A stretch of DNA of 56,119 nt from an uncultured Bacilli bacterium (GCA_947625505.1 CANQON010000009.1:1-56119); one strand, 5' to 3'. Shown: positions 1 through 56,119, counted from the first letter of the stretch. Notes: generated by a model not told the origin, from the letters alone. Numbers and translations are program-made.

Positions 1-70
1 ACGCATATTTTCGTGTTTTTAGTCGTGGTATAATATTAATATAAATTTAGTGTTGACAAAACTTAGATAG

Positions 71-1993
71 TCAATTTTTATAATCTTCGCAATAAAATGA
101 CTTTGAATTTTCAACGACATTTCTTCCACATTTTGGGCATTCCCCAATAAATTCTTTATTTTTTGTATATTTTTCTATATTTTTATTTGATGAAGTATAC
201 ATTTTTAATTCTTTAACCACAACATCAATTATATTATCAATTGATATCTCATTCTTATATATTTGTTTTAATAATTGTGATATTTCAACAGTCTTATTGA
301 CATCTAAATTAATATCTAACTGCTTTAAATTATTTATTAGGGATTCGCCTTTTGGACTAATAGACAAACTATTTTTTGATTTAATAATATATTCATATTT
401 AACAGCATTTTCTATAATACTAGATCTTGTTGCAACAGTTCCAATTTCAATACCTCTTAAAATATCCTTATAAATTTCTTCATCAGTTGAAGAAGATGCA
501 CTTTCATCTATGGCATTATCTTCTAATTTGTTTGATGGCACCTTTCTAAATGGATTTTTTAAATAACTATTTAGTTCAGCTTCAGTCACTTTTTGTGGGG
601 GTGTTGTAGTATTTATTTCTAATTTCAAATTTGGTTCAAATGTTTCTCCTTCTCTAAAGTTAGGTAAAATATGATCTTTTGTCGGTTCAAATTTTAAGAA
701 ACCTTCTTGCATAATACTATTTCCTTTTAAATATGCATGGAAAGTAGCAAATCTAAAGCAAACTTTAGTCTCTTGAATAATTGTGTCATCCTTACAAAAT
801 ACGGCCTTAAAGCGATTTAAAATGCTGTTATATACAGTTTCCTCTTCCTTAGAAGAAAAAACTGGTAATGATGCAAGTTTAGTAGTAATAATTATAGCAC
901 TATGACTTTCTATCTTACTATCATCAAAAATAGACGATTTATCTTTAAAAGTTAAGTTATAGTCATTTAATAAAGATAATATTTCTTTAACTTTATCCTT
1001 TTCATTGGTAGACAAATACTCTGTGTTTGTTCGAGGATAAGTTACAAGTCCTTTTTCATACAAAGCTTGAACAATTTTTAAAGTGGTTGATAAAGGCATT
1101 TTATAATTTTTAAATAAATAATTTTGTAAAGTATCTAATGAAAATAATTTTGGCGACTGTTTAATCATTTCCTTTGAAGAAATACTTTCAACAAAAATAT
1201 TTTCATGTTCAAGCTTTTGAATCAATTCTAAAGCCTTTTGATGACTTTCATTTGAATTATCATCAAATTTTAAACTGTCAAAGGATAATTTTAATTGCTT
1301 ATTATCTTTCATTATGGTTGTATTGATTACATAATAATCTTTTGGCATAAAATTTTTAATTAACATATCACGGTCATAAACAAATTGAACAATTGGAACC
1401 AAAACTCGACCTACAGGGAACATACAATTGGATTTAATTGTCATATATCTAGTAAGATTTATTCCAAAAAGCCAATCTATATATGTTCTAGCTAGCCCTT
1501 CATTATATAAATTTTTTGTATTATCAATGTTCTTACAATCTTTTAATTGTTTACAGATTGTCTCTTTTGTTTGATCAGGAAGCCATAGTCGAGTAATCTT
1601 CCTTTTTATACCTAATTCGGAAAAAATATTATAAATGATATTGTTTATGATCACTTCACCTTCACGGTCTGCATCGCCACAATTAATTATCTCTTCAACA
1701 TCATCTCTTAAAATCAATTGTTTAATAATAGAATATTGTTTTTTACATCCACTATCATTTTTTAATTTAAATAAAAATTGTCCGGGAACAAATGGAAGTT
1801 CATCAAGATTCCACTTTGTTCTTTCTCTATTAAAATAATCATCAATATCATAGAGTCTTAATAAATGACCAAAAGCAAATGTTACCATGTAGTTATCATT
1901 TTCATAATACCCATCTTTTTTAGTCATTTTACCAATTGAATTAATGACATTTAAAGCTAAACTTGGTTTTTCGCAAATAATTAATTTTTTCAT
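71..1993 (-). CDS. topB: DNA topoisomerase III (type IA), element-borne
   Basis: Type IA topoisomerase, probably relaxing or decatenating element DNA during conjugative transfer. The N-terminal TOPRIM domain carries GDADREGE (about residues 105-112). The active-site tyrosine lies in GLVTYPRTNTEY (about residues 315-326). The C-terminus begins a zinc ribbon (CPKCGR, then FYC) but stops right after YCEDYKN, so the fourth Cys usual in such ribbons is missing and the 640-residue protein looks clipped. TopB is a standard component of Firmicutes conjugative elements. It is the last gene of the leftward block in view. The 70 bases beyond it are AT-rich and show no clear feature apart from weak promoter-like hexamers. 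Confidence 0.93.
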   Translation of the reverse strand: MKKLIICEKPSLALNVINSIGKMTKKDGYYENDNYMVTFAFGHLLRLYDIDDYFNRERTKWNLDELPFVPGQFLFKLKNDSGCKKQYSIIKQLILRDDVEEIINCGDADREGEVIINNIIYNIFSELGIKRKITRLWLPDQTKETICKQLKDCKNIDNTKNLYNEGLARTYIDWLFGINLTRYMTIKSNCMFPVGRVLVPIVQFVYDRDMLIKNFMPKDYYVINTTIMKDNKQLKLSFDSLKFDDNSNESHQKALELIQKLEHENIFVESISSKEMIKQSPKLFSLDTLQNYLFKNYKMPLSTTLKIVQALYEKGLVTYPRTNTEYLSTNEKDKVKEILSLLNDYNLTFKDKSSIFDDSKIESHSAIIITTKLASLPVFSSKEEETVYNSILNRFKAVFCKDDTIIQETKVCFRFATFHAYLKGNSIMQEGFLKFEPTKDHILPNFREGETFEPNLKLEINTTTPPQKVTEAELNSYLKNPFRKVPSNKLEDNAIDESASSSTDEEIYKDILRGIEIGTVATRSSIIENAVKYEYIIKSKNSLSISPKGESLINNLKQLDINLDVNKTVEISQLLKQIYKNEISIDNIIDVVVKELKMYTSSNKNIEKYTKNKEFIGECPKCGRNVVENSKSFYCEDYKN

Positions 1994-2094
1994 TTAATTT
2001 CCTTTCTACAGTTTATTTTTAATTGCATATTTCACCATCCTTCTATAAATTTTAATACCATTTAAATGGCATAGATTTAAAATAGATTTAAAAC

Positions 2095-2502
2095 TTATAA
2101 TGAAAAACTAGGTGAATCTTTTTCATTATCATATTTAGTTAAATCAAATAAAATATTTTCTTTCGTTTCGTCTTCCGAATAGATTTCAATTACAGGATCA
2201 ATAAAGACATTTCCTTCTTCCTCAAAAATCGTAATAAAGCAATGAGGAAAAGTTAAATAATAATATCCATCCTCATCAATATTAAATTTTTCTGGAGCAA
2301 TGTCTTTAAATATTTCAGACATGGAATGATAATTTCGACTCAAAAAGAAGGATTCAAATTGTTTTTCTTCATCTATTGCCTGCAATACTAAAGAAAAATC
2401 TTCATCAGAAAAGTAACTTTTAATATCACTATAATCTATTGGATCTAGAATGCTATTCATTCCATTAACGATTGAAGATTCAATTTTTGATAAAATTCCC
2501 AT
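2095..2502 (-). CDS. Hypothetical acidic element protein (135 aa)
   Basis: I do not recognise this protein. It is small, acidic (many Glu/Asp) and soluble, with no membrane segment, and alternates helical N-terminal and beta-rich central stretches (YYYLTFPHCFITIF). It lies between topB and a 40-residue basic peptide gene in the conjugative operon, about 100 bases upstream of topB. The start is preceded by a weak AAGGA at roughly 10 bases. No function is proposed. Confidence 0.6.
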   Translation of the reverse strand: MGILSKIESSIVNGMNSILDPIDYSDIKSYFSDEDFSLVLQAIDEEKQFESFFLSRNYHSMSEIFKDIAPEKFNIDEDGYYYLTFPHCFITIFEEEGNVFIDPVIEIYSEDETKENILFDLTKYDNEKDSPSFSL

Positions 2503-2523
2503 TCAATGCACATCCTTCCATAA

Positions 2524-2646
2524 TTATTTCATTCTCTTATGTTTTTTATTTGTCTTTTCCTTTGAAGTAAATTTATCTATTTTTGCAAAATGACTCTGAT
2601 ACTTTCTTTTTTGAGTGTTGTTTCCATCTTTTCTATGCTTTGGCAT
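2524..2646 (-). CDS. Small, very basic 40-residue protein
   Basis: This short reading frame starts with MPKHRKDGNNTQKRK and ends KKHKRMK; about a third of its residues are Lys, Arg or His. A strong AGGAGG lies 8 bases before the ATG, and it fits tightly between two operon genes, which supports translation. The composition suggests nucleic-acid binding, but that is inference. I do not recognise a family. The gene is short enough to be missed by usual annotation cut-offs. Confidence 0.6.
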   Translation of the reverse strand: MPKHRKDGNNTQKRKYQSHFAKIDKFTSKEKTNKKHKRMK

Positions 2647-2659
2647 ATCTCATACCTCC

Positions 2660-3238
2660 TTACATTTCTAAATTCTTGTCAGATTCAGATATTTGAATAT
2701 AATTAATACTTGGATTAATAAGGGTTTCTAATTGATGGCGATTGTCATTAAATTGTAATACCAAATTCATATAGCCTAGAACTCTATACTCACCATTATC
2801 TATTTCAATAAAATCTTTTAATCCTAATTCTTCACCTTGTACTGTTAAGTAATCTAAGTCGCCATCACCAAAATCATTTTCTTTTTTAACTTCTTCCCAT
2901 TCATCATAGTCTATATAGCACATATTAGAATCAGATTCACACACAGTATCATAAACATACTGTAACAACGGATTGAGATAACCAATTTTAGGCAATGACC
3001 TCAATTTATCAAAATTTTCATATACATTTTTAGCAACACATTGTAATTCTGTTACTTCACTTGATTTATCATTGTCTGTATCATCAATACATATACAGAC
3101 ACAAGCAACCTCAGATTTTGCTTCGAATAATTTAACTTGATAAATCGTATCTTCGTTATCTCTACTCCAAGAGTTCAAAATTTTAAACCCCTTTAATGGT
3201 TCTTTACTTGAAGAAAATTCAAAATAATTGTAATACAT
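2660..3238 (-). CDS. Hypothetical element protein (192 aa)
   Basis: I do not recognise this soluble acidic protein. It shows mixed alpha/beta composition, several cysteines (ACVCICIDD near residue 45) and no signal peptide or membrane segment. The start has a good AGGAGG. It is 11 bases from the next upstream gene, so it is co-transcribed with the conjugation genes. No function can be assigned from sequence alone. Confidence 0.6.
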   Translation of the reverse strand: MYYNYFEFSSSKEPLKGFKILNSWSRDNEDTIYQVKLFEAKSEVACVCICIDDTDNDKSSEVTELQCVAKNVYENFDKLRSLPKIGYLNPLLQYVYDTVCESDSNMCYIDYDEWEEVKKENDFGDGDLDYLTVQGEELGLKDFIEIDNGEYRVLGYMNLVLQFNDNRHQLETLINPSINYIQISESDKNLEM

Positions 3239-3249
3239 AATTAAGCCTC

Positions 3250-3663
3250 CTATTTTTCAAATGATTTTTCTGTCAATTTTCCAAAATCAATTTCTGAATA
3301 TAAACTATAGGATGCCATATTAAATCCAAATTGTGCTAATAAACATTTATTCGTTCCATTTAAGCATAATGGATCATCTATATCATAATTAGCACCCAAA
3401 ACGTCAGCTATATTTAAAGTTTCATTACTTTTTAAGGTTGATGCTAATAAAGAATTAATTTCTCCTTTAGTAACATCATAAAAAGCAACAACATTGTCGA
3501 CATCCTTTAGTGGCTCAACTCGGCCAAGAGATTTACCTGTTTTTAAGATTTCTTCTAAAATATTTTTCAATTCACTTGGTTGAAAATTTGTTTCATAATA
3601 TTCAATAACAAAGTTTTTTAAATAACTATTTCCGTAATATTCTTTTAAATAATTTTCATTCAT
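3250..3663 (-). CDS. Hypothetical element protein (137 aa)
   Basis: Unrecognised soluble protein with a Tyr/Asn-rich helical N-terminus (NENYLKEYYGNSYLKNF) and no transmembrane segment. AAAGGA precedes the ATG. It sits 14 bases downstream of the membrane-anchored protein gene at 3,678-4,481 and is part of the same leftward operon. Function unknown. Confidence 0.6.
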   Translation of the reverse strand: MNENYLKEYYGNSYLKNFVIEYYETNFQPSELKNILEEILKTGKSLGRVEPLKDVDNVVAFYDVTKGEINSLLASTLKSNETLNIADVLGANYDIDDPLCLNGTNKCLLAQFGFNMASYSLYSEIDFGKLTEKSFEK

Positions 3664-3677
3664 TATTATTTTCCTTT

Positions 3678-4481
3678 CTATTTTAGGTTAATAACCTTTG
3701 TTTCTGTATAGGCTTCATTTTCAAGTTTTGATACTGTCAAAGTAAAATTATTGTAATTAAAAGAGATTTTTACATTTGCCTTTGATTCATCTAAAAACGA
3801 TGTGTTTGTAAATGCATCTTTTTCAATGGGTAAATTATTTTTATCAAAGATATATACAGTATTAATTAGATTTGATGAATAAAGTGATTGATAATACAAA
3901 AATGTCATTGCAGATTCAATATTTTTGTCAGTAATATCTTTATTTTCCCATTCTAACCATCTGTACTCATTACTCTCTAAGTTAAAGTTTGTTACATCCA
4001 TTTCAGTAGCAACTTTAAGCTTATATGCTTTTATGTCATTAAATTTAACGGTGCTAGGTTCTTCTTCTACTTGATAAGTAAGTGATTCGTTAACAGCCCA
4101 ACCATTAAAGTTATTTGTTTGTAAAATATTATCATTAGAATCTATAATATCTAATTGCCCCATTAAATAAGCTTTACTATTATTTATAATTGTTACAACA
4201 TACATATTATCTACTTTTGCAATTTTAGTAGATAATTCACTCATATCAAAATCACCCATTAATTCTAATTGGCTTAAATCTATTTCATTCAATGCTAAAG
4301 AATTATCAGGCTTGTAAGAATCTTCTGATTGTTCTTCTTTTGGTACATCAAACTGAAAAATAGAGTTATCTAGTTCATCTTCTTTCTTAGAAGAAGATGA
4401 ACTAGACATTACAATAACTAACGAACATAAAAAAACAACTAGTGAGATAGTTGCTACTAATACAGCTTTTTTATTTATCAT
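3678..4481 (-). CDS. Membrane-anchored extracytoplasmic protein (267 aa)
   Basis: A single N-terminal hydrophobic segment (about residues 6-26, AVLVATISLVVFLCSLVIVM) is followed by a Ser-rich, charged linker and a roughly 200-residue beta-rich domain, so the bulk of the protein probably lies outside the membrane. There is no lipobox or LPXTG signal. Position among T4SS genes suggests an accessory envelope component, but no family is recognised. The start has AAAGGA at proper spacing. The Ser/Lys linker resembles the low-complexity linkers of two other envelope proteins of this element. Confidence 0.6.
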   Translation of the reverse strand: MINKKAVLVATISLVVFLCSLVIVMSSSSSSKKEDELDNSIFQFDVPKEEQSEDSYKPDNSLALNEIDLSQLELMGDFDMSELSTKIAKVDNMYVVTIINNSKAYLMGQLDIIDSNDNILQTNNFNGWAVNESLTYQVEEEPSTVKFNDIKAYKLKVATEMDVTNFNLESNEYRWLEWENKDITDKNIESAMTFLYYQSLYSSNLINTVYIFDKNNLPIEKDAFTNTSFLDESKANVKISFNYNNFTLTVSKLENEAYTETKVINLK

Positions 4482-4499
4482 ATAATTTTCCTTTCTTTT

Positions 4500-4649
4500 T
4501 TAATATTTGCTCATATCTAAATATTGTCTAATAGTAGACAAAACTTTATCAAAAACAGAACAAATCCAATTCCAATTAATAAAAACAAAGTATGTAATTA
4601 AAACAATTACAATCAACGAAAAAATAGTTCTAACAGGATGGTTAAGCAT
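4500..4649 (-). CDS. Small membrane peptide (49 aa)
   Basis: A 49-codon frame begins MLNHPVRTIF and has one strong transmembrane segment (about residues 8-30, ending FVFINWNWIC), followed by a short amphipathic cytoplasmic or external tail. The start is preceded by AGGTGAAGATT, the same start context used by the SSB gene at 25,253 and the genes at 29,561 and 33,289, which supports translation. It fills the gap between the primase gene and the anchored protein. Function unknown. Confidence 0.55.
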   Translation of the reverse strand: MLNHPVRTIFSLIVIVLITYFVFINWNWICSVFDKVLSTIRQYLDMSKY

Positions 4650-4668
4650 AATCTTCACCTCTTTTCTA

Positions 4669-5631
4669 TTAAACATTTAGTGTTGCAACACTTACATTTT
4701 CTTTCTCTTTCATTTTATTAAAATAATTACTCATAACAGCTTCATAATAAAAGTATTGCTTTTCTAAAAGTTTTGGATCTTTCACTAAAAGCTCATTTAT
4801 ATCTTTACAATGTGAAATAGCTGGGATTAAGTGAGTAATAACTGATTTAATATTATTTTCGTTTAATTTTTCTTTAAGTAATAAAGAGGCTTGCTCCCCA
4901 GCAGCATCATTATCAAAAGCAATCATTATCATTCCCTCAAAATTTACTTTTTTTAAATTTTTAATTAGTTGATTAATATTACTTACACCATTTACGCTAA
5001 TAGTTCTTACAGAAGGATCAATTGTTTCTAATGAGAGACTATCAATAATTCCTTCAGTTACATAAACATGAGTGGAAGAAGACGAGTTAGATAATATTTT
5101 TTTATTCCAAATATCACTATTTCCTCTTGATTTATTTTTTTTATTGCCACTAACACTTCTTGCAAAATAGCAATTTTTATTTATTGGAAAAATAGCCATT
5201 TGCGTATTTTGGTCGTAAACTATTTGATATTTTTTTAATAAAGCTGGCATAATACCTCTTTTTTTTGACATATAATCCAACAATTTTTGATTGAAACAAC
5301 ACTTTTGATAATATTCCGTGTAATCCACTAATTTTTGTGGTTGGGGTTTATAATAACTAGGAGAATAATTTAAATAAATTTCATTCAACTTATTTAATTT
5401 ATCATTAAAATTAGTAAGATTATAGTCTAAACCTATTAAATCAAAAATGTCATAACTTGCACCACAAGAAAAACATTTACAAATATTATATTTATCGGTA
5501 AAAATCATACTAGGATGACTATCATTATGATTCGGATTTAAACATTTAAAAAACGATCTTGGACTATTTATATTATGATATTTTGACAAATAATCAGGTA
5601 AAAGTTGCTTTAATTGTTGAATATTTTTCAT
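4669..5631 (-). CDS. DnaG-like mobile-element primase (zinc finger plus TOPRIM)
   Basis: A short primase of the type found on conjugative elements, likely priming the complementary strand after transfer. A CHC2-type zinc finger lies at residues 28-60 (CLNPNHND, CKCFSC). A TOPRIM domain follows, with EGIID near residue 190 and the DxD-type motif AFDNDAAGE near residue 240. At 320 residues it is much shorter than chromosomal DnaG (about 600) and lacks a helicase-interaction domain. AGGAG precedes the ATG. It is separated from virD4 by a hairpin that may partly terminate transcription between them. Confidence 0.88.
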   Translation of the reverse strand: MKNIQQLKQLLPDYLSKYHNINSPRSFFKCLNPNHNDSHPSMIFTDKYNICKCFSCGASYDIFDLIGLDYNLTNFNDKLNKLNEIYLNYSPSYYKPQPQKLVDYTEYYQKCCFNQKLLDYMSKKRGIMPALLKKYQIVYDQNTQMAIFPINKNCYFARSVSGNKKNKSRGNSDIWNKKILSNSSSSTHVYVTEGIIDSLSLETIDPSVRTISVNGVSNINQLIKNLKKVNFEGMIMIAFDNDAAGEQASLLLKEKLNENNIKSVITHLIPAISHCKDINELLVKDPKLLEKQYFYYEAVMSNYFNKMKEKENVSVATLNV

Positions 5632-5649
5632 AATTAATCATCTCCTAAC

Positions 5650-5678
5650 AAAAAAAGATTACATATTATAATCTTTTT
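5650..5678 (-). terminator. Hairpin terminator between virD4 and primase genes
   Basis: The arms AAAAGATTA and TAATCTTTT form a perfect 9-bp stem with a 7-base loop. Read leftward it ends in a T run. It lies after the virD4 stop and 19 bases before the primase start, so it probably lowers expression of the downstream genes rather than ending the operon. Confidence 0.6.
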
Positions 5679-5739
5679 CGGTAATTTGAATAGCACTTAC
5701 TTTTTTTTGATAATGTTGTGCTTAATCTTATTATAATTA

Positions 5740-8016
5740 TTACTGATTTTCATTCATTTGAGAAAAGCCGTCCATATTATTACGAGCTATTTGCCTCATA
5801 ATAATATTTACATCAGTTATAAAAACTTCAATAGTTGCATAATTGTCAATATCGGTTTGAATAACTTTATATTGAGCTTTATCTTGATAAAAATTTAGTT
5901 TATCTATCAAAAATTTATCATTTTCTGTCAATCGACGAGTTGTAGTGATTTTTCCGTAGGTTCTTCCATATTCATCAGGTAAATATTCAATTGAAGAAAT
6001 ATCAGCCTCGCTAATAATATTTTTTATTTGATTAATTGCAGGTTCAAGTAATTTAGCATCAGTATCATGCATTATTCTATTCGTTTGGTTTCTCATTCTT
6101 GTCTTTTGCATTTTTGTATAATAAGTATCTCTTTTATCATTATTTTCTGGATCATTGTCATTAATTTGTTCAACAGAAAAAAGCTTATCTTCTAAAGTAG
6201 ACATGATAAAAGGTATTCTTTCAATTGCACCTTCATGAAATGTCTTATGTTTTGGAGTAAATGTAAAAAATGGAATTGTATCTCGAAAAATTGGAAAACT
6301 TTTTTTAATAGGAAAAATTATAGTTTTATATTCTAACCCCATTATTTCATCTGGTGTAAATAATTCTCTTCCCATAAGTGAAAGATTATTATTGACATTA
6401 AGACTAGATCCCCAACCAGTTCCACGAGAAATAGACTTATTTTGGATTGTTTGCTTACCTAGTCTTTTTGAAATAGCTTCAGCCGTTTCATAAGAGGTTG
6501 TTTTTAAATATACTAGGCCAGCATTACCTTTGATAATATTAGCGACCTCTTTGCCATAAACTTTATCCAATTGAGAGAATTCTTGTATATAAAATTGAAA
6601 TCTCATATTACGAGAACGAGCCACTGTTACCATAGCACTTATAGATGGTAAAGGCGGACAGTTAGCAAATTCATCTAGCATGAATTCAATTCCTATCGGA
6701 CATTTTTGTTTTGGAGAATTAACGGCTAATCTTACTAAGCATTTATACATAATCCCAACAATTAATGTTATTAATATATTATACGATTCATCTTCATCAC
6801 GAACTATAACATACATAGCCACAGGCTTAGTAACCATTCGCGTTTTTTCTTCTCCATTTTCTATATATGTCTCTTCCTTTACAATTCCTTTACCTAAACA
6901 GTCAAAGCTAAAATCGGAAGAACTAGTAACATTAGCGACGTTTAGATCATTAAAAATAGCCATCTTTTGTCCAAAAACCGATGTAATAGATTTATAGGTA
7001 TTTTCCGAAGCACCAATAACATTATTAAGTCTCAACTTAGAATTACAAGTATATGGCAGTTTTTCTATGATTTTTTTAAATTTCTTGGCATTTTGTTCTT
7101 CCGTGGTAGAAATTTGAAATTTTAGGATTGAATTTAGTGTTATTTTATCTTCTTCAATAACGCCTTTTTCATATTCTTCAAGAAAAAAGAAAATTAAACC
7201 AGCCAACAAATTTCCAGCTGATGCTGGGAAAAATGGATCTTTTGAATTTTCTTCAGAACAAATCATATCAGCTATAGATCCGACTAAACGAGATGCTTCA
7301 GCATAAGCATCCATCGATATATTCGTATATTCTTTTATTTTTTTCTCTCTATCCGCAATTCTAGATTCAACTTCTTCTTTTGTTTTAAGAGCATTTTCTC
7401 TTTTCAAAGTTTCAAAATCAAAAGAAGAATCTAAAATTTTTAGTGCTTCTTCGTAATCATCGGCATCAACAACACTTTCTAATTCCAACTCATCAGCTTT
7501 TTTCTTATACTCAAGATAAACTTTCCATTCATCGATAACTGGTTGTAATAAATTTATTTTTGCTGATAAAGTTGGATTTCTAAAATCCAAAGTAATAACC
7601 TCGTAACCATTTTCTTCAAACATTTGGGATGTATCGGAAAACAATTCACCTTTTGGGTCAGAAAAAAAGACACTTCTTTTTATTTTTGCATTGGCAATCA
7701 TTGCAGATTGTGGCTTTACAGAAGTTAAAGATTTACCAGAGCCTGTTGAACCTAAAAACAGCCAATGAGGTGTTTGATTATCCATCCAAACATTATTTAA
7801 ATTTTTATCAAACCAAATTGGAAAGCCAAATTCTTCAATGTTATCTAACGATTGCCTTTTAAAATCTTTTTTTATTTCTTTTTCTGTTGCAAATCTTGCT
7901 GAACCATATTCATTATTATTTTCAACATTTCGATTATACTTTGTTGGATAAATTATAAAAATATATATTAATAAAATAGCTAATAATACTATAATTATTA
8001 AAGTAAAAGCATTCAT
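5740..8016 (-). CDS. virD4: Type IV coupling protein, VirD4/TraG family
   Basis: Membrane ATPase that brings the relaxase-DNA complex to the conjugative channel. The N-terminus is a membrane helix (residues 5-25). Walker A is GSTGSGKS (about residues 88-95) and Walker B is IEFMLDEFANCPPL. The 758-residue length suits the TraG/VirD4 family with an all-alpha insert. The start at 8,016 is chosen because GGAGGTG lies just before it; the longer frame to 8,034 has no such site. It starts 11 bases after the stop of the gene at 8,028. T4CPs also recognise C-terminal signals of protein substrates, which matters for the shared tails noted in the findings. Confidence 0.95.
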   Translation of the reverse strand: MNAFTLIIIVLLAILLIYIFIIYPTKYNRNVENNNEYGSARFATEKEIKKDFKRQSLDNIEEFGFPIWFDKNLNNVWMDNQTPHWLFLGSTGSGKSLTSVKPQSAMIANAKIKRSVFFSDPKGELFSDTSQMFEENGYEVITLDFRNPTLSAKINLLQPVIDEWKVYLEYKKKADELELESVVDADDYEEALKILDSSFDFETLKRENALKTKEEVESRIADREKKIKEYTNISMDAYAEASRLVGSIADMICSEENSKDPFFPASAGNLLAGLIFFFLEEYEKGVIEEDKITLNSILKFQISTTEEQNAKKFKKIIEKLPYTCNSKLRLNNVIGASENTYKSITSVFGQKMAIFNDLNVANVTSSSDFSFDCLGKGIVKEETYIENGEEKTRMVTKPVAMYVIVRDEDESYNILITLIVGIMYKCLVRLAVNSPKQKCPIGIEFMLDEFANCPPLPSISAMVTVARSRNMRFQFYIQEFSQLDKVYGKEVANIIKGNAGLVYLKTTSYETAEAISKRLGKQTIQNKSISRGTGWGSSLNVNNNLSLMGRELFTPDEIMGLEYKTIIFPIKKSFPIFRDTIPFFTFTPKHKTFHEGAIERIPFIMSTLEDKLFSVEQINDNDPENNDKRDTYYTKMQKTRMRNQTNRIMHDTDAKLLEPAINQIKNIISEADISSIEYLPDEYGRTYGKITTTRRLTENDKFLIDKLNFYQDKAQYKVIQTDIDNYATIEVFITDVNIIMRQIARNNMDGFSQMNENQ

Positions 8017-8027
8017 AAACACCTCCA

Positions 8028-8750
8028 CTAACAAGACTGGGCTAAAAATTCACTTTCTGATACTTCTTGTTCTGATTCTTCTTTAGAACAAACTTCAAAG
8101 TATTTATCGTTAATATTAATTTCATTAACCCATTCTTCTTCATCTTTTATAGATACATAATTTTCTAATTTGATATCATTTTCATCGGGAGCAATAGATA
8201 AGAAAAACCTTACATTATCGCATTCTATACAATTTAATTGAGAATTGTAATTACGATTTTGTTTTAAATTAGCAACTACTGTTTCAATAAAATCGGCGTA
8301 ATTTTTTTGCTTGTTACGATAATTTAAAAGCCCTAATTCTTTTGATAGTTGAATATAGAGTGCATAAGTATGCTTAATAAAATTTGAATCTTCAATTAAA
8401 CTTTTTTCAACAAAATTAGCATTTCGCCAAATGGTTGATGGTGTTCCTGTATCTGAAATTATTTCATAGTCATTAGGTAATACTGTTCCACTATCACAGT
8501 CAAGAATATATTCTTGATCTGAGGCAATTATTTTTAAAACTGTTTTTGCAATATATTTTTTATCTTCACGAGTAGGATTAGGGTTTGTCTCACTCATAAA
8601 ATCACAATTTGAAATTAATACAATCTTTTGAATTTTATTAATCATTTTATTAACATCATAAAGAGTCGTTAAATAATCAAAAATTTTTGAAAAATTTAAG
8701 TCTAATTTTTGGTTAATATCTTCTAAAAGAATTTGTTGTTGCTCATTCAT
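8028..8750 (-). CDS. Hypothetical element protein upstream of virD4 (240 aa)
   Basis: I do not recognise this protein. It is soluble, with a helical N-terminus, a central beta-rich region and a Glu/Ser-rich C-terminal tail. Two cysteines sit close together near residue 175 (NCIECDN). No signal peptide or membrane helix is visible. GAGGTGA precedes the start. Its position directly before virD4 suggests a role in substrate docking or regulation, but that is only contextual. Confidence 0.6.
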   Translation of the reverse strand: MNEQQQILLEDINQKLDLNFSKIFDYLTTLYDVNKMINKIQKIVLISNCDFMSETNPNPTREDKKYIAKTVLKIIASDQEYILDCDSGTVLPNDYEIISDTGTPSTIWRNANFVEKSLIEDSNFIKHTYALYIQLSKELGLLNYRNKQKNYADFIETVVANLKQNRNYNSQLNCIECDNVRFFLSIAPDENDIKLENYVSIKDEEEWVNEININDKYFEVCSKEESEQEVSESEFLAQSC

Positions 8751-8771
8751 ATTAAATCACCTCACATAAAC

Positions 8772-9854
8772 TTACAGATCTATTTCTTCAATGTCTTCTA
8801 GCACACTTGGATCGCCCTCTATTTCTTCGCCAAAAACATCTTCAACAATATGACTAGCATCATCTTGTTTAGCATATTGTTCAGATAATTCTTTTTGTGG
8901 GGGTATCCTAATTTCCTCATAAACGAATTTGTTATTGTTTTCTTGATATTCATGAACAATTGTATCCTCAGTTTTGCGTCGTTCAGCATTTGTATAATCC
9001 AATTTATGCTGTTGAAAATCATTATATTTTTGAGTGATTTTGTCGTTAGCTTCAATATATTTATCTAGGCGTTCTATATATTTTTCATCGACTAAATCTG
9101 TTTGCAATCTTTCCGGGTCTTTGTAATATACTTTTGCGTCAGATAACTCAAACTTCTTTTTCCTTTCAGCTATTAAAGTTTTATAGTCAGTTGAGCGTGC
9201 TAATTCAGTCCCAAAATCGCCTAAATTTTTTTGACGAGTATTTTGAATTCTATCCAGTTCCTTATTGTATTTAGCTTCTATATTGTTTTTATCAGATTCT
9301 AATTGCTTTATCGTTTTTTTATCTTGATTTTCATCAAGTCTGTTAATTTTCTCATTATATTCATTAATTTTAATTTCACGCTCATGATTCACCTTTTGAG
9401 CCATTTGTATTAATTCTTTTTCCTTCTTTAACTTTTCATTAGCTATTTCAGTAGATAAGCGGGGCTCATTTTTGACTTTTTTGTTATATCCATATAAAAA
9501 ATTAGAAAATTTTTCACCACTAGTAGTGAACCATTTACCAATGCGGTTTGTAAACTTTTGAAAAAGTTGAACAACAAATAGAGGAGATTCGTAATTTACT
9601 CTATCCATTTCCCCTTCAACCACCAAGTTTTGATCATTATACAAATTTTCAGCTTGATGAACTAGTCTTTCTTTTTCTTGTTCTTTTTTCTTTTTATCAA
9701 AAGATGTAGCAATAAGTTCATCGGATTCGTCTTTGGAAGCTGTCATAGTTTTTTGGATTGGCTCTTCAGTATAAACTGATTTTCTTCTTCTAAGATTAAA
9801 TGCAACTTTTTCAAAAAAACCATTTTTTTCTTTTTCTTTATGTTCAGTGTCCAT
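8772..9854 (-). CDS. Charged coiled-coil protein with acidic EEIDL tail
   Basis: A 360-residue hydrophilic protein rich in Lys and Glu. Residues about 140-300 are predicted by eye to be a long coiled coil (repeating charged heptads such as EKELIQMAQKVNHEREIKI). A short more hydrophobic stretch lies near residue 90. The C-terminus is strongly acidic and ends EDIEEIDL, resembling the tails of the SSB, HipA-like and Fic proteins of this element. AGGAGATG precedes the start. The family is not recognised; position suggests a T4SS or relaxosome accessory. Confidence 0.65.
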   Translation of the reverse strand: MDTEHKEKEKNGFFEKVAFNLRRRKSVYTEEPIQKTMTASKDESDELIATSFDKKKKEQEKERLVHQAENLYNDQNLVVEGEMDRVNYESPLFVVQLFQKFTNRIGKWFTTSGEKFSNFLYGYNKKVKNEPRLSTEIANEKLKKEKELIQMAQKVNHEREIKINEYNEKINRLDENQDKKTIKQLESDKNNIEAKYNKELDRIQNTRQKNLGDFGTELARSTDYKTLIAERKKKFELSDAKVYYKDPERLQTDLVDEKYIERLDKYIEANDKITQKYNDFQQHKLDYTNAERRKTEDTIVHEYQENNNKFVYEEIRIPPQKELSEQYAKQDDASHIVEDVFGEEIEGDPSVLEDIEEIDL

Positions 9855-9857
9855 AAA

Positions 9858-10238
9858 TTACATCTCCTGTTCTTTTTCACTTAAAATATATTTTGACAAA
9901 TAAGGTTCAAAATTATCATTAACAATTGCATCTACTACCTCATTTGGTTGAATCTTTGTTATTAAAATATCAATACCATCATAATCATAACAAGCTCGTG
10001 CTAAACCATAAGCAATATCACATAATGAAATACCTTGTAAATCCTCTGCTCCATAAAAAGCATCTAATGAAGCTTTTGTCAAAGCTACATATGATGTTTC
10101 ATTAAGGAATCCTTTATCACCATCGACTATTGCTAGCATGCATTGAAATTCATCAGTATTATTTTTTATGTAATCTCTGTTATCTTTAATAAACTCATTA
10201 TACAAAGAACTTAAATTTTCCCTAGTAGAATTTGTCAT
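9858..10238 (-). CDS. Hypothetical element protein (126 aa)
   Basis: Unrecognised acidic helical protein without membrane segments. It lies 3 bases before the coiled-coil protein gene and 15 bases after the CAP-domain gene, with AAAGGATGATC before the ATG, so it is certainly part of the operon. A small cytosolic helical protein next to the coiled-coil protein could be its partner; this is inference only. Confidence 0.6.
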   Translation of the reverse strand: MTNSTRENLSSLYNEFIKDNRDYIKNNTDEFQCMLAIVDGDKGFLNETSYVALTKASLDAFYGAEDLQGISLCDIAYGLARACYDYDGIDILITKIQPNEVVDAIVNDNFEPYLSKYILSEKEQEM

Positions 10239-10253
10239 TTAAGATCATCCTTT

Positions 10254-11225
10254 CTATTTACCATAAATTGCAACCCAATAATAACTTTTACCAATTTTAA
10301 AGAAGGCAATTCCCACTGTTTTATAATTAGTATTAAGCATTGTCTTTTTATGTTCTGGTGAATACATCCAATCTTCTATTATTTCAGAAGCATACCATTG
10401 TCCTTTGCCAAGTGTTTCGCCTAAGAAGTTACTAGAGCCTGTTGAAGATTTACCATTTGGTCTTGTATGAGAAAACGATTTTTGTAATTCGATTGCTCTT
10501 TGTTTAGCATACTGTTCTAATTCTTCATTCCAAGTAAGATTACTTGCTCCTGACTTTTTTCTTTCTTTATTCATTAAATCTAAAGCTTTACTAGCCTCTT
10601 TATCATCATAAGATCCGCTAGAACTACTTGTTTTATTTGATGTATTTGTTGAATTATTTTTAGTTGAATTTTCTTCTTTTTTCTCTTCTACTTCTTCTTT
10701 GATTTCATTTTCTAACTTGTTAGCTTCTTTAGAAGTTGTACTTCCACTACCACTTGAATTGCTATTACTACTATTATTACTCGTTGTCGATTTATTACTT
10801 GTTGAGTTCTTATTGTTTGTTGAACTATTATTTTTGTTAGAACTACTTGTTTTATTTGATGTATTTGTTGAACTATTATTTTTATTTGAATTTTCTTCTT
10901 TTTTCTCTTCTACTTCTTCTTTGACTGGTTCGGATAACTCTTTTTTATCATTAATAGGTTTTGACTCTTCTTTGGTTAAACTGACGAGGTTTGGTTCACG
11001 CTTTGTTTCAACATCTAATTCAGCTATAGCCATAAGATTAGAATTATCCTCTTTTGCATATTCTGTAGCTTCTGTCAAAATTGAGTTGTAAAAATTATCA
11101 TAAAATTTTTTATCGTAAAAAATTTTATCTTTAGTAAAAGATCCAGCACGATAAGCTATTAAAAAGCCAAAACCACTCATCACTAAACAAACTAAAATGT
11201 GTTTTCCAATTTTTACTAATCTCAT
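10254..11225 (-). CDS. Anchored CAP/SCP-domain extracellular protein
   Basis: The N-terminal membrane anchor (residues about 8-27) is followed by a long Ser/Asn/Thr/Lys low-complexity linker (about residues 85-205), then a C-terminal CAP domain with NKERKKSGASNLTWNEELEQ, FSHTRPNG, the GETLG motif and SPEHKKTML. CAP proteins occur in Gram-positive conjugative elements as secreted accessory factors; the activity is not known. The start at 11,225 (MRLVKIG) follows AGGTG at good spacing; a GTG two codons upstream is the alternative. The linker contains two copies of a module also present in the protein at 25,497-26,789. Confidence 0.85.
   Translation of the reverse strand: MRLVKIGKHILVCLVMSGFGFLIAYRAGSFTKDKIFYDKKFYDNFYNSILTEATEYAKEDNSNLMAIAELDVETKREPNLVSLTKEESKPINDKKELSEPVKEEVEEKKEENSNKNNSSTNTSNKTSSSNKNNSSTNNKNSTSNKSTTSNNSSNSNSSGSGSTTSKEANKLENEIKEEVEEKKEENSTKNNSTNTSNKTSSSSGSYDDKEASKALDLMNKERKKSGASNLTWNEELEQYAKQRAIELQKSFSHTRPNGKSSTGSSNFLGETLGKGQWYASEIIEDWMYSPEHKKTMLNTNYKTVGIAFFKIGKSYYWVAIYGK
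10735..10920 (-). repeat. Low-complexity linker repeat, copy 1
   Basis: About 185 bases encoding the Ser/Asn/Thr/Lys linker of the CAP protein are nearly identical to 25,932-26,123 in the Ig-like protein gene 15 kb away. Part of the same module recurs inside the CAP gene at about 10,615-10,700. Matching DNA as well as protein points to recent module exchange or gene conversion. Confidence 0.85.
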
Positions 11226-11236
11226 AACCACACCTA

Positions 11237-11506
11237 TTAAATAACAACTTCTTTTTTTATAATTTCACCAGATTCAAGAATATTAATTTTATTCTTGGTT
11301 TGAACAGTGATGTGATAAGCATAATCCATATCAAAGGCTTCTTTTTCTAGTAGTTCAACAATTTTTTCTTTTGTTGGTAAAAAAGGCCAACGAGCTAATA
11401 TTGAATTGTTGTAAAAAAATTTACCTTTTTCCGATAGCATAAACCAGTTAAATGTTTGCTCATCGGTAGTTGGTTCGATGTATACAATATAATTATTATG
11501 ATTCAT
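11237..11506 (-). CDS. Hypothetical element protein (89 aa)
   Basis: Unrecognised 89-residue protein, probably soluble and beta-rich with one long helix, containing a Trp/Phe-rich segment (FNWFMLSEKGKFFYNN). It lies between the relaxase and CAP genes with AAAGGAATGACGC before the start, and is part of the mobilisation/T4SS operon. Function unknown. Confidence 0.55.
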   Translation of the reverse strand: MNHNNYIVYIEPTTDEQTFNWFMLSEKGKFFYNNSILARWPFLPTKEKIVELLEKEAFDMDYAYHITVQTKNKINILESGEIIKKEVVI

Positions 11507-11524
11507 TTAGCGTCATTCCTTTCT

Positions 11525-12916
11525 TTATGTCCAGTGTGTTTTATCATAAATATTCTCATTAATCATTTCAAATGATTTATGAGCATCTTCACTAGCTCTA
11601 TTTAAAATTTGATCTAATTGATATTGCACTTTTTTAATATTATAAAAGGCATTCTTAGCAATAAATGGTTGATTAATTTTTTCAGACATTTTCTTTTCTT
11701 TTTGATATTTTTTAATAATATCTTTTTTGTTCTTAACGAATGTAGTTTGATAATTTTGATAAATTAAATCCTGTATAAAAATTAAAGACTGCTGATTTTT
11801 GTTCATAGATAAAAAATTTTTATAATTAAAATTAAATAATGCTTCATTAGCGATCTTATTTAAAATTATTTGTTCTAACTCATTAACTTTTTTATCAGCA
11901 AGTTTAAAATCATTCTTTGAATCGGAAATATTATTATCTAAATTTAATTGTTTAATATAATCACGATAAACATCTAACGCTTTATTAAACTTTACACGAC
12001 TAAACCCAATATGCTTGTCAAACATTTCTTTTTTTATTTCTTTTGTTAAATTAATAATTTCTTCATCTCGGATTGAGCCAAAGTCAATTTTTTTAGATGT
12101 TTTTCCTTTTTTATTACGCTCTTCGGTCAGCAACTTTCCTAATCGAACAAATTTTTCCTCTAATGAAAAATTTTTAACATTAGACAAAATCAAATTTTTA
12201 TCTTTATCAGAAAACAACTTTTTTATTTCTGATAATTCTTTATCTATATTTTTTAACATTGGTGCTTGATTTTTTGCATTTTCTACTCTTAATTGAATTT
12301 GTTTTTTCAAAAAATTTAAATCTTCTTGTTCAATTTTACCTTTTCTTCTATATCTTAGTTCTTTAGAAATTTTTGATTTAAAAGCTGGTTTCTTTTCCAT
12401 AAAAGATAAATGAAAGTGAAGATTATCTGTATCATGATGAAACGAAAACTGGTAAGCAATATTTTGAGGTTCAAATCCCATATGTTTTAAGAATGATGGA
12501 ATAATATTTTTTGCAACTTCATATTCAAAATCTTCTAATTTAATATTTTCATTAACCCAATCATTTTGAAATGAACAAACAACTTGATAAAAATTTGAAT
12601 TTTCAATCCACTTAGTCATATCTTTTTTTCTTTTTTCTTTTTCTTCACTTGTTGCATATATAACTTTTTTTGATTTTGCATCATATGAAAAAACAATATT
12701 CTCTTTATCGCGATCCTGATACATGTCTCTTGTCATATAATCAATTGCGCCAATAACAGATTTTGTAGGGTCCGAATAATACTCCGATGACTGTAATAAA
12801 TACTTTTTTATTTTTTTTATTTCCTTTTGGGATTTATTAACTCTATCTGGATTATTTAACGCAAGAATTAATGGGTTTCGAGCATTAGCAATAACTTTTG
12901 GAGAATGTTTAGTCAT
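11525..12916 (-). CDS. Relaxase with HxDxxNxHxH three-histidine motif
   Basis: DNA strand transferase that nicks oriT and leads the strand into the recipient. The metal-binding motif HHDTDNLHFH lies near residue 165; the rest is a charged, helical C-terminal region. The 463-residue length and N-terminal motif layout fit MobA/MobL-like relaxases of Firmicutes; I cannot decide between MOBP-type and MOBL-type without profile searches. Its ATG overlaps the stop of the RHH gene upstream by 8 bases (ATGACTAA), so the two are translationally coupled. The likely oriT lies about 600-850 bases upstream. Confidence 0.85.
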   Translation of the reverse strand: MTKHSPKVIANARNPLILALNNPDRVNKSQKEIKKIKKYLLQSSEYYSDPTKSVIGAIDYMTRDMYQDRDKENIVFSYDAKSKKVIYATSEEKEKRKKDMTKWIENSNFYQVVCSFQNDWVNENIKLEDFEYEVAKNIIPSFLKHMGFEPQNIAYQFSFHHDTDNLHFHLSFMEKKPAFKSKISKELRYRRKGKIEQEDLNFLKKQIQLRVENAKNQAPMLKNIDKELSEIKKLFSDKDKNLILSNVKNFSLEEKFVRLGKLLTEERNKKGKTSKKIDFGSIRDEEIINLTKEIKKEMFDKHIGFSRVKFNKALDVYRDYIKQLNLDNNISDSKNDFKLADKKVNELEQIILNKIANEALFNFNYKNFLSMNKNQQSLIFIQDLIYQNYQTTFVKNKKDIIKKYQKEKKMSEKINQPFIAKNAFYNIKKVQYQLDQILNRASEDAHKSFEMINENIYDKTHWT

Positions 12917-13271
12917 CTAATTTAGTAATTCGTCCAGAATGATAATTCATAAATTCTTGAATGAATGGATTATTATTAGGATCAGTTTTTTTCTCAGGAT
13001 CAAATAACATATCAGAGTATAAATTTTTTGTAAGTTCAAAATTCATATTAATTGTTCGATTTAATTTATTTATTTCTTTCACCAAATTATTATTATCATC
13101 ATCAAAGTTAATTTTTTTTGATTTTGCGTCGGATGTAAAATATTCTCGAATAATAAAATTTATTGCCTCGTTAAAATTTTTACATTTATTATTTCTATTA
13201 ACGAACTTAAAAATTTCTTTATAAAGATCAAGATCAAAATTAATACTTCTCTTTACATATTTTGCATTCAT
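12909..13271 (-). CDS. Ribbon-helix-helix mobilisation accessory protein (MobC-like)
   Basis: A 120-residue protein whose N-terminus (KRSINFDLDLYKEIFKF) looks like a ribbon-helix-helix beta strand plus helix, followed by a second helix (FNEAINFIIREYF) and a helical tail with NKLNRTINMN, typical of MobC-type accessory proteins that bind oriT and assist the relaxase. It overlaps the relaxase gene by 8 bases. AAGGAAG precedes the start. Confidence 0.75.
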   Translation of the reverse strand: MNAKYVKRSINFDLDLYKEIFKFVNRNNKCKNFNEAINFIIREYFTSDAKSKKINFDDDNNNLVKEINKLNRTINMNFELTKNLYSDMLFDPEKKTDPNNNPFIQEFMNYHSGRITKLDD

Positions 13272-13297
13272 TACTACACTTCCTTTCTTAATTTTTT

Positions 13298-13510
13298 TTA
13301 TTTACTGTTTCCTTTCTTTAAAAATTTTAGACACTCTTCTAGAGTGTCAATTATGTCGGCTTGTTGATTAATCAGCAAGCCGACTTTCAAGAAATAATTA
13401 AGCGCGTCGTTGACACTACAATTATTTTTTTCTTTAAATTTATATATTTCTAATTTAAAATCTTGAGATGTTCTAAGTTTAATAGACCATTCTTGATTTA
13501 TATTATTCAA
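13298..13510 (-). CDS. Small ribbon-helix-helix protein with TTG start
   Basis: A 70-residue protein with an RHH-like pattern (WSIKLRTSQDFKLEIYKF, then CSVNDALNYFLKVG). The initiator is TTG at 13,510, five bases after a strong AGGAGG, which decides the start. It is the first gene of the mobilisation operon, immediately downstream of the repeat-rich intergenic region, so it could bind those repeats. Its 3' half contains two large inverted repeats (13,330-13,348 and 13,355-13,384). Confidence 0.65.
   Translation of the reverse strand: MNNINQEWSIKLRTSQDFKLEIYKFKEKNNCSVNDALNYFLKVGLLINQQADIIDTLEECLKFLKKGNSK
13330..13384. repeat. Two strong inverted repeats inside the RHH gene
   Basis: GACACTCT and AGAGTGTC (13,330-13,348, 3-base loop) and GTCGGCTTG and CAAGCCGAC (13,355-13,384) with a palindromic TGATTAATCA core in its loop. 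They are GC-richer than their surroundings. They could be protein-binding sites, a processing signal, or part of the transfer origin. Confidence 0.7.
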
Positions 13511-14260
13511 CGTTTCCTCCTCCTATCTCTTTTTAAATGTGTTATCGTTAGGTTACAATTTATAATTTTTATAAAAAAATTGTTAAAAATATGAAAGGAG
13601 CATAGGATGATTGACACCATAACTAGCGTGTTACCTTATTTTTCAAAGAAAAATTATGGTGTCAAAAACTAATTTTCCATAGGAAAATAGAACACCAATT
13701 ATAAAAATTGGTTTTATAATCAAGGCCTAAAGCCTTACCTAACGATAACACTGAAAAATAACACAGGTTATAGATTAAAATACTTTTTTGTTTATAAATA
13801 AAGGTCTAACGATAACACATAACACTTTTTGGGTGTTATTTTCTTTTTTTCTAGGTTATTTGTAGGTTATTTTTTTAGAACATTTTAATGTTACACTCGT
13901 AACCTATAACCTTATTCATTTAATTTATTCCTTTATTTTTCTATAAATTAGGTTATTAAAATAAAATAACCTTTTATTTGTAAAATAACATTATTTTTTA
14001 ATGTTAAAATAACACATTTTTTTGCGAAATGTTATTTATAGGTTATAACAATATTATTATTTTTCTTTTATATTTCTTACATAAAATAGCATTTTACAAA
14101 TAACATAAAAATAATTTTTAATTTTAATTATCATTTCATTTTATTACTTGCAAATATGTTATTTTAAATATTTACTGGAAGACAAAATATTAATATAAAG
14201 TCTTATTTTAAAGGAATAAGCGCTTTTTCAATAACACATTTTATTTATAACACAAAAGTG
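13511..14260. other. Repeat-rich noncoding region, likely oriT / control region
   Basis: About 750 bases without a convincing long gene, upstream of the mobilisation genes. They hold three copies of a 13-17 bp motif built on CTAACGATAACAC (13,539-13,555 inverted, 13,737-13,751, 13,806-13,818), at least six copies of AGGTTAT or its complement, several GTGTTAT/ATAACAC elements, and a run of hairpins between 13,611 and 13,736. Position next to the RHH and relaxase genes plus this structure suggests the origin of transfer. The nic site cannot be placed by eye. Confidence 0.6.
13561..13850 (+). ncRNA. Possible rightward small RNA across the oriT region
   Basis: A TATAAT box lies at 13,561-13,566. 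A 21-codon frame (13,607-13,672, MIDTITSVLPYF) follows AAGGAG. A 12-bp inverted repeat TTGACACCATAA / TTATGGTGTCAA occupies 13,611-13,665, with three more small hairpins at 13,672-13,688, 13,694-13,712 and 13,722-13,736. The stretch ends in a terminator-like hairpin (13,819-13,839, ATAACAC/GTGTTAT) followed by T runs. Together they could be an untranslated regulatory RNA or a leader. The -35 box is weak, so transcription is uncertain. Confidence 0.35.
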
Positions 14261-15301
14261 TTATTCACTAGTGTTATATTTTGACCAGTTAATGTAGGCA
14301 AAACCATCTAATCTTTGATTTGAATGTCCTACTTGAACTATCTGAAAATGTAAATGATTGCCAGTTGAAAGTCCTGTTGTGCCAACATCAGCTATATGTT
14401 GATTTGCTGAAACATGATCATTTTTAGAAACAACTATTGAGTTAGGATACAAGTGCCAATACCAAATTTCTATTTGTATATTTAATTTTATATCACACTT
14501 TATTTTCACATAATTTGCAATTGCACTTTGTTTATTTTCTTTTTGCGAGTTATTTGTTGCCGTAACAACACCATCACAAGCAGAATAAATTTTAGTTTGA
14601 GCTGGAGCGGAAATATCCCATCCAGAATGATAATCTATGAATGATTCGGAACTCAAATTTACAATTCTTTTGACATTAAAAATAGAAGAAATTGAGATTG
14701 AATTTGTAATTTTTAATGGAAAATTTAAGACTTGTGGATAGCCACTTTCTGATTCAAATCCTGATTTATAAACAGCATTTAAAAACGATTTTGAACATCC
14801 TTTTGAACTATTATAGTCATCATTTTTGCATACTTCTTCAAGTGATTTAAGCGTTCCATTTTCATTTAAAGAATCATTAAAAGCCTTCTTAAAAAATTTA
14901 ACAGCATCATCATTATTATTAGAAATGTACTTTCCCATAGATGAATTATCAATTATTTTAGATACATTAATATCATCATTTTCATTGTAATTATTTAATG
15001 GCTTACAATCATCTTTTCCATCACAAAAATCAGATTGTTCCATTAAAATATTATATAGATATATGCAACGAAAAAGAGGAACATATCCTTTTGTCGTTCC
15101 TTTTAGATGACTGTTTAAAATTTTACGATAATTATTTGAATAATACTCAACAGCAATTTTGTTATTGGTGCTCATTAAAAATTCACTACTATTATCATAA
15201 GAACTGGAACTTTCATCAGCACCAATTATCCCAACTATAACAGCTATGAGCAAGATGAAAATCGCGCTTGCACTGATTATAATTAACTTTGTTTTTTTCA
15301 T
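14261..15301 (-). CDS. Membrane-anchored M23 peptidase (T4SS cell-wall hydrolase)
   Basis: Opens peptidoglycan for the conjugation channel (VirB1-equivalent role in Gram-positive systems). An N-terminal membrane segment (residues 5-26) is followed by an about 170-residue unrecognised region. The LytM/M23 domain comes last: HSGWDIS supplies the first His and Asp, and HLHFQ near residue 318 the later His pair. It starts 3 bases after the virB4 stop (AATAATGAGTAAAAAATG), so it is coupled to virB4. An ATAACAC/GTGTTAT hairpin spans its stop codon. Confidence 0.88.
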   Translation of the reverse strand: MKKTKLIIISASAIFILLIAVIVGIIGADESSSSYDNSSEFLMSTNNKIAVEYYSNNYRKILNSHLKGTTKGYVPLFRCIYLYNILMEQSDFCDGKDDCKPLNNYNENDDINVSKIIDNSSMGKYISNNNDDAVKFFKKAFNDSLNENGTLKSLEEVCKNDDYNSSKGCSKSFLNAVYKSGFESESGYPQVLNFPLKITNSISISSIFNVKRIVNLSSESFIDYHSGWDISAPAQTKIYSACDGVVTATNNSQKENKQSAIANYVKIKCDIKLNIQIEIWYWHLYPNSIVVSKNDHVSANQHIADVGTTGLSTGNHLHFQIVQVGHSNQRLDGFAYINWSKYNTSE

Positions 15302-15304
15302 TTT

Positions 15305-17812
15305 TTACTCATTATTTTCTCGGTGCTGAGCTTTTCTTTTTTTAGTTTCACCCATCATATCTTCTTCTAATTTTGTACCTACTACTTTAACTGGAATTCT
15401 CGTTTTATCATCTATGTTTAATAAAAAATTTCCTTGTTCGGCTGTTGATAAGAATTCACATTGAGTATCGGTTAACGGGTTTTGCTTAAACAACTCTTTA
15501 TAAGCTGTAAAGTCATCTTCTTTCATTTTGCCAATTAAACTGTACTGACAATTATTAAAAATTGCTCGAGCATATTTTACAATTTCATCATTGCCAATCA
15601 AGTCTTGAATTGATTGAGTAGCAAACAAAAATGATCCTTTATATTTACGAATTCGTCGAGCTAATTGGGATAAAAACTTCAAGATTTCTGGTTGTTCAAT
15701 AAATATATGAAACTCATCCACTACAATTGTAAATGTATTTACTTCGCGATTATCTCGTTCATTTTTTATTTTGTTACCGATTATAACAGTATTTAAATAA
15801 GTTAATAATGACACAATTTGCGTGGCTATCAAACGATCATTATTAGATGCCAATAGCTCTTGTAAATTAAAGCAAATTATATCATTATTTAAATCGATAG
15901 TTGTGTACCCATTAAATAAATAACTATCAGTTCCGTAAATAAACCGAGATAATAATATCTTTAATTGATTCAATATTTTCAATTCATCTATTTCTTTTTC
16001 TTGAGATATATAATTCAAAATTAAGTTATATAAATCTGTAAAAGTTGGATATTCTGTATTAGATTTATTTTCTAATTCTTCGATTGTTGTTGAATGTGTT
16101 ATACCAAAATTTTCATATAATTGCTCTAGAATTTTGGTCAAAACAATAAACTCCTTTTCAGTTAAATTTGAAAATGAAGTATAAAAAAAAGATTCCAAAT
16201 AACCCAAATGTTTAGCTAAAGGACAATTTTTGAATGTCAAATTTTGTAATTCGTCGTCTGATTCACTAGGTAGTAATCTTATTTGAAGTGGATTAATTAT
16301 TCCTCCCTCTTGACTATAAAGATTAATAAATTCACCATTATTTGCTTTAACCAATTCGCTATATTCACTTTCAACATCAAGAATAAAAATTTTAGATCCG
16401 CGTGCATAATTATTTAAAATTGTTTTTTTCATCAAATAAGATTTGCCACTTCCAGAAGTTGCAACAACTGCAACATTATGATTCATTCTCGTTGCTGATA
16501 GATAAAATGGATCAAATAAAATTGGCAATTTAGAATACGAGTTGTCTCCTAAATAAAACCCTTTTTCATCAGCAAAATAAGAATGTGTAAATGGAAAAGA
16601 TGCAGATATTGATAACGATGGCTGTGGTAGTGCATAATCCTTTAAAGGAAGTGTAGTTATATCAAATGATTGCCATGTTTCCATCTGACGAAAACGAGTA
16701 ATATCTAAAGTAATATCGTAAGCATCCGCAATATTCTTTAATATTTTTGTCTTTTCCTCAATTTCTTTTTGTGTTCCTTTTACCACAAAAATAACATTAA
16801 ATTCACGTAACTTTTCATTGCCTGTTTTTAAGTCCATCATTAAGGCTGAATAGTTTTCATCTTGCTGAACCATTTCGGCTTGACTTGACAAATTCTTCTT
16901 AGTTTTCTGATCAGATTGTAAAGACTTGTAATTAAAATCTAATGTTTTTATAAAGTTTTGTTGATCAACAGAATCTCTTATGTTTATACAAGAATTAACA
17001 CCGCTTACATTATAGATTTCATCTAAAAAGCTATCTCTTAATAAAAATGGAGGTAACTTTCTTATAGATAATAGCTGAATAAAAGTATTGTCGACCTGGA
17101 TATTATTAATGTTTTCCTTTAAATAGGAAGGTGAAATTAAGTCAATCATATCACTCCACATTAAGGTTTCAAGTGAATTATTTTGAAGATATAATTCAGA
17201 TAAGAATTGATAAACTTCAAGTTTATTTTCAACTCTTTGAATAAGCATCGGATTAGATAAATTATTTAAAATATTTCTTAATTCATCATAATTGTCAAAC
17301 AAAATTTCTTTAGTACTTTGTATTAAAACCCAATAATATTTAGAAGAGGTAGTTATATTTGTATCCTGGGCTAAATTAATTGTCTCTAAAGAATCTTGAA
17401 GTAAAGCAACTCTTCTAGGATTAGAAGATTGCTTAATAATTTCATAATTTAAATTAACAAAGTTTTGGTTTAAATTAATTGGTCTATCAAATTTATAGCA
17501 TTTTAAATTCAAATTTGGAATTAAATATGCATATTTTAATTGCTTATAAAAAATCTCTTTATCAGCTGTACTTGACAAATAAATATCTATGGCTGGGATA
17601 GAAATTAATATAGCAAATTCACCACTTTTTAATTCTATAATACCATTTTCATCGACACATTTAACATTAGAAAAACTTTTAGAATTCATAACTTGATTTC
17701 TCATACGATGAATTTCAGTATAATTATCATTATGCCATTTTTTTATCTTTTTTAAAAATTTATGTTTATCAGAATTTAATTGTAAATTGGTCAAGTTTTT
17801 TCGATTTTTCAT
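15305..17812 (-). CDS. virB4: VirB4-family conjugation ATPase
   Basis: Cytoplasmic ATPase powering the type IV secretion channel. Walker A is ATSGSGKS near residue 450; Walker B is TIVVDEFHIFI near residue 705; downstream KGSFLFATQSIQDL matches the family's conserved Gln-containing segment. At about 835 residues it is full length. I chose ATG 17,812 (MKNRKN) because AAGGAGG precedes it by 9 bases; the longer frame would contain that site. It overlaps the PrgI-like gene by 44 bases. Confidence 0.95.
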   Translation of the reverse strand: MKNRKNLTNLQLNSDKHKFLKKIKKWHNDNYTEIHRMRNQVMNSKSFSNVKCVDENGIIELKSGEFAILISIPAIDIYLSSTADKEIFYKQLKYAYLIPNLNLKCYKFDRPINLNQNFVNLNYEIIKQSSNPRRVALLQDSLETINLAQDTNITTSSKYYWVLIQSTKEILFDNYDELRNILNNLSNPMLIQRVENKLEVYQFLSELYLQNNSLETLMWSDMIDLISPSYLKENINNIQVDNTFIQLLSIRKLPPFLLRDSFLDEIYNVSGVNSCINIRDSVDQQNFIKTLDFNYKSLQSDQKTKKNLSSQAEMVQQDENYSALMMDLKTGNEKLREFNVIFVVKGTQKEIEEKTKILKNIADAYDITLDITRFRQMETWQSFDITTLPLKDYALPQPSLSISASFPFTHSYFADEKGFYLGDNSYSKLPILFDPFYLSATRMNHNVAVVATSGSGKSYLMKKTILNNYARGSKIFILDVESEYSELVKANNGEFINLYSQEGGIINPLQIRLLPSESDDELQNLTFKNCPLAKHLGYLESFFYTSFSNLTEKEFIVLTKILEQLYENFGITHSTTIEELENKSNTEYPTFTDLYNLILNYISQEKEIDELKILNQLKILLSRFIYGTDSYLFNGYTTIDLNNDIICFNLQELLASNNDRLIATQIVSLLTYLNTVIIGNKIKNERDNREVNTFTIVVDEFHIFIEQPEILKFLSQLARRIRKYKGSFLFATQSIQDLIGNDEIVKYARAIFNNCQYSLIGKMKEDDFTAYKELFKQNPLTDTQCEFLSTAEQGNFLLNIDDKTRIPVKVVGTKLEEDMMGETKKRKAQHRENNE

Positions 17813-18101
17813 ATCGTAAAACCTCCTTCTCATTTTTTAAAAATACATAAGTATGTATATGAAAAAAATAATATGCTATCATATACACAATTTTATAAAC
17901 TCTATTTTTATTAGAAATATTAATTGGCATTAATAAAAAAATGCCAATTATCATAAATGCCAATCCTAATTTTGGCTGATTAAAAACTGACATTGTTATT
18001 AAAGTTACAACTAAAATAATAGTACCAAAGAGAAAGTCAGAAAACTCAAAATTTTTAACTCCCAAATTTTTCTTTGTGCTATCAATTGTAATATAAGTCA
18101 T
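17769..18101 (-). CDS. PrgI/VirB3-like small T4SS membrane protein
   Basis: A 110-residue protein with two adjacent membrane helices (about residues 23-62) and a charged C-terminus. Size, topology and position between VirB6-like and VirB4 genes match PrgI-family/VirB3 proteins. Its ATG shares a base with the TAA of the VirB6-like gene, and its 3' end overlaps virB4 by 44 bases, implying tight translational coupling. Confidence 0.8.
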   Translation of the reverse strand: MTYITIDSTKKNLGVKNFEFSDFLFGTIILVVTLITMSVFNQPKLGLAFMIIGIFLLMPINISNKNRVYKIVYMIAYYFFHIHTYVFLKNEKEVLRYEKSKKLDQFTIKF

Positions 18102-19813
18102 TATTTCTTATCACCACTTTCTTTATGGTCGCTACGATTATATATATAAGTTCCAGATTGTGCATAAGGATTTTTTGATATTTTTGGAGTATTTTTTCTA
18201 CCCATCAACTTGTCTCCCATAACAGATAATCTGTTACTAGTACCCATTGCTATACCACCAATTCCAGAAATAACAGAACCTTCTTTTCTATTATTCCAAC
18301 CAGATTTAATACCACGATATTGTCCATCAATAGTACGATTATCCATTCTCTCTCTAAATCGCTCGCGGTTATTAGCAATATCATCAGCACGCTGTTTATA
18401 TTCAGCACGCTTAATATCAGAACTACTATATTTAGAACCAATTTTATTAGCTTGTTCTCTTATATGACTTGCTCCTAACACACTGCCGACACCAACATTT
18501 CTTATTCCTGCTGGTGCTTTTAGAGCCATACCACCAATAGATCTTGCTGATGATAAACCAGCGCGACCTATAATAGCACCTGTTAAAGCGAAACCACTAA
18601 TTGCTCTTAATGCTTCTTGACCAGAAGCAACGCCAGCATGTTCTCCAATAAATTTGGATAAAGTCGTAGGCCCTTTAATAATCATTGTACCAGCACCAAT
18701 TATAAAGAAGATTTTAACAATCATCTGTTCCGCATAAGAGTTTAATCCTTGTGTTTTAAAGAAGGCAATTCCACCTCCAGTTAACGACCAATTTAATAAA
18801 TAAATAGCCATAATTATAACAAGAAACATTCCTACACTTTGCAATAAGAATGAAGCAAGAGATTGCCATAATACACTTCTTTGTTGAGGCCTGCATACAC
18901 TTGTAGCTAATACACAAGGCATTATTACAAGTAATACACATAATTCAATTACACGCATTGCTAACCCCATTCCACCAAGAATTAACGCATAAAAAAAGAA
19001 ACAACCAACTACTAAAATAATAATAGAATTGGTGTTGTATATGCGATCACCTGTTCCATCAAAGAAATGATGTTCGCCACATCTAAAACCAGTCTTTATT
19101 CCATCATCACGATAACGCCAATTATAAGCTTTATAATCAAAAAAGTTACCTCCGAGAAAACCATTTGACGTTTTAAATGTGGATTCATTAGAAATCCAAT
19201 TATTAAATTTTTCGACACTTGATTTAGAATTAATATTTCCCCAATCATCAAATTCGATTTTGTTCGGTTTTGAACCTTTGCTTTCGAGTAAATCCCTAGT
19301 TAAATCTTCATAATTACAACTTTCACTATCAGAATACATATATGCTCCTGTAGTATCAAAATTTTTAAGAGATTCGTCAACATATATCATACTTCGTAAC
19401 ATTGGTACAGCTATTGAGGTGGATGTATCTGTTTCTGAAAGTAAGTCGTCAGTTAATTTGACAATGAAAGTTGATGACTTTGTAAATATAAAAGTGGTCA
19501 TCGAAATAAGGATAATAACTTTGACAATTTCTTTAATAATTGTTCCTAATGGAGGAGCTTGTTCTGGTTCTAATAGCATTTTTATAATCGCCCAAAGACT
19601 AAACAATAATAGTAAATAAATTGAGATTCTTATAGAAAAACTATATAAATTTACAAATTTACTATTCCCATTAAATATATCAGTTACGACATTTAACTTT
19701 CCAAGAGCAACAATGACTTTATAAATTTCATCAACCAAAGTGTAAATCATTTTTATAAGTAGCCAAAAGAATGATTCAATGGCATTTAGGACTTTAACAA
19801 TTATATCATCCAT
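18101..19813 (-). CDS. VirB6/TrbL-like polytopic T4SS protein
   Basis: A 570-residue inner-membrane channel component. Hydrophobic segments are visible near residues 60-85, 90-115, 265-310, 320-350 and 365-385, with an extracytoplasmic loop of about 130 residues between the second and third groups and a basic, Gly/Arg-rich cytoplasmic tail from about residue 440. This layout is typical of Gram-positive VirB6/TrbL proteins. AAAGGAAG precedes the start. It is followed by the PrgI-like gene with a one-base overlap. Confidence 0.85.
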   Translation of the reverse strand: MDDIIVKVLNAIESFFWLLIKMIYTLVDEIYKVIVALGKLNVVTDIFNGNSKFVNLYSFSIRISIYLLLLFSLWAIIKMLLEPEQAPPLGTIIKEIVKVIILISMTTFIFTKSSTFIVKLTDDLLSETDTSTSIAVPMLRSMIYVDESLKNFDTTGAYMYSDSESCNYEDLTRDLLESKGSKPNKIEFDDWGNINSKSSVEKFNNWISNESTFKTSNGFLGGNFFDYKAYNWRYRDDGIKTGFRCGEHHFFDGTGDRIYNTNSIIILVVGCFFFYALILGGMGLAMRVIELCVLLVIMPCVLATSVCRPQQRSVLWQSLASFLLQSVGMFLVIIMAIYLLNWSLTGGGIAFFKTQGLNSYAEQMIVKIFFIIGAGTMIIKGPTTLSKFIGEHAGVASGQEALRAISGFALTGAIIGRAGLSSARSIGGMALKAPAGIRNVGVGSVLGASHIREQANKIGSKYSSSDIKRAEYKQRADDIANNRERFRERMDNRTIDGQYRGIKSGWNNRKEGSVISGIGGIAMGTSNRLSVMGDKLMGRKNTPKISKNPYAQSGTYIYNRSDHKESGDKK

Positions 19814-19840
19814 TTATATTTACACTTCCTTTCTTAAAAT

Positions 19841-20128
19841 TTAGATAATTCCAATGATAAAATTAATTATAGATGGTAATAGCATATAGACAGCAACACC
19901 AGCAATTGTGAAGCCTAAAACTTTTAAATGCATCATTTTTTCTTGACCTGATGAAGCTATAAACTTAATTGTTTGCCAAGCACCAAAAACAAGTCCAATC
20001 GCAAGGACTAAATATTTTGATGAATTAAATAAGTTAATCAATTTTGATCCTGTTGTTTGAAAATTAATTTCTTCTCCAGGTAAAGATGGCGCCGTCGCCA
20101 AAACAAATATACTATATAATTTTTTCAT
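19841..20128 (-). CDS. VirB2/TrbC-like pilin-type membrane peptide 1
   Basis: About 95 residues with an N-terminal hydrophobic segment and two C-terminal membrane helices (SKYLVLAIGLVFGAWQTIKF and VLGFTIAGVAVYMLLPSIIN). It is related to its neighbour at 20,152-20,400 (shared SKY-LA and LPS-INF patterns). Position before VirB6 suggests a VirB2-like pilin or channel subunit. ATG 20,128 is preferred over 20,134 because AAGGAGG is at a better distance. Confidence 0.7.
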   Translation of the reverse strand: MKKLYSIFVLATAPSLPGEEINFQTTGSKLINLFNSSKYLVLAIGLVFGAWQTIKFIASSGQEKMMHLKVLGFTIAGVAVYMLLPSIINFIIGII

Positions 20129-20151
20129 ATTCATTCCTCCTTCTTATATAG

Positions 20152-20400
20152 TTAAATTTCAAATATTCTAACAAAGAAATTAATAAAGGATGGCAGAATC
20201 ATTGCAAGAAGTCCACCACCTATAAATATAAATACTTTTTTTAAATGACCTGATTTTTGATTAGCATCAGCCATAATATATTGAATAATCTGATAGGCAC
20301 TAACCACTAAGCAGAGAGCTAATATAAAATATTTTGAATCATTAAAAAAGTTAATTATTTCGTTTGAAAATGAATCTCCTAAAACTAGAAAATTAATCAT
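20152..20400 (-). CDS. VirB2/TrbC-like pilin-type membrane peptide 2
   Basis: 82 residues with two membrane helices (SKYFILALCLVVSAYQIIQY and VFIFIGGGLLAMILPSFINF). It is a tandem paralogue of the peptide at 19,841-20,128, lacking its N-terminal extension. AAGGAGGG precedes the start. Likely a second pilin-like or channel subunit. Confidence 0.7.
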   Translation of the reverse strand: MINFLVLGDSFSNEIINFFNDSKYFILALCLVVSAYQIIQYIMADANQKSGHLKKVFIFIGGGLLAMILPSFINFFVRIFEI

Positions 20401-20424
20401 TTTTACTATCCCTCCTTTTTAAAA

Positions 20425-20856
20425 TTAAGAGTAATCATAATTATCATCTAATATTTTTTCATTTTCTTGAGCAATATTATTTTCTTCAGTCAATTCTGCT
20501 TTCACAGAATCTTTTTCTTTTTTAAAGACACGATTCATTGTTAAATCAACTTCATCAACTATTAACGATACACTATTCTCTTTTGAACCATCTTTTTTAG
20601 TATAAGAATCGTAAGAAATATGACCTTTAACAGCCATTGTAGAACCTTTTCTTAATGTATCAAATACTTCTTCTGCGTTTTTGCCAAATAATACAATAGG
20701 AACATATTCAACATTATTTTTTCGATATTTATTATTTAAGCCTAAATACAATCTTGCCCAACTTTCTCTTGAACTATCATTCTTGTCATAAATTCCATAT
20801 TTAATATCTGTTGCAACAAATCCATAAAGATTGAATGTATTATTATCATTATTCAT
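20425..20856 (-). CDS. Single-stranded DNA-binding protein-like (OB fold) 1
   Basis: About 143 residues. The order FNLYGFVATDI, then WARLYLGLNNKY, YVPIVLFGKNAEEV and KGHISYDSYTKKDG matches an OB-fold SSB. The C-terminus is acidic but ends LDDNYDYS rather than the DDDLPF-type tip of chromosomal SSBs. GGAGGTG sets the ATG at 20,856; the TTG at 20,874 would include the ribosome site. One of two SSB-type proteins on the element. Confidence 0.8.
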   Translation of the reverse strand: MNNDNNTFNLYGFVATDIKYGIYDKNDSSRESWARLYLGLNNKYRKNNVEYVPIVLFGKNAEEVFDTLRKGSTMAVKGHISYDSYTKKDGSKENSVSLIVDEVDLTMNRVFKKEKDSVKAELTEENNIAQENEKILDDNYDYS

Positions 20857-20884
20857 TTTTTGTTTCACCTCCAAGAAATACTTA

Positions 20885-21394
20885 TTAAATATTCAAATAT
20901 AAGCCTTTCGACTTAATTATTTTATTTAAATCGTATCTTTTCTTTTCAACAAAATGACGAACTTCTTTACCATTTTTAATAATAGAATCAAAATGAATAT
21001 AGTATCCAGCATTATTTTCAACAAAGCCATGATCATCATCTAAACAAACACAGCCATTAAAAATAAGAGGATATTCATTATAATCAATTTGACCTTCTGA
21101 ATAAATCGGATAAAAACTATTTTCAATCCATTCTGCCTGACGATTTTTACGGCAAATTTGTAGTATAAATCCTGTTAATCTGTAGAAAGAACCATCTTCT
21201 TTATAAACAGAACCCGTTACAAGGCTTCCAATGTTAAGAACCTTCTCTCGATAATCATCTAAAGAATTTTCTTGATCTTGTAACCACACTTTTAAAGTCT
21301 CCTCAAGATGATCACATTCATTTAATAAGCATAATTCAATAAGTTCATCTAATTTTTTCCTTTTAAAATCTTTTTTATTAGTAATAAAGTTCAT
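20885..21394 (-). CDS. Hypothetical element protein (169 aa)
   Basis: Unrecognised soluble acidic protein with a helical N-terminus and a beta-rich centre. The ATG overlaps the TAA of the gene upstream by one base (TAATG). It lies between the SSB gene and a 71-residue protein gene. No conserved catalytic motif is visible. Confidence 0.55.
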   Translation of the reverse strand: MNFITNKKDFKRKKLDELIELCLLNECDHLEETLKVWLQDQENSLDDYREKVLNIGSLVTGSVYKEDGSFYRLTGFILQICRKNRQAEWIENSFYPIYSEGQIDYNEYPLIFNGCVCLDDDHGFVENNAGYYIHFDSIIKNGKEVRHFVEKKRYDLNKIIKSKGLYLNI

Positions 21395-21609
21395 TATTTT
21401 TTCCCCATATCTTTTGACTTACTATTTAAAATGTCTAACTTATAATCAATCAGTTTTTGTTGTTCTTTTGGTACATATTTTTTATAAATATCATCCAAAA
21501 CATTAATAATTCCTTTATTAATTTCATCTTCAAGACTAATATTGTTCATGTCTAAATAATCCTTTAAAGTTTGAAATTTTAAAGGATCATATCCATATTT
21601 ATTTTTCAT
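21394..21609 (-). CDS. Hypothetical small element protein (71 aa)
   Basis: Charged helical protein (FQTLKDYLDMNNISLEDEIN, then KKYVPKEQQKL). No family recognised. GAGGAATAGAT precedes the start, two bases after the sortase stop, and its stop overlaps the next ATG, so it is translated within the operon. Confidence 0.55.
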   Translation of the reverse strand: MKNKYGYDPLKFQTLKDYLDMNNISLEDEINKGIINVLDDIYKKYVPKEQQKLIDYKLDILNSKSKDMGKK

Positions 21610-21611
21610 AT

Positions 21612-22292
21612 CTATTCCTCACTTTCTAATTTAAAATAATAAACATCTTGTTTCTTATTGCTATTATTCGTACAAGTGTACAAAATTAAATATTTTTCTT
21701 GAGATGGTAAATGAAGTTCAATTTTACCTGTCTTTTTCACGGTTTCTTTTTTTACTAACATAAACTTATATTTAATATTTTTATAATAAATATAAGCATA
21801 ATCCTTGTTTTTTAATTTATATAATTTATCAAAGTAACATATAGAACATTTTCCAGAATGACCACCAATTATAGTTGGAGCATTACTATCTGGATAATCT
21901 CCATCTTTATTAATTTGAAGTCCATAATTAATAGAATTACGATAATAGGTTTTGGAATAAAACCCTTTTTTTAATTTGAGTTTTGGTATTTCTAATACAC
22001 CAATAATTTTAGAATTACTCTTTTTAACGGCAGTTGATGAGTTTTTTTCTTGTGGTGTCTTTTCATTAGATTCATTATTTTCATGTTCTAAATTGGTAAC
22101 TTCATCTTCATAATTAGCTATGAATTCGTCAACTAATTCTTTATTTTCTTGATCATATTTTTTTTCATTATAATTTTTATAAAAATGATAAGATAAAAGT
22201 CCAATTGAAATTAACACTAACAATATACTTAAAATTAAAAAATAAGAATTCACTTTTATAAAAAATTTTTTTCTTCTTTTAATTTTTTTCAT
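21612..22292 (-). CDS. Sortase with atypical active site
   Basis: A transpeptidase predicted to attach the neighbouring adhesin to the wall. The N-terminal membrane anchor (residues 12-31) is followed by a linker and a sortase fold: GVLEIPKLKLKKGFY, the catalytic His in IIGGHSG (about residue 145) and Cys in LYTCTNN (about residue 207). After the Cys, where sortases normally carry an Arg (R-V/I-V), this protein reads KKQDVYYF, so the Arg seems to be replaced by Lys or Gln. The ATG overlaps the small membrane protein gene by 14 bases. Confidence 0.85.
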   Translation of the reverse strand: MKKIKRRKKFFIKVNSYFLILSILLVLISIGLLSYHFYKNYNEKKYDQENKELVDEFIANYEDEVTNLEHENNESNEKTPQEKNSSTAVKKSNSKIIGVLEIPKLKLKKGFYSKTYYRNSINYGLQINKDGDYPDSNAPTIIGGHSGKCSICYFDKLYKLKNKDYAYIYYKNIKYKFMLVKKETVKKTGKIELHLPSQEKYLILYTCTNNSNKKQDVYYFKLESEE

Positions 22293-22443
22293 CTTTAATA
22301 ACTTCCTTTTCTTCTAAATTTTCATTATAAAAAGATAAGGAGGAAGAATCTTTATCAGATCTTCCTCCAATCATGCAACAAATGTAATCTACAATAAAAG
22401 CTGTAAGAATAATTATTATTAAAGCTAAAATTATATATATCAT
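22279..22443 (-). CDS. Small single-span membrane protein next to sortase
   Basis: 54 residues: one membrane helix from residue 2 to about 24 (ILALIIIILTAFIVDYICCM) and a Ser/Glu/Lys-rich tail. It lies between adhesin and sortase genes and overlaps the sortase start. The start codon is uncertain: ATG 22,443 is used, but the visible AAAGGA is about 13 bases upstream. Confidence 0.5.
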   Translation of the reverse strand: MIYIILALIIIILTAFIVDYICCMIGGRSDKDSSSLSFYNENLEEKEVIKDEKN

Positions 22444-22451
22444 TTTCTTAT

Positions 22452-24536
22452 TTATTGTTTCCTTTTTATAATGAAATAACAAGTGGCACAAACAATAGCA
22501 CCGATAAATAAGATACCAGCTAAATATAAATCTGTATTGTAAGATCCAGTATTAGAAGCTAAAACTAATCTATATCTATTATATAAAGTTGCTGTTAAAG
22601 TTGCGTTGCCTTCCTCAACTTCAAATTCATACTTAGTATCATCTAATTTATAGCCTGTTGGTGCTTTGGTTTCTTGATAATAATATTTACCATAAGGTAA
22701 TTTTGTAAAACGAACTACTCCACTTTCATTGGTTATACCACAAGCAAATAAAGAACCATCTTCTTTATAAACACAAATTTCTGCACCACTAAGTAAAGCA
22801 TCATCTTCAAATGCTCTTTTTTCAATTTCAATACTTGTTTCTTCATTGGTAAAGCTTTTTTCATACAGAACGCCGTATTCTGTAACACTAAATTCATGTT
22901 TATCAGTATTTAAAATATATCCTTCTGGTGCTTCTGTCTCAATAAAATAGTAATTACCCTTTTCAAGATTTTCAACATATAGTCTACCATCTTTGTCAGT
23001 TTTACCTTCATATACTTTTTCTTCATCACCATTATCTTTAACTAAATACACTTGAATTGTAGCACCTTCAACTGGTTCTGAACCACTAATATCAGTTTTA
23101 GTTATGATGACCTTACCCAATTTTAAATTAACTAATTCGAATTGAAAAATCTTACTATCTTCCGTTACAGAAAATTTAATATCATCTTGTTTTACATAAC
23201 CTTCAGCACTAACAATTTGTCTCAAAGTATACTCACCATATGGAAGAGTAATAATTCCAAGTCCTTTTTCTTCTGTTGTGATAGTCATAACCACTTCATT
23301 TTTAGAATTTAGAACTTCAAAGACAGCACCTAATTCTGGTTGGTATCCTTCATATTCAGAACCATAAGTTTTTTCTATTAAAACCTTACTCTTAATAACT
23401 GTATCAAAAACATCAATTGAAATCTCTTGACCGATGTTTTCTTTTGTTACTTCAATTGTGTAAACTTTATCGGATAATAAATATCCCTCTGGTGCTTTGG
23501 TTTCTCTCAAAGTATAAGTACCAACATTTAACTCAATCTGACTATTTAATGCGCCAGTTTTATCAGCAACTAGAGTTTCAATAACTTGATCTTCACTATC
23601 TCTTAACTCATAGGTAGCACCTTCAAAAGTTGCATCTCCTTGTGTCTTGTCATTAGTTTCAATATCTCTCTTATATGGTTTAATAATTGCTCCTTTAAAT
23701 TCAACATTTATATTAGCCATAACTGGATCTGGACGACCTAATACAGCTAATTTTTGATAAGTTCCAGCTGTATATAAATAGTTATGAGTTGCAAGACTAT
23801 TAGTACCTTCCTCTTTTCTTTTTAAAGTAACAGTAGCTGTTCCAATTTTATTAGATGTAACAATTAAATTGTTATCTTGAATTTCAGCCTCACAGCCATC
23901 ACAAGTTGCAACTTCAAAGTTAGATAAGATATTATCAGCATCAGTAAAAATAGCACTTTCACCTACTGGAACTATTTTCTTTTTTGTGTCAAAATTAGGA
24001 GTTTTAGTTGCATTGGCTATTCTATTTTCAATTGTTGTCATTTTTTTAGTTACATTATTTGTAGATGTAGCTCCTGCTGAAACACTTGCATTTCCTTGAA
24101 CATTCCAAATTAATAATTGTGTTGCAAGGTATGTAGCTTGCGCTGTATCTCCATTATATCCATAACCATAATAAGCAATGCGTTGTAGTTTTGCAAAAGT
24201 AGCCTCATCTTTAATGCCAGCTTCTTTTAAGTTAGAAGCATTTAAAGTTTTTCTAGTATAAGCATTAGCTTTAAATGAACTATGAGTACCTGGTTCGATA
24301 CAAAAAGCTGTATTACCATCACTCATTGAAAAAAGTCCAGCCCCTGTATTTTTCATAGTGTTCTTGCCATCTTTACTTGATGTATCTACATACCATTTAT
24401 ATTCTCCTCCCGTTTTAAAACCTTTCCACTTTGCTGTATAAGAGGCTGCAAAAACATTAACATTCATTGCTAAAAAAGTAAAAACTCCAATAATTAAAGC
24501 TAAATATATTTTCTTTAATTGATTAAAATATTTCAT
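22452..24536 (-). CDS. Thioester-domain, Cna-B-repeat surface adhesin
   Basis: A 694-residue secreted adhesin or pilin. The signal peptide is residues 1-31 (ending VNVFAAS). A thioester (TQXA) domain has Cys in NTAFCIEPG and Gln in ATQLLIWNV. Four SpaA/Cna-B-like domains follow, each ending in an ETKAPEGY-type motif (TLRETKAPEGY, TLRQIVSAEGY, FIETEAPEGY, YQETKAPTGY). The C-terminus has VLASNTGSYN, a membrane helix and KRKQ. The sorting motif is thus SNTGS-like rather than LPXTG. It probably mediates mating-pair contact. Sortase lies downstream in the operon. Confidence 0.93.
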   Translation of the reverse strand: MKYFNQLKKIYLALIIGVFTFLAMNVNVFAASYTAKWKGFKTGGEYKWYVDTSSKDGKNTMKNTGAGLFSMSDGNTAFCIEPGTHSSFKANAYTRKTLNASNLKEAGIKDEATFAKLQRIAYYGYGYNGDTAQATYLATQLLIWNVQGNASVSAGATSTNNVTKKMTTIENRIANATKTPNFDTKKKIVPVGESAIFTDADNILSNFEVATCDGCEAEIQDNNLIVTSNKIGTATVTLKRKEEGTNSLATHNYLYTAGTYQKLAVLGRPDPVMANINVEFKGAIIKPYKRDIETNDKTQGDATFEGATYELRDSEDQVIETLVADKTGALNSQIELNVGTYTLRETKAPEGYLLSDKVYTIEVTKENIGQEISIDVFDTVIKSKVLIEKTYGSEYEGYQPELGAVFEVLNSKNEVVMTITTEEKGLGIITLPYGEYTLRQIVSAEGYVKQDDIKFSVTEDSKIFQFELVNLKLGKVIITKTDISGSEPVEGATIQVYLVKDNGDEEKVYEGKTDKDGRLYVENLEKGNYYFIETEAPEGYILNTDKHEFSVTEYGVLYEKSFTNEETSIEIEKRAFEDDALLSGAEICVYKEDGSLFACGITNESGVVRFTKLPYGKYYYQETKAPTGYKLDDTKYEFEVEEGNATLTATLYNRYRLVLASNTGSYNTDLYLAGILFIGAIVCATCYFIIKRKQ

Positions 24537-24557
24537 TTTATAACATACCTTCTTTCA

Positions 24558-24815
24558 TTAATTGCTTTGTTTGTTATATTCTGCTAAAATGGCATCTTGT
24601 AATGTCTTTTTAAATTCAGGATTTGTTGGATGAAAATAGTCAGTATATTTATCATCAGAAATTTTATGATTAGGCATTGAAATAAATAATCCATTTTCTC
24701 CATCTATTATTCTCATCCCTCTAATACATAAACAATCATTAAATATAACATTAACAAAAGCCTTTACTTGATTATTTCCCTTTGAAGGGAAAATTCTAAT
24801 TTGTGTAATTTCCAT
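24558..24815 (-). CDS. spoVG: SpoVG-family protein
   Basis: An 85-residue protein matching SpoVG throughout: MEITQIRIFPSKG, RGMRIIDGENGLFISMP, YFHPTNPEFKKTLQDAI. SpoVG is a small RNA/DNA-binding regulator in Firmicutes, and copies are common on conjugative elements. AAAGGA precedes the start. It lies between the SSB gene (separated by a terminator) and the adhesin gene, so it may regulate surface-gene expression. Confidence 0.92.
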   Translation of the reverse strand: MEITQIRIFPSKGNNQVKAFVNVIFNDCLCIRGMRIIDGENGLFISMPNHKISDDKYTDYFHPTNPEFKKTLQDAILAEYNKQSN

Positions 24816-24846
24816 AATATTTTTCCTTTCTACATTTTTTTAAAAC

Positions 24847-24884
24847 AATAAAAAGAACTGCAATTTTTTCATAAATTACAGTTC
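24847..24884 (-). terminator. Terminator after SSB 2
   Basis: Arms GAACTGCAATTT and AAATTACAGTTC (one G-T pair) around a 6-base loop, followed leftward by a T run. It lies between the SSB stop and spoVG. Confidence 0.65.
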
Positions 24885-24896
24885 AGTAGTTAATGA

Positions 24897-25253
24897 CTAC
24901 ATATCGATGTCATCAGCTTTTTTTTCAGTTTCATTATCAACTTCTTTTGTTTTTGATAAGAAAGTCACTTTTTCTGCTACGATACTTAGATGTTGATGAT
25001 TTTCCTTGTCCGTTGTCATCTTAATAAAACCTTTAATACCAACCATATCACCTTTATGGCAATATTCAGCAGTACTTTCGGCAACGCCATTCCACAAAGT
25101 TACAGGAACAAAATCTGTTTCATATTCTCCTTCAGCGTTTTTATAAGAGCGTGGTACAGCTAATGTTACATTAGTTACTTTTTTTCCACTCTCTAACTCA
25201 TTAACTTCTGGATCAGTAACTAGACGACCAACCATTACAGTCTGATTAAGCAT
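24897..25253 (-). CDS. ssb: Single-stranded DNA-binding protein 2 with DDIDM tail
   Basis: A 118-residue SSB: MLNQTVMVGRLVTDPE, VTNVTLAVPRSYKN, DFVPVTLWNGVAE, KGDMVGIKGFIK. The OB fold is complete but the linker is short, and the tip is KKADDIDM instead of the usual DDDLPF. The same tip occurs on the HipA-like protein and a near-identical one on the Fic protein. ATG 25,253 follows AGGAGGTGAAGATC. Expression is probably controlled by the attenuator-like leader directly upstream. Confidence 0.92.
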   Translation of the reverse strand: MLNQTVMVGRLVTDPEVNELESGKKVTNVTLAVPRSYKNAEGEYETDFVPVTLWNGVAESTAEYCHKGDMVGIKGFIKMTTDKENHQHLSIVAEKVTFLSKTKEVDNETEKKADDIDM

Positions 25254-25273
25254 GATCTTCACCTCCTTCTAAC

Positions 25274-25306
25274 AAAAAAAGATACTTGTTAATCACAAAT
25301 ATCTTT
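25274..25306 (-). terminator. Attenuator-like hairpin ahead of ssb
   Basis: Arms ACAAATATCTTT and AAAGATACTTGT (one G-T pair), 5-base loop, T run read leftward, 20 bases before the ssb start. The first arm overlaps the last codons of the small repeat-containing frame 25,289-25,423, so ribosomes finishing that frame would block the hairpin. Confidence 0.6.
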
Positions 25307-25423
25307 ATCTGGCATCTGTGCCATTGTAATTATAATATTCTTTTTTTCATCCCAAAGTGTAACATTTTCATCCCAAAGTGTAACATTTTCATCCCAAAGT
25401 GTAACATTTTCATCCCAAATCAT
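25289..25423 (-). CDS. Possible leader peptide with WDENVTL repeats
   Basis: A 44-codon frame reading MIWDE, then three copies of NVTLWDE, then KKNIIITMAQMPDKDICD. It lies on the same strand as ssb and ends inside the attenuator hairpin. A start at 25,435 is also possible. No good ribosome site is seen, so translation is uncertain; the 21-base period keeps all frames open, which weakens coding evidence. Confidence 0.35.
   Translation of the reverse strand: MIWDENVTLWDENVTLWDENVTLWDEKKNIIITMAQMPDKDICD
25344..25420. repeat. Tandem 21-bp repeats, 3.7 copies
   Basis: Unit TTTTCATCCCAAAGTGTAACA at 25,344-25,364 and perfect copies at 25,365 and 25,386, then a partial copy at 25,407. No spacers, so this is not a CRISPR array. 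Possible iterons, operator sites, or a repeat-bearing leader peptide. Confidence 0.9.
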
Positions 25424-25452
25424 CCCAAAACACATTTTTTTAATAATTATAC

Positions 25453-25480
25453 AAAAAAAAATACGAGGTTTCCCTCGTAT
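25453..25480 (-). terminator. Strong terminator after the Ig-like protein gene
   Basis: Arms ATACGAGG and CCTCGTAT form a perfect 8-bp stem with a 4-base loop and a nine-T tail read leftward. It separates the Ig/HipA/Fic group from the ssb leader. Confidence 0.85.
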
Positions 25481-25496
25481 ACTATTTCTACATAAA

Positions 25497-26789
25497 TTAC
25501 CAAGTTTTATCTAAATATACATCATAAACCCCAGTACAATCATATCCTTTAGTAATCATAAATTCTAAATAAGTCATCTCTTTTCCAGAACGCCAATTAT
25601 CATACATCAAACTACCTAAGTCATTAAATTTTAATTTTGATTTGTCGTTTGGTGCTTTACATTCTGTTAAGCGTCCTTTAGGCACCCCAACATCTATTTC
25701 ATAATAGCATTTTTCTCCTAATGTTTTATACGTGGTGCAACCATATGGTGATGCTCCGACTGCATAGCCTAAGTTCATCCATTTATTCCAGATTTTATCT
25801 TTTTCAGCTGTTGTTGTAGCGTCTACTTTGACACCATCTCTTTTTAATTCCGCTACTTCTTTAGCAAAATTTTCTTCATCTATTTCTTTTTGAGTTTTAG
25901 TTGGGGTGGATGGTTTAGGATCTTCTTTAGGAGTTGTACTTCCACTACCACTTGAATTACTATTACTACTATTATTTTTATTACTCGTTATCGATTTATT
26001 ACTTGTTGAGTTCTTATTGTTTGTTGAACTATTATTTTTGTTAGAACCACTTGTTTTATTTGATGTATTCGTTGAACTATTATTTTTAGTTGAATTTTCT
26101 TCTTTTTTCTCTTCTACTTCTTCGTTGATTTTATCTTCTAACTTGTTAGCTTCTTCTTCGGTTTCTACAACAGTTAATTTTACCGTTTCTATGGCTTTAT
26201 TTTCGCTTGAATCACTTATTTCAATATCTATATCATATTCGCCTATTTCACTTGTTGATGGCTTGTTATCACTATCTACATAGCTTAATATACATTCCAT
26301 TCCTGAATTATCACTACATTCAGCAACAAAATCATCGATACTATATTTTTCATTTTTCTTTAAAGCTACATCCTTAACTATATATTCTGGCGTAGTTGTA
26401 TCAATTACTTTTAATGTTGAATGATATTCTTTGTTAAATTTTTCATTGGTAATAGTTACATCATAAGTTCCCATTAAAACTGCTACTTCTTTGCCATTAA
26501 TAGTTTCTTTGTCTAATCCATCGCCTTTAGCTTCAGCATTTTTAGTATAACTTGTTAACGAATATTCTACTTTATATTGACTAGGATACTTTAAGTTCTC
26601 ATTAAAATAGTCTTGAACAGTTGGTACAACATCCACGCCAACCTCTATCTCTAGGTTATCTTTGACTGTTAATTCTTGCGGTGTGTTTAAAATGAAATAT
26701 CCAATTCCTAATAATATAATAAAAACACAAACAACGCTTACGCCGACAACTAGTCTTTTTTTATTTTTTCCTTTGGTATCTTCTTTCAC
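25497..26789 (-). CDS. Anchored Ig-like (DUF5011-like) surface protein
   Basis: A 430-residue envelope protein. A membrane anchor (residues 12-34) is followed by two beta-sandwich Ig-like segments; residues about 130-210 read like a DUF5011/HYR-type domain (SIDDFVAECSDNSG, SEIGEYDIDIEISDSSENKA). Next comes the Ser/Asn/Lys linker module shared with the CAP protein (about residues 222-295), then a C-terminal domain with five cysteines. The start is GTG 26,789 after GGAGG. A strong terminator follows. Probably surface-exposed; function unknown. Confidence 0.75.
   Translation of the reverse strand: MKEDTKGKNKKRLVVGVSVVCVFIILLGIGYFILNTPQELTVKDNLEIEVGVDVVPTVQDYFNENLKYPSQYKVEYSLTSYTKNAEAKGDGLDKETINGKEVAVLMGTYDVTITNEKFNKEYHSTLKVIDTTTPEYIVKDVALKKNEKYSIDDFVAECSDNSGMECILSYVDSDNKPSTSEIGEYDIDIEISDSSENKAIETVKLTVVETEEEANKLEDKINEEVEEKKEENSTKNNSSTNTSNKTSGSNKNNSSTNNKNSTSNKSITSNKNNSSNSNSSGSGSTTPKEDPKPSTPTKTQKEIDEENFAKEVAELKRDGVKVDATTTAEKDKIWNKWMNLGYAVGASPYGCTTYKTLGEKCYYEIDVGVPKGRLTECKAPNDKSKLKFNDLGSLMYDNWRSGKEMTYLEFMITKGYDCTGVYDVYLDKTW
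25932..26123 (-). repeat. Low-complexity linker repeat, copy 2
   Basis: Near-identical at DNA level to 10,735-10,920 in the CAP protein gene, with a small in-frame indel. The adjoining EANKLE/KEEVEEKKEEN segment is also shared, so about 250 bases have been exchanged. Confidence 0.85.
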
Positions 26790-26842
26790 TTTATTTTCCT
26801 CCTCTATTTTTATTGTATCTACAAGGTGAACTTTTTTATTTA

Positions 26843-28066
26843 TTACATATCTATATCATCAATTTCTATTTCATTTTCTAAATTATATTCTTTAATAACT
26901 TCAAAAATATTTTTGCTAATTTTTTCCACTAAAAGCTCTATATCTCTATCATTTTTTAAATTAGTATATTCTCTATATTTTTCTAGTAAAGTTTTATAAT
27001 AACTTGGAATACTTAATAAATCATTCAATTGGTCTTTAGTTAATTTTAAATCTGAAATCAAACTTAAAACTTCTTTATGTGAGCATCCACTAGAATTAAA
27101 AACAAATAATTCATTATCATAATCTAAATCAATATTAGGTAAATATGTCAACATTGATCGTCCAGAATCATAAATTGGAGCTACATCTATCCACTTTAAA
27201 GTATTAGAATCACGAATAATGCCATAATTATTCATATGTCGATCATGATTACTTATAATAACATCTAATAGTAGCATTTTGCTAACTTTTTCTTTAGCCT
27301 CTTTTATGCCATTTGCTTTTAATAAATTAAGATACTCTTCAAAATCTTGCTTGTAGCTTTCGTTATGAATACCCAAATCATTAAAAGGTATCAATTCAAT
27401 ATCTTCACTGCAAAAGGTAGGGCAACCTGAAACTAATGTTTTCTTTGTTAAATTGGATAATATTTTAACTTCATAATCAGCGCAAGCTACATCTAATATT
27501 TTACAAATTTTGGTTGAAAGCATTTCATTAATTGGTTCTAGTCCTAGAAAAGTATTTGTTGTTTTATATAATATTCTAGTTTTATTCGAATCAATTATCC
27601 AACATTTTCCCAACTCTCCGCCTGTTGTAATGTCTGGAGAATATAGAACATCAACATCTTCATAATCATAATTTCGATCCGTTAAACCAACTTCTAAAAA
27701 ATGCTTATATTGAAAATTGTTCGTATAGAAGTTTACTTCTTCCCATTTTTTCTTATCATTCGATGGCTTAATCCAGTATTGATCTGATAAAGATAATCCA
27801 TACGATTTTGTATAAATTGCTGTAATTAAATCAATTTTATGATTTTTCCTTGATATTTGTTTAAACCAATGACTATTTTGTTGAAATCGAGTTGATAACC
27901 AAATATTTAAAGGTTTGATAAAATCTTCTCTATTTTCGGATGGCTTGATAATATAAGGTAAATATTTTAAGTCATAAATATTTTCTATTTTTGTAACAGC
28001 AGGGATTTTTTCATCATACCAAAAATCAAAAATTTTATGATTTTTATTCATCAATGTAAATTGCAT
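26843..28066 (-). CDS. HipA-like Ser/Thr kinase domain protein with DDIDM tail
   Basis: A 407-residue protein with a HipA-C-type kinase core: ISNHDRHMNNYGIIRD (catalytic Asp and Asn, about residues 272-287) and VAPIYDSGRSM (metal-binding Asp, about residues 297-307). The N-terminal third is not a recognisable HipA N-domain, and no HipB-like partner is adjacent. The protein ends EIEIDDIDM, the same tip as the element SSB. AAGGAG precedes the start and the Fic gene is immediately upstream. It could be an element-borne toxin or a transferred effector; this is inference. Confidence 0.82.
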   Translation of the reverse strand: MQFTLMNKNHKIFDFWYDEKIPAVTKIENIYDLKYLPYIIKPSENREDFIKPLNIWLSTRFQQNSHWFKQISRKNHKIDLITAIYTKSYGLSLSDQYWIKPSNDKKKWEEVNFYTNNFQYKHFLEVGLTDRNYDYEDVDVLYSPDITTGGELGKCWIIDSNKTRILYKTTNTFLGLEPINEMLSTKICKILDVACADYEVKILSNLTKKTLVSGCPTFCSEDIELIPFNDLGIHNESYKQDFEEYLNLLKANGIKEAKEKVSKMLLLDVIISNHDRHMNNYGIIRDSNTLKWIDVAPIYDSGRSMLTYLPNIDLDYDNELFVFNSSGCSHKEVLSLISDLKLTKDQLNDLLSIPSYYKTLLEKYREYTNLKNDRDIELLVEKISKNIFEVIKEYNLENEIEIDDIDM

Positions 28067-28082
28067 TGTTACTACTCCTTTT

Positions 28083-28910
28083 CTATAAATCTATATCATC
28101 GTTCTCTTCTTCTATTTCTGTTGGGGTTGGTTCTTGTGTTTGATCTAAAATTAAATCTTGAACTAGCTTGTAATATTCTTGCTGTTCTGTTTTAAAAAAA
28201 TTAACTAATGATTGAACATTACCCTTTTGAGCATTATTTAAACATTTATAATACTCACCTTTTTTTGAATCTTCAACAATAAATGGAAAAATATTATTTT
28301 TGAGACACTCTTTAAATAAAATTATTCTCCCTGTTCTTCCATTCCCGTCTTGAAAAGGATGAATAGTTTCATATTTATAATGAAATTCAGCTAAATCTTT
28401 TAAAGTTTTATGAGGAATGTTATTATACCACTCTAAAAGTTTTTTCATTCTAATAGGCACTTCTTGTGGTGATGCTGTTGCAATATCTGATACCCTATTC
28501 CCTCTGTTTTTATATTCGCCCACTGGATAACCATTAGCTTTATCTTCAAAAACACCAATCTTCAAATCATAATGATAATTTTTAATTAGTTGTTCTGTTA
28601 ACTCATCATTATATGTTTTTAACATATTATTAAACATTACAAAATGTCCATTCATTTCTTCAACATCTTTTGATCTAATCAATTGCTCCTCATTACTAGA
28701 TAAGGTTTTTGTATCAAAAAGACTAGATGTTTGATTATATGTTAATGTACTTCCTTCTATCCTATTGGAATTATAAGCTAAATGTCTCTGTGTTTCACCA
28801 TAAACTCCACTTCGATCTTGTTTTTCATATTCGATTTTAAATCTATTGAGTAACTTTGGCACATATATACTTAATTTTTCATAAGAAAAAATATTTTCAT
28901 TATTATTCAT
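28083..28910 (-). CDS. Fic-domain protein (putative AMPylase) with NDDIDL tail
   Basis: A 275-residue Fic protein. The catalytic motif HPFQDGNGRTGR lies near residue 180. The N-terminal segment SNRIEGSTLT (about residues 48-57) fits the SxxxEG-type inhibitory helix of class II Fic proteins, so it may be self-inhibited in cis. It transfers a nucleotide (usually AMP) to a hydroxyl side chain; the target is unknown. The C-terminus EIEEENDDIDL resembles the tails of HipA-like and SSB proteins here. AAAGGATTG precedes the start. Confidence 0.9.
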   Translation of the reverse strand: MNNNENIFSYEKLSIYVPKLLNRFKIEYEKQDRSGVYGETQRHLAYNSNRIEGSTLTYNQTSSLFDTKTLSSNEEQLIRSKDVEEMNGHFVMFNNMLKTYNDELTEQLIKNYHYDLKIGVFEDKANGYPVGEYKNRGNRVSDIATASPQEVPIRMKKLLEWYNNIPHKTLKDLAEFHYKYETIHPFQDGNGRTGRIILFKECLKNNIFPFIVEDSKKGEYYKCLNNAQKGNVQSLVNFFKTEQQEYYKLVQDLILDQTQEPTPTEIEEENDDIDL

Positions 28911-28975
28911 TATTCATCAATCCTTTCATTACTTATTAATTTAATTATCAATAAACATTTCATAATGCATTTCTT

Positions 28976-29209
28976 TTAATGAACTTCCGTATTATTTAAT
29001 ATCAAAGCAACAACCAATTCCTCATCATCTGGAACGCTAATCCAATTTGGATTAAATGAACTAGAAAATTCACTCCATATTTGATATGCATCTTGATCAT
29101 CAAATATAAATCCTCTTTTTGCCATTGACTGAACAATTTTATCTATATCTTTTTGATGAGGATGTTTTTCTTTTAAAGATAATATTCTTTTATTATTAGT
29201 TGTAAGCAT
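28976..29209 (-). CDS. Hypothetical element protein (77 aa)
   Basis: Unrecognised small soluble protein, helical N-terminus then a mixed region with three Trp/Phe-rich turns. GAGGTGATT precedes the start and a promoter-like pair lies 30-60 bases upstream, so it may be the first gene of the Fic/HipA transcript and could encode a partner of either. No antitoxin family is recognised. Confidence 0.55.
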   Translation of the reverse strand: MLTTNNKRILSLKEKHPHQKDIDKIVQSMAKRGFIFDDQDAYQIWSEFSSSFNPNWISVPDDEELVVALILNNTEVH

Positions 29210-29235
29210 ACAATCACCTCTTTCAATCTAATAAC

Positions 29236-29265
29236 ATTATACCATTTTTTCTTATGTTTTTTTAA
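29236..29265 (-). promoter_or_regulatory. Promoter for the Fic/HipA gene group
   Basis: Leftward -35 TTAAAA (29,265-29,260), 18-base spacer, perfect -10 TATAAT (29,241-29,236), 27 bases from the next ATG. Confidence 0.55.
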
Positions 29266-29321
29266 TCCATTTACTGCAAAGCTAACAATTTCAATTATGA
29301 TGTTTTAAATTCATTTATAAA

Positions 29322-29561
29322 TCACTTCCTCACTTCATCAGTTTTGCATATCCTCTTATTGCAATTAAGACAATAACAATATTTTGATTCCTTACTTAAA
29401 AGGCCATCATACATATCATCATTATTAACAGTATGTTTTTCTTCTGAATTGGTTTGATAAAAGTTAAATCTAAATATTCCACTTCCACTATATTGATATT
29501 TTATATAATAACCTTCTTTCGAATGGCAATGAGGACATTCTCTTAACTCTTTATTAATCAT
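29322..29561 (-). CDS. Small zinc-ribbon protein
   Basis: 79 residues with two CxxC-type knuckles (CPHCHS near residue 9 and CYCLNCNKRIC near residue 65), so probably a zinc-binding protein. The start at 29,561 follows GAGGATGAAGATT; upstream in-frame ATGs lack a site. Function unknown. Confidence 0.6.
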   Translation of the reverse strand: MINKELRECPHCHSKEGYYIKYQYSGSGIFRFNFYQTNSEEKHTVNNDDMYDGLLSKESKYCYCLNCNKRICKTDEVRK

Positions 29562-29583
29562 AATCTTCATCCTCTCTATTAAA

Positions 29584-29919
29584 TTACTTATTAGCAGGCT
29601 TTTTTGTATTATTTTTATAATCATTTAATAAAAGATTATATCTTTGTTTCAGATGATTATACTCATCTGATTGGCTTTTTAATATGTGGGAATCAGCAAT
29701 CACGCAAACATTGCTTATTAAATTTGATAATTTTCTTGATTGTTGGAAAGAACAACCTGTATTTAAATCAACGGCTGACCAACAATTATTTATGTTATTG
29801 TAAAAAGCAAAGAAAGTTATTTTTTCGGTTTTTATAATATAACCTGAAAATTCTTTTAAATATGTTTTAAAAATATCTGGATGATAAAACATTACTAAAA
29901 ATTTTTTTCGTTCGTTCAT
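29584..29919 (-). CDS. Hypothetical element protein (111 aa)
   Basis: Unrecognised. The N-terminal half is beta-rich with aromatic residues (KFLVMFYHPDIF, ITFFAFYNN), the C-terminal third helical and coiled-coil-like. AGGAGATG precedes the start. Part of the early leftward gene group. Confidence 0.5.
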   Translation of the reverse strand: MNERKKFLVMFYHPDIFKTYLKEFSGYIIKTEKITFFAFYNNINNCWSAVDLNTGCSFQQSRKLSNLISNVCVIADSHILKSQSDEYNHLKQRYNLLLNDYKNNTKKPANK

Positions 29920-29938
29920 TACTACATCTCCTAATATT

Positions 29939-30448
29939 TTATTTTTTACAATAGTCTGCTAAGTAGTCTTCTAAATACCAATCGTCAAGTTCTTTGATTG
30001 CTTGAATAGCTTTAAAAGGAATTTTATAATTTTTAACTAAACTATCCACATCATATTTTTTTAAAATTCGCCATACACCCATTCGAGATGATTGAATATC
30101 TTTCATCATGGCAATTTTTTCAGCTGACAAACCTTGTAAATAATAATAAATAATTAATGCTTCTTTTTGATTTAATTTTTTAAAATAATCTAATTCTTTA
30201 TTAATAAGTTTCTCTAATACCATCACTTCTTCTTTCAAAAAGTCAATGTTTTCTTCTAGCTTTATCTTCTTTTGAATATAAATATCCATAGAAGTGAGTG
30301 TTTTAGGGCTATGACCATCTACCACTACTTTAGATGGATCCGATGAAGACGGCTGAGTTAATGAGAAATATTCGATAATTTTATCATTATAAAAATCTAT
30401 ATTGTTTAATAACTTGTTTTTGATTGTCAAGGCTTTAAAAGCATCCAT
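29939..30448 (-). CDS. Sigma-like / ArpU-like HTH regulator
   Basis: About 169 residues. The N-terminal two thirds are helical; residues about 110-150 (LIIYYYLQGLSAEKIAMMKD, then SSRMGVWRILKKY) read like a sigma region 4 helix-turn-helix, as in phage late-gene regulators. The start at 30,448 follows GAAGGAAA. Possibly activates downstream Fic/T4SS promoters; inference only. Confidence 0.6.
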   Translation of the reverse strand: MDAFKALTIKNKLLNNIDFYNDKIIEYFSLTQPSSSDPSKVVVDGHSPKTLTSMDIYIQKKIKLEENIDFLKEEVMVLEKLINKELDYFKKLNQKEALIIYYYLQGLSAEKIAMMKDIQSSRMGVWRILKKYDVDSLVKNYKIPFKAIQAIKELDDWYLEDYLADYCKK

Positions 30449-30449
30449 G

Positions 30450-30623
30450 TTATTTTTCCTTCTTTCTAAAAACATTTTTATTAGTTATAGATTTTAACTT
30501 GGGAATCTTTTTGTCAAGCCTAATCCCAATAACTTTAATAACTTTAACAATAACCTTTGTTTCCGTAACTAATCCAACTACAAAAGTTGAAAAAATTATA
30601 AATCTAAATATTTCTAAAAACAT
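30450..30623 (-). CDS. Small membrane protein (57 aa)
   Basis: One N-terminal hydrophobic helix (LEIFRFIIFSTFVVGLV) and a very basic tail (KKIPKLKS, FRKKEK). The start at 30,623 follows AAAGTGATGATA and its coding region ends two bases before the HTH gene. Function unknown. Confidence 0.5.
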   Translation of the reverse strand: MFLEIFRFIIFSTFVVGLVTETKVIVKVIKVIGIRLDKKIPKLKSITNKNVFRKKEK

Positions 30624-30628
30624 TATCA

Positions 30629-30760
30629 TCACTTTCCTTCTTTTTTTATTTTTTTATAAATTTTACTTTTTAAATTCAAAATTAAATTTTCTATCTGTAA
30701 AATTCCATAGCCAACTAGAAATAAATATCCTAAATTCAATATTAAATCCATAACAGTCAT
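30629..30760 (-). CDS. Small membrane peptide (43 aa)
   Basis: Begins MTVMDLILNLGYLF, with one membrane helix of about 20 residues and a basic tail (KSKIYKKIKKEGK). GAGGGTGATTCT precedes the ATG, and its TGA lies 6 bases before the next small membrane gene. The pair resembles two coupled single-span peptides; function unknown. Confidence 0.5.
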   Translation of the reverse strand: MTVMDLILNLGYLFLVGYGILQIENLILNLKSKIYKKIKKEGK

Positions 30761-30860
30761 AGAATCACCCTCTATTTTATGATTTTCTTATCCATTACAA
30801 GCATTTTTACATAAATCAATGAATTTGTTTTACCTCATATTAAGCGTTTAAATGGCATTT

Positions 30861-31415
30861 TTAATTAGAATTTAAGTCTAACGATTGTTGAATTAAGTTA
30901 TTTTTTATTTTTTTCAAATTGGACAAACTGCTTAACGATTTAATAGCGTTAGATAAAGATTCTATTGAATCGTTTAAAATATTGACGTTATTTTCTAATT
31001 CTTTAATTCTTATACAATATTTTAAGTTAAGTTCTTTATAATCATTAAGTTGTTTTTGTGTATTTAGTAAATCGTTTTGTAATGCTTGAAATTGTGTTAA
31101 TCTATTTTCATTCCTTTTTCCTAAATTCAGCTTTACATAATTGCCTTGTATTCCTAAAATCTTAACATGATGGCTAAATTTTCCAGATGCATTTTTTATT
31201 AAAAATCCATTAACCGCCCAGTCTTTCTTGATTGAATCAAAGTCATAACCGCTCTTTCTTAATAGTTCAACACAGATTTCTTTATTTATCGTTACAATTG
31301 AACTATCTATTTTTCCCCAAAATTTCCCATGCACTTCTTTTTTATTAAATTGATTTATATTATCTTTTATAAATTTAATCATTGCTTCTTTTGACATTTC
31401 GCTTTCAAAATTCAT
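30861..31415 (-). CDS. DNA-binding-like domain plus coiled coil; paralogue of DUF927 C-terminus
   Basis: A 184-residue protein. Residues about 24-95 are almost identical to the last about 70 residues of the DUF927 protein at 31,721-33,289 (shared FWGKIDSSIVTINKE, ELLRKSGYDFDSIKKDW, SGKFSHHVKILGIQG). The remainder is a leucine/asparagine-rich coiled coil. It looks like a free-standing copy of the helicase's C-terminal domain joined to a coiled coil. GGAG precedes the start. Confidence 0.65.
   Translation of the reverse strand: MNFESEMSKEAMIKFIKDNINQFNKKEVHGKFWGKIDSSIVTINKEICVELLRKSGYDFDSIKKDWAVNGFLIKNASGKFSHHVKILGIQGNYVKLNLGKRNENRLTQFQALQNDLLNTQKQLNDYKELNLKYCIRIKELENNVNILNDSIESLSNAIKSLSSLSNLKKIKNNLIQQSLDLNSN
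31121..31330 (-). repeat. 210-bp direct repeat, copy 1
   Basis: Matches 31,735-31,944 with only a handful of substitutions over exactly 210 bases. Encodes the shared C-terminal domain. The copy spacing is 614 bases. Confidence 0.92.
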
Positions 31416-31720
31416 TTTCTATTCTCCAATCTAATTTATTTATATATTTATTTATTATTTATTATTTATTTATTATTTATAATATATAAAGTAAAATTAC
31501 CATAATACTTTTAAAATTGCTTTTTAATTACCTACTTTTTGTTGATATATAAGGTATAATTGCCATAATTCCCTTTTTTAACTGTATAGACTATACGCGC
31601 GCGCATGTATTCTATATGGGGAAATTTGGTAATTTTGGTAACATTCTCTTATTTTTCAACGATTTTGAGGTAATCTTTTTGCAATTCTTAATTCATACAA
31701 GCAATTTTAATTTTTACATA
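31416..31720. other. AT-rich intergenic region between the two repeat copies
   Basis: No gene is seen. It contains a long TTTATT-rich tract (about 31,436-31,488), several TACCATAAT / GCCATAATT / GGTAATTTTGGTAAC elements, a palindrome GTATAGACTATAC (31,584-31,596), and an abrupt CGCGCGCGC tract (31,596-31,604) in a very AT-rich setting. It could hold promoter or operator sites, or a replication start given the neighbouring helicase gene; nothing is certain. Confidence 0.4.
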
Positions 31721-33289
31721 CTATTTAATAATATCTAAATTCAGCTTTACATAATTGCCTTGTATTCCTAAAATCTTAATTTGATGGCTAAATTTTCCAG
31801 ATGCATTTTTTATTAAAAATCCATTTTTCGCCCAATCTTTCTTGATTGAATCAAAGTCATAACCACTCTTTCTTAATAGTTCAACACAGATTTCTTTATT
31901 TATCGTTACAATTGAACTATCTATTTTTCCCCAAAATTTCCCATATTCATTATTTGAATTAAAAGAATTAATATTTAAATTAATTTGATTAATAATAGTA
32001 TTCATTGCTAATTTCCAAGTAGATCTTTCATCAGAATCAACTAAATAAAGTTCTAATTCAGATAATTCAATCTGTTGTTCTTCTTTAAATATGCATTCCC
32101 TTCCAAACTCATTTGCTAAAAGAAGAACTGCCCATATTGTTATATGCTTTGATGATAGTTTTGTATTTTGTTTCAAAAAATCGAAAATTTCATAGTAACG
32201 ATCATTAATAACATCCATGCCTAATGTTTTTATGTAATTAATAAAAATCTTTCCCGCAGTACCATAATTTTTATTAATAATTGATAAAACCTCACGAGGA
32301 TATGCAATCAGTACATCATCATACTGAATATCAATAATTCGATTAAAAACTTGCTCTGGATAATCTTGTTTAGCTAGAGGCTCATTGTTAGTGAAAAGAA
32401 AATTATTATTCCAAGTTTTAGGTTGAAAAATTTTTCCTTCCCTATTAGAGCGACCTCTTTCAATACCTTCTGACAATTCCATTACTAAACTTTTTAACGA
32501 TGCATTTACATTTGTGTTATAACATTGTAATTCATCGCAAAACATTGTTATATCCTGTAAAAAATTTGCTGTTCTAACATAAAATTGAGTTGTATTATTC
32601 GTGCCAAATTGCAAACAACCACTATTCGGATTTCCCCAAATACTCATTGCTACCATTGAAGCAATCGTTTTTCCATTCCCACTATTAACACTCCATAAAT
32701 TAAATATATATGGTTTTAAATGCAAAATTTTTAATAGAGGACTAGCTAAAGTCGTAGCCATTAATAACTTAATAACAACATTTTTTCGTAGATTTGAAAC
32801 AAGTTCTTTCCATTCTGAAAAGTTTCCTACTTCTTTAATACTGTCAAATGTTGACTTTTGATCAGCATAACCATCAAATTCTATTTTTTGATCATAAGGA
32901 ATAAAAATATCATCCATCCATCCAAGCCTACTGATACTTAATTTTATAGGAATCAGATTGTAATTCAATTCTTGATAATCTTTAAAAAAGTTAATCATCT
33001 CTTTACAATTATTAGAATCAATCTTAATTCTTTTAGTTGCTAAAGTAATAATTTTATTACTAATAGCTAAAGTATCGCTATTAACAATTACTTTTTTTAA
33101 ACCTTCCTGTGGGCTAAGTTGATATGTTAGTTCAATTTGTGAATTTCCTGTTTCTATATTTTCATATATTAAAGTTGGGATAATTGGTGTCGGACATATT
33201 CGAAAATCATTTTTATAAATACCATCACTTTTTATTTGATAAACACCCATATTTTTATCCTTGAGAATTTTATCTAATATGTTAGTCAT
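31721..33289 (-). CDS. DUF927-type helicase/primase ATPase
   Basis: A 522-residue mobile-element replication ATPase. Walker A is VNSGNGKT near residue 207; a Walker B-like segment is ITMFCDELQCY near residue 252. The layout (N-terminal beta region, ATPase core, C-terminal small domain) fits the DUF927 superfamily of phage/plasmid helicases. The C-terminal 70 residues are duplicated in the next gene downstream. ATG 33,289 follows AGGTGAAGATT. Confidence 0.8.
   Translation of the reverse strand: MTNILDKILKDKNMGVYQIKSDGIYKNDFRICPTPIIPTLIYENIETGNSQIELTYQLSPQEGLKKVIVNSDTLAISNKIITLATKRIKIDSNNCKEMINFFKDYQELNYNLIPIKLSISRLGWMDDIFIPYDQKIEFDGYADQKSTFDSIKEVGNFSEWKELVSNLRKNVVIKLLMATTLASPLLKILHLKPYIFNLWSVNSGNGKTIASMVAMSIWGNPNSGCLQFGTNNTTQFYVRTANFLQDITMFCDELQCYNTNVNASLKSLVMELSEGIERGRSNREGKIFQPKTWNNNFLFTNNEPLAKQDYPEQVFNRIIDIQYDDVLIAYPREVLSIINKNYGTAGKIFINYIKTLGMDVINDRYYEIFDFLKQNTKLSSKHITIWAVLLLANEFGRECIFKEEQQIELSELELYLVDSDERSTWKLAMNTIINQINLNINSFNSNNEYGKFWGKIDSSIVTINKEICVELLRKSGYDFDSIKKDWAKNGFLIKNASGKFSHQIKILGIQGNYVKLNLDIIK
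31735..31944 (-). repeat. 210-bp direct repeat, copy 2
   Basis: 3' end of the DUF927 gene; partner of 31,121-31,330. Confidence 0.92.
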
Positions 33290-33303
33290 AATCTTCACCT
33301 ACA

Positions 33304-33819
33304 TTATTTCCATTTATTAATTATAAAATTATTAGAATCACAATGATTACATTTCATTAAGTTACATTGAAAATAACGAATTTTTTGACTTGATAAATTA
33401 TGAAAATAATAAGATTTATTACATTTTGTACATTTTACTTCATATTTAAAACCAGCTAAATTGGTAGCAAAAGAATAATTACTATTAGTTAAATAATTAT
33501 TAATATCAAAGCATCGTGAAATATGATAGCCTAATTTTTTATTAACATCTTCGGCATATTTTTTCCAAGTCTTATCATGATTTTTTGTGTCAGGAAAAGT
33601 GTGTAATAGCTCATGCATTAAAATTTCCTTAAATAAAATCTCATCATTTAATGAAATAATCCATTTTGCAATTTCTATCCTTTGTTTATTAATACATCTA
33701 CCTAAAGTTGTACCTGTAATTGGTGCTATTGATAGATAAACATTACCATGCAATTTTGAACCGTAGCCTATTTGTTTTAATTCTCTCTTACATGAGGCAA
33801 ATAATTTATCAATATTCAT
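33304..33819 (-). CDS. SprT-like zinc metalloprotease
   Basis: About 171 residues with the metal motif HELLHTF followed by a His in KNHDKTWKKYA (about residues 75-95) and a C-terminal zinc ribbon (CTKCNKSY, CNLMKCNHCDS). SprT/Spartan-like proteins often act on DNA-protein complexes, which would suit an element that moves protein-linked DNA, but substrate is unknown. The start at 33,819 lies 11 bases after the previous stop; its ribosome site is weak, so coupling is likely. Confidence 0.82.
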   Translation of the reverse strand: MNIDKLFASCKRELKQIGYGSKLHGNVYLSIAPITGTTLGRCINKQRIEIAKWIISLNDEILFKEILMHELLHTFPDTKNHDKTWKKYAEDVNKKLGYHISRCFDINNYLTNSNYSFATNLAGFKYEVKCTKCNKSYYFHNLSSQKIRYFQCNLMKCNHCDSNNFIINKWK

Positions 33820-33829
33820 TTTTGTTTCA

Positions 33830-34183
33830 TTAGTTTGAATTTTCAAACGATGTAATAGATAAATAGGTTTCAACAATTCCTCTGTCTATTAAAGGCACTA
33901 GATATTTCTGCATAAGTAATTTATCTTTTTTATTAAAATTATAAGTATAATTATCTAATAAATATTTTTTTGTATTAGAAAATGTTAAATATTCTTCTAG
34001 TTGTTCATCCAAGTCTTTTGGCTTACTTAAATTAACATTTAAATAATCAAAAGCTCCTTGTTTTAGACCATCTATATAGGCATTAGACATCATAGTATCA
34101 ATCTCATCAACTAAGTCATTTATTGATTTTGCATTTCTGATTTTTCTTTTTATCCTATTTTTTCTTAATCTTTCACTATCCAT
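33830..34183 (-). CDS. Hypothetical basic/helical element protein (117 aa)
   Basis: Unrecognised. Basic N-terminus (RLRKNRIKRKIRNAK) followed by helices. AAAGGAG eight bases before ATG 34,183 selects this start; the longer frame to 34,219 overlaps the gene upstream and lacks a site. Confidence 0.55.
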   Translation of the reverse strand: MDSERLRKNRIKRKIRNAKSINDLVDEIDTMMSNAYIDGLKQGAFDYLNVNLSKPKDLDEQLEEYLTFSNTKKYLLDNYTYNFNKKDKLLMQKYLVPLIDRGIVETYLSITSFENSN

Positions 34184-34196
34184 AAAAAATACTCCT

Positions 34197-34433
34197 TTAT
34201 TTTTTATTAGTTTCAGCATATTTACTAACAGCTAACAATAGTCTAGGTTTTTCCATTGTTTGATTTTCAACATCCATTTGATCTATAATAGGTTGGATAA
34301 AATGTAATTCATCAATATCAGTTGTTGTTTCTTTTAAAGGTTTTAATGTGTTAGAAAACTCATTAATTTGTATCTTTATTTCTACCTCACCTTTATATCT
34401 TCTTAAAATCTTTCTTAATTCTTTTACTTTCAT
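34197..34433 (-). CDS. Hypothetical small element protein (78 aa)
   Basis: Unrecognised. N-terminus MKVKELRKILRRYKGEVEIKI resembles a short helix then strand. Overlaps the sigma factor stop by four bases (ATGTATGTATG context after AGGGAG). Function unknown. Confidence 0.55.
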   Translation of the reverse strand: MKVKELRKILRRYKGEVEIKIQINEFSNTLKPLKETTTDIDELHFIQPIIDQMDVENQTMEKPRLLLAVSKYAETNKK

Positions 34434-34978
34434 ACATACATCTCCCTTTCTAAATAAACTTTTAATTTGTTTTTTATTAATCTTAATTTTTTAGATATTT
34501 GTGCTTGACTACTATTTAAAATACTAGCAATTTCTTTTTGTGACATATTTTCTTTAAAAATACTAATAAATATAAATTTTTCTTCTTCCACTAAAGCTTC
34601 CATAAAAGTCTTAATATTCTTTTGTAGTAATTCAAAACTGAATTCATCTTCAATATTTACATTAGACGGAATTAAATCCATTAACCTCACATTCTCATCA
34701 TTATTAGTGAATGTACTTTCTAAAGATATTGAATTGGATAAATCAACATAGTGTTTTTCTTTTCTTAATTGACAAAGCAACTCGTTTTTTATACAACTAG
34801 TGAGATATGTTGATAATGAATAACCTTTTGATGAATCAAAAGATTTACAACCTTTACATAAACCAACCAGTCCAACATCATAATAATCTTCAACAGGTTT
34901 CAAATATAACTTATTGATTACAAAATAAACCAGTTTCGTATTATTTAAAACCATTTGCTCATAGTTAGAATTAAACAT
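34430..34978 (-). CDS. Element-encoded sigma-70-family factor
   Basis: A 182-residue sigma factor: region 2 (NTKLVYFVINKLY, YYDVGLVGLCKGCKSFDSSKGYSLSTYLTSCIKNEL) and region 4 (FISIFKENMSQKEIASILNSSQAQISKKLRLI). No region 1 or 3, so it resembles sporulation-type or phage sigma factors. ATG 34,978 follows AGGTGATGATA. It likely directs transcription of later element operons; the promoters it reads are not known. Confidence 0.88.
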   Translation of the reverse strand: MFNSNYEQMVLNNTKLVYFVINKLYLKPVEDYYDVGLVGLCKGCKSFDSSKGYSLSTYLTSCIKNELLCQLRKEKHYVDLSNSISLESTFTNNDENVRLMDLIPSNVNIEDEFSFELLQKNIKTFMEALVEEEKFIFISIFKENMSQKEIASILNSSQAQISKKLRLIKNKLKVYLEREMYV

Positions 34979-34987
34979 TATCATCAC

Positions 34988-35206
34988 CTAACTTACTTCT
35001 GTCATTACAGCTTTTAATCTATGCCTAAACTCATAACGATTATCATAAAAAACTAGTTTTCCACAACCTTGACATATCCTAGGCCTTTTTGCTGATATGT
35101 AAAATTTATTATTATAGCCACAATATGGGCAAGATTTTGAATGACTTAAACAATAAATTTGATAATTTTTATTTTTCTTTATTTTATAGTAATAATTACT
35201 TTTCAT
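34988..35206 (-). CDS. Small zinc-ribbon protein (72 aa)
   Basis: Two CxxC knuckles (CPYCGYNN near residue 26 and CQGCGKL near residue 45) in a basic protein, so a zinc ribbon that may bind nucleic acid. GGAGATAAGTTCAA precedes the ATG, which overlaps the previous gene's end by 11 bases. Directly upstream of the sigma factor gene, so a role in transcription is possible. Confidence 0.6.
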   Translation of the reverse strand: MKSNYYYKIKKNKNYQIYCLSHSKSCPYCGYNNKFYISAKRPRICQGCGKLVFYDNRYEFRHRLKAVMTEVS

Positions 35207-35531
35207 TTGAACTTATCTCCTTCATAAAATTTGTTTGTCTCATAAAAACCTTTGTTTGAGAATCATTAGTTTGCTGTTCAATTACTGGTAATGTGTTAAT
35301 GTTATTAATATTAAGGTTATTTTCGCTATTTCTTCTAATAAAATCAGTAAAAATAGCAATTAATGATGCATTATGTTCTAGTCCCTGAAATAGATACTTT
35401 CGTTTCGATAATGAATGATTATTATTTAAATTGAGATAATTAACCATTTGTTGAAATAAAATTTTTAAATCATCTTCATTTAATTTTTTCATCTCAATTA
35501 GTAAATCTACAGGAATTATTATTTCTTTCAT
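35196..35531 (-). CDS. First gene of the leftward element operon (hypothetical, 111 aa)
   Basis: Begins MKEIIIPVDLLIEMKKLNED, helical, with an Asn-rich middle. No family recognised. GGAGGTG lies four bases before ATG 35,531. It follows the attenuator hairpin at 35,551-35,601 and is thus the first product of the leftward transcript; a regulatory role would fit but is not shown. Confidence 0.55.
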   Translation of the reverse strand: MKEIIIPVDLLIEMKKLNEDDLKILFQQMVNYLNLNNNHSLSKRKYLFQGLEHNASLIAIFTDFIRRNSENNLNINNINTLPVIEQQTNDSQTKVFMRQTNFMKEISSNEK

Positions 35532-35550
35532 ATACACCTCCAACTATGCA

Positions 35551-35601
35551 AAAAAAGCCTAGTCTAATGGCTACTTCCAAAAATTACCACTAAACTAGAC
35601 T
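35551..35601 (-). terminator. Attenuator hairpin at head of leftward operon
   Basis: Read leftward, the arms AGTCTAGTTTAGTGG and CCATTAGACTAGGCT pair over 15 positions with two G-T pairs and one mismatch, then a seven-T run. It sits between the operon's presumed promoter and its first gene, so read-through must be controlled. Confidence 0.65.
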
Positions 35602-35677
35602 TTACAATAAATTATAAATAGTGTATAATCAAGTTGATTACTAATTAAGTGACAACTTTTTTAGTAGTTGATTTTCG

Positions 35678-35723
35678 AATAGATAATGTTTACTCGCCAA
35701 AGTACCAACATTATCTATTTTTT
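35678..35723 (+). terminator. Hairpin with T run facing the repressor side
   Basis: Arms AATAGATAATGTT and AACATTATCTATT (13 bp, perfect) around a 16-base loop, then a run of T on the + strand. It could stop rightward read-through or act in the leftward leader RNA. Confidence 0.65.
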
Positions 35724-35742
35724 TACTAAGCATTTTAATTTG

Positions 35743-35764
35743 TATATTCTCGATCGAGAATATA
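35743..35764. promoter_or_regulatory. Perfect 22-bp palindromic operator
   Basis: Half-site TATATTCTCGA followed directly by its exact complement. Located in the divergent control region; a natural binding site for the S24-family repressor encoded at 36,009. It lies where a leftward promoter (TATAGT/TATATT-type boxes at 35,763-35,775) would be blocked. Confidence 0.65.
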
Positions 35765-35954
35765 TACTATATGTTGTCATACCAACTTCTAGTCTATCTT
35801 TTTTTAAATAACTCATATAAATTTCCTTTCTAGTAGTTGAAATTAGCTTTGTTAAATCTTGATTACATTAACATTGTAATATATTTCTATAGACTTTGTC
35901 AATACCTTTTTTCAAAAAATAATTATATTGAGTTTATAAAAATATATTTTAGTA

Positions 35955-35984
35955 TTGGAAAACAATTAAAAAGTGTGATATAAT
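35955..35984 (+). promoter_or_regulatory. Promoter of the S24 repressor gene
   Basis: -35 TTGGAA, 18-base spacer, perfect -10 TATAAT, followed by AGGAGG and the ATG at 36,009. Confidence 0.7.
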
Positions 35985-36008
35985 TTTTTTAGGAGGAATT
36001 TAAAAAAT

Positions 36009-36644
36009 ATGACTTTAAAAGAAAAAATTGATGCTTATCTATTAGAAAATAAGAAAAATTGTCCCACACTAAAAGATTTGGCAAGAAAATCTGGAATAAC
36101 CTATGTAACACTACACAATTGGTATACAAACGATGTCAATTTTACAGAAAACAGAACTATTAAAGAAGTCAGAAAACTCGCCGATACTTTAGGATGTACT
36201 TTCGATTATTTGGTCGATGATTCAAAGAATGTTGAGGAAAAAGCAATATCTATACCTATACTAGGATCTATTAAAGCGGGAGTGCCTATTGAAGCACAAA
36301 CTGATTTACAAGGTGAAGTATTGATTCCATATAATTGGACGAGAGGTAATAAAAAATTCTTTGCATTAAGAATAAGTGGTGATTCCATGTCACCAAATTA
36401 TAAAGATAAAGATATTGTTGTTTTTGAAAAGAATGATGACTTAGAGAAACAAAAAGGTAAAGATTGTGCTGTTATTTTAAATAACGGAGACACAACTTTT
36501 AAAAAAATTATCGTTGAGGATAATAGTTTGATTTTGCAACCATATAACAGTCAATATACACCTTTATTCTTTTCAGCAGAAGAAGTAGTTGATAAAGAAG
36601 TTAAAATTATTGGTATTGCTAGGGAAACAAGAAGAACCCATTAA
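36009..36644 (+). CDS. LexA/CI-like S24 repressor
   Basis: A 211-residue self-cleaving repressor. The N-terminal helix-turn-helix lies at residues 18-60 (TLKDLARKSGITYVTLHNWY). The Ala-Gly cleavage site is in SIKAGVP (about residue 88), the catalytic Ser in SGDSMSP (about residue 124) and Lys in TTFKKI (about residue 162). Known members are inactivated by RecA during DNA damage, so this is the likely switch that releases element genes. It is the only rightward gene of the element and diverges from the conjugation operon. Confidence 0.92.
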   Translation: MTLKEKIDAYLLENKKNCPTLKDLARKSGITYVTLHNWYTNDVNFTENRTIKEVRKLADTLGCTFDYLVDDSKNVEEKAISIPILGSIKAGVPIEAQTDLQGEVLIPYNWTRGNKKFFALRISGDSMSPNYKDKDIVVFEKNDDLEKQKGKDCAVILNNGDTTFKKIIVEDNSLILQPYNSQYTPLFFSAEEVVDKEVKIIGIARETRRTH

Positions 36645-36690
36645 AATAATGATAAGAAAAAAAGTTGAGAGGGAAAAATAAAACATTACA

Positions 36691-36721
36691 AAAAAAGGTA
36701 TAGCATAAATAGCTATACCTT
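36691..36721. terminator. Bidirectional terminator between repressor and methyltransferase
   Basis: Arms AAGGTATAGC and GCTATACCTT, 10 bp, 7-base loop, A run before and T-rich after. It overlaps the methyltransferase stop codon. Confidence 0.7.
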
Positions 36722-37426
36722 TAAATTTACTTTATAATTTTTTTCGAAATAGGATTCAATCTTTATGGCTTTGATTACTCCAAATTTATGATAATGATAT
36801 TTTAAATTACCAATATGAGGACATGAATTAATTGATTTTCTATTTTCTACAATTGATAAAATCTTCCAATTTTCAGAAAAATATTTTTTCATTTGTCCTA
36901 AACTCAAATACATATTATTATTGTCGTAGTTACTATTTGATAACAAATATCTTATATAAATTAAACCATTATTTTTTACAGCTTTTTGAAGTTTCTTTAT
37001 TTTATAGTCCATAGGAATATTTGCATACTCTAATCGATTTAAAACACAGTTCACGTATACAATATCATACTGAATAGCATTTTTCTCAAAAAAATTTTGA
37101 TTTAATAAAGTAACTCTATTTTGTAACTTTTCCAAATTTATACGATCTTGAGCGCCATAAATAGTCCTAGTTTGAACTATAATAGATTTTCTTTGTCCTA
37201 AAACAGGATAATCAACATGGCCTCCATATAAATAGATAGGATTTAATTCATACGCATAAACATAATACCCCTTCTTTAAAAAAGGTATTGTATATAATCC
37301 GTCAAGGCATCCAACATCACATATTTTTAATGACTTTTCATAATTTTTTTCTATGTATTTTAATAAATTATAAAAATTGGTTGGCAAGCGTCCAAAAGAA
37401 CTTGCCTTAGTTACAACAGAACCCAT
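36713..37426 (-). CDS. Class I SAM-dependent methyltransferase-like protein
   Basis: A 237-residue protein with motif I ICDVGCLDGLYTIPFLKKGY (about residues 35-54) followed by an acidic residue in VYAYELNP, and YDIVYVNCVLNRLEY at the motif IV position. This is a Rossmann-fold methyltransferase; substrate unknown. It lacks DNA methylase catalytic motifs such as NPPY. TTGGAGG precedes the ATG. It lies between the repressor and the cotE junction, so it is the outermost gene of the element or was acquired with it. Confidence 0.75.
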   Translation of the reverse strand: MGSVVTKASSFGRLPTNFYNLLKYIEKNYEKSLKICDVGCLDGLYTIPFLKKGYYVYAYELNPIYLYGGHVDYPVLGQRKSIIVQTRTIYGAQDRINLEKLQNRVTLLNQNFFEKNAIQYDIVYVNCVLNRLEYANIPMDYKIKKLQKAVKNNGLIYIRYLLSNSNYDNNNMYLSLGQMKKYFSENWKILSIVENRKSINSCPHIGNLKYHYHKFGVIKAIKIESYFEKNYKVNLKV

Positions 37427-37483
37427 ATATTACCTCCAATGAATAAAAATACGGTTTTTACCCCAGAAAGTAATAAAATCCAA

Positions 37484-37642
37484 TCAAATTTTTTTATCAC
37501 CAATTTCCAAGAGATGATTGATAACCCAACAACCTAAAATCGTATCAGGATTATTATCAACATCAATCGTATACATATTTTTAAATGCTTTCTTTCCTTT
37601 ACCTATAATAGCTTTAGTTACTATTTCTTTATACAAGGCCAT
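37484..37642 (-). pseudogene. cotE: 5' fragment of cotE (outer spore coat protein), split by insertion
   Basis: The 52-codon frame starts MALYKEIVTKAIIGKGKKAF and continues through PDTILGCWVINH, matching the N-terminal 43 residues of CotE (B. subtilis: YREIITKAVVAKGRK, SSILGGWIINH). CotE is about 180 residues; here, after INH the frame reads LLEIGDKKI and stops. CotE directs assembly of the outer spore coat. The start is supported by GGGAG nine bases upstream. Its place next to the miaB locus matches the B. subtilis order miaB-ymcA-cotE-mutS, so this is the native locus. The rest of cotE is not in the window. Confidence 0.88.
37505..37520. other. Chromosome/element junction (attachment site) in cotE
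   Basis: CotE similarity ends at the His codon at 37,514-37,516. Sequence to the left is unrelated to CotE and leads into element genes. The exact core and the matching left junction cannot be defined from this window. Confidence 0.6.
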
Positions 37643-37706
37643 TTTATCACTCCCTAATTTAATATATGCTAATAAACAAAAAATGTACAAAAAAAATAGA
37701 CTAAGT

Positions 37707-39290
37707 CTATTTTTTATATGTATCATAATTACCTATATATTTAGTTAATTTATAATCTTTTAATTCAACAATATTATTAGCTACTTTATTAATAAAATAA
37801 CGATCATGAGAAACAAACAGGATTGTACCTTGAAAATTAATTAAAGCATTTTCCAAGACTTCTCTTGTATCAATATCAATATGATTAGTAGGTTCATCTA
37901 GAACTAAAAAGTTATATTTACTCTGAATTAAGCAAAATAATTTTAATCTTACTTTTTCTCCTCCCGATAAATATTTAATCTTCTTATATATATTTTCACC
38001 TACAAATAAGAACTTGAATAAAGCACTCCTTAAATGTTCTTCATCACCAATAAAATATTTTCTAGCTTCTTCATAAATATTTAAATTAGGATTTTCAAAA
38101 GTAATTTCTTGAGGAATATAGCCTAATAAAATATTTGTACCTAATTTAATATGAGGATTACCTTTTAATATTTCTTTTATTAAAGTACTTTTACCTGTTC
38201 CATTATTACCAATAATACATATTTTATCTTGATACATTATATTTAAATTAACTTTATCTAATAATATTTTATCTTTAAAAGCTAAATCTAAGTCTTTAAT
38301 AATTAGTACTTGATTTCCTCCTCTTACATTACTATTAAAATCAATATGAATATTTTTCTTTTCTTCTGGTTTATCTAGTTTTTCCATTTTCTCTAATCGT
38401 TTCTTAATACTAGCTGCCCTTCTAAAGAATATTTCTCCTCCACTAGGTCCACATAATTTACCATATTCTTGTAATCTTTTAATAGCTTTTTTCATAGCGT
38501 CAATTATTTTTTGTTGATCTTTATAATTTTTAAATTCTAATAATAATCTATTTTCATTTTCTTTAATAAAATAGCTATAATTACCAAAATATGTTTCAAT
38601 GCCTCTTTTCGTTAATAAAATTGTTTTATTAGTAACAATATCTAAGAAGTAACGATCATGAGAAACAACAATGATACTACCATTATAATTTTTTAAATAT
38701 TTTTCTAACCATTCAATTCTTTTAATATCTAAATGATTAGTAGGTTCATCAAGAAGTAAGATATCTGGATTTATTAATAATAAACGAATTAAAGAACAAA
38801 TAGTTTTTTCTCCTCCTGATAAAGTATCAAAGTCTCTTTTTAACATTTCATCAGTAATATTAAAGGCTGAAATAACTTTACTTATTTTCGTTTCAAATTC
38901 ATATCCCCCTAAATTAATAAATCTTTGTTGTAATTTATAATATTTATTAATTACTTTTATATCACTACTAAGATTATTTTCTAATTTTTGTAATTTATCT
39001 TTTAAATCTAATAATTCTTTAAAAGTATCATAAATATAATCCTTAACACTGCCATTACATGAAATAGGTATTTGACTTAGATATCCTAAACTAGCTCCTT
39101 TTCTTAAAGCTACATTACCACTATTTATGTTTTCTATGCCTACAATTATTTTTAATAAAGTACTTTTACCACATCCATTAGATCCGATTAAGGCTACTTT
39201 ATCTCCTTTATTTATTGTTAAATCAATATTATTTAAAACTTTATCAAAACCATAAGATTTATTTACCTTACTTAAATTAATATCTATCAT
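37707..39290 (-). CDS. ABC-F family ATPase (ribosome protection or translation factor)
   Basis: About 527 residues with two ATPase domains: Walker A GSNGCGKST, signature LSGGEK, Walker B LLLDEPTNHLD in the first; GNNGTGKST, LSGGEK and LVLDEPTNHID in the second. The interdomain linker (about residues 230-310) is charged. No membrane segments, so it is a soluble ABC-F that acts on the ribosome. The leader attenuator upstream suggests the antibiotic-resistance type rather than a housekeeping member. ATG 39,290 (MIDINLSK) is preferred; in-frame TTG/ATG codons upstream lie in the terminator hairpin. Confidence 0.9.
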   Translation of the reverse strand: MIDINLSKVNKSYGFDKVLNNIDLTINKGDKVALIGSNGCGKSTLLKIIVGIENINSGNVALRKGASLGYLSQIPISCNGSVKDYIYDTFKELLDLKDKLQKLENNLSSDIKVINKYYKLQQRFINLGGYEFETKISKVISAFNITDEMLKRDFDTLSGGEKTICSLIRLLLINPDILLLDEPTNHLDIKRIEWLEKYLKNYNGSIIVVSHDRYFLDIVTNKTILLTKRGIETYFGNYSYFIKENENRLLLEFKNYKDQQKIIDAMKKAIKRLQEYGKLCGPSGGEIFFRRAASIKKRLEKMEKLDKPEEKKNIHIDFNSNVRGGNQVLIIKDLDLAFKDKILLDKVNLNIMYQDKICIIGNNGTGKSTLIKEILKGNPHIKLGTNILLGYIPQEITFENPNLNIYEEARKYFIGDEEHLRSALFKFLFVGENIYKKIKYLSGGEKVRLKLFCLIQSKYNFLVLDEPTNHIDIDTREVLENALINFQGTILFVSHDRYFINKVANNIVELKDYKLTKYIGNYDTYKK

Positions 39291-39304
39291 ATAATCACAT
39301 CCCA

Positions 39305-39400
39305 TCAAAAAAGACTATACATCTGTATAGTCTTAAATACAGATGTAGGCACGACGAAAACTCACACCTACATCTTAAATTTTTTTAGGATGTAAGTGTG
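39305..39400 (-). promoter_or_regulatory. Transcription attenuator controlling the ABC-F gene
   Basis: Four mutually exclusive pairings, in transcript order: A (39,400-39,389) with B (39,74-63 of the 39,3xx block, i.e. 39,374-39,363), 11 of 12 bp; B with C (39,349-39,342), 8 bp; C (39,346-39,337) with D (39,328-39,319), 10 bp; and the terminator 39,334-39,325 with 39,320-39,311, 10 bp plus a T run. A overlaps the end of the leader ORF. Normal translation covers A, so B:C and the terminator form; early ribosome stalling frees A:B and C:D, giving read-through. Confidence 0.78.
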
Positions 39401-39444
39401 ATACCATTTGTATACATGATTTTTTTACCAACATAATTTCTCAT
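39385..39444 (-). CDS. 19-residue leader peptide of the ABC-F gene
   Basis: Frame MRNYVGKKIMYTNGITLTS with stop TAA. A strong GAGGAG lies seven bases before the ATG. It directly precedes the attenuator hairpins, whose first arm overlaps its last codons. Known ABC-F and erm genes use such stalling peptides to sense antibiotics; the specific drug here is unknown. Confidence 0.75.
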   Translation of the reverse strand: MRNYVGKKIMYTNGITLTS

Positions 39445-39481
39445 GATATCACTCCTCATTAAAAATATATCATATCTTTTC

Positions 39482-40894
39482 TTATTTTACAACTTTTCCA
39501 TCAAGACTCCATGTCTTAATATCGGTTATTTCCACATCAACAATTTTGCCAATATTATCTTCACTACCATCAACATTAACAAGTTTCATCGTATCAGTAT
39601 AACCAAATAAGTTACCTTTTTCACCAATACCTTCAATTAAAACTTTAACAACTTTATGAAGATATTTTTGATTATTTTTATTAGCAAATTCATTAACTAA
39701 TTCATTTAACTTATATAGTCTTTCTTCTTTTTCTTCTTTAGAGATATTATCTTGCATTTTAGCAGCAGGAGTACCCTCTCTAGGCGAGAAAATAAAAGTA
39801 AATGCTGAATCGTATTCACATTCTTTAACAACATCTAATGTATCATTAAAATCCTCTTCTGTTTCTCCAGGGAAACCAACAATAATATCTGTTGTAATCG
39901 CTACATCAGGTATTTCTTTTAATTTATGATATAAATCAAGATATTTTTCTTTTGTATATCTTCTACCCATTAGTTTTAATATCTTATCAGATCCACTTTG
40001 TAATGGTAAATGGATATAAGGCATAATATTATCATATTCTTTAATAGCGTTTATCATATCATCATCAAAGTCCCAAGGATGACTAGTCATAAAACGAATA
40101 CGAGGAATACCTGTCTTCGCTACATCACGTAATAAATCACCCATTTTATAATCAATACCTAAATCTTTACCATAAGCATTAACATTTTGCCCTAAAAGAG
40201 TTACTTCCTGATATCCCTCTTTAACTAAATCTTTAACTTCATTAATAATATATTCTGGTGTTCTACTTCTTTGTTTGCCTCTAGTATAAGGAACAATACA
40301 ATAAGTACAGAACTTATCACAACCATACATAATATTAACCCAAGCTTTATATTTAGAATCTCTTTTAACAGGGATATTTTCTAAAACATCGCCTTCAATA
40401 CTAAATACTTCTATTTCTTGTTCTTTTTTAGTCATACTATCAAATAAAATATTAGGCAAATTATAAATATTGTGTGTACCAAAAACAATGTCAACCCATT
40501 TATATTTATTTTTAATTTCTTTAACAACATTCTCTTCTTGAGCCATACATCCACATATACCACATATAATATGAGGTTTAGACTCTTTTAAATGTTTAAC
40601 TCTGCCTAAAAAGCCAAATACTTTATTATGAGCATTTTCTCTTATAGCGCAAGTATTAAGAAGTATTAAATCTGCATCTTCTAAATTATCTACTTCTTCA
40701 AAAGACATATCTTCTAAAATAGCTTTAATATTTTCTGAATCATGAACATTCATCTGACAACCATAAGTTTTAACATAATATTTCTTACCTTGTCCTAAAT
40801 CTTTTAGATTTTCTTTGACAATATAATCATTTGTTTTAATAAGTATTTCTTTACTAGTTCTTTTACGTGCTTCATTTAAATCTGGTAAATTCAT
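39482..40894 (-). CDS. miaB: tRNA-2-methylthio-N6-dimethylallyladenosine synthase
   Basis: Radical-SAM methylthiotransferase acting on tRNA position 37. The N-terminal UPF0004 domain supplies three cluster cysteines (YGCQMN, NTCAIR, CGCMAQ); the radical-SAM motif is GCDKFCTYCIVPYTRG (about residues 188-203); a TRAM domain ends the protein. About 470 residues, full length. ATG 40,894 (MNLPDLNEARK) is chosen for family agreement and GGAAGTGG upstream; the frame extends to 40,957 without a site. Confidence 0.96.
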   Translation of the reverse strand: MNLPDLNEARKRTSKEILIKTNDYIVKENLKDLGQGKKYYVKTYGCQMNVHDSENIKAILEDMSFEEVDNLEDADLILLNTCAIRENAHNKVFGFLGRVKHLKESKPHIICGICGCMAQEENVVKEIKNKYKWVDIVFGTHNIYNLPNILFDSMTKKEQEIEVFSIEGDVLENIPVKRDSKYKAWVNIMYGCDKFCTYCIVPYTRGKQRSRTPEYIINEVKDLVKEGYQEVTLLGQNVNAYGKDLGIDYKMGDLLRDVAKTGIPRIRFMTSHPWDFDDDMINAIKEYDNIMPYIHLPLQSGSDKILKLMGRRYTKEKYLDLYHKLKEIPDVAITTDIIVGFPGETEEDFNDTLDVVKECEYDSAFTFIFSPREGTPAAKMQDNISKEEKEERLYKLNELVNEFANKNNQKYLHKVVKVLIEGIGEKGNLFGYTDTMKLVNVDGSEDNIGKIVDVEITDIKTWSLDGKVVK

Positions 40895-40944
40895 ACAACC
40901 ACTTCCATTACTAAATATTATCATACATGGCATATTTTTACAAG

Positions 40945-40975
40945 AAAAAACATTCATTGTTTATTCAATGAATGT
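40945..40975 (-). terminator. Terminator after the GH25 lipoprotein gene
   Basis: Arms CATTCATTG and CAATGAATG, 9-bp perfect stem, then six T read leftward. Confidence 0.8.
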
Positions 40976-42586
40976 TTAGTCTAAAGTATATACTTTTTGA
41001 ACTTCATCTAAATTAAATTTCTTTAATAAGTTATTTACAAAGCTTTTATTCATTACATCGACATCTACATAAGATGATTCAGTAATGCCATAGCTTGAAG
41101 CAATACCCATTTGAGATACTTGAAAACCTGTTGTATAGTTATTAATAGCATAGCCTAGTTTTAAACTATTATTATCCATTTCAGTATTATAATAATCTCC
41201 TCCAGATGCCCATACAGCATATTTCTCTCTTATATCACTATCTAAATACTCAATATTATTTTTATGCATATATATACCTGCAGCATATCCTGCTGCTTCT
41301 ACTTTTTCACAGAAAGTACGAATAATACTATTCATTAAGGCCTTTTCTTCTTTTGTTCCAATTTGTAATTTTTGAACTCTTAAATCACTAGAATCAGTAC
41401 TATCAGCTTCAAAATCTATATATATAGGTAAAGCAATACTATCGTGTCCTTTTAAATTTTCAAATAATAAAGCTAATTCTTGATCTAGTTTTTCTAAAGT
41501 ATCAGCTTTAGAGAAAAGATATAGTCCATGTGGAATATTATTTTGTTCACAACCTAATATATTATTTTCAAATTGTTTATCAACTTTTAATCCATAACTA
41601 AATCTTATAATAGCGTAATTAATATTAGGCGCTACCGAAGACCAATTAATATTACCTTGATGTGTTGATACATCAATACCTACATAATAATCTTCTTTTA
41701 TATTTTGTATCTCTTCTTGAGGTTCTTCTGCTTCCAATTGTTCAACACCTTGATATTGATTAGGAATAGTAATTAATTGTCCTGGATAAATATAATCATT
41801 AGGATTTAAACCATTAAATATACATAAATCATTAACTGATAATCCAAAATTAGAAGCAATTATAGATAAATTATCTCCAGATTCTACCATATAAGTATAA
41901 TCTTCAACAAAATTATTAGCTAAATTAAAGTCTGTATAATCATATTCATCATCACTTAAGCATACATATTGATTTAAAGTATACATTAAATAATCTAATT
42001 CATCATCAATAACAGTATCTTCATCACAACGTAGTGCTTCATCATAACCTAAATCATCAACTTTAGCTAAATTAGCTTCACTACCTAGTAAATAAACATC
42101 AATACCATTAGCACGAGCTTTTGAAACAAAAGCCTCAATTAGTTTTTTACATCCATCAGAACTATTAGCATTAAATAAAGTATCAATATTTAAAGCAATA
42201 CTACCTTGAACAGGATATTCCCAAATTATGTCTTTAACATAATTTAATTCATTATATATTTCTCCTAAGTTAGTAGCAGATGATGAAACAATAATACCTG
42301 TTGGTAAATCTTCACTAGATAATCTTTCAATCATATCATCAGTTAATCCTATTACACAAGAACCAACATCTACAAGTGAAAAATCACAATCTTCTGTCTC
42401 TGATCCAATCATTCCATATTTAGCATTTTCATGATCAATTAATAAATGTTCAGCAAATTGTTCATCAATAGTTTTATTTTCTCCGCAAGCTGAAACATTA
42501 AATACTAATGATGATGATGCAATGGTAACCAAAATAAATTTTCCTAGTCTTTTTAAGCCTTTTTTGTTTACTATTATTTTACTCAT
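40976..42586 (-). CDS. LysM and GH25 (lysozyme-type) lipoprotein
   Basis: A 536-residue cell-wall hydrolase. The signal ends in a lipobox-like VSAC (about residue 33). An N-terminal region (about 50-210) has degenerate GH25-like patterns. A LysM domain (YMVESGDNLSIIASNFGLSV to GQLITIP, about 235-280) binds peptidoglycan. The GH25 muramidase domain starts at YVGIDVSTHQGNINW (about 305); catalytic acidic residues are expected in GIDVS and IYIDFEADS. Own promoter and terminator. The ribosome site lies in a CCCCC/GGGGG hairpin, so translation may be damped. Confidence 0.88.
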   Translation of the reverse strand: MSKIIVNKKGLKRLGKFILVTIASSSLVFNVSACGENKTIDEQFAEHLLIDHENAKYGMIGSETEDCDFSLVDVGSCVIGLTDDMIERLSSEDLPTGIIVSSSATNLGEIYNELNYVKDIIWEYPVQGSIALNIDTLFNANSSDGCKKLIEAFVSKARANGIDVYLLGSEANLAKVDDLGYDEALRCDEDTVIDDELDYLMYTLNQYVCLSDDEYDYTDFNLANNFVEDYTYMVESGDNLSIIASNFGLSVNDLCIFNGLNPNDYIYPGQLITIPNQYQGVEQLEAEEPQEEIQNIKEDYYVGIDVSTHQGNINWSSVAPNINYAIIRFSYGLKVDKQFENNILGCEQNNIPHGLYLFSKADTLEKLDQELALLFENLKGHDSIALPIYIDFEADSTDSSDLRVQKLQIGTKEEKALMNSIIRTFCEKVEAAGYAAGIYMHKNNIEYLDSDIREKYAVWASGGDYYNTEMDNNSLKLGYAINNYTTGFQVSQMGIASSYGITESSYVDVDVMNKSFVNNLLKKFNLDEVQKVYTLD

Positions 42587-42594
42587 AACACATT

Positions 42595-42612
42595 CTCCCC
42601 CTTAATTGGGGG
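42595..42612 (-). promoter_or_regulatory. Hairpin that sequesters the GH25 ribosome binding site
   Basis: CCCCC-AATTAA-GGGGG (42,597-42,612) with the GGGGGAG that serves as Shine-Dalgarno, nine bases from the ATG. In a very AT-rich genome such a GC stem stands out. Confidence 0.5.
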
Positions 42613-42614
42613 CT

Positions 42615-42643
42615 ATATTAACACATTTTTTTTATTATGTCAA
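42615..42643 (-). promoter_or_regulatory. Vegetative promoter of the GH25 gene
   Basis: Leftward TTGACA, 17-base spacer, TAATAT, right after the SASP terminator. Confidence 0.8.
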
Positions 42644-42644
42644 C

Positions 42645-42671
42645 AAAAAAAGATAGAAATTTCTATCTTTT
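42645..42671 (-). terminator. Terminator after the SASP gene
   Basis: AAAGATAGAA/TTCTATCTTT stem, 10 bp, two-base loop, T run leftward. Confidence 0.75.
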
Positions 42672-42672
42672 A

Positions 42673-42885
42673 TTATTTAGTATATGTAGTAGCTCCTAAT
42701 TGTTGCTCACCCATTTTAACTAATCTTTTAGTGATTTCTCCACCTACAGAACCATTAGCTCTACTAGTAGCATCAGGACCCATATTAACACCTAATTCGT
42801 TAGCTATTTCGTATTTCATTTTTTCAATAGCTTGTTTAGAACCAGGTACAACTAATCTATTTTGATTACTATTCATCGTATTCAC
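42673..42885 (-). CDS. ssp: Alpha/beta-type small acid-soluble spore protein
   Basis: A 70-residue DNA-coating spore protein: [20 protein letters not shown], the germination-protease site region [20 protein letters not shown], and [14 protein letters not shown]. It protects spore DNA and is degraded at germination. AGGAGGTG precedes the ATG; the sigma-G-like promoter is 15-45 bases upstream. Its presence shows that the host lineage makes spores. The neighbour thiI matches the sspA-thiI order of B. subtilis. Confidence 0.97.
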
Positions 42886-42899
42886 CTCCTGTACATTAA

Positions 42900-42929
42900 T
42901 AGAATGTGGAGATAATACATTTTAATACC
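42900..42929 (-). promoter_or_regulatory. Sigma-G-like forespore promoter of the SASP gene
   Basis: Leftward -35 GGTATT, 17-base spacer, -10 CATTCTA matching the CATnnTA form of forespore sigma-G promoters. Confidence 0.6.
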
Positions 42930-42942
42930 TGGTAATTTTTGG

Positions 42943-44112
42943 TTATAATAAATCCGATTTTTCTTCTTCTAAATTAGTAATAGTCTCTATATTATTAAGA
43001 CATTCTTCAATTAAAGTAGCATAATCAAAACTTTGTTCATACTCTATACATTTTTCTAAAATAGGATTAATCACAGGATGTTTAGGTAAAAAGATCGTAC
43101 AACAATCCTCAAATGGTAAAATACTTGTTTCATAAGTATTAATCTTATGAGCTATATCAATTATTTCTAATTTATCTAAACAAGCTACAGGTCTAATAAC
43201 TGGTAAATTGGTTACACTATTAATAACAACCATACTAGTTAATGTTTGACTAGCGACTTGTCCTACACTTTCACCATTAATAATAACTTTTAAATGATGT
43301 CTTTTAACTACTTCACTCGCAATACGATACATCATACGACGCATAATAGTGATAACATAACTATCAGGGACATTCTTATATATAGCTTCTTGTAATTTTG
43401 TAAAAGGAACAACATTTACACGAATATTACCTGAATAAGAATTAATAATAGATGCTAACTTAATAACTTTATTTTTAGCTTCTAGACTAGTATGAGGAGG
43501 AGATTCAAAATATAGACATTCTAGATCTATTCCTCTTTTTAAAGATAAATAACCTGCTACAGGAGAATCAATTCCTCCACTAAGCATTAATAAGCCTTTA
43601 CCTTGTATACCTACAGGATATCCTCCTAATCCCATTATTTCATCAGTATATATATAAGTACCTTCTTTTCTTATCTCAATTTTAACTAATAAATCAGGAT
43701 GATGAACATCAACATGACAATTAATATTTTTTAAGATATGAGCTCCCATCATACGACTGAATTCCATACTAGGTATTTCAAAGTCTTTATCAGCTCTATT
43801 GGTTTCTACTTTAAAAGTATTAAAAGATATATTACTTAATAACTCTACTAAAGATGATTTTATTTCTTCGATATTAGTATTAACTTTATAACATTTGACT
43901 ATACTATGAATACCAAAAACATTTTTTAATTTATTAATTACTAAATCAATATCATCTGCTTCTATATACATTCGAACACGATCATATTTAATCTTATAAT
44001 CGACATTATTTAATAAAGAACCAATATTTTTAACTAATAATTTAATAAAGACATTACGATTGCCTTTTTTAGTTGTTAATTCTCCATATTTAATTAAAAT
44101 CATCTTTTGCAT
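42943..44112 (-). CDS. thiI: tRNA 4-thiouridine synthetase
   Basis: A 389-residue ThiI: THUMP domain in the N-terminal half (about 60-165), PP-loop LLMLSGGIDSPVAGYLSL (about 180-197), and no rhodanese extension, as usual in Firmicutes. It makes s4U8 in tRNA and contributes sulfur to thiamine synthesis. AGGTG precedes the ATG. Located between SASP and the NlpC/P60 gene. Confidence 0.95.
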   Translation of the reverse strand: MQKMILIKYGELTTKKGNRNVFIKLLVKNIGSLLNNVDYKIKYDRVRMYIEADDIDLVINKLKNVFGIHSIVKCYKVNTNIEEIKSSLVELLSNISFNTFKVETNRADKDFEIPSMEFSRMMGAHILKNINCHVDVHHPDLLVKIEIRKEGTYIYTDEIMGLGGYPVGIQGKGLLMLSGGIDSPVAGYLSLKRGIDLECLYFESPPHTSLEAKNKVIKLASIINSYSGNIRVNVVPFTKLQEAIYKNVPDSYVITIMRRMMYRIASEVVKRHHLKVIINGESVGQVASQTLTSMVVINSVTNLPVIRPVACLDKLEIIDIAHKINTYETSILPFEDCCTIFLPKHPVINPILEKCIEYEQSFDYATLIEECLNNIETITNLEEEKSDLL

Positions 44113-44137
44113 ATAAACACCTCTAATGCATTATATC

Positions 44138-44164
44138 AAAAAAAAAGTAGATTGACTACTTTTT
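44138..44164 (-). terminator. Terminator after the NlpC/P60 gene
   Basis: AAAAAGTAG/CTACTTTTT stem with T run leftward, overlapping the stop codon region. Confidence 0.6.
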
Positions 44165-44891
44165 ATTTGATAACACGGCGAGCAGTTACTTTATGCATGA
44201 CATTTACACCATCTATACCAATTCCATCTTTAGGTGTTTGGGAATGAATAATTTTTCCATTACCAATATAGATAGCTACATGACTAACTTTACTACTTCC
44301 ATTACTATAAAAAACTAAATCTCCAGGTTCTAATTTATTATATGGTACTTTAACACCTACCTTGGATTGACTTCCAGCACCTCTAGGTAATTTAATACCA
44401 AAATGCTTAAAGACACTTTGAACAAATCCACTACAATCAGCACCATTAGTTAAACTAGTTCCCCCACTTTTATATGGATTACCAACAAATTGTTTAGCAA
44501 AAGCTGCTATTTCCTTTCCTAAAGCAATATTACTTGGTAACTTTGTTGTATTTGTTTTTTTTGCCGTTTTCTTTGTTGTCTTCTTTTTTGTTGTTGTCTT
44601 CTTAGCTGTACTACTTGTTTTATTTTCTGTCGTCTTATTAGACGCCTCATTTTCCTTTTTTTCTGTCACATTTGCATCTTCATTTTTTTCTATGCATGAC
44701 GATGCTTCAAGCGCGACTAACCCATATGATACTTCTTCTGTTTCAACATAATTATTGTTCGCTACCACTTTTTTGGAATTGGTTTTTAGTTGTGTTGTAA
44801 CATCCGTAACATTTGAAGCCATGGCGCAAAGCATGATCATAGATGCTACACAATAAATAGATATTGTGTTTCTCTTCAGCTTCGAAATCAT
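44163..44891 (-). CDS. Secreted NlpC/P60 peptidoglycan hydrolase
   Basis: About 242 residues. A signal-type hydrophobic segment at residues 8-26 is followed by a Lys/Thr/Glu-rich linker (KKTTTKKKTTKKTAKKT) and an NlpC/P60 domain: catalytic Cys in GADCSGFVQSVFKHFG, His in KVSHVAIYIGNG and a third polar residue in IIHSQTP. ATG 44,891 follows GGAGGG; the longer frame to 44,918 has no site. Likely a D,L-endopeptidase acting in cell separation. Confidence 0.92.
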   Translation of the reverse strand: MISKLKRNTISIYCVASMIMLCAMASNVTDVTTQLKTNSKKVVANNNYVETEEVSYGLVALEASSCIEKNEDANVTEKKENEASNKTTENKTSSTAKKTTTKKKTTKKTAKKTNTTKLPSNIALGKEIAAFAKQFVGNPYKSGGTSLTNGADCSGFVQSVFKHFGIKLPRGAGSQSKVGVKVPYNKLEPGDLVFYSNGSSKVSHVAIYIGNGKIIHSQTPKDGIGIDGVNVMHKVTARRVIK

Positions 44892-44923
44892 AAATCCCTC
44901 CATTTTTACAGACAGCAATGACT

Positions 44924-44952
44924 ATTCTACCATAAAATGGAAGTCTTGGCAA
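44924..44952 (-). promoter_or_regulatory. Promoter of the NlpC/P60 gene
   Basis: Leftward TTGCCA, 17-base spacer, TAGAAT. Confidence 0.65.
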
Positions 44953-44970
44953 ATTGACACATTTATTATA

Positions 44971-44994
44971 AAAAATAAAGCTTTTTTATTTTTA
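44971..44994 (-). terminator. Terminator of the peptide-modification operon
   Basis: AAATAAA/TTTATTT stem with GCTT-type loop and T run leftward, overlapping the ATP-grasp stop. Confidence 0.55.
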
Positions 44995-46878
44995 TTCCTT
45001 TATATTGGATTTATCAATTTTTTTTAAATCAATAAATTTTCCTATTTTAAAGTCAAAAGATGTTGGTACAAATCTCGTAAATAATCCTGGATCAAATGAT
45101 ATTTCTCCAACATAGATACGATTACCTACTTCGTAAAAATCAATTCTAACTAGTGGAAACTCTTTAGATAATATCGATGCAATCTCTAGCATTTTTTTTA
45201 ATTTTTTAGGTTTTTGGACATTTTTATCTATATTATATCCAGGGCGTACAGTAGGATATACTTCCCAAGTATATGGATTTACAAAAGTATGGGAATGTTT
45301 ATGATTATTAACAATAATAGTCATTATCACTTCATCAAATGATGCATAAAAATTATATTCAATTAAATTTCCATCATCTAATAATTCTTCAATTAAAATA
45401 CGAGGCTTTATCTTTTGCTCTGTTATGCACATATTTTCATAGTAATAAGAATTCCATGGATATATCCAGTTGGAACAATTCATTTTAAGAACAGATTCAT
45501 TTTCATATTGTTTATTTATTACTACTTTTATTTGTTTACTTGCCCGTCCAGCTGTAGATTTAATAACAAATCTATTTGGTAAATCATCCCATATAATATC
45601 ATTAGGATCTGTATAACACCCAATACTAGGGATAACGTATTCTTTTCCGATTTTTTCTTTTAAATACTCTTTTAACTCATATTTATCAGTTAAAGTGGAA
45701 ATTAAAGGATTTTTATAATATAAAGCAAGCCATATTAATTTTTCATTAAATGATTTAGGATTTTTTAAGTTAGGAAAATATAATAACGTACTCATAGCTT
45801 TATTTTCACAATAACGTAATTTTTCATCCAAACTGATTTTATTTTCTAAGTAATAAGCTTGTTTAGGTTCTAATTTTTCTAACCACATATAATCATCAAA
45901 ATACATTGGTTTAGGCAAATTAATAAGTTTTCCCATCTCAAAGTCAGATTCTCTAGGAGTAAATTTTCTCATGCCTCCACCAGAATAAAAAGTCATCTCC
46001 CCGACATATACTTTATCAGCAGTTTCGTAAAAATCAACTCGTACATATGGAAAGGGTTTAGATAATTTTTCAGCAATCAATTTCATTTTTTCAAAATATT
46101 TTGGCTTTTTTGCTCCTCCATTCGTCTTAGGATAATTTCCATACATAAAAGGTAGTTCATTAAAATTGGCATCAAACCAGTTAGATGTCTTATTAATAAA
46201 GCGATCTGTCGTAATACATATAGCTTTACATATTCCATCAAAGCAGTGAAATTTATAATCGTAAATCTGGGTTGAATCACCTATTTCTGATATATATTTT
46301 TCAGCATAAATAATTGGAGTAACATATTTATATCCCCAATTAAATAAAGTGTAATATGAGTTAGAACTAGGATTCATCCAAGTATGTAACTTGGATCTAA
46401 TTTCTTCTTCATTAATATCTTTTTTATTTGGAACAATAATATTAAAACCACTTGACCAATTTACTTTTATAACAAAAGAATCAGGTAACTTAGAAAAATC
46501 AATATCATCTGGATTAGTCCACCAATCGATAACAGGGACTACATATTCTTTACCTATTATGTTTGATACATATTCTTTAACAGCAAATTTATCACAACAT
46601 TGAATTATTAGGGGATTTTGATAATTTAATTTTAACCACATAATTTTTTGGTTAAAGCTTTGAGGATTAGACCAATCCATATCATATTCCAACATTTTCT
46701 TAAAAGCATCATTAATAATATTTTTTTGCCTACTTATGTGTAGTCTATGATCCATAAGTAAATTATAATTACTTTCATTAAGTTTATAACTCTTTTTATT
46801 ATCATCTAAATACCAGTTAATAAGAACACTTGTTATTTTAATTATTTTCTTTTTGACCAATTTTTTTATTTTAGACAT
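44992..46878 (-). CDS. Tandem TupA-like ATP-grasp protein
   Basis: A 628-residue protein made of two related halves, each like a complete TupA-like ATP-grasp enzyme (family members are usually about 300 residues). Half 1 (about 45-325) has SFNQKIMWLKLNYQNPL, DKFAVKEYV, VPVIDWWTNPDDIDF, VRVDFYE, YVGEMTFYSGGG. Half 2 (about 355-620) repeats this as SFNEKLIWLALYYKNPL, DKYELKEYL, IPSIGCYTDPNDIIW, VRIDFYE, YVGEISFDPG. ATP-grasp enzymes ligate carboxylates to amines; TupA is linked to teichuronopeptide synthesis. ATG 46,878 follows GGAGGGGG. Last gene of the operon. Confidence 0.88.
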   Translation of the reverse strand: MSKIKKLVKKKIIKITSVLINWYLDDNKKSYKLNESNYNLLMDHRLHISRQKNIINDAFKKMLEYDMDWSNPQSFNQKIMWLKLNYQNPLIIQCCDKFAVKEYVSNIIGKEYVVPVIDWWTNPDDIDFSKLPDSFVIKVNWSSGFNIIVPNKKDINEEEIRSKLHTWMNPSSNSYYTLFNWGYKYVTPIIYAEKYISEIGDSTQIYDYKFHCFDGICKAICITTDRFINKTSNWFDANFNELPFMYGNYPKTNGGAKKPKYFEKMKLIAEKLSKPFPYVRVDFYETADKVYVGEMTFYSGGGMRKFTPRESDFEMGKLINLPKPMYFDDYMWLEKLEPKQAYYLENKISLDEKLRYCENKAMSTLLYFPNLKNPKSFNEKLIWLALYYKNPLISTLTDKYELKEYLKEKIGKEYVIPSIGCYTDPNDIIWDDLPNRFVIKSTAGRASKQIKVVINKQYENESVLKMNCSNWIYPWNSYYYENMCITEQKIKPRILIEELLDDGNLIEYNFYASFDEVIMTIIVNNHKHSHTFVNPYTWEVYPTVRPGYNIDKNVQKPKKLKKMLEIASILSKEFPLVRIDFYEVGNRIYVGEISFDPGLFTRFVPTSFDFKIGKFIDLKKIDKSNIKE

Positions 46879-46899
46879 GATTACCCCCTCCACCATATA

Positions 46900-48042
46900 T
46901 TATTCTTTAATGTGTTTAATAGTTTCAAGTTCCATCTTCAAATTTTTCCTTCTAAATATTAAAGTCTTAAATATTCGATATACATAATAAAAAGGAATCA
47001 GTATAATACTTTTTCCAATAATAAGATGATGCTTTAAAATCCATTCCCTATTTGGAAAAGCTCTACTTAATAAATATTTACTCTTATTTATACTAGTTAT
47101 ATTTCCATCTTTATTTATTAAAGAATATCTAACATAATTTTCGTAATTACCATAAGCTCCTGAATCAATAATATAATTAAGCATACTTTCTTCTTCTTTC
47201 GTTAAAATTAATTTATTATTTACTTTGGTAAATAATTTGATAACTAAAGTATGAATTTTTTGTTCAAAACTATCTAATTTAAGAAACTTTAATTCTTGTT
47301 TTATATAATTCCAATCTAAACTTTTTTCTTTTTTAGTTAAATAAATATAAATATCTATCAAAGATCTTAAGCCTGTTCCCCCAGACTCATAATGTTTAAA
47401 AGTATGAGCTACTAAAAAAATATAAAAATCATTATCAGTCATACAGTATTCATATTTATTATTAGAACTAGTTTTTAACTTATGTTTAATATTCGCATAA
47501 TAGCGATACCATGATTCATTATAACTTTTTTTGAATAAGCTTACATGCATTTCAAAATTATAGATAGGTTCTTTTTTATAGGTGTCATGTAAGTCATCTT
47601 CAAATTTTTCAACTGTATAGCCAAATTTTTCCATAATATTACTTACTTCGTATCTTTTTGTTTTATCAATTAAAACATCAATATCAGCCATTTGACGCAT
47701 CTCTGCCTTAGGATATAAATCTCGCATAATTATTCCTTTAAGAGGCATATACCATATTTTATTTTTAACTAATTGTGAAAAGATTTGCTTTCTTTCTATT
47801 TCAAACAAAATATTTTTACGAATTGCTTTTTCTTTAGCTATTTTAAACTCGTCTTTAATTATTGATTTTTGAAACTTTTCACTATCTTTTAATGCTGAAT
47901 AAATCAAATATTCAATTTGATGTTTTTTGCTTAAGCTATAAATTTCAAATAATATATTTTTATCTATTTTTTTTTCTAATGGTTTTATTCCATGAACAGA
48001 ACAGGCTATTAAATATATAATTAAATAATTAATATCACTCAT
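46900..48042 (-). CDS. NTP_transf_5-type nucleotidyltransferase
   Basis: A 380-residue protein with the core MPLKGIIMRDLYPKAEMRQMADIDVLID (quoted in parts: MPLKGIIMRDLYP and MRQMADIDVLID, about residues 95-122), the GS/xDxD-like pattern of this uncharacterised nucleotidyltransferase family. FEMHVSLF further on also fits. Such proteins recur in peptide-modification clusters beside HPr-kinase-like and PqqD proteins. Four bases separate it from the peptidase gene. It may transfer a nucleotide to peptide or sugar; substrate unknown. Confidence 0.85.
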   Translation of the reverse strand: MSDINYLIIYLIACSVHGIKPLEKKIDKNILFEIYSLSKKHQIEYLIYSALKDSEKFQKSIIKDEFKIAKEKAIRKNILFEIERKQIFSQLVKNKIWYMPLKGIIMRDLYPKAEMRQMADIDVLIDKTKRYEVSNIMEKFGYTVEKFEDDLHDTYKKEPIYNFEMHVSLFKKSYNESWYRYYANIKHKLKTSSNNKYEYCMTDNDFYIFLVAHTFKHYESGGTGLRSLIDIYIYLTKKEKSLDWNYIKQELKFLKLDSFEQKIHTLVIKLFTKVNNKLILTKEEESMLNYIIDSGAYGNYENYVRYSLINKDGNITSINKSKYLLSRAFPNREWILKHHLIIGKSIILIPFYYVYRIFKTLIFRRKNLKMELETIKHIKE

Positions 48043-48045
48043 TTT

Positions 48046-48480
48046 TTAAATCACTTTCTTAGTTTTAAATAAACGTTTTATTTTTAATATACAAATTCTT
48101 AAATAAAATAAACGACACCAGAACAAAACATAAGTCTTATATCTTAAACTTGATATTTTTAATAATCTTTTATTATGCACAATACCTGTTAGCACACCAA
48201 TTATTTGCTCAGGATATACAGGATATTCTATTTTATAACGATTATCACCACATAAACCATAATTACCATTTTTTATTTTCAAAATACGATGTAAAACATA
48301 TTGTCCAGATAATCTTTTATATAAGACAACGTCATATCTTTTTAATTTTCTAGTTATTTTTTCTATGACTGCTAAATCCTGATGTTCTTTCAAAATTGGT
48401 AACATGCTATCGCCAACATTATGATATATTATCCTACCATGCTTCTTTACTTCAAGTTCAAATGTTGATATTTCATTCAT
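48046..48480 (-). CDS. S26/S24-type signal peptidase-like protein
   Basis: A 144-residue serine peptidase: VGDSMLPIL holds the catalytic Ser (about residue 24), RYDVVLYKR and YVLHRIL (about residue 75) provide the His-type partner as in SipW-like enzymes, then GDN. A C-terminal hydrophobic/basic stretch could anchor it. Overlaps pqqD by 8 bases. It may cleave the operon's precursor peptide or its leader. Confidence 0.82.
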   Translation of the reverse strand: MNEISTFELEVKKHGRIIYHNVGDSMLPILKEHQDLAVIEKITRKLKRYDVVLYKRLSGQYVLHRILKIKNGNYGLCGDNRYKIEYPVYPEQIIGVLTGIVHNKRLLKISSLRYKTYVLFWCRLFYLRICILKIKRLFKTKKVI

Positions 48481-48733
48481 CTATCGCACCAATACTTTTT
48501 AACTGTTTAATAACATTTTGAACATCAGTAACAGCTGTTTTTCTATCCACATCATACTTATTCAATATCGCATTAATAAGTTTTTCCTCTGATATATCTT
48601 CTTTTAAACAATCAGCAATAAAAGCAGATACTTTATTTAAGTGCACTATACCAGAAAAAATTTGATTATCCACAGTAACTAAAACATTTTCATCATTCAT
48701 TTTATAATTTATAAAACTATCTTTTAATTTCAT
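48473..48733 (-). CDS. pqqD: PqqD-family peptide-binding chaperone
   Basis: An 86-residue PqqD-like winged-helix protein (VTVDNQIFSGIVHLNKVSAFI, then KYDVDRKTAVTDVQNVIKQL). PqqD proteins (RRE domains) bind leader segments of ribosomal peptides and hand them to modifying enzymes. Its presence between kinase-like and peptidase genes is the main reason for reading this operon as a peptide-modification system. Confidence 0.88.
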   Translation of the reverse strand: MKLKDSFINYKMNDENVLVTVDNQIFSGIVHLNKVSAFIADCLKEDISEEKLINAILNKYDVDRKTAVTDVQNVIKQLKSIGAIDE

Positions 48734-48737
48734 ACCA

Positions 48738-49469
48738 TCACTCTCTAGTTATCTCTTTATAAGCTATCTGTGCAGCTTCCATATCCATATTACAATATAT
48801 ATTATAAAAATTAACTTGTTTTATAAGTTCGTCAACTAACCTAAGTGTTTTAACTAATAACTTTTTATCTTTTGGTTTATAAACTTGATTTAATATATTA
48901 AATAGAATTTGTTTTTTATCTATTGACTCTACTGCATTAGTAATATTTTGATTTATAAAGCAAATGTTTTTTAAAGGAACAGATGTATTAGTATTTAGAT
49001 TGTTTTTACCACTCCATGGGGTTCCATAAGCTATAATCTTATTTTTATTTATCTTAATTAATGGCTTATCATCATTAATAATCTTTACCCTTGATTTAAA
49101 TACTTTATGCCATAGAGCTGTATGAGTACTTTTACCAACACCACTTTTACCTGTAAAAAGGTAACCTATTCCATCCATGCTAATAAGGGAGCCATGGATA
49201 AGAACTATATCATAATTTAAAAGTATTTCAACTATTTTACGATAGATTGCTAAATATTCTAAATAACTATTAGAAAAAGGCTGTGCCTCTATCCCCTCAA
49301 GCTCAGCCTCTTTATTTGATTTTATTCTTTCATAACTAATATCTTCCATGGTTACAAAAATTTCAAAATCCTCTTTTTCGTGTGTTAAGTAATTCTTACA
49401 GTAATGTAAAGAATAATTATAAATATTATTTATAAGGAATACTTTATCAGCTATTTTAATTTTAAACAT
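48738..49469 (-). CDS. HPr-kinase-like P-loop kinase
   Basis: A 243-residue protein whose core (GYLFTGKSGVGKSTHTALWH, about residues 105-124; IINDDKPLI; YGTPWSGKNNL) matches HprK/P-like kinases of peptide clusters rather than true HPr kinase, which has an extra N-terminal domain and other motifs. In lasso-peptide clusters related kinases phosphorylate Ser of the peptide. The adjacent Ser-rich precursor is an obvious candidate substrate. Confidence 0.88.
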   Translation of the reverse strand: MFKIKIADKVFLINNIYNYSLHYCKNYLTHEKEDFEIFVTMEDISYERIKSNKEAELEGIEAQPFSNSYLEYLAIYRKIVEILLNYDIVLIHGSLISMDGIGYLFTGKSGVGKSTHTALWHKVFKSRVKIINDDKPLIKINKNKIIAYGTPWSGKNNLNTNTSVPLKNICFINQNITNAVESIDKKQILFNILNQVYKPKDKKLLVKTLRLVDELIKQVNFYNIYCNMDMEAAQIAYKEITRE

Positions 49470-49478
49470 GTTTAAATA

Positions 49479-49865
49479 TTATTCTTTCCAATAATCACAA
49501 TAAAAAGATCCGTTTTCTCCAAATAAATCTTGATCTGGAGTACACTTTAAATCCTCTCTCGTACAATCACTTTCAGTTCCATTAAACCACCTGCCTTGTT
49601 CATCTTGATAACAAGCAGTATGAACATTAGAGCCTGCACCTTCTCCGCTAGTTCCTCCACCTAAAGTTGATCCAGAACCAGAAGATGAACTTGATCCAGA
49701 TGAAGAACCCGAACTAGAAGATGAACCTGAGCCTGTTTCAGTACCTTGACTGTCATTACCTGATGGTCTATTAGGTGTTGAACTTGTAGTTATAATATCT
49801 TCAGTTGCAAACCTAGTTATCTCTAAAATTGGACTTTCGTATTTATCTTTGCAAACTTTTTTCAT
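49479..49865 (-). CDS. Precursor-like peptide: leader, Ser/Gly spacer, four-Cys core
   Basis: A 128-residue protein. Residues 1-25 (YESPILEITRFATEDIITTS) form a leader of the E-S-P-x-L-E-I-x-x-F-x-T-E-D-I type seen in short Firmicutes/Bacteroidota peptides. Residues about 33-80 are a Ser/Gly/Thr spacer. Residues about 81-128 carry four cysteines (TACYQ, SDCTR, LKCTP, FYCDY). No signal peptide is seen. It is the first gene of the operon, consistent with a modified, secreted product. I cannot name a known class. Confidence 0.72.
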   Translation of the reverse strand: MKKVCKDKYESPILEITRFATEDIITTSSTPNRPSGNDSQGTETGSGSSSSSGSSSGSSSSSGSGSTLGGGTSGEGAGSNVHTACYQDEQGRWFNGTESDCTREDLKCTPDQDLFGENGSFYCDYWKE

Positions 49866-49888
49866 AAATTCTACTCTCCTTTTATTAC

Positions 49889-49916
49889 ATTATATCATAA
49901 AAAGTTCATTTCGTAA
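49889..49916 (-). promoter_or_regulatory. Promoter of the peptide-modification operon
   Basis: Leftward TTACGA, 16-base spacer, perfect TATAAT; AAAGGAG then the ATG at 49,865. Confidence 0.7.
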
Positions 49917-49950
49917 CACAAAATGTGTGACTTACGTTATGTAATACATA
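49912..49950. promoter_or_regulatory. Operator-like inverted repeats between divergent genes
   Basis: GTAACACA-AAA-TGTGTGAC (49,913-49,931, one mismatch) overlaps the -35 of the leftward promoter, nested in CGTAA...TTACG (49,912-49,936). A 13-bp palindrome TATGTAATACATA follows (49,938-49,950) upstream of the RHH gene. Likely binding sites of the RHH protein. Confidence 0.55.
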
Positions 49951-49980
49951 TTAGTTACAATTTTTTTAGGAGGAACATTT

Positions 49981-50175
49981 ATGGAAAAATTTAAATTACC
50001 TAATATTAATGAAGAAAAATCTGTATTAAAAACCATACGTTTAAAGCTTACAACACTTAATAAAATTGAAAAAATATCTCAAAAAAGTAATATATCTGTA
50101 AATAGATTAATTAATGAGTGTATAGAATTTGCTTTAAATAATCTAAGCGATGATGAATTAAAAAAGTTTAAATAA
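49981..50175 (+). CDS. Ribbon-helix-helix regulator divergent from the peptide operon
   Basis: A 64-residue protein with KTIRLKLTTLNKIEKI and ISVNRLINECIEFAL, a CopG/Arc-type ribbon-helix-helix fold. AGGAGG precedes the ATG. It starts 115 bases from the precursor gene on the opposite strand, with palindromes between, so it probably represses itself and the operon. Confidence 0.72.
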   Translation: MEKFKLPNINEEKSVLKTIRLKLTTLNKIEKISQKSNISVNRLINECIEFALNNLSDDELKKFK

Positions 50176-50210
50176 AAAAAGTTAGATAGTCTGTGCATCT
50201 AACTTTTTAT
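50174..50210 (+). terminator. Terminator of the RHH gene
   Basis: AAAAGTTAGAT/ATCTAACTTTT stem, 11 bp, 9-base loop. Confidence 0.8.
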
Positions 50211-50220
50211 TATTAATAAG

Positions 50221-50400
50221 TTAAAGTAACAATAAACAAAGGATAATAGCAATTAGAATAATAACAATTAAAATAATTAATAAAATATTTATTGGTGAAT
50301 TTACTTTAGTAACTAAGTCTGTTTCATTTTCACTATCAGCTATTTCTTCGTAATCTTCATCAATATATTCACTTTCATTAACAGGTGTATTATTATTCAT
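50221..50400 (-). CDS. Small membrane protein coupled to ezrA
   Basis: 59 residues: acidic N-terminus (NESEYIDEDYEEIADSENETD) and one C-terminal membrane helix (about residues 37-59). ATG 50,400 lies inside the last codons of ezrA (ATGAATAA, 8-base overlap) with GGGAG upstream, so it is translationally coupled and may be a partner of EzrA. Not recognised. Confidence 0.62.
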   Translation of the reverse strand: MNNNTPVNESEYIDEDYEEIADSENETDLVTKVNSPINILLIILIVIILIAIILCLLLL

Positions 50401-52126
50401 ATGATTCTCCCTCATTATCAGGTTTATACATCTTAAGTAATCTATCATATATACCTGGTTCTATCTTATTTAATAAATTAATTGTTAATTCTAAAGATTT
50501 TTGATATTCTCCCTTTAAAAATAACTGTTCAGCTAAATTTAATTTATTACTCAATCCATCAAAACTACTACGATATCTATTACCATAGATAATAACTGTT
50601 TCAGCAAAAGCTGCTGTACGTAATAATTCTCTAGTTTTAGAGTACAATTTTAAAACTAAATCACGAGCAGTATCAACTCTAGTATTTAAAACACTAATTG
50701 TTATAGGTTTCTTATCTAACTCTTTAACAATCTCACGAATCGCACTACTAGCTTCATTTAATTCTACATAATAGCTTTGTGGAATAACAGGAAGATTATA
50801 TTCACGCATCTTTAATTTAGCATCTTTTAAAACAACTTTAATCTCTTCTAATTGTTGACGAGCTCTTACTTCATCTTCACGCATATTACCTAAAGTATCT
50901 AAAGTTGAATCTAAACGATCTTCTAAAGTAGCTAATCTATTAATAAGTAATTCTAACTCTTTTAGCATTTTCGAATAAGCAAAAGTATTCTTCATCATAT
51001 GTTCTGCTAAACTCTGATAATCCTCATCAATAACTTGTAATTCCGCATATATTTGTTTTAAAGTATTAATACTATCTTCTGATAAATTATAAACATTTTT
51101 TAGATCTTCTAATTGAGCAAAGATATCATTAACAACTTCATTTACTTTAGCTAATTTATTTTTAAAATTATTATTTGTTTCATTATAAGAGGCACGAGCA
51201 TTCTTCTCTTTCTCAAAATCAGCAAATAAAGATTCAAAATAATCTAATAAAACTTTTAACTCAAATAAACTATCTTCAAGATTTAATTCTTGGGTACGAA
51301 CAATTATATCATTAATCTTCTTATTAGCTTCATCAACATTATATTCAACATTTAAATAATCTAATGGATAATTAGCTTTTAGCATTTTATTATAGACATC
51401 TTCTACTTCAGCTATCTTCTTTGGTAAAACACTCTTACTAAGAAGTAATATAGAAGGTACTTCATCAATAACAATACTCATATGTTTTAATAAATCATCA
51501 ATATTTTTTAAAACACCATTTACTTCCGTATAATCATTATTATCCATAATAGCTTCAAAATCTTCAAAATGTTTAGATATTAATTCAAAGCGATTAGCAA
51601 TAATAGGTGCGATATTACCAAATTCATTCTTACTATCCTCAAATTTTTGATGTAATTCACGGAATTTTACTTTAAAATCCGTAATAATAACTCTACTTCT
51701 TTCTTCACTAGAAGTTATCTCTTTTATTTCTCCTAATAAAAAGTCTGAATTAGTTCTTACTTTATATAATTCCATCTCTAATTTAGCTATCTTATATAAA
51801 GCAGTCTTATAATCTTTTTGTGATAATGAATATTCTGTTTCTAACATCATATCTGTTAATTTAGGAATTTGTTCATCTTTTATAATTTGTAATCTTTTAG
51901 TCCACTCTTTATACATAGCTTCCACTTTTTCATTTTTTAAAAAAGCTTCGACTTTAGCTAGTTCAGGTATAATTGGTGAAGAATCAATCTTATTCTTTTC
52001 AATTTCTAATTCACTTAAAGACTTTTTAATACGTTTTGTCTTACGGCTACGAACAAAATATATGGCTGATATTAAGAAAATTATAGCTACTACAGCCATA
52101 GTTATAATAACTAATGTCTCGTTCAT
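50393..52126 (-). CDS. ezrA: Septation ring formation regulator
   Basis: A 577-residue protein with an N-terminal membrane helix (residues 5-25, LVIITMAVVAIIFLISAIYF) and a long cytoplasmic coiled-coil, spectrin-like body, as in EzrA, which restrains FtsZ ring formation and helps divisome assembly. ATG 52,126 follows AGGTGAT. The gene is divergent from rpsD, the same neighbourhood as in Bacillus. Confidence 0.93.
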   Translation of the reverse strand: MNETLVIITMAVVAIIFLISAIYFVRSRKTKRIKKSLSELEIEKNKIDSSPIIPELAKVEAFLKNEKVEAMYKEWTKRLQIIKDEQIPKLTDMMLETEYSLSQKDYKTALYKIAKLEMELYKVRTNSDFLLGEIKEITSSEERSRVIITDFKVKFRELHQKFEDSKNEFGNIAPIIANRFELISKHFEDFEAIMDNNDYTEVNGVLKNIDDLLKHMSIVIDEVPSILLLSKSVLPKKIAEVEDVYNKMLKANYPLDYLNVEYNVDEANKKINDIIVRTQELNLEDSLFELKVLLDYFESLFADFEKEKNARASYNETNNNFKNKLAKVNEVVNDIFAQLEDLKNVYNLSEDSINTLKQIYAELQVIDEDYQSLAEHMMKNTFAYSKMLKELELLINRLATLEDRLDSTLDTLGNMREDEVRARQQLEEIKVVLKDAKLKMREYNLPVIPQSYYVELNEASSAIREIVKELDKKPITISVLNTRVDTARDLVLKLYSKTRELLRTAAFAETVIIYGNRYRSSFDGLSNKLNLAEQLFLKGEYQKSLELTINLLNKIEPGIYDRLLKMYKPDNEGESYE

Positions 52127-52143
52127 ATTATCACCTATTATTA

Positions 52144-52172
52144 AGTATATCATAAAATGAGTATTTTTTCGA
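52144..52172 (-). promoter_or_regulatory. Promoter of ezrA
   Basis: Leftward TCGAAA, 17-base spacer, TATACT, 18 bases from the ATG. Confidence 0.5.
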
Positions 52173-52186
52173 CTATTATCTATAAA

Positions 52187-52241
52187 TTATCATTGATATT
52201 TTTAGATAAAATAATTATTTTGCTTGACATATCAATGATAA
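52187..52241. repeat. 13-bp inverted repeat between ezrA and rpsD promoters
   Basis: TTATCATTGATAT (52,187-52,199) and ATATCAATGATAA (52,229-52,241), perfect, 29-base gap. The right arm overlaps the rpsD promoter. Confidence 0.75.
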
Positions 52242-52252
52242 AATAATATAAT
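52224..52252 (+). promoter_or_regulatory. Consensus vegetative promoter of rpsD
   Basis: TTGACA, 17-base spacer, TATAAT: a perfect sigma-A promoter. Confidence 0.92.
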
Positions 52253-52257
52253 TATAA

Positions 52258-52396
52258 CTGCGATGAAAGCAGCGCTCTCTTTAGATATATAATGTGTTTA
52301 TTACCTATAGGGGTTATTTGTAACCTAGCTGCAAGGTGAACATATTTAAGTTAAACACCCTATATATCTAGAAGATTGCTTCATTCATCAAGAAGG
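52258..52396 (+). ncRNA. Ribosomal protein S4 autoregulatory leader
   Basis: The leader of rpsD folds into a closing pairing between GATGAAAGCA and TGCTTCATTCATC-type ends, an internal perfect stem TAGATATATA / TATATATCTA, and a small GGTTA/TAACC hairpin. In B. subtilis S4 binds its own leader to repress rpsD; the position and fold agree, though I cannot test against the model. Confidence 0.65.
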
Positions 52397-52409
52397 AAGG
52401 AGAATGAAG

Positions 52410-53012
52410 ATGTCAAGATATACTGGCTCAAGTTACAAAGTATCACGTCGTTTAGGTTTCTCTACATTAGAAACTGGTGCTGAACTAGCTAAGAAACCTT
52501 ATATTCCAGGTCAACATGGAAGTAAACGTGGTAAAAAATTATCTGATTATGGTACACAATTACAAGAAAAACAAAAAGTAAGATTTATGTATGGTCTTAG
52601 TGAAAAACAATTTAGACATGTTTTTGAAAAGGCTGGAAAAATGAAAGGTGTTCATGGTGAAAACTTATTAGTATTACTTGAAAGTCGTTTAGATAACCTA
52701 GTTTATCGTTTAGGTTTCTCAAATACTCGTAAAGGTGCTAGACAATTAGTTAACCATGGTCATATTACTGTTAATGGTAAGAAAGTTGATATTCCATCTT
52801 ATACTTGTAAACCAGGCGATGTAATCGCTGTTAAAGAATCAGATAAAGAATTAAAAGTAATTAAAGAAGCTTTAGAAGCTCTAACTAAGAGAGTTGACTT
52901 TGTTAAATATGATGAAAACAAAATGTCAGGAACTTACTTAAGAGTACCACAAAGAAGCGAATTAAATGCTGATGTAAATGAATCATTAATTGTTGAATTC
53001 TACAACAGATAA
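52410..53012 (+). CDS. rpsD: 30S ribosomal protein S4
   Basis: About 200 residues, [18 protein letters not shown], then [15 protein letters not shown] and the S4 domain ([28 protein letters not shown]). It is a primary rRNA-binding protein of the 30S subunit. Version without the zinc-binding cysteines. ATG 52,410 agrees with the family (MARYTGP) and lies seven bases after GGAG; ATG 52,404 is two codons upstream. Confidence 0.98.
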
Positions 53013-53043
53013 AAAAGACTACCAAAAATTGGTAGTTTTTTTA
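53011..53043. terminator. Bidirectional terminator between rpsD and tyrS
   Basis: ACTACCAA/TTGGTAGT stem, 3-base loop, A run on one side and T run on the other. Serves both convergent genes. Confidence 0.9.
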
Positions 53044-54264
53044 TTCAAATAATCCCATATAATATTTCTTTTTTCCTCGTCTAATAATAATAGCTTTTCC
53101 TTCAAGCGCTACATCTTTACTAATTAACATGTTCTCATCAGTTACTTTATTACCATTTAAAGTAATAGATCCAGCATTTAAGAATTCTCTAGCTTCTCTT
53201 CTACTAGTTGCAATATTATTATTAACAAGTAATTCAATTAAGGTACATTCTGTAGCTTTAAAATTAGGTACGTCTTTAAGGCCATCTAAAGTTTCACTTA
53301 AACTTAGTTCATTAATGTTACCACTAAATAAGGCTTCACTAATATGTACGGCTTTCTTAAATTCTTCTTCTCCATGTAAGAAAGTTATAACTTCATGCGC
53401 TAAAGCTTTTTGCGCTATTCTCTCTTCAGGCTTTTCATTATGTTTTTGCTCAATAGCTTCAATTTCTTCTTTACTTAAGAAAGTTAATTTCTTTAAGTAA
53501 TCAATAACACATTTATCATCAGTATTAATTAGGTATTGATATAATTCATAACTAGATGTTTTATTTTTATCTAACCATAAAGCATTACCTTCTGTTTTAC
53601 CAAATTTTACACCATTAGCGTCTAATACTAAAGGCATTGTCATACCAAATAATTCAACATCATTTTTCTTACGAGCTAATTCAATACCTGTTGTAATATT
53701 TCCCCATTGATCAGATCCTGCTACTTGTAATGTTACTCCCTTGTCTTCATATAAATGAACAAAATCCATACCTTGAAGTAAAGTATAAGCAAATTCACAG
53801 AAAGTAATTCCTGAATCTAAACGACGATTAATGATATCTTTATCTAACATATAGTTAACATTAATATATTTACCATAATCTCTTAAGAAATCTAAGATAC
53901 TGATATCTTTTGTCCAATCATAGTTATTTACTACTTCAAAGCCAAAAATTTGTTTAGCTTGTCGTGTTAATCCTTCAACATTTTTTAAGACTTCCTCTTT
54001 AGATATCATTTGTCTTTCTTGAGATGGTTTAGGATCACCTATTAATCCTGTAGCGCCTCCTATTAATAAAATAGGATGATGTCCATATTTAGCAAGTCTT
54101 GTCGCTATTAAAAAAGATGAAAAATGTCCAATATGCATAGAATCAGCTGTTGGATCTGTTCCAATATAAAAAGTTAATTCTTCTTCATTTAATTTTTTTT
54201 CTAATTCAGGACTACTTATATCTTTAATAAGTCCACGCCATTTTAAATCTTCATATAATGTCAT
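53041..54264 (-). CDS. tyrS: Tyrosyl-tRNA synthetase
   Basis: A 407-residue class I synthetase: the HIGH motif in DSMHIGHFSSF (about residues 42-52), KFGKTEGNALW as the KMSKS-like loop (about 225-235), and a C-terminal S4-type domain (SRREAREFLNAGSITLNG). It charges tRNA-Tyr. AGGAGG precedes the ATG. Only 9 bases separate it from the dUTPase gene, so no T-box leader is present here. Confidence 0.97.
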   Translation of the reverse strand: MTLYEDLKWRGLIKDISSPELEKKLNEEELTFYIGTDPTADSMHIGHFSSFLIATRLAKYGHHPILLIGGATGLIGDPKPSQERQMISKEEVLKNVEGLTRQAKQIFGFEVVNNYDWTKDISILDFLRDYGKYINVNYMLDKDIINRRLDSGITFCEFAYTLLQGMDFVHLYEDKGVTLQVAGSDQWGNITTGIELARKKNDVELFGMTMPLVLDANGVKFGKTEGNALWLDKNKTSSYELYQYLINTDDKCVIDYLKKLTFLSKEEIEAIEQKHNEKPEERIAQKALAHEVITFLHGEEEFKKAVHISEALFSGNINELSLSETLDGLKDVPNFKATECTLIELLVNNNIATSRREAREFLNAGSITLNGNKVTDENMLISKDVALEGKAIIIRRGKKKYYMGLFE

Positions 54265-54273
54265 ATATACCTC

Positions 54274-54753
54274 CTAATAATCACTATTTAATCTATTTAA
54301 CACAACTTCTTGTTTTTTACTAATTGCGTCTATTGCTTCATCTTCTTTTAAATCTAATAATTTACCTATTGTTAATAAAAGAATAAATATTTCTTTTACT
54401 AAAGCACTATTCATATTATGCAATAAACTAGTACTTTTAAGATATAAATCATTAATTACTTCTAAAAGTTTAGTATCTTCTTTAGGTTCTAATACTTCTA
54501 ACTTCATATCTAAATCATGATAAAAAGTTAATATGCCTGTTAAGCAATCAGCATAGTCTTCCAAAACTAATTCTTTGTTAGGTTTTTTAATTGTCCAATA
54601 TTTAAAGCATTTTGTTTCATTAACAAATTCTCCTAATTCAACTAAAAAACCAATATTATTTTTTTCTTTATAATCTAATACATCTTTATATTTTATATGA
54701 AAAATATCATCTATTTCTTTATTTTTCATATAGATTTTTTCCCATTTACTCAT
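54274..54753 (-). CDS. Dimeric dUTPase (dUTPase_2 / MazG-like)
   Basis: About 159 residues with the all-helical MazG-like pattern: FLVELGEFVNETKCFKYW (metal-binding Glu pair) and LEDYADCLTGILTF (EDxAD type) typical of dimeric dUTPases of Firmicutes. It hydrolyses dUTP to dUMP. ATG 54,753 overlaps the deoC stop by 8 bases (ATGAGTAA); ATG 54,729 is an alternative. Coupled to deoC, forming a small nucleotide-metabolism unit. Confidence 0.8.
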   Translation of the reverse strand: MSKWEKIYMKNKEIDDIFHIKYKDVLDYKEKNNIGFLVELGEFVNETKCFKYWTIKKPNKELVLEDYADCLTGILTFYHDLDMKLEVLEPKEDTKLLEVINDLYLKSTSLLHNMNSALVKEIFILLLTIGKLLDLKEDEAIDAISKKQEVVLNRLNSDY

Positions 54754-55465
54754 GTTCATGACATTCACACTCATCTTCATCACAGTGACATTCATGATCA
54801 TGATGGCATTCATGTTTTTTAGGTTTTGATTTCATAATACTTACACCACTACTAGTACCTATTCTGGTAGCGCCTGCTTTAATCATAGCTTCCATTGTTT
54901 CTAAATCACGAATACCTCCACTAGCTTTAATCTCTAATACTTCACCTTTATGTTTATTTATTAATTCTACATCTTCAACACGTGCTCCATATTCACTAAA
55001 TCCTGTTGATGTTTTAATAAAATTAACAAATGTTTCATTACATATTTCAGTCATCTTAATTATTTCTTCTTTAGTTAATAAACAAGTTTCAATAATTACT
55101 TTTAATGTCTTACCATCAATAGCGTCTCTAATTTCTTCTATTTCATCTTTAACATATTCATAATCTTTATTTTTTAAAGCAGCTATATTAATAACCATAT
55201 CTATTTCATTAGCGCCATTAGATACAGCATCAATAGCTTCATATACTTTTACTTCTTTAGTATTCATTCCCATAGGGAATCCTATTACCGTACATACTTC
55301 AACACTTGTACCCTTAAGTAATTCTTTAGCTAATTTAACATAATAAGGATATACACATACTGAAGCAAAATGAAATTTTATTGCTTCATTACATAATGTT
55401 TCAATATCTTTTAAAGTTGCTGTATTTTTTAAGTTTGTATGATCTATATAATTATTTAATTCCAT
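54746..55465 (-). CDS. deoC: Deoxyribose-phosphate aldolase with metal-rich tail
   Basis: A 239-residue class I aldolase that cleaves 2-deoxyribose-5-phosphate. The Schiff-base Lys is in FIKTSTGF (about residue 150) and the second Lys in IKASGGIR (about residue 180). The core ends near residue 215; an extra about 22 residues (HECHHDHECHCDEDECEC) are rich in His, Cys and acidic residues, unlike ordinary DeoC, and may bind metal. Start MELNNYIDHT matches the family. Confidence 0.93.
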   Translation of the reverse strand: MELNNYIDHTNLKNTATLKDIETLCNEAIKFHFASVCVYPYYVKLAKELLKGTSVEVCTVIGFPMGMNTKEVKVYEAIDAVSNGANEIDMVINIAALKNKDYEYVKDEIEEIRDAIDGKTLKVIIETCLLTKEEIIKMTEICNETFVNFIKTSTGFSEYGARVEDVELINKHKGEVLEIKASGGIRDLETMEAMIKAGATRIGTSSGVSIMKSKPKKHECHHDHECHCDEDECECHEHE

Positions 55466-55473
55466 AATCTCAC

Positions 55474-56112
55474 CTATAATCTTTCTTTTAATTCTTTAAA
55501 TTCATCTATCTTATTATATTTATTACTATCATATTGGTGTTCATAATCATAAAGGATAGCTGGCATACCTACTTTAAGAGCTCCTTCATAATCATATGGT
55601 AAACGATCTCCTATCATTAAACAGTCTTTTATGTCTAATTCTTCTGAAGCTTTATAATAAGCTTCAGGATGTGGTTTAATCTTAACAAGATCGCCTCCAA
55701 TTATTTTATTAAAATACTTTTTAATTCCTACTACTTCTAATCTTTTAGCTTGAACATCAGTATAATAATTTGTTAATACGTATAATTCATATTTATGACT
55801 TAAATAATCTAAAGTATCTTTTACTTCATCACTAACAGGATCAGTCCAATAATTAGCAATATGATAATTTAATTCTTTAATTAATCGCATATCATAATTA
55901 GTATTTAACTTATCATTAATATAACTTAATAAATGTTTATCTTCTAGGATATAGCCATCCTTTTCATATTCACCTATAACATCATATATATCATAAGCTC
56001 TATCTAAATCATATCCATATCCTAATTTATCTAATAATTTAGCATATTCTTTAATATAATCTTCATTAAACATTAATAAAGTATTATCTATATCAAATAC
56101 AATTCTTTTCAT
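55474..56112 (-). CDS. HAD-superfamily phosphatase
   Basis: A 212-residue HAD hydrolase: motif I FDIDNTLL (residues 6-13), motif II LTNYY (about 113), motif III Lys in KIKPHPEAYY (about 150), motif IV MIGDRLPYDYEGA (about 170). An alpha-helical cap lies between I and II. Probably dephosphorylates a small phosphate ester; substrate unknown. Nine bases upstream of deoC, so likely one transcript with deoC, dUTPase and tyrS. It starts 7 bases from the window end. Confidence 0.88.
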   Translation of the reverse strand: MKRIVFDIDNTLLMFNEDYIKEYAKLLDKLGYGYDLDRAYDIYDVIGEYEKDGYILEDKHLLSYINDKLNTNYDMRLIKELNYHIANYWTDPVSDEVKDTLDYLSHKYELYVLTNYYTDVQAKRLEVVGIKKYFNKIIGGDLVKIKPHPEAYYKASEELDIKDCLMIGDRLPYDYEGALKVGMPAILYDYEHQYDSNKYNKIDEFKELKERL

Positions 56113-56119
56113 ATATCAC

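Follow-up and report, generated by a model that had tools for sequence, protein, structure and literature searches.

The question raised by this locus is what a row of six genes, which joins a small peptide to a kinase, a PqqD-type protein, a peptidase, a nucleotidyltransferase and an ATP-grasp ligase, does in the genome of an uncultured Bacilli bacterium. HprK-like, PqqD and NTP_transf_5 proteins have been found together in lasso-peptide clusters (PMC7533575, PMC9266682). The analysis presented here showed that the operon represents an uncommon form of a cassette for peptide modification that gut bacteria carry, and that its novelty is the TupA-like ATP-grasp. Very probably its product is a small peptide that is decorated by the kinase, the nucleotidyltransferase and the amide-forming enzyme, the last borrowed from pathways of the sugar coat.

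The window, that is, the whole stretch of 56,119 nucleotides that was analysed, carries six minus-strand ORFs between positions 44,992 and 49,865, separated by 9, 4, -8, 3 and 21 bases, a spacing that makes a single operon very likely. The earlier note had described six tightly spaced genes with one promoter and terminator; the genes, their coordinates and their spacing were confirmed, and the promoter was supported. The divergent promoter region (49,866-49,980), read directly from the sequence, contains upstream of ORF1 a good extended -10, TGATATAAT, and a ribosome-binding site, AAGGAGAG also precedes ORF1, and the imperfect palindrome GTAACACAAAATGTGTGACTTAC is a possible operator. The terminator was not supported, since a scan of the operon 3' end yielded none that passed; a hairpin of A+T only, with a T run, lies near 44,960-44,990. 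The start of the last gene is probably at 46,878, behind GGAGGGG, rather than at 46,896.

ORF1 (49,479-49,865, minus strand) encodes a peptide of 128 amino acids to which no domain family was assigned. It consists of a leader, MKKVCKDKYESPILEITRFATEDIITTS, a Ser/Gly/Thr-rich spacer and a C-terminal four-Cys domain ending in CDYWKE, the last without a relative in 296 genomes of the class. The same leader is present in small peptides adjoining the cassettes of other gut bacteria, with the family consensus YxxPxxEIIxFxxEDVITTS followed by variable tails, which in the Clostridia loci are mostly short (4-29 amino acids) and often acidic. A leave-one-out leader profile, trained without the window, was run on the 513 ORFs of the window and matched ORF1 solely (E 3.2e-9, all others not below 0.1), while none of 13,295 shuffled ORFs reached E 0.01. 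Among 57 matches in the loci, a few of which are duplicates, 48 lay on the same strand and within 3 kb of cassette genes, the 3-kb surroundings of these genes on both strands making up 52% of the DNA. The entropy of 41 peptides anchored by a regular expression was 0.7 bits at D-6, 0.9 at E-14 and 1.1 at both F-10 and Y-20, and 2.9-3.6 bits after the TTS motif; the final Ser is imposed by the anchor, and most unanchored peptides carry Ser too. Hence, the locus has what characterizes a RiPP cluster, namely an encoded precursor with a conserved leader and a variable core, and modifying enzymes alongside, and the alignment bore out the idea of a precursor with constant leader and variable tail next to the HprK/PqqD/NTP_transf_5 set. 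The proposal that the Ser-rich spacer is the phosphorylation region did not extend beyond this locus. The spacer is peculiar to it, and 19 of the 41 relatives lack Ser/Thr after TTS (13 lack Ser/Thr/Tyr), which rules the spacer out as a family-wide kinase site. A recognisable leader peptide was present in 18 of 28 complete cassettes with at least 500 bases upstream. Operons in which no precursor was recognised do therefore occur (10/28), but are not the rule for operons of this type; the earlier note held operons lacking a precursor to speak against its reading. In two loci (L066, L079) the gene preceding the cassette encodes a lipoprotein with a Ser/Thr-rich linker.

The cassette occurs widely among the Firmicutes of gut and rumen. 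A scan with the kinase alignment gave at least 286 HprK-like relatives in genome contigs, mostly of gut and rumen Clostridia, and relatives came from the rumen, rabbit, horse and other guts. In 80 loci the same-strand neighbours of the HprK-like gene included PqqD (66), S26 (60), ABC (41), NTP_transf_5 (34), radical SAM (7) and TupA (2), counts that are lower bounds because several contigs end early and in which ABC stands for any ABC protein close by; the genes usually run peptide-HprK-PqqD-S26-ABC-NTP5. The S26 peptidase, previously thought to stand in for a lasso protease, is thus a regular member of a separate cassette. Loci of this usual order in Clostridia and a radical-SAM RiPP cassette (G096, L007) share leader, core enzymes and order with the window, and differ from it in having an ABC exporter, sometimes with a radical SAM, where the window has TupA. 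An HprK-related kinase adjacent to a PqqD-related protein also occurs in SynChlorMet (ScmC/ScmD) and in the NCBIfam HprK-related kinase A/B cassettes; the models of these gave weak matches with scores far below the cut-offs, and the partner genes are others. A literature search on the leader motif and on HprK/PqqD RiPP cassettes found no published description.

The kinase (48,738-49,469, minus strand, 243 amino acids) matched PF07475 at 6.7e-7 and 29.4 bits, below the curated cut-off of 33.3, and reached only 30.8 bits in TIGR00679, whose cut-off is 240, which sets it apart from HPr kinase/phosphorylase proper. Its AlphaFold model (pLDDT 95) has the HprK/P and PEPCK folds (Z 11.3-12.5), and H92, K113, D133 and D134 are invariant in 32 relatives; this His-Lys-Asp-Asp set was reported as essential in lasso-peptide kinases (PMC9266682). 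The PqqD-type RiPP recognition element (48,473-48,733, minus strand, 86 amino acids) matched PF05402 above its cut-off (5.3e-12), and its closest solved structure is that of TbiB1, a lasso-peptide B1 protein (2.9e-4). The S26 peptidase of Sec11/SipW type (48,046-48,480, minus strand, 144 amino acids) matched TIGR02228, the archaeal/ER-type signal peptidase model, at 1.5e-6, below cut-off, and its profile matched human SEC11A (0.0016); the Ser, His and Gly-Asp boxes of the ER-type enzymes (S25, H64, G78-D79) are invariant, and no N-terminal transmembrane segment was seen. The nucleotidyltransferase (46,900-48,042, minus strand, 380 amino acids) belongs to the NTP_transf_5 family (PF14907, 8.5e-44, above cut-off). 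Its model (pLDDT 92) has the nucleotidyltransferase fold of ANT(2'')/LnuA/MenT1, that is, aminoglycoside/lincosamide nucleotidyltransferase-like (Z 9.9-10.9), and D120 and D122 of its DID motif, of the DxD type, are invariant in 24 relatives. PsmN, an annotated nucleotidyltransferase, was reported to decorate the phospho-Ser of pseudomycoidin with one or two hexoses (PMC9266682). Fusions S26-NTP5 (L194, L195, L073) and HprK-S26 (L204) were also observed among the relatives.

The last gene (44,992-46,878, minus strand) encodes a tandem TupA-like ATP-grasp of 628 amino acids, with two copies of PF14305 (1.5e-88; 296.8 bits, cut-off 25). The enzymes of microviridin-type graspetides are ATP-grasps of RimK/MdnB-C type; here PF14305 was the only model matched at E up to 1, and a search of solved structures with the tandem gave no match. 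Domain 1 keeps the ATP and metal residues K138, E193, K209, D282 and E294 and looks catalytic. Domain 2 is probably degenerate and not catalytic, because K209 has changed to N, Y183 to E and G215 to E, and K, Y and G are otherwise 100% conserved. The NTP_transf_5 and TupA genes of the window are separate but share a reading frame, which one TAA interrupts. The earlier note advised searching for homologues of the operon with an identical gene order, and two were found, both from rabbit gut: that of a Clostridia genome (L099) consists of MKETYETPEVEIIEFDAEDVITTSGIYE, kinase, PqqD, S26, a 702-amino-acid NTP5-TupA fusion and a second TupA, and the other (L100) has MKEVYETPQLEIIEFEAEDVITTSGIYE, the same gene set and a damaged duplicate. 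No exporter gene was found in these two operons or in that of the window; all three lack the ABC exporter that roughly half of the relatives carry, so that the export previously suggested is not supported as it was worded. In a tree, the cassette TupAs (window domains 1 and 2, L099 and L100) stand apart from 31 others, mainly linked to polysaccharides, with support 98/97, on long branches that include the window TupA. The column of N180, occupied by Glu in 100% of those 31, has N and C in the window domains and M, M, N and N in L099/L100, and the loss of a Gly is shared by window domain 2 and the L099/L100 TupAs. The NTP_transf_5 tree does not join the window with the rabbit loci, which makes a separate swapping-in of TupA possible; the ligase may have been recruited independently in the window and the rabbit cassettes.

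The operon was acquired horizontally, since its site is empty in genus relatives and its kinase is rare in the order. The host is of Bacilli type, since its class sample includes Kandleria, one of the Erysipelotrichia-type Bacilli. In the host genome (1.66 Mb, about 95% complete) the operon lies between ezrA with a small membrane gene (50,221-50,448) and an NlpC/P60 gene (44,163-44,918), beyond which follow thiI, a small acid-soluble spore protein gene and miaB. Genus relatives keep the order ezrA, small membrane gene, NlpC, thiI, spore protein gene, miaB with the operon absent; in one (L219) nothing but about 140 bases separates NlpC from the small membrane gene. The inserted segment extends approximately from 44,962 to 50,215. 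The kinase was found in none of five sampled genomes of the genus, clear relatives occurred in only one other of 288 genomes of the order, and neither a kinase paralogue nor a second copy of the leader was found elsewhere in the host genome. Viral contigs gave no relative of the kinase, and plasmids gave three weak ones (26-33% identity). A divergent 64-amino-acid ORF (49,981-50,175, plus strand), which is within the same insert and could regulate the operon, resembles by eye a ribbon-helix-helix regulator; it had no significant match in a Pfam search and is absent at this site in genus relatives and from all other loci compared. In another genus relative an unrelated gene of about 170 amino acids occupies the ezrA/NlpC site (L218:2700-3310), a variable insertion spot.

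The favoured reading, to which we give a probability of about one half, is that of an acquired RiPP-type operon, for which we infer the chemical steps, the sequence in which they occur and what becomes of the product as follows. PqqD would bind the ORF1 peptide at its conserved leader, and the HprK-like kinase would phosphorylate Ser/Thr, most likely in the TTS at the leader end, because this is the only hydroxyl site common to the family; the relatives that lack Ser/Thr after the motif likewise place the site in TTS, if the peptide is the substrate. NTP_transf_5 would add a nucleotidyl or a sugar group to the phosphate, comparable to the hexose transferred by PsmN, the TupA-like ATP-grasp would amidate a carboxylate of either the peptide or its decoration, and the Sec11-type peptidase would remove the leader. 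The peptide carboxylate is favoured because no clear UDP-glucose dehydrogenase was found in the host genome. The C-terminal Glu would be the preferred site, because Glu is the last residue in each of the three peptides of TupA cassettes (and in 8/38 of the peptides without TupA), an argument that is drawn from two independent lineages and provides a lead. Only tentatively may the cassettes be regarded as a distinct gut RiPP class in which the leader-end TTS would be phosphorylated and then nucleotidylated or glycosylated, with TupA re-aimed to form a peptide amide.

The main conflict in the favoured reading concerns the peptidase: if it cuts after T-x-S, phosphorylation of TTS fails for the mature product, and it is just as possible that the invariant Ser occupies position -1 of an S26 cut site, which would leave TTS outside the product. 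The short tail would then be the product, and kinase and nucleotidyltransferase would act on another residue, on the four-Cys domain or on some other substrate. The positions do resemble a signal-peptidase site (-3 mostly T/A, -1 Ser, -2 freer, 2.16 bits vs 1.51), and the enzyme has Sec11-type Ser-His residues, but the Ser belongs to the anchoring expression, albeit shared by most unanchored peptides, and with the 13 tails devoid of Ser/Thr/Tyr the kinase would find nothing in the product to act on; we regard this account as unlikely. A comparable degree of doubt attaches to the possibility that the peptide is glycosylated through its phosphate with a uronic or other acidic sugar and that TupA amidates the sugar acid. 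The TupA-like domain of Cj1438 (Cj1438C), in the Campylobacter capsule, amidates a sugar carboxylate, that of glucuronic acid (PMC11800379, PMC12409886), the fusion of a glycosyltransferase with TupA is paralleled by the NTP5-TupA fusion of L099/L100, PsmN adds hexoses, and the polysaccharide and TupA clusters L189 and L196 combine TupA with NTP_transf_5 and with a UDP-sugar dehydrogenase, respectively. However, as no clear UDP-glucose dehydrogenase was found in the genome, the uronic-acid amide was no longer kept as the main model; the Glu invariant in other TupAs is also missing from the cassette enzymes, and the operon has no glycosyltransferase.

The other TupA genes whose neighbours were examined lie beside glycosyltransferases, flippases and Wzy, so that the linkage to polysaccharide synthesis, a further point the earlier note would have counted against itself, holds for most TupA genes elsewhere and is not the rule for operons of the window type. 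With Cj1438C and the TupA of teichuronopeptide the window enzyme shares the PF14305 fold and K138, E193, D282 and E294 of domain 1, and fusion to a preceding transferase is found both in surface-polysaccharide TupAs and in the window's relatives; the window TupA differs in its tie to a leader peptide rather than to glycosyltransferases, its separate clade, its replaced Glu and its degenerate second domain. That the genes serve the decoration of surface polysaccharides or surface proteins, with ORF1 an unrelated secreted or surface protein, would accord with this prevalent location and with cassettes that flank the Ser/Thr-linker lipoproteins or large secreted proteins. It is nevertheless most improbable, given that ORF1 carries the cassette-linked leader, that the stretch from ezrA to thiI is free of polysaccharide genes, and that L099/L100 pair the same leader peptide with TupA. 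The clusters of paeninodin (PadeK/ThcoK) and pseudomycoidin (PsmK, PsmN) also have a His-Lys-Asp-Asp HprK-like kinase, a PqqD-type B1 protein, a nucleotidyltransferase-type gene and a small leader-bearing precursor (PMC9266682), and their gene set could suggest a lasso cluster that lost its cyclase. Such an origin is hardly credible, as the Asn-synthetase-like cyclase and the transglutaminase-like B2 protease are absent from the operon, whose six genes are of other families, and from the conserved set of its relatives; S26 and TupA are present instead, and the family has a different leader, with TTS, and different tails, with no general C-terminal Ser.

In the favoured reading the surprise is the leader family together with the re-aimed TupA, rather than the HprK/PqqD/NTP_transf_5 set itself. 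The leader marks an apparently large uncharacterised peptide family in gut Firmicutes, and the operon points to the possible recruitment of capsule-type amide ligases for work on peptides. The joint role of HprK-like kinases and NTP_transf_5 beyond lasso peptides becomes a testable question: GIYE after TTS, in the 28-amino-acid peptide of L099, is the shortest of the predicted tails and of a size that suits simple in vitro experiments, and the cultured strain Kandleria vitulina DSM 20405 would be a practical experimental host. In this strain (L038:7735-13582) a 117-amino-acid peptide with the same leader is accompanied by ABC, acyltransferase 3, PqqD, HprK, S26 and NTP_transf_5 genes.

Several further observations were made in the loci and in the window. 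The polysaccharide cluster that contains NTP_transf_5 (L189:569-13609) has three TupA genes, two glycosyltransferases, a flippase and a Wzy-like gene. Peptides of 38-46 amino acids with a related start, KxYExPxIEIIxF (L044, L045, L047, L050, L053, L054, L057), are encoded directly upstream of, or overlapping, genes for secreted proteins of 500-1600 amino acids near HprK/PqqD/S26 cassettes of other Bacilli, some lacking TTS and having Trp-rich ends. In L124, L129 and L130, four-Cys peptides (DERDIITKSNCYDCACNEPGEC...) adjoin HprK and S26, and a radical SAM gene is close by. By eye, the window also carries VirD4-like and VirB4-like ATPases, a relaxase-like gene and further genes of this kind (5740-17,833), an integrative conjugative element apparently apart from the operon, and a 694-amino-acid protein in which SpaA-type domains are repeated and a membrane anchor forms the C-terminus (22,452-24,536), adjoined by a sortase-like gene (21,612-22,292).
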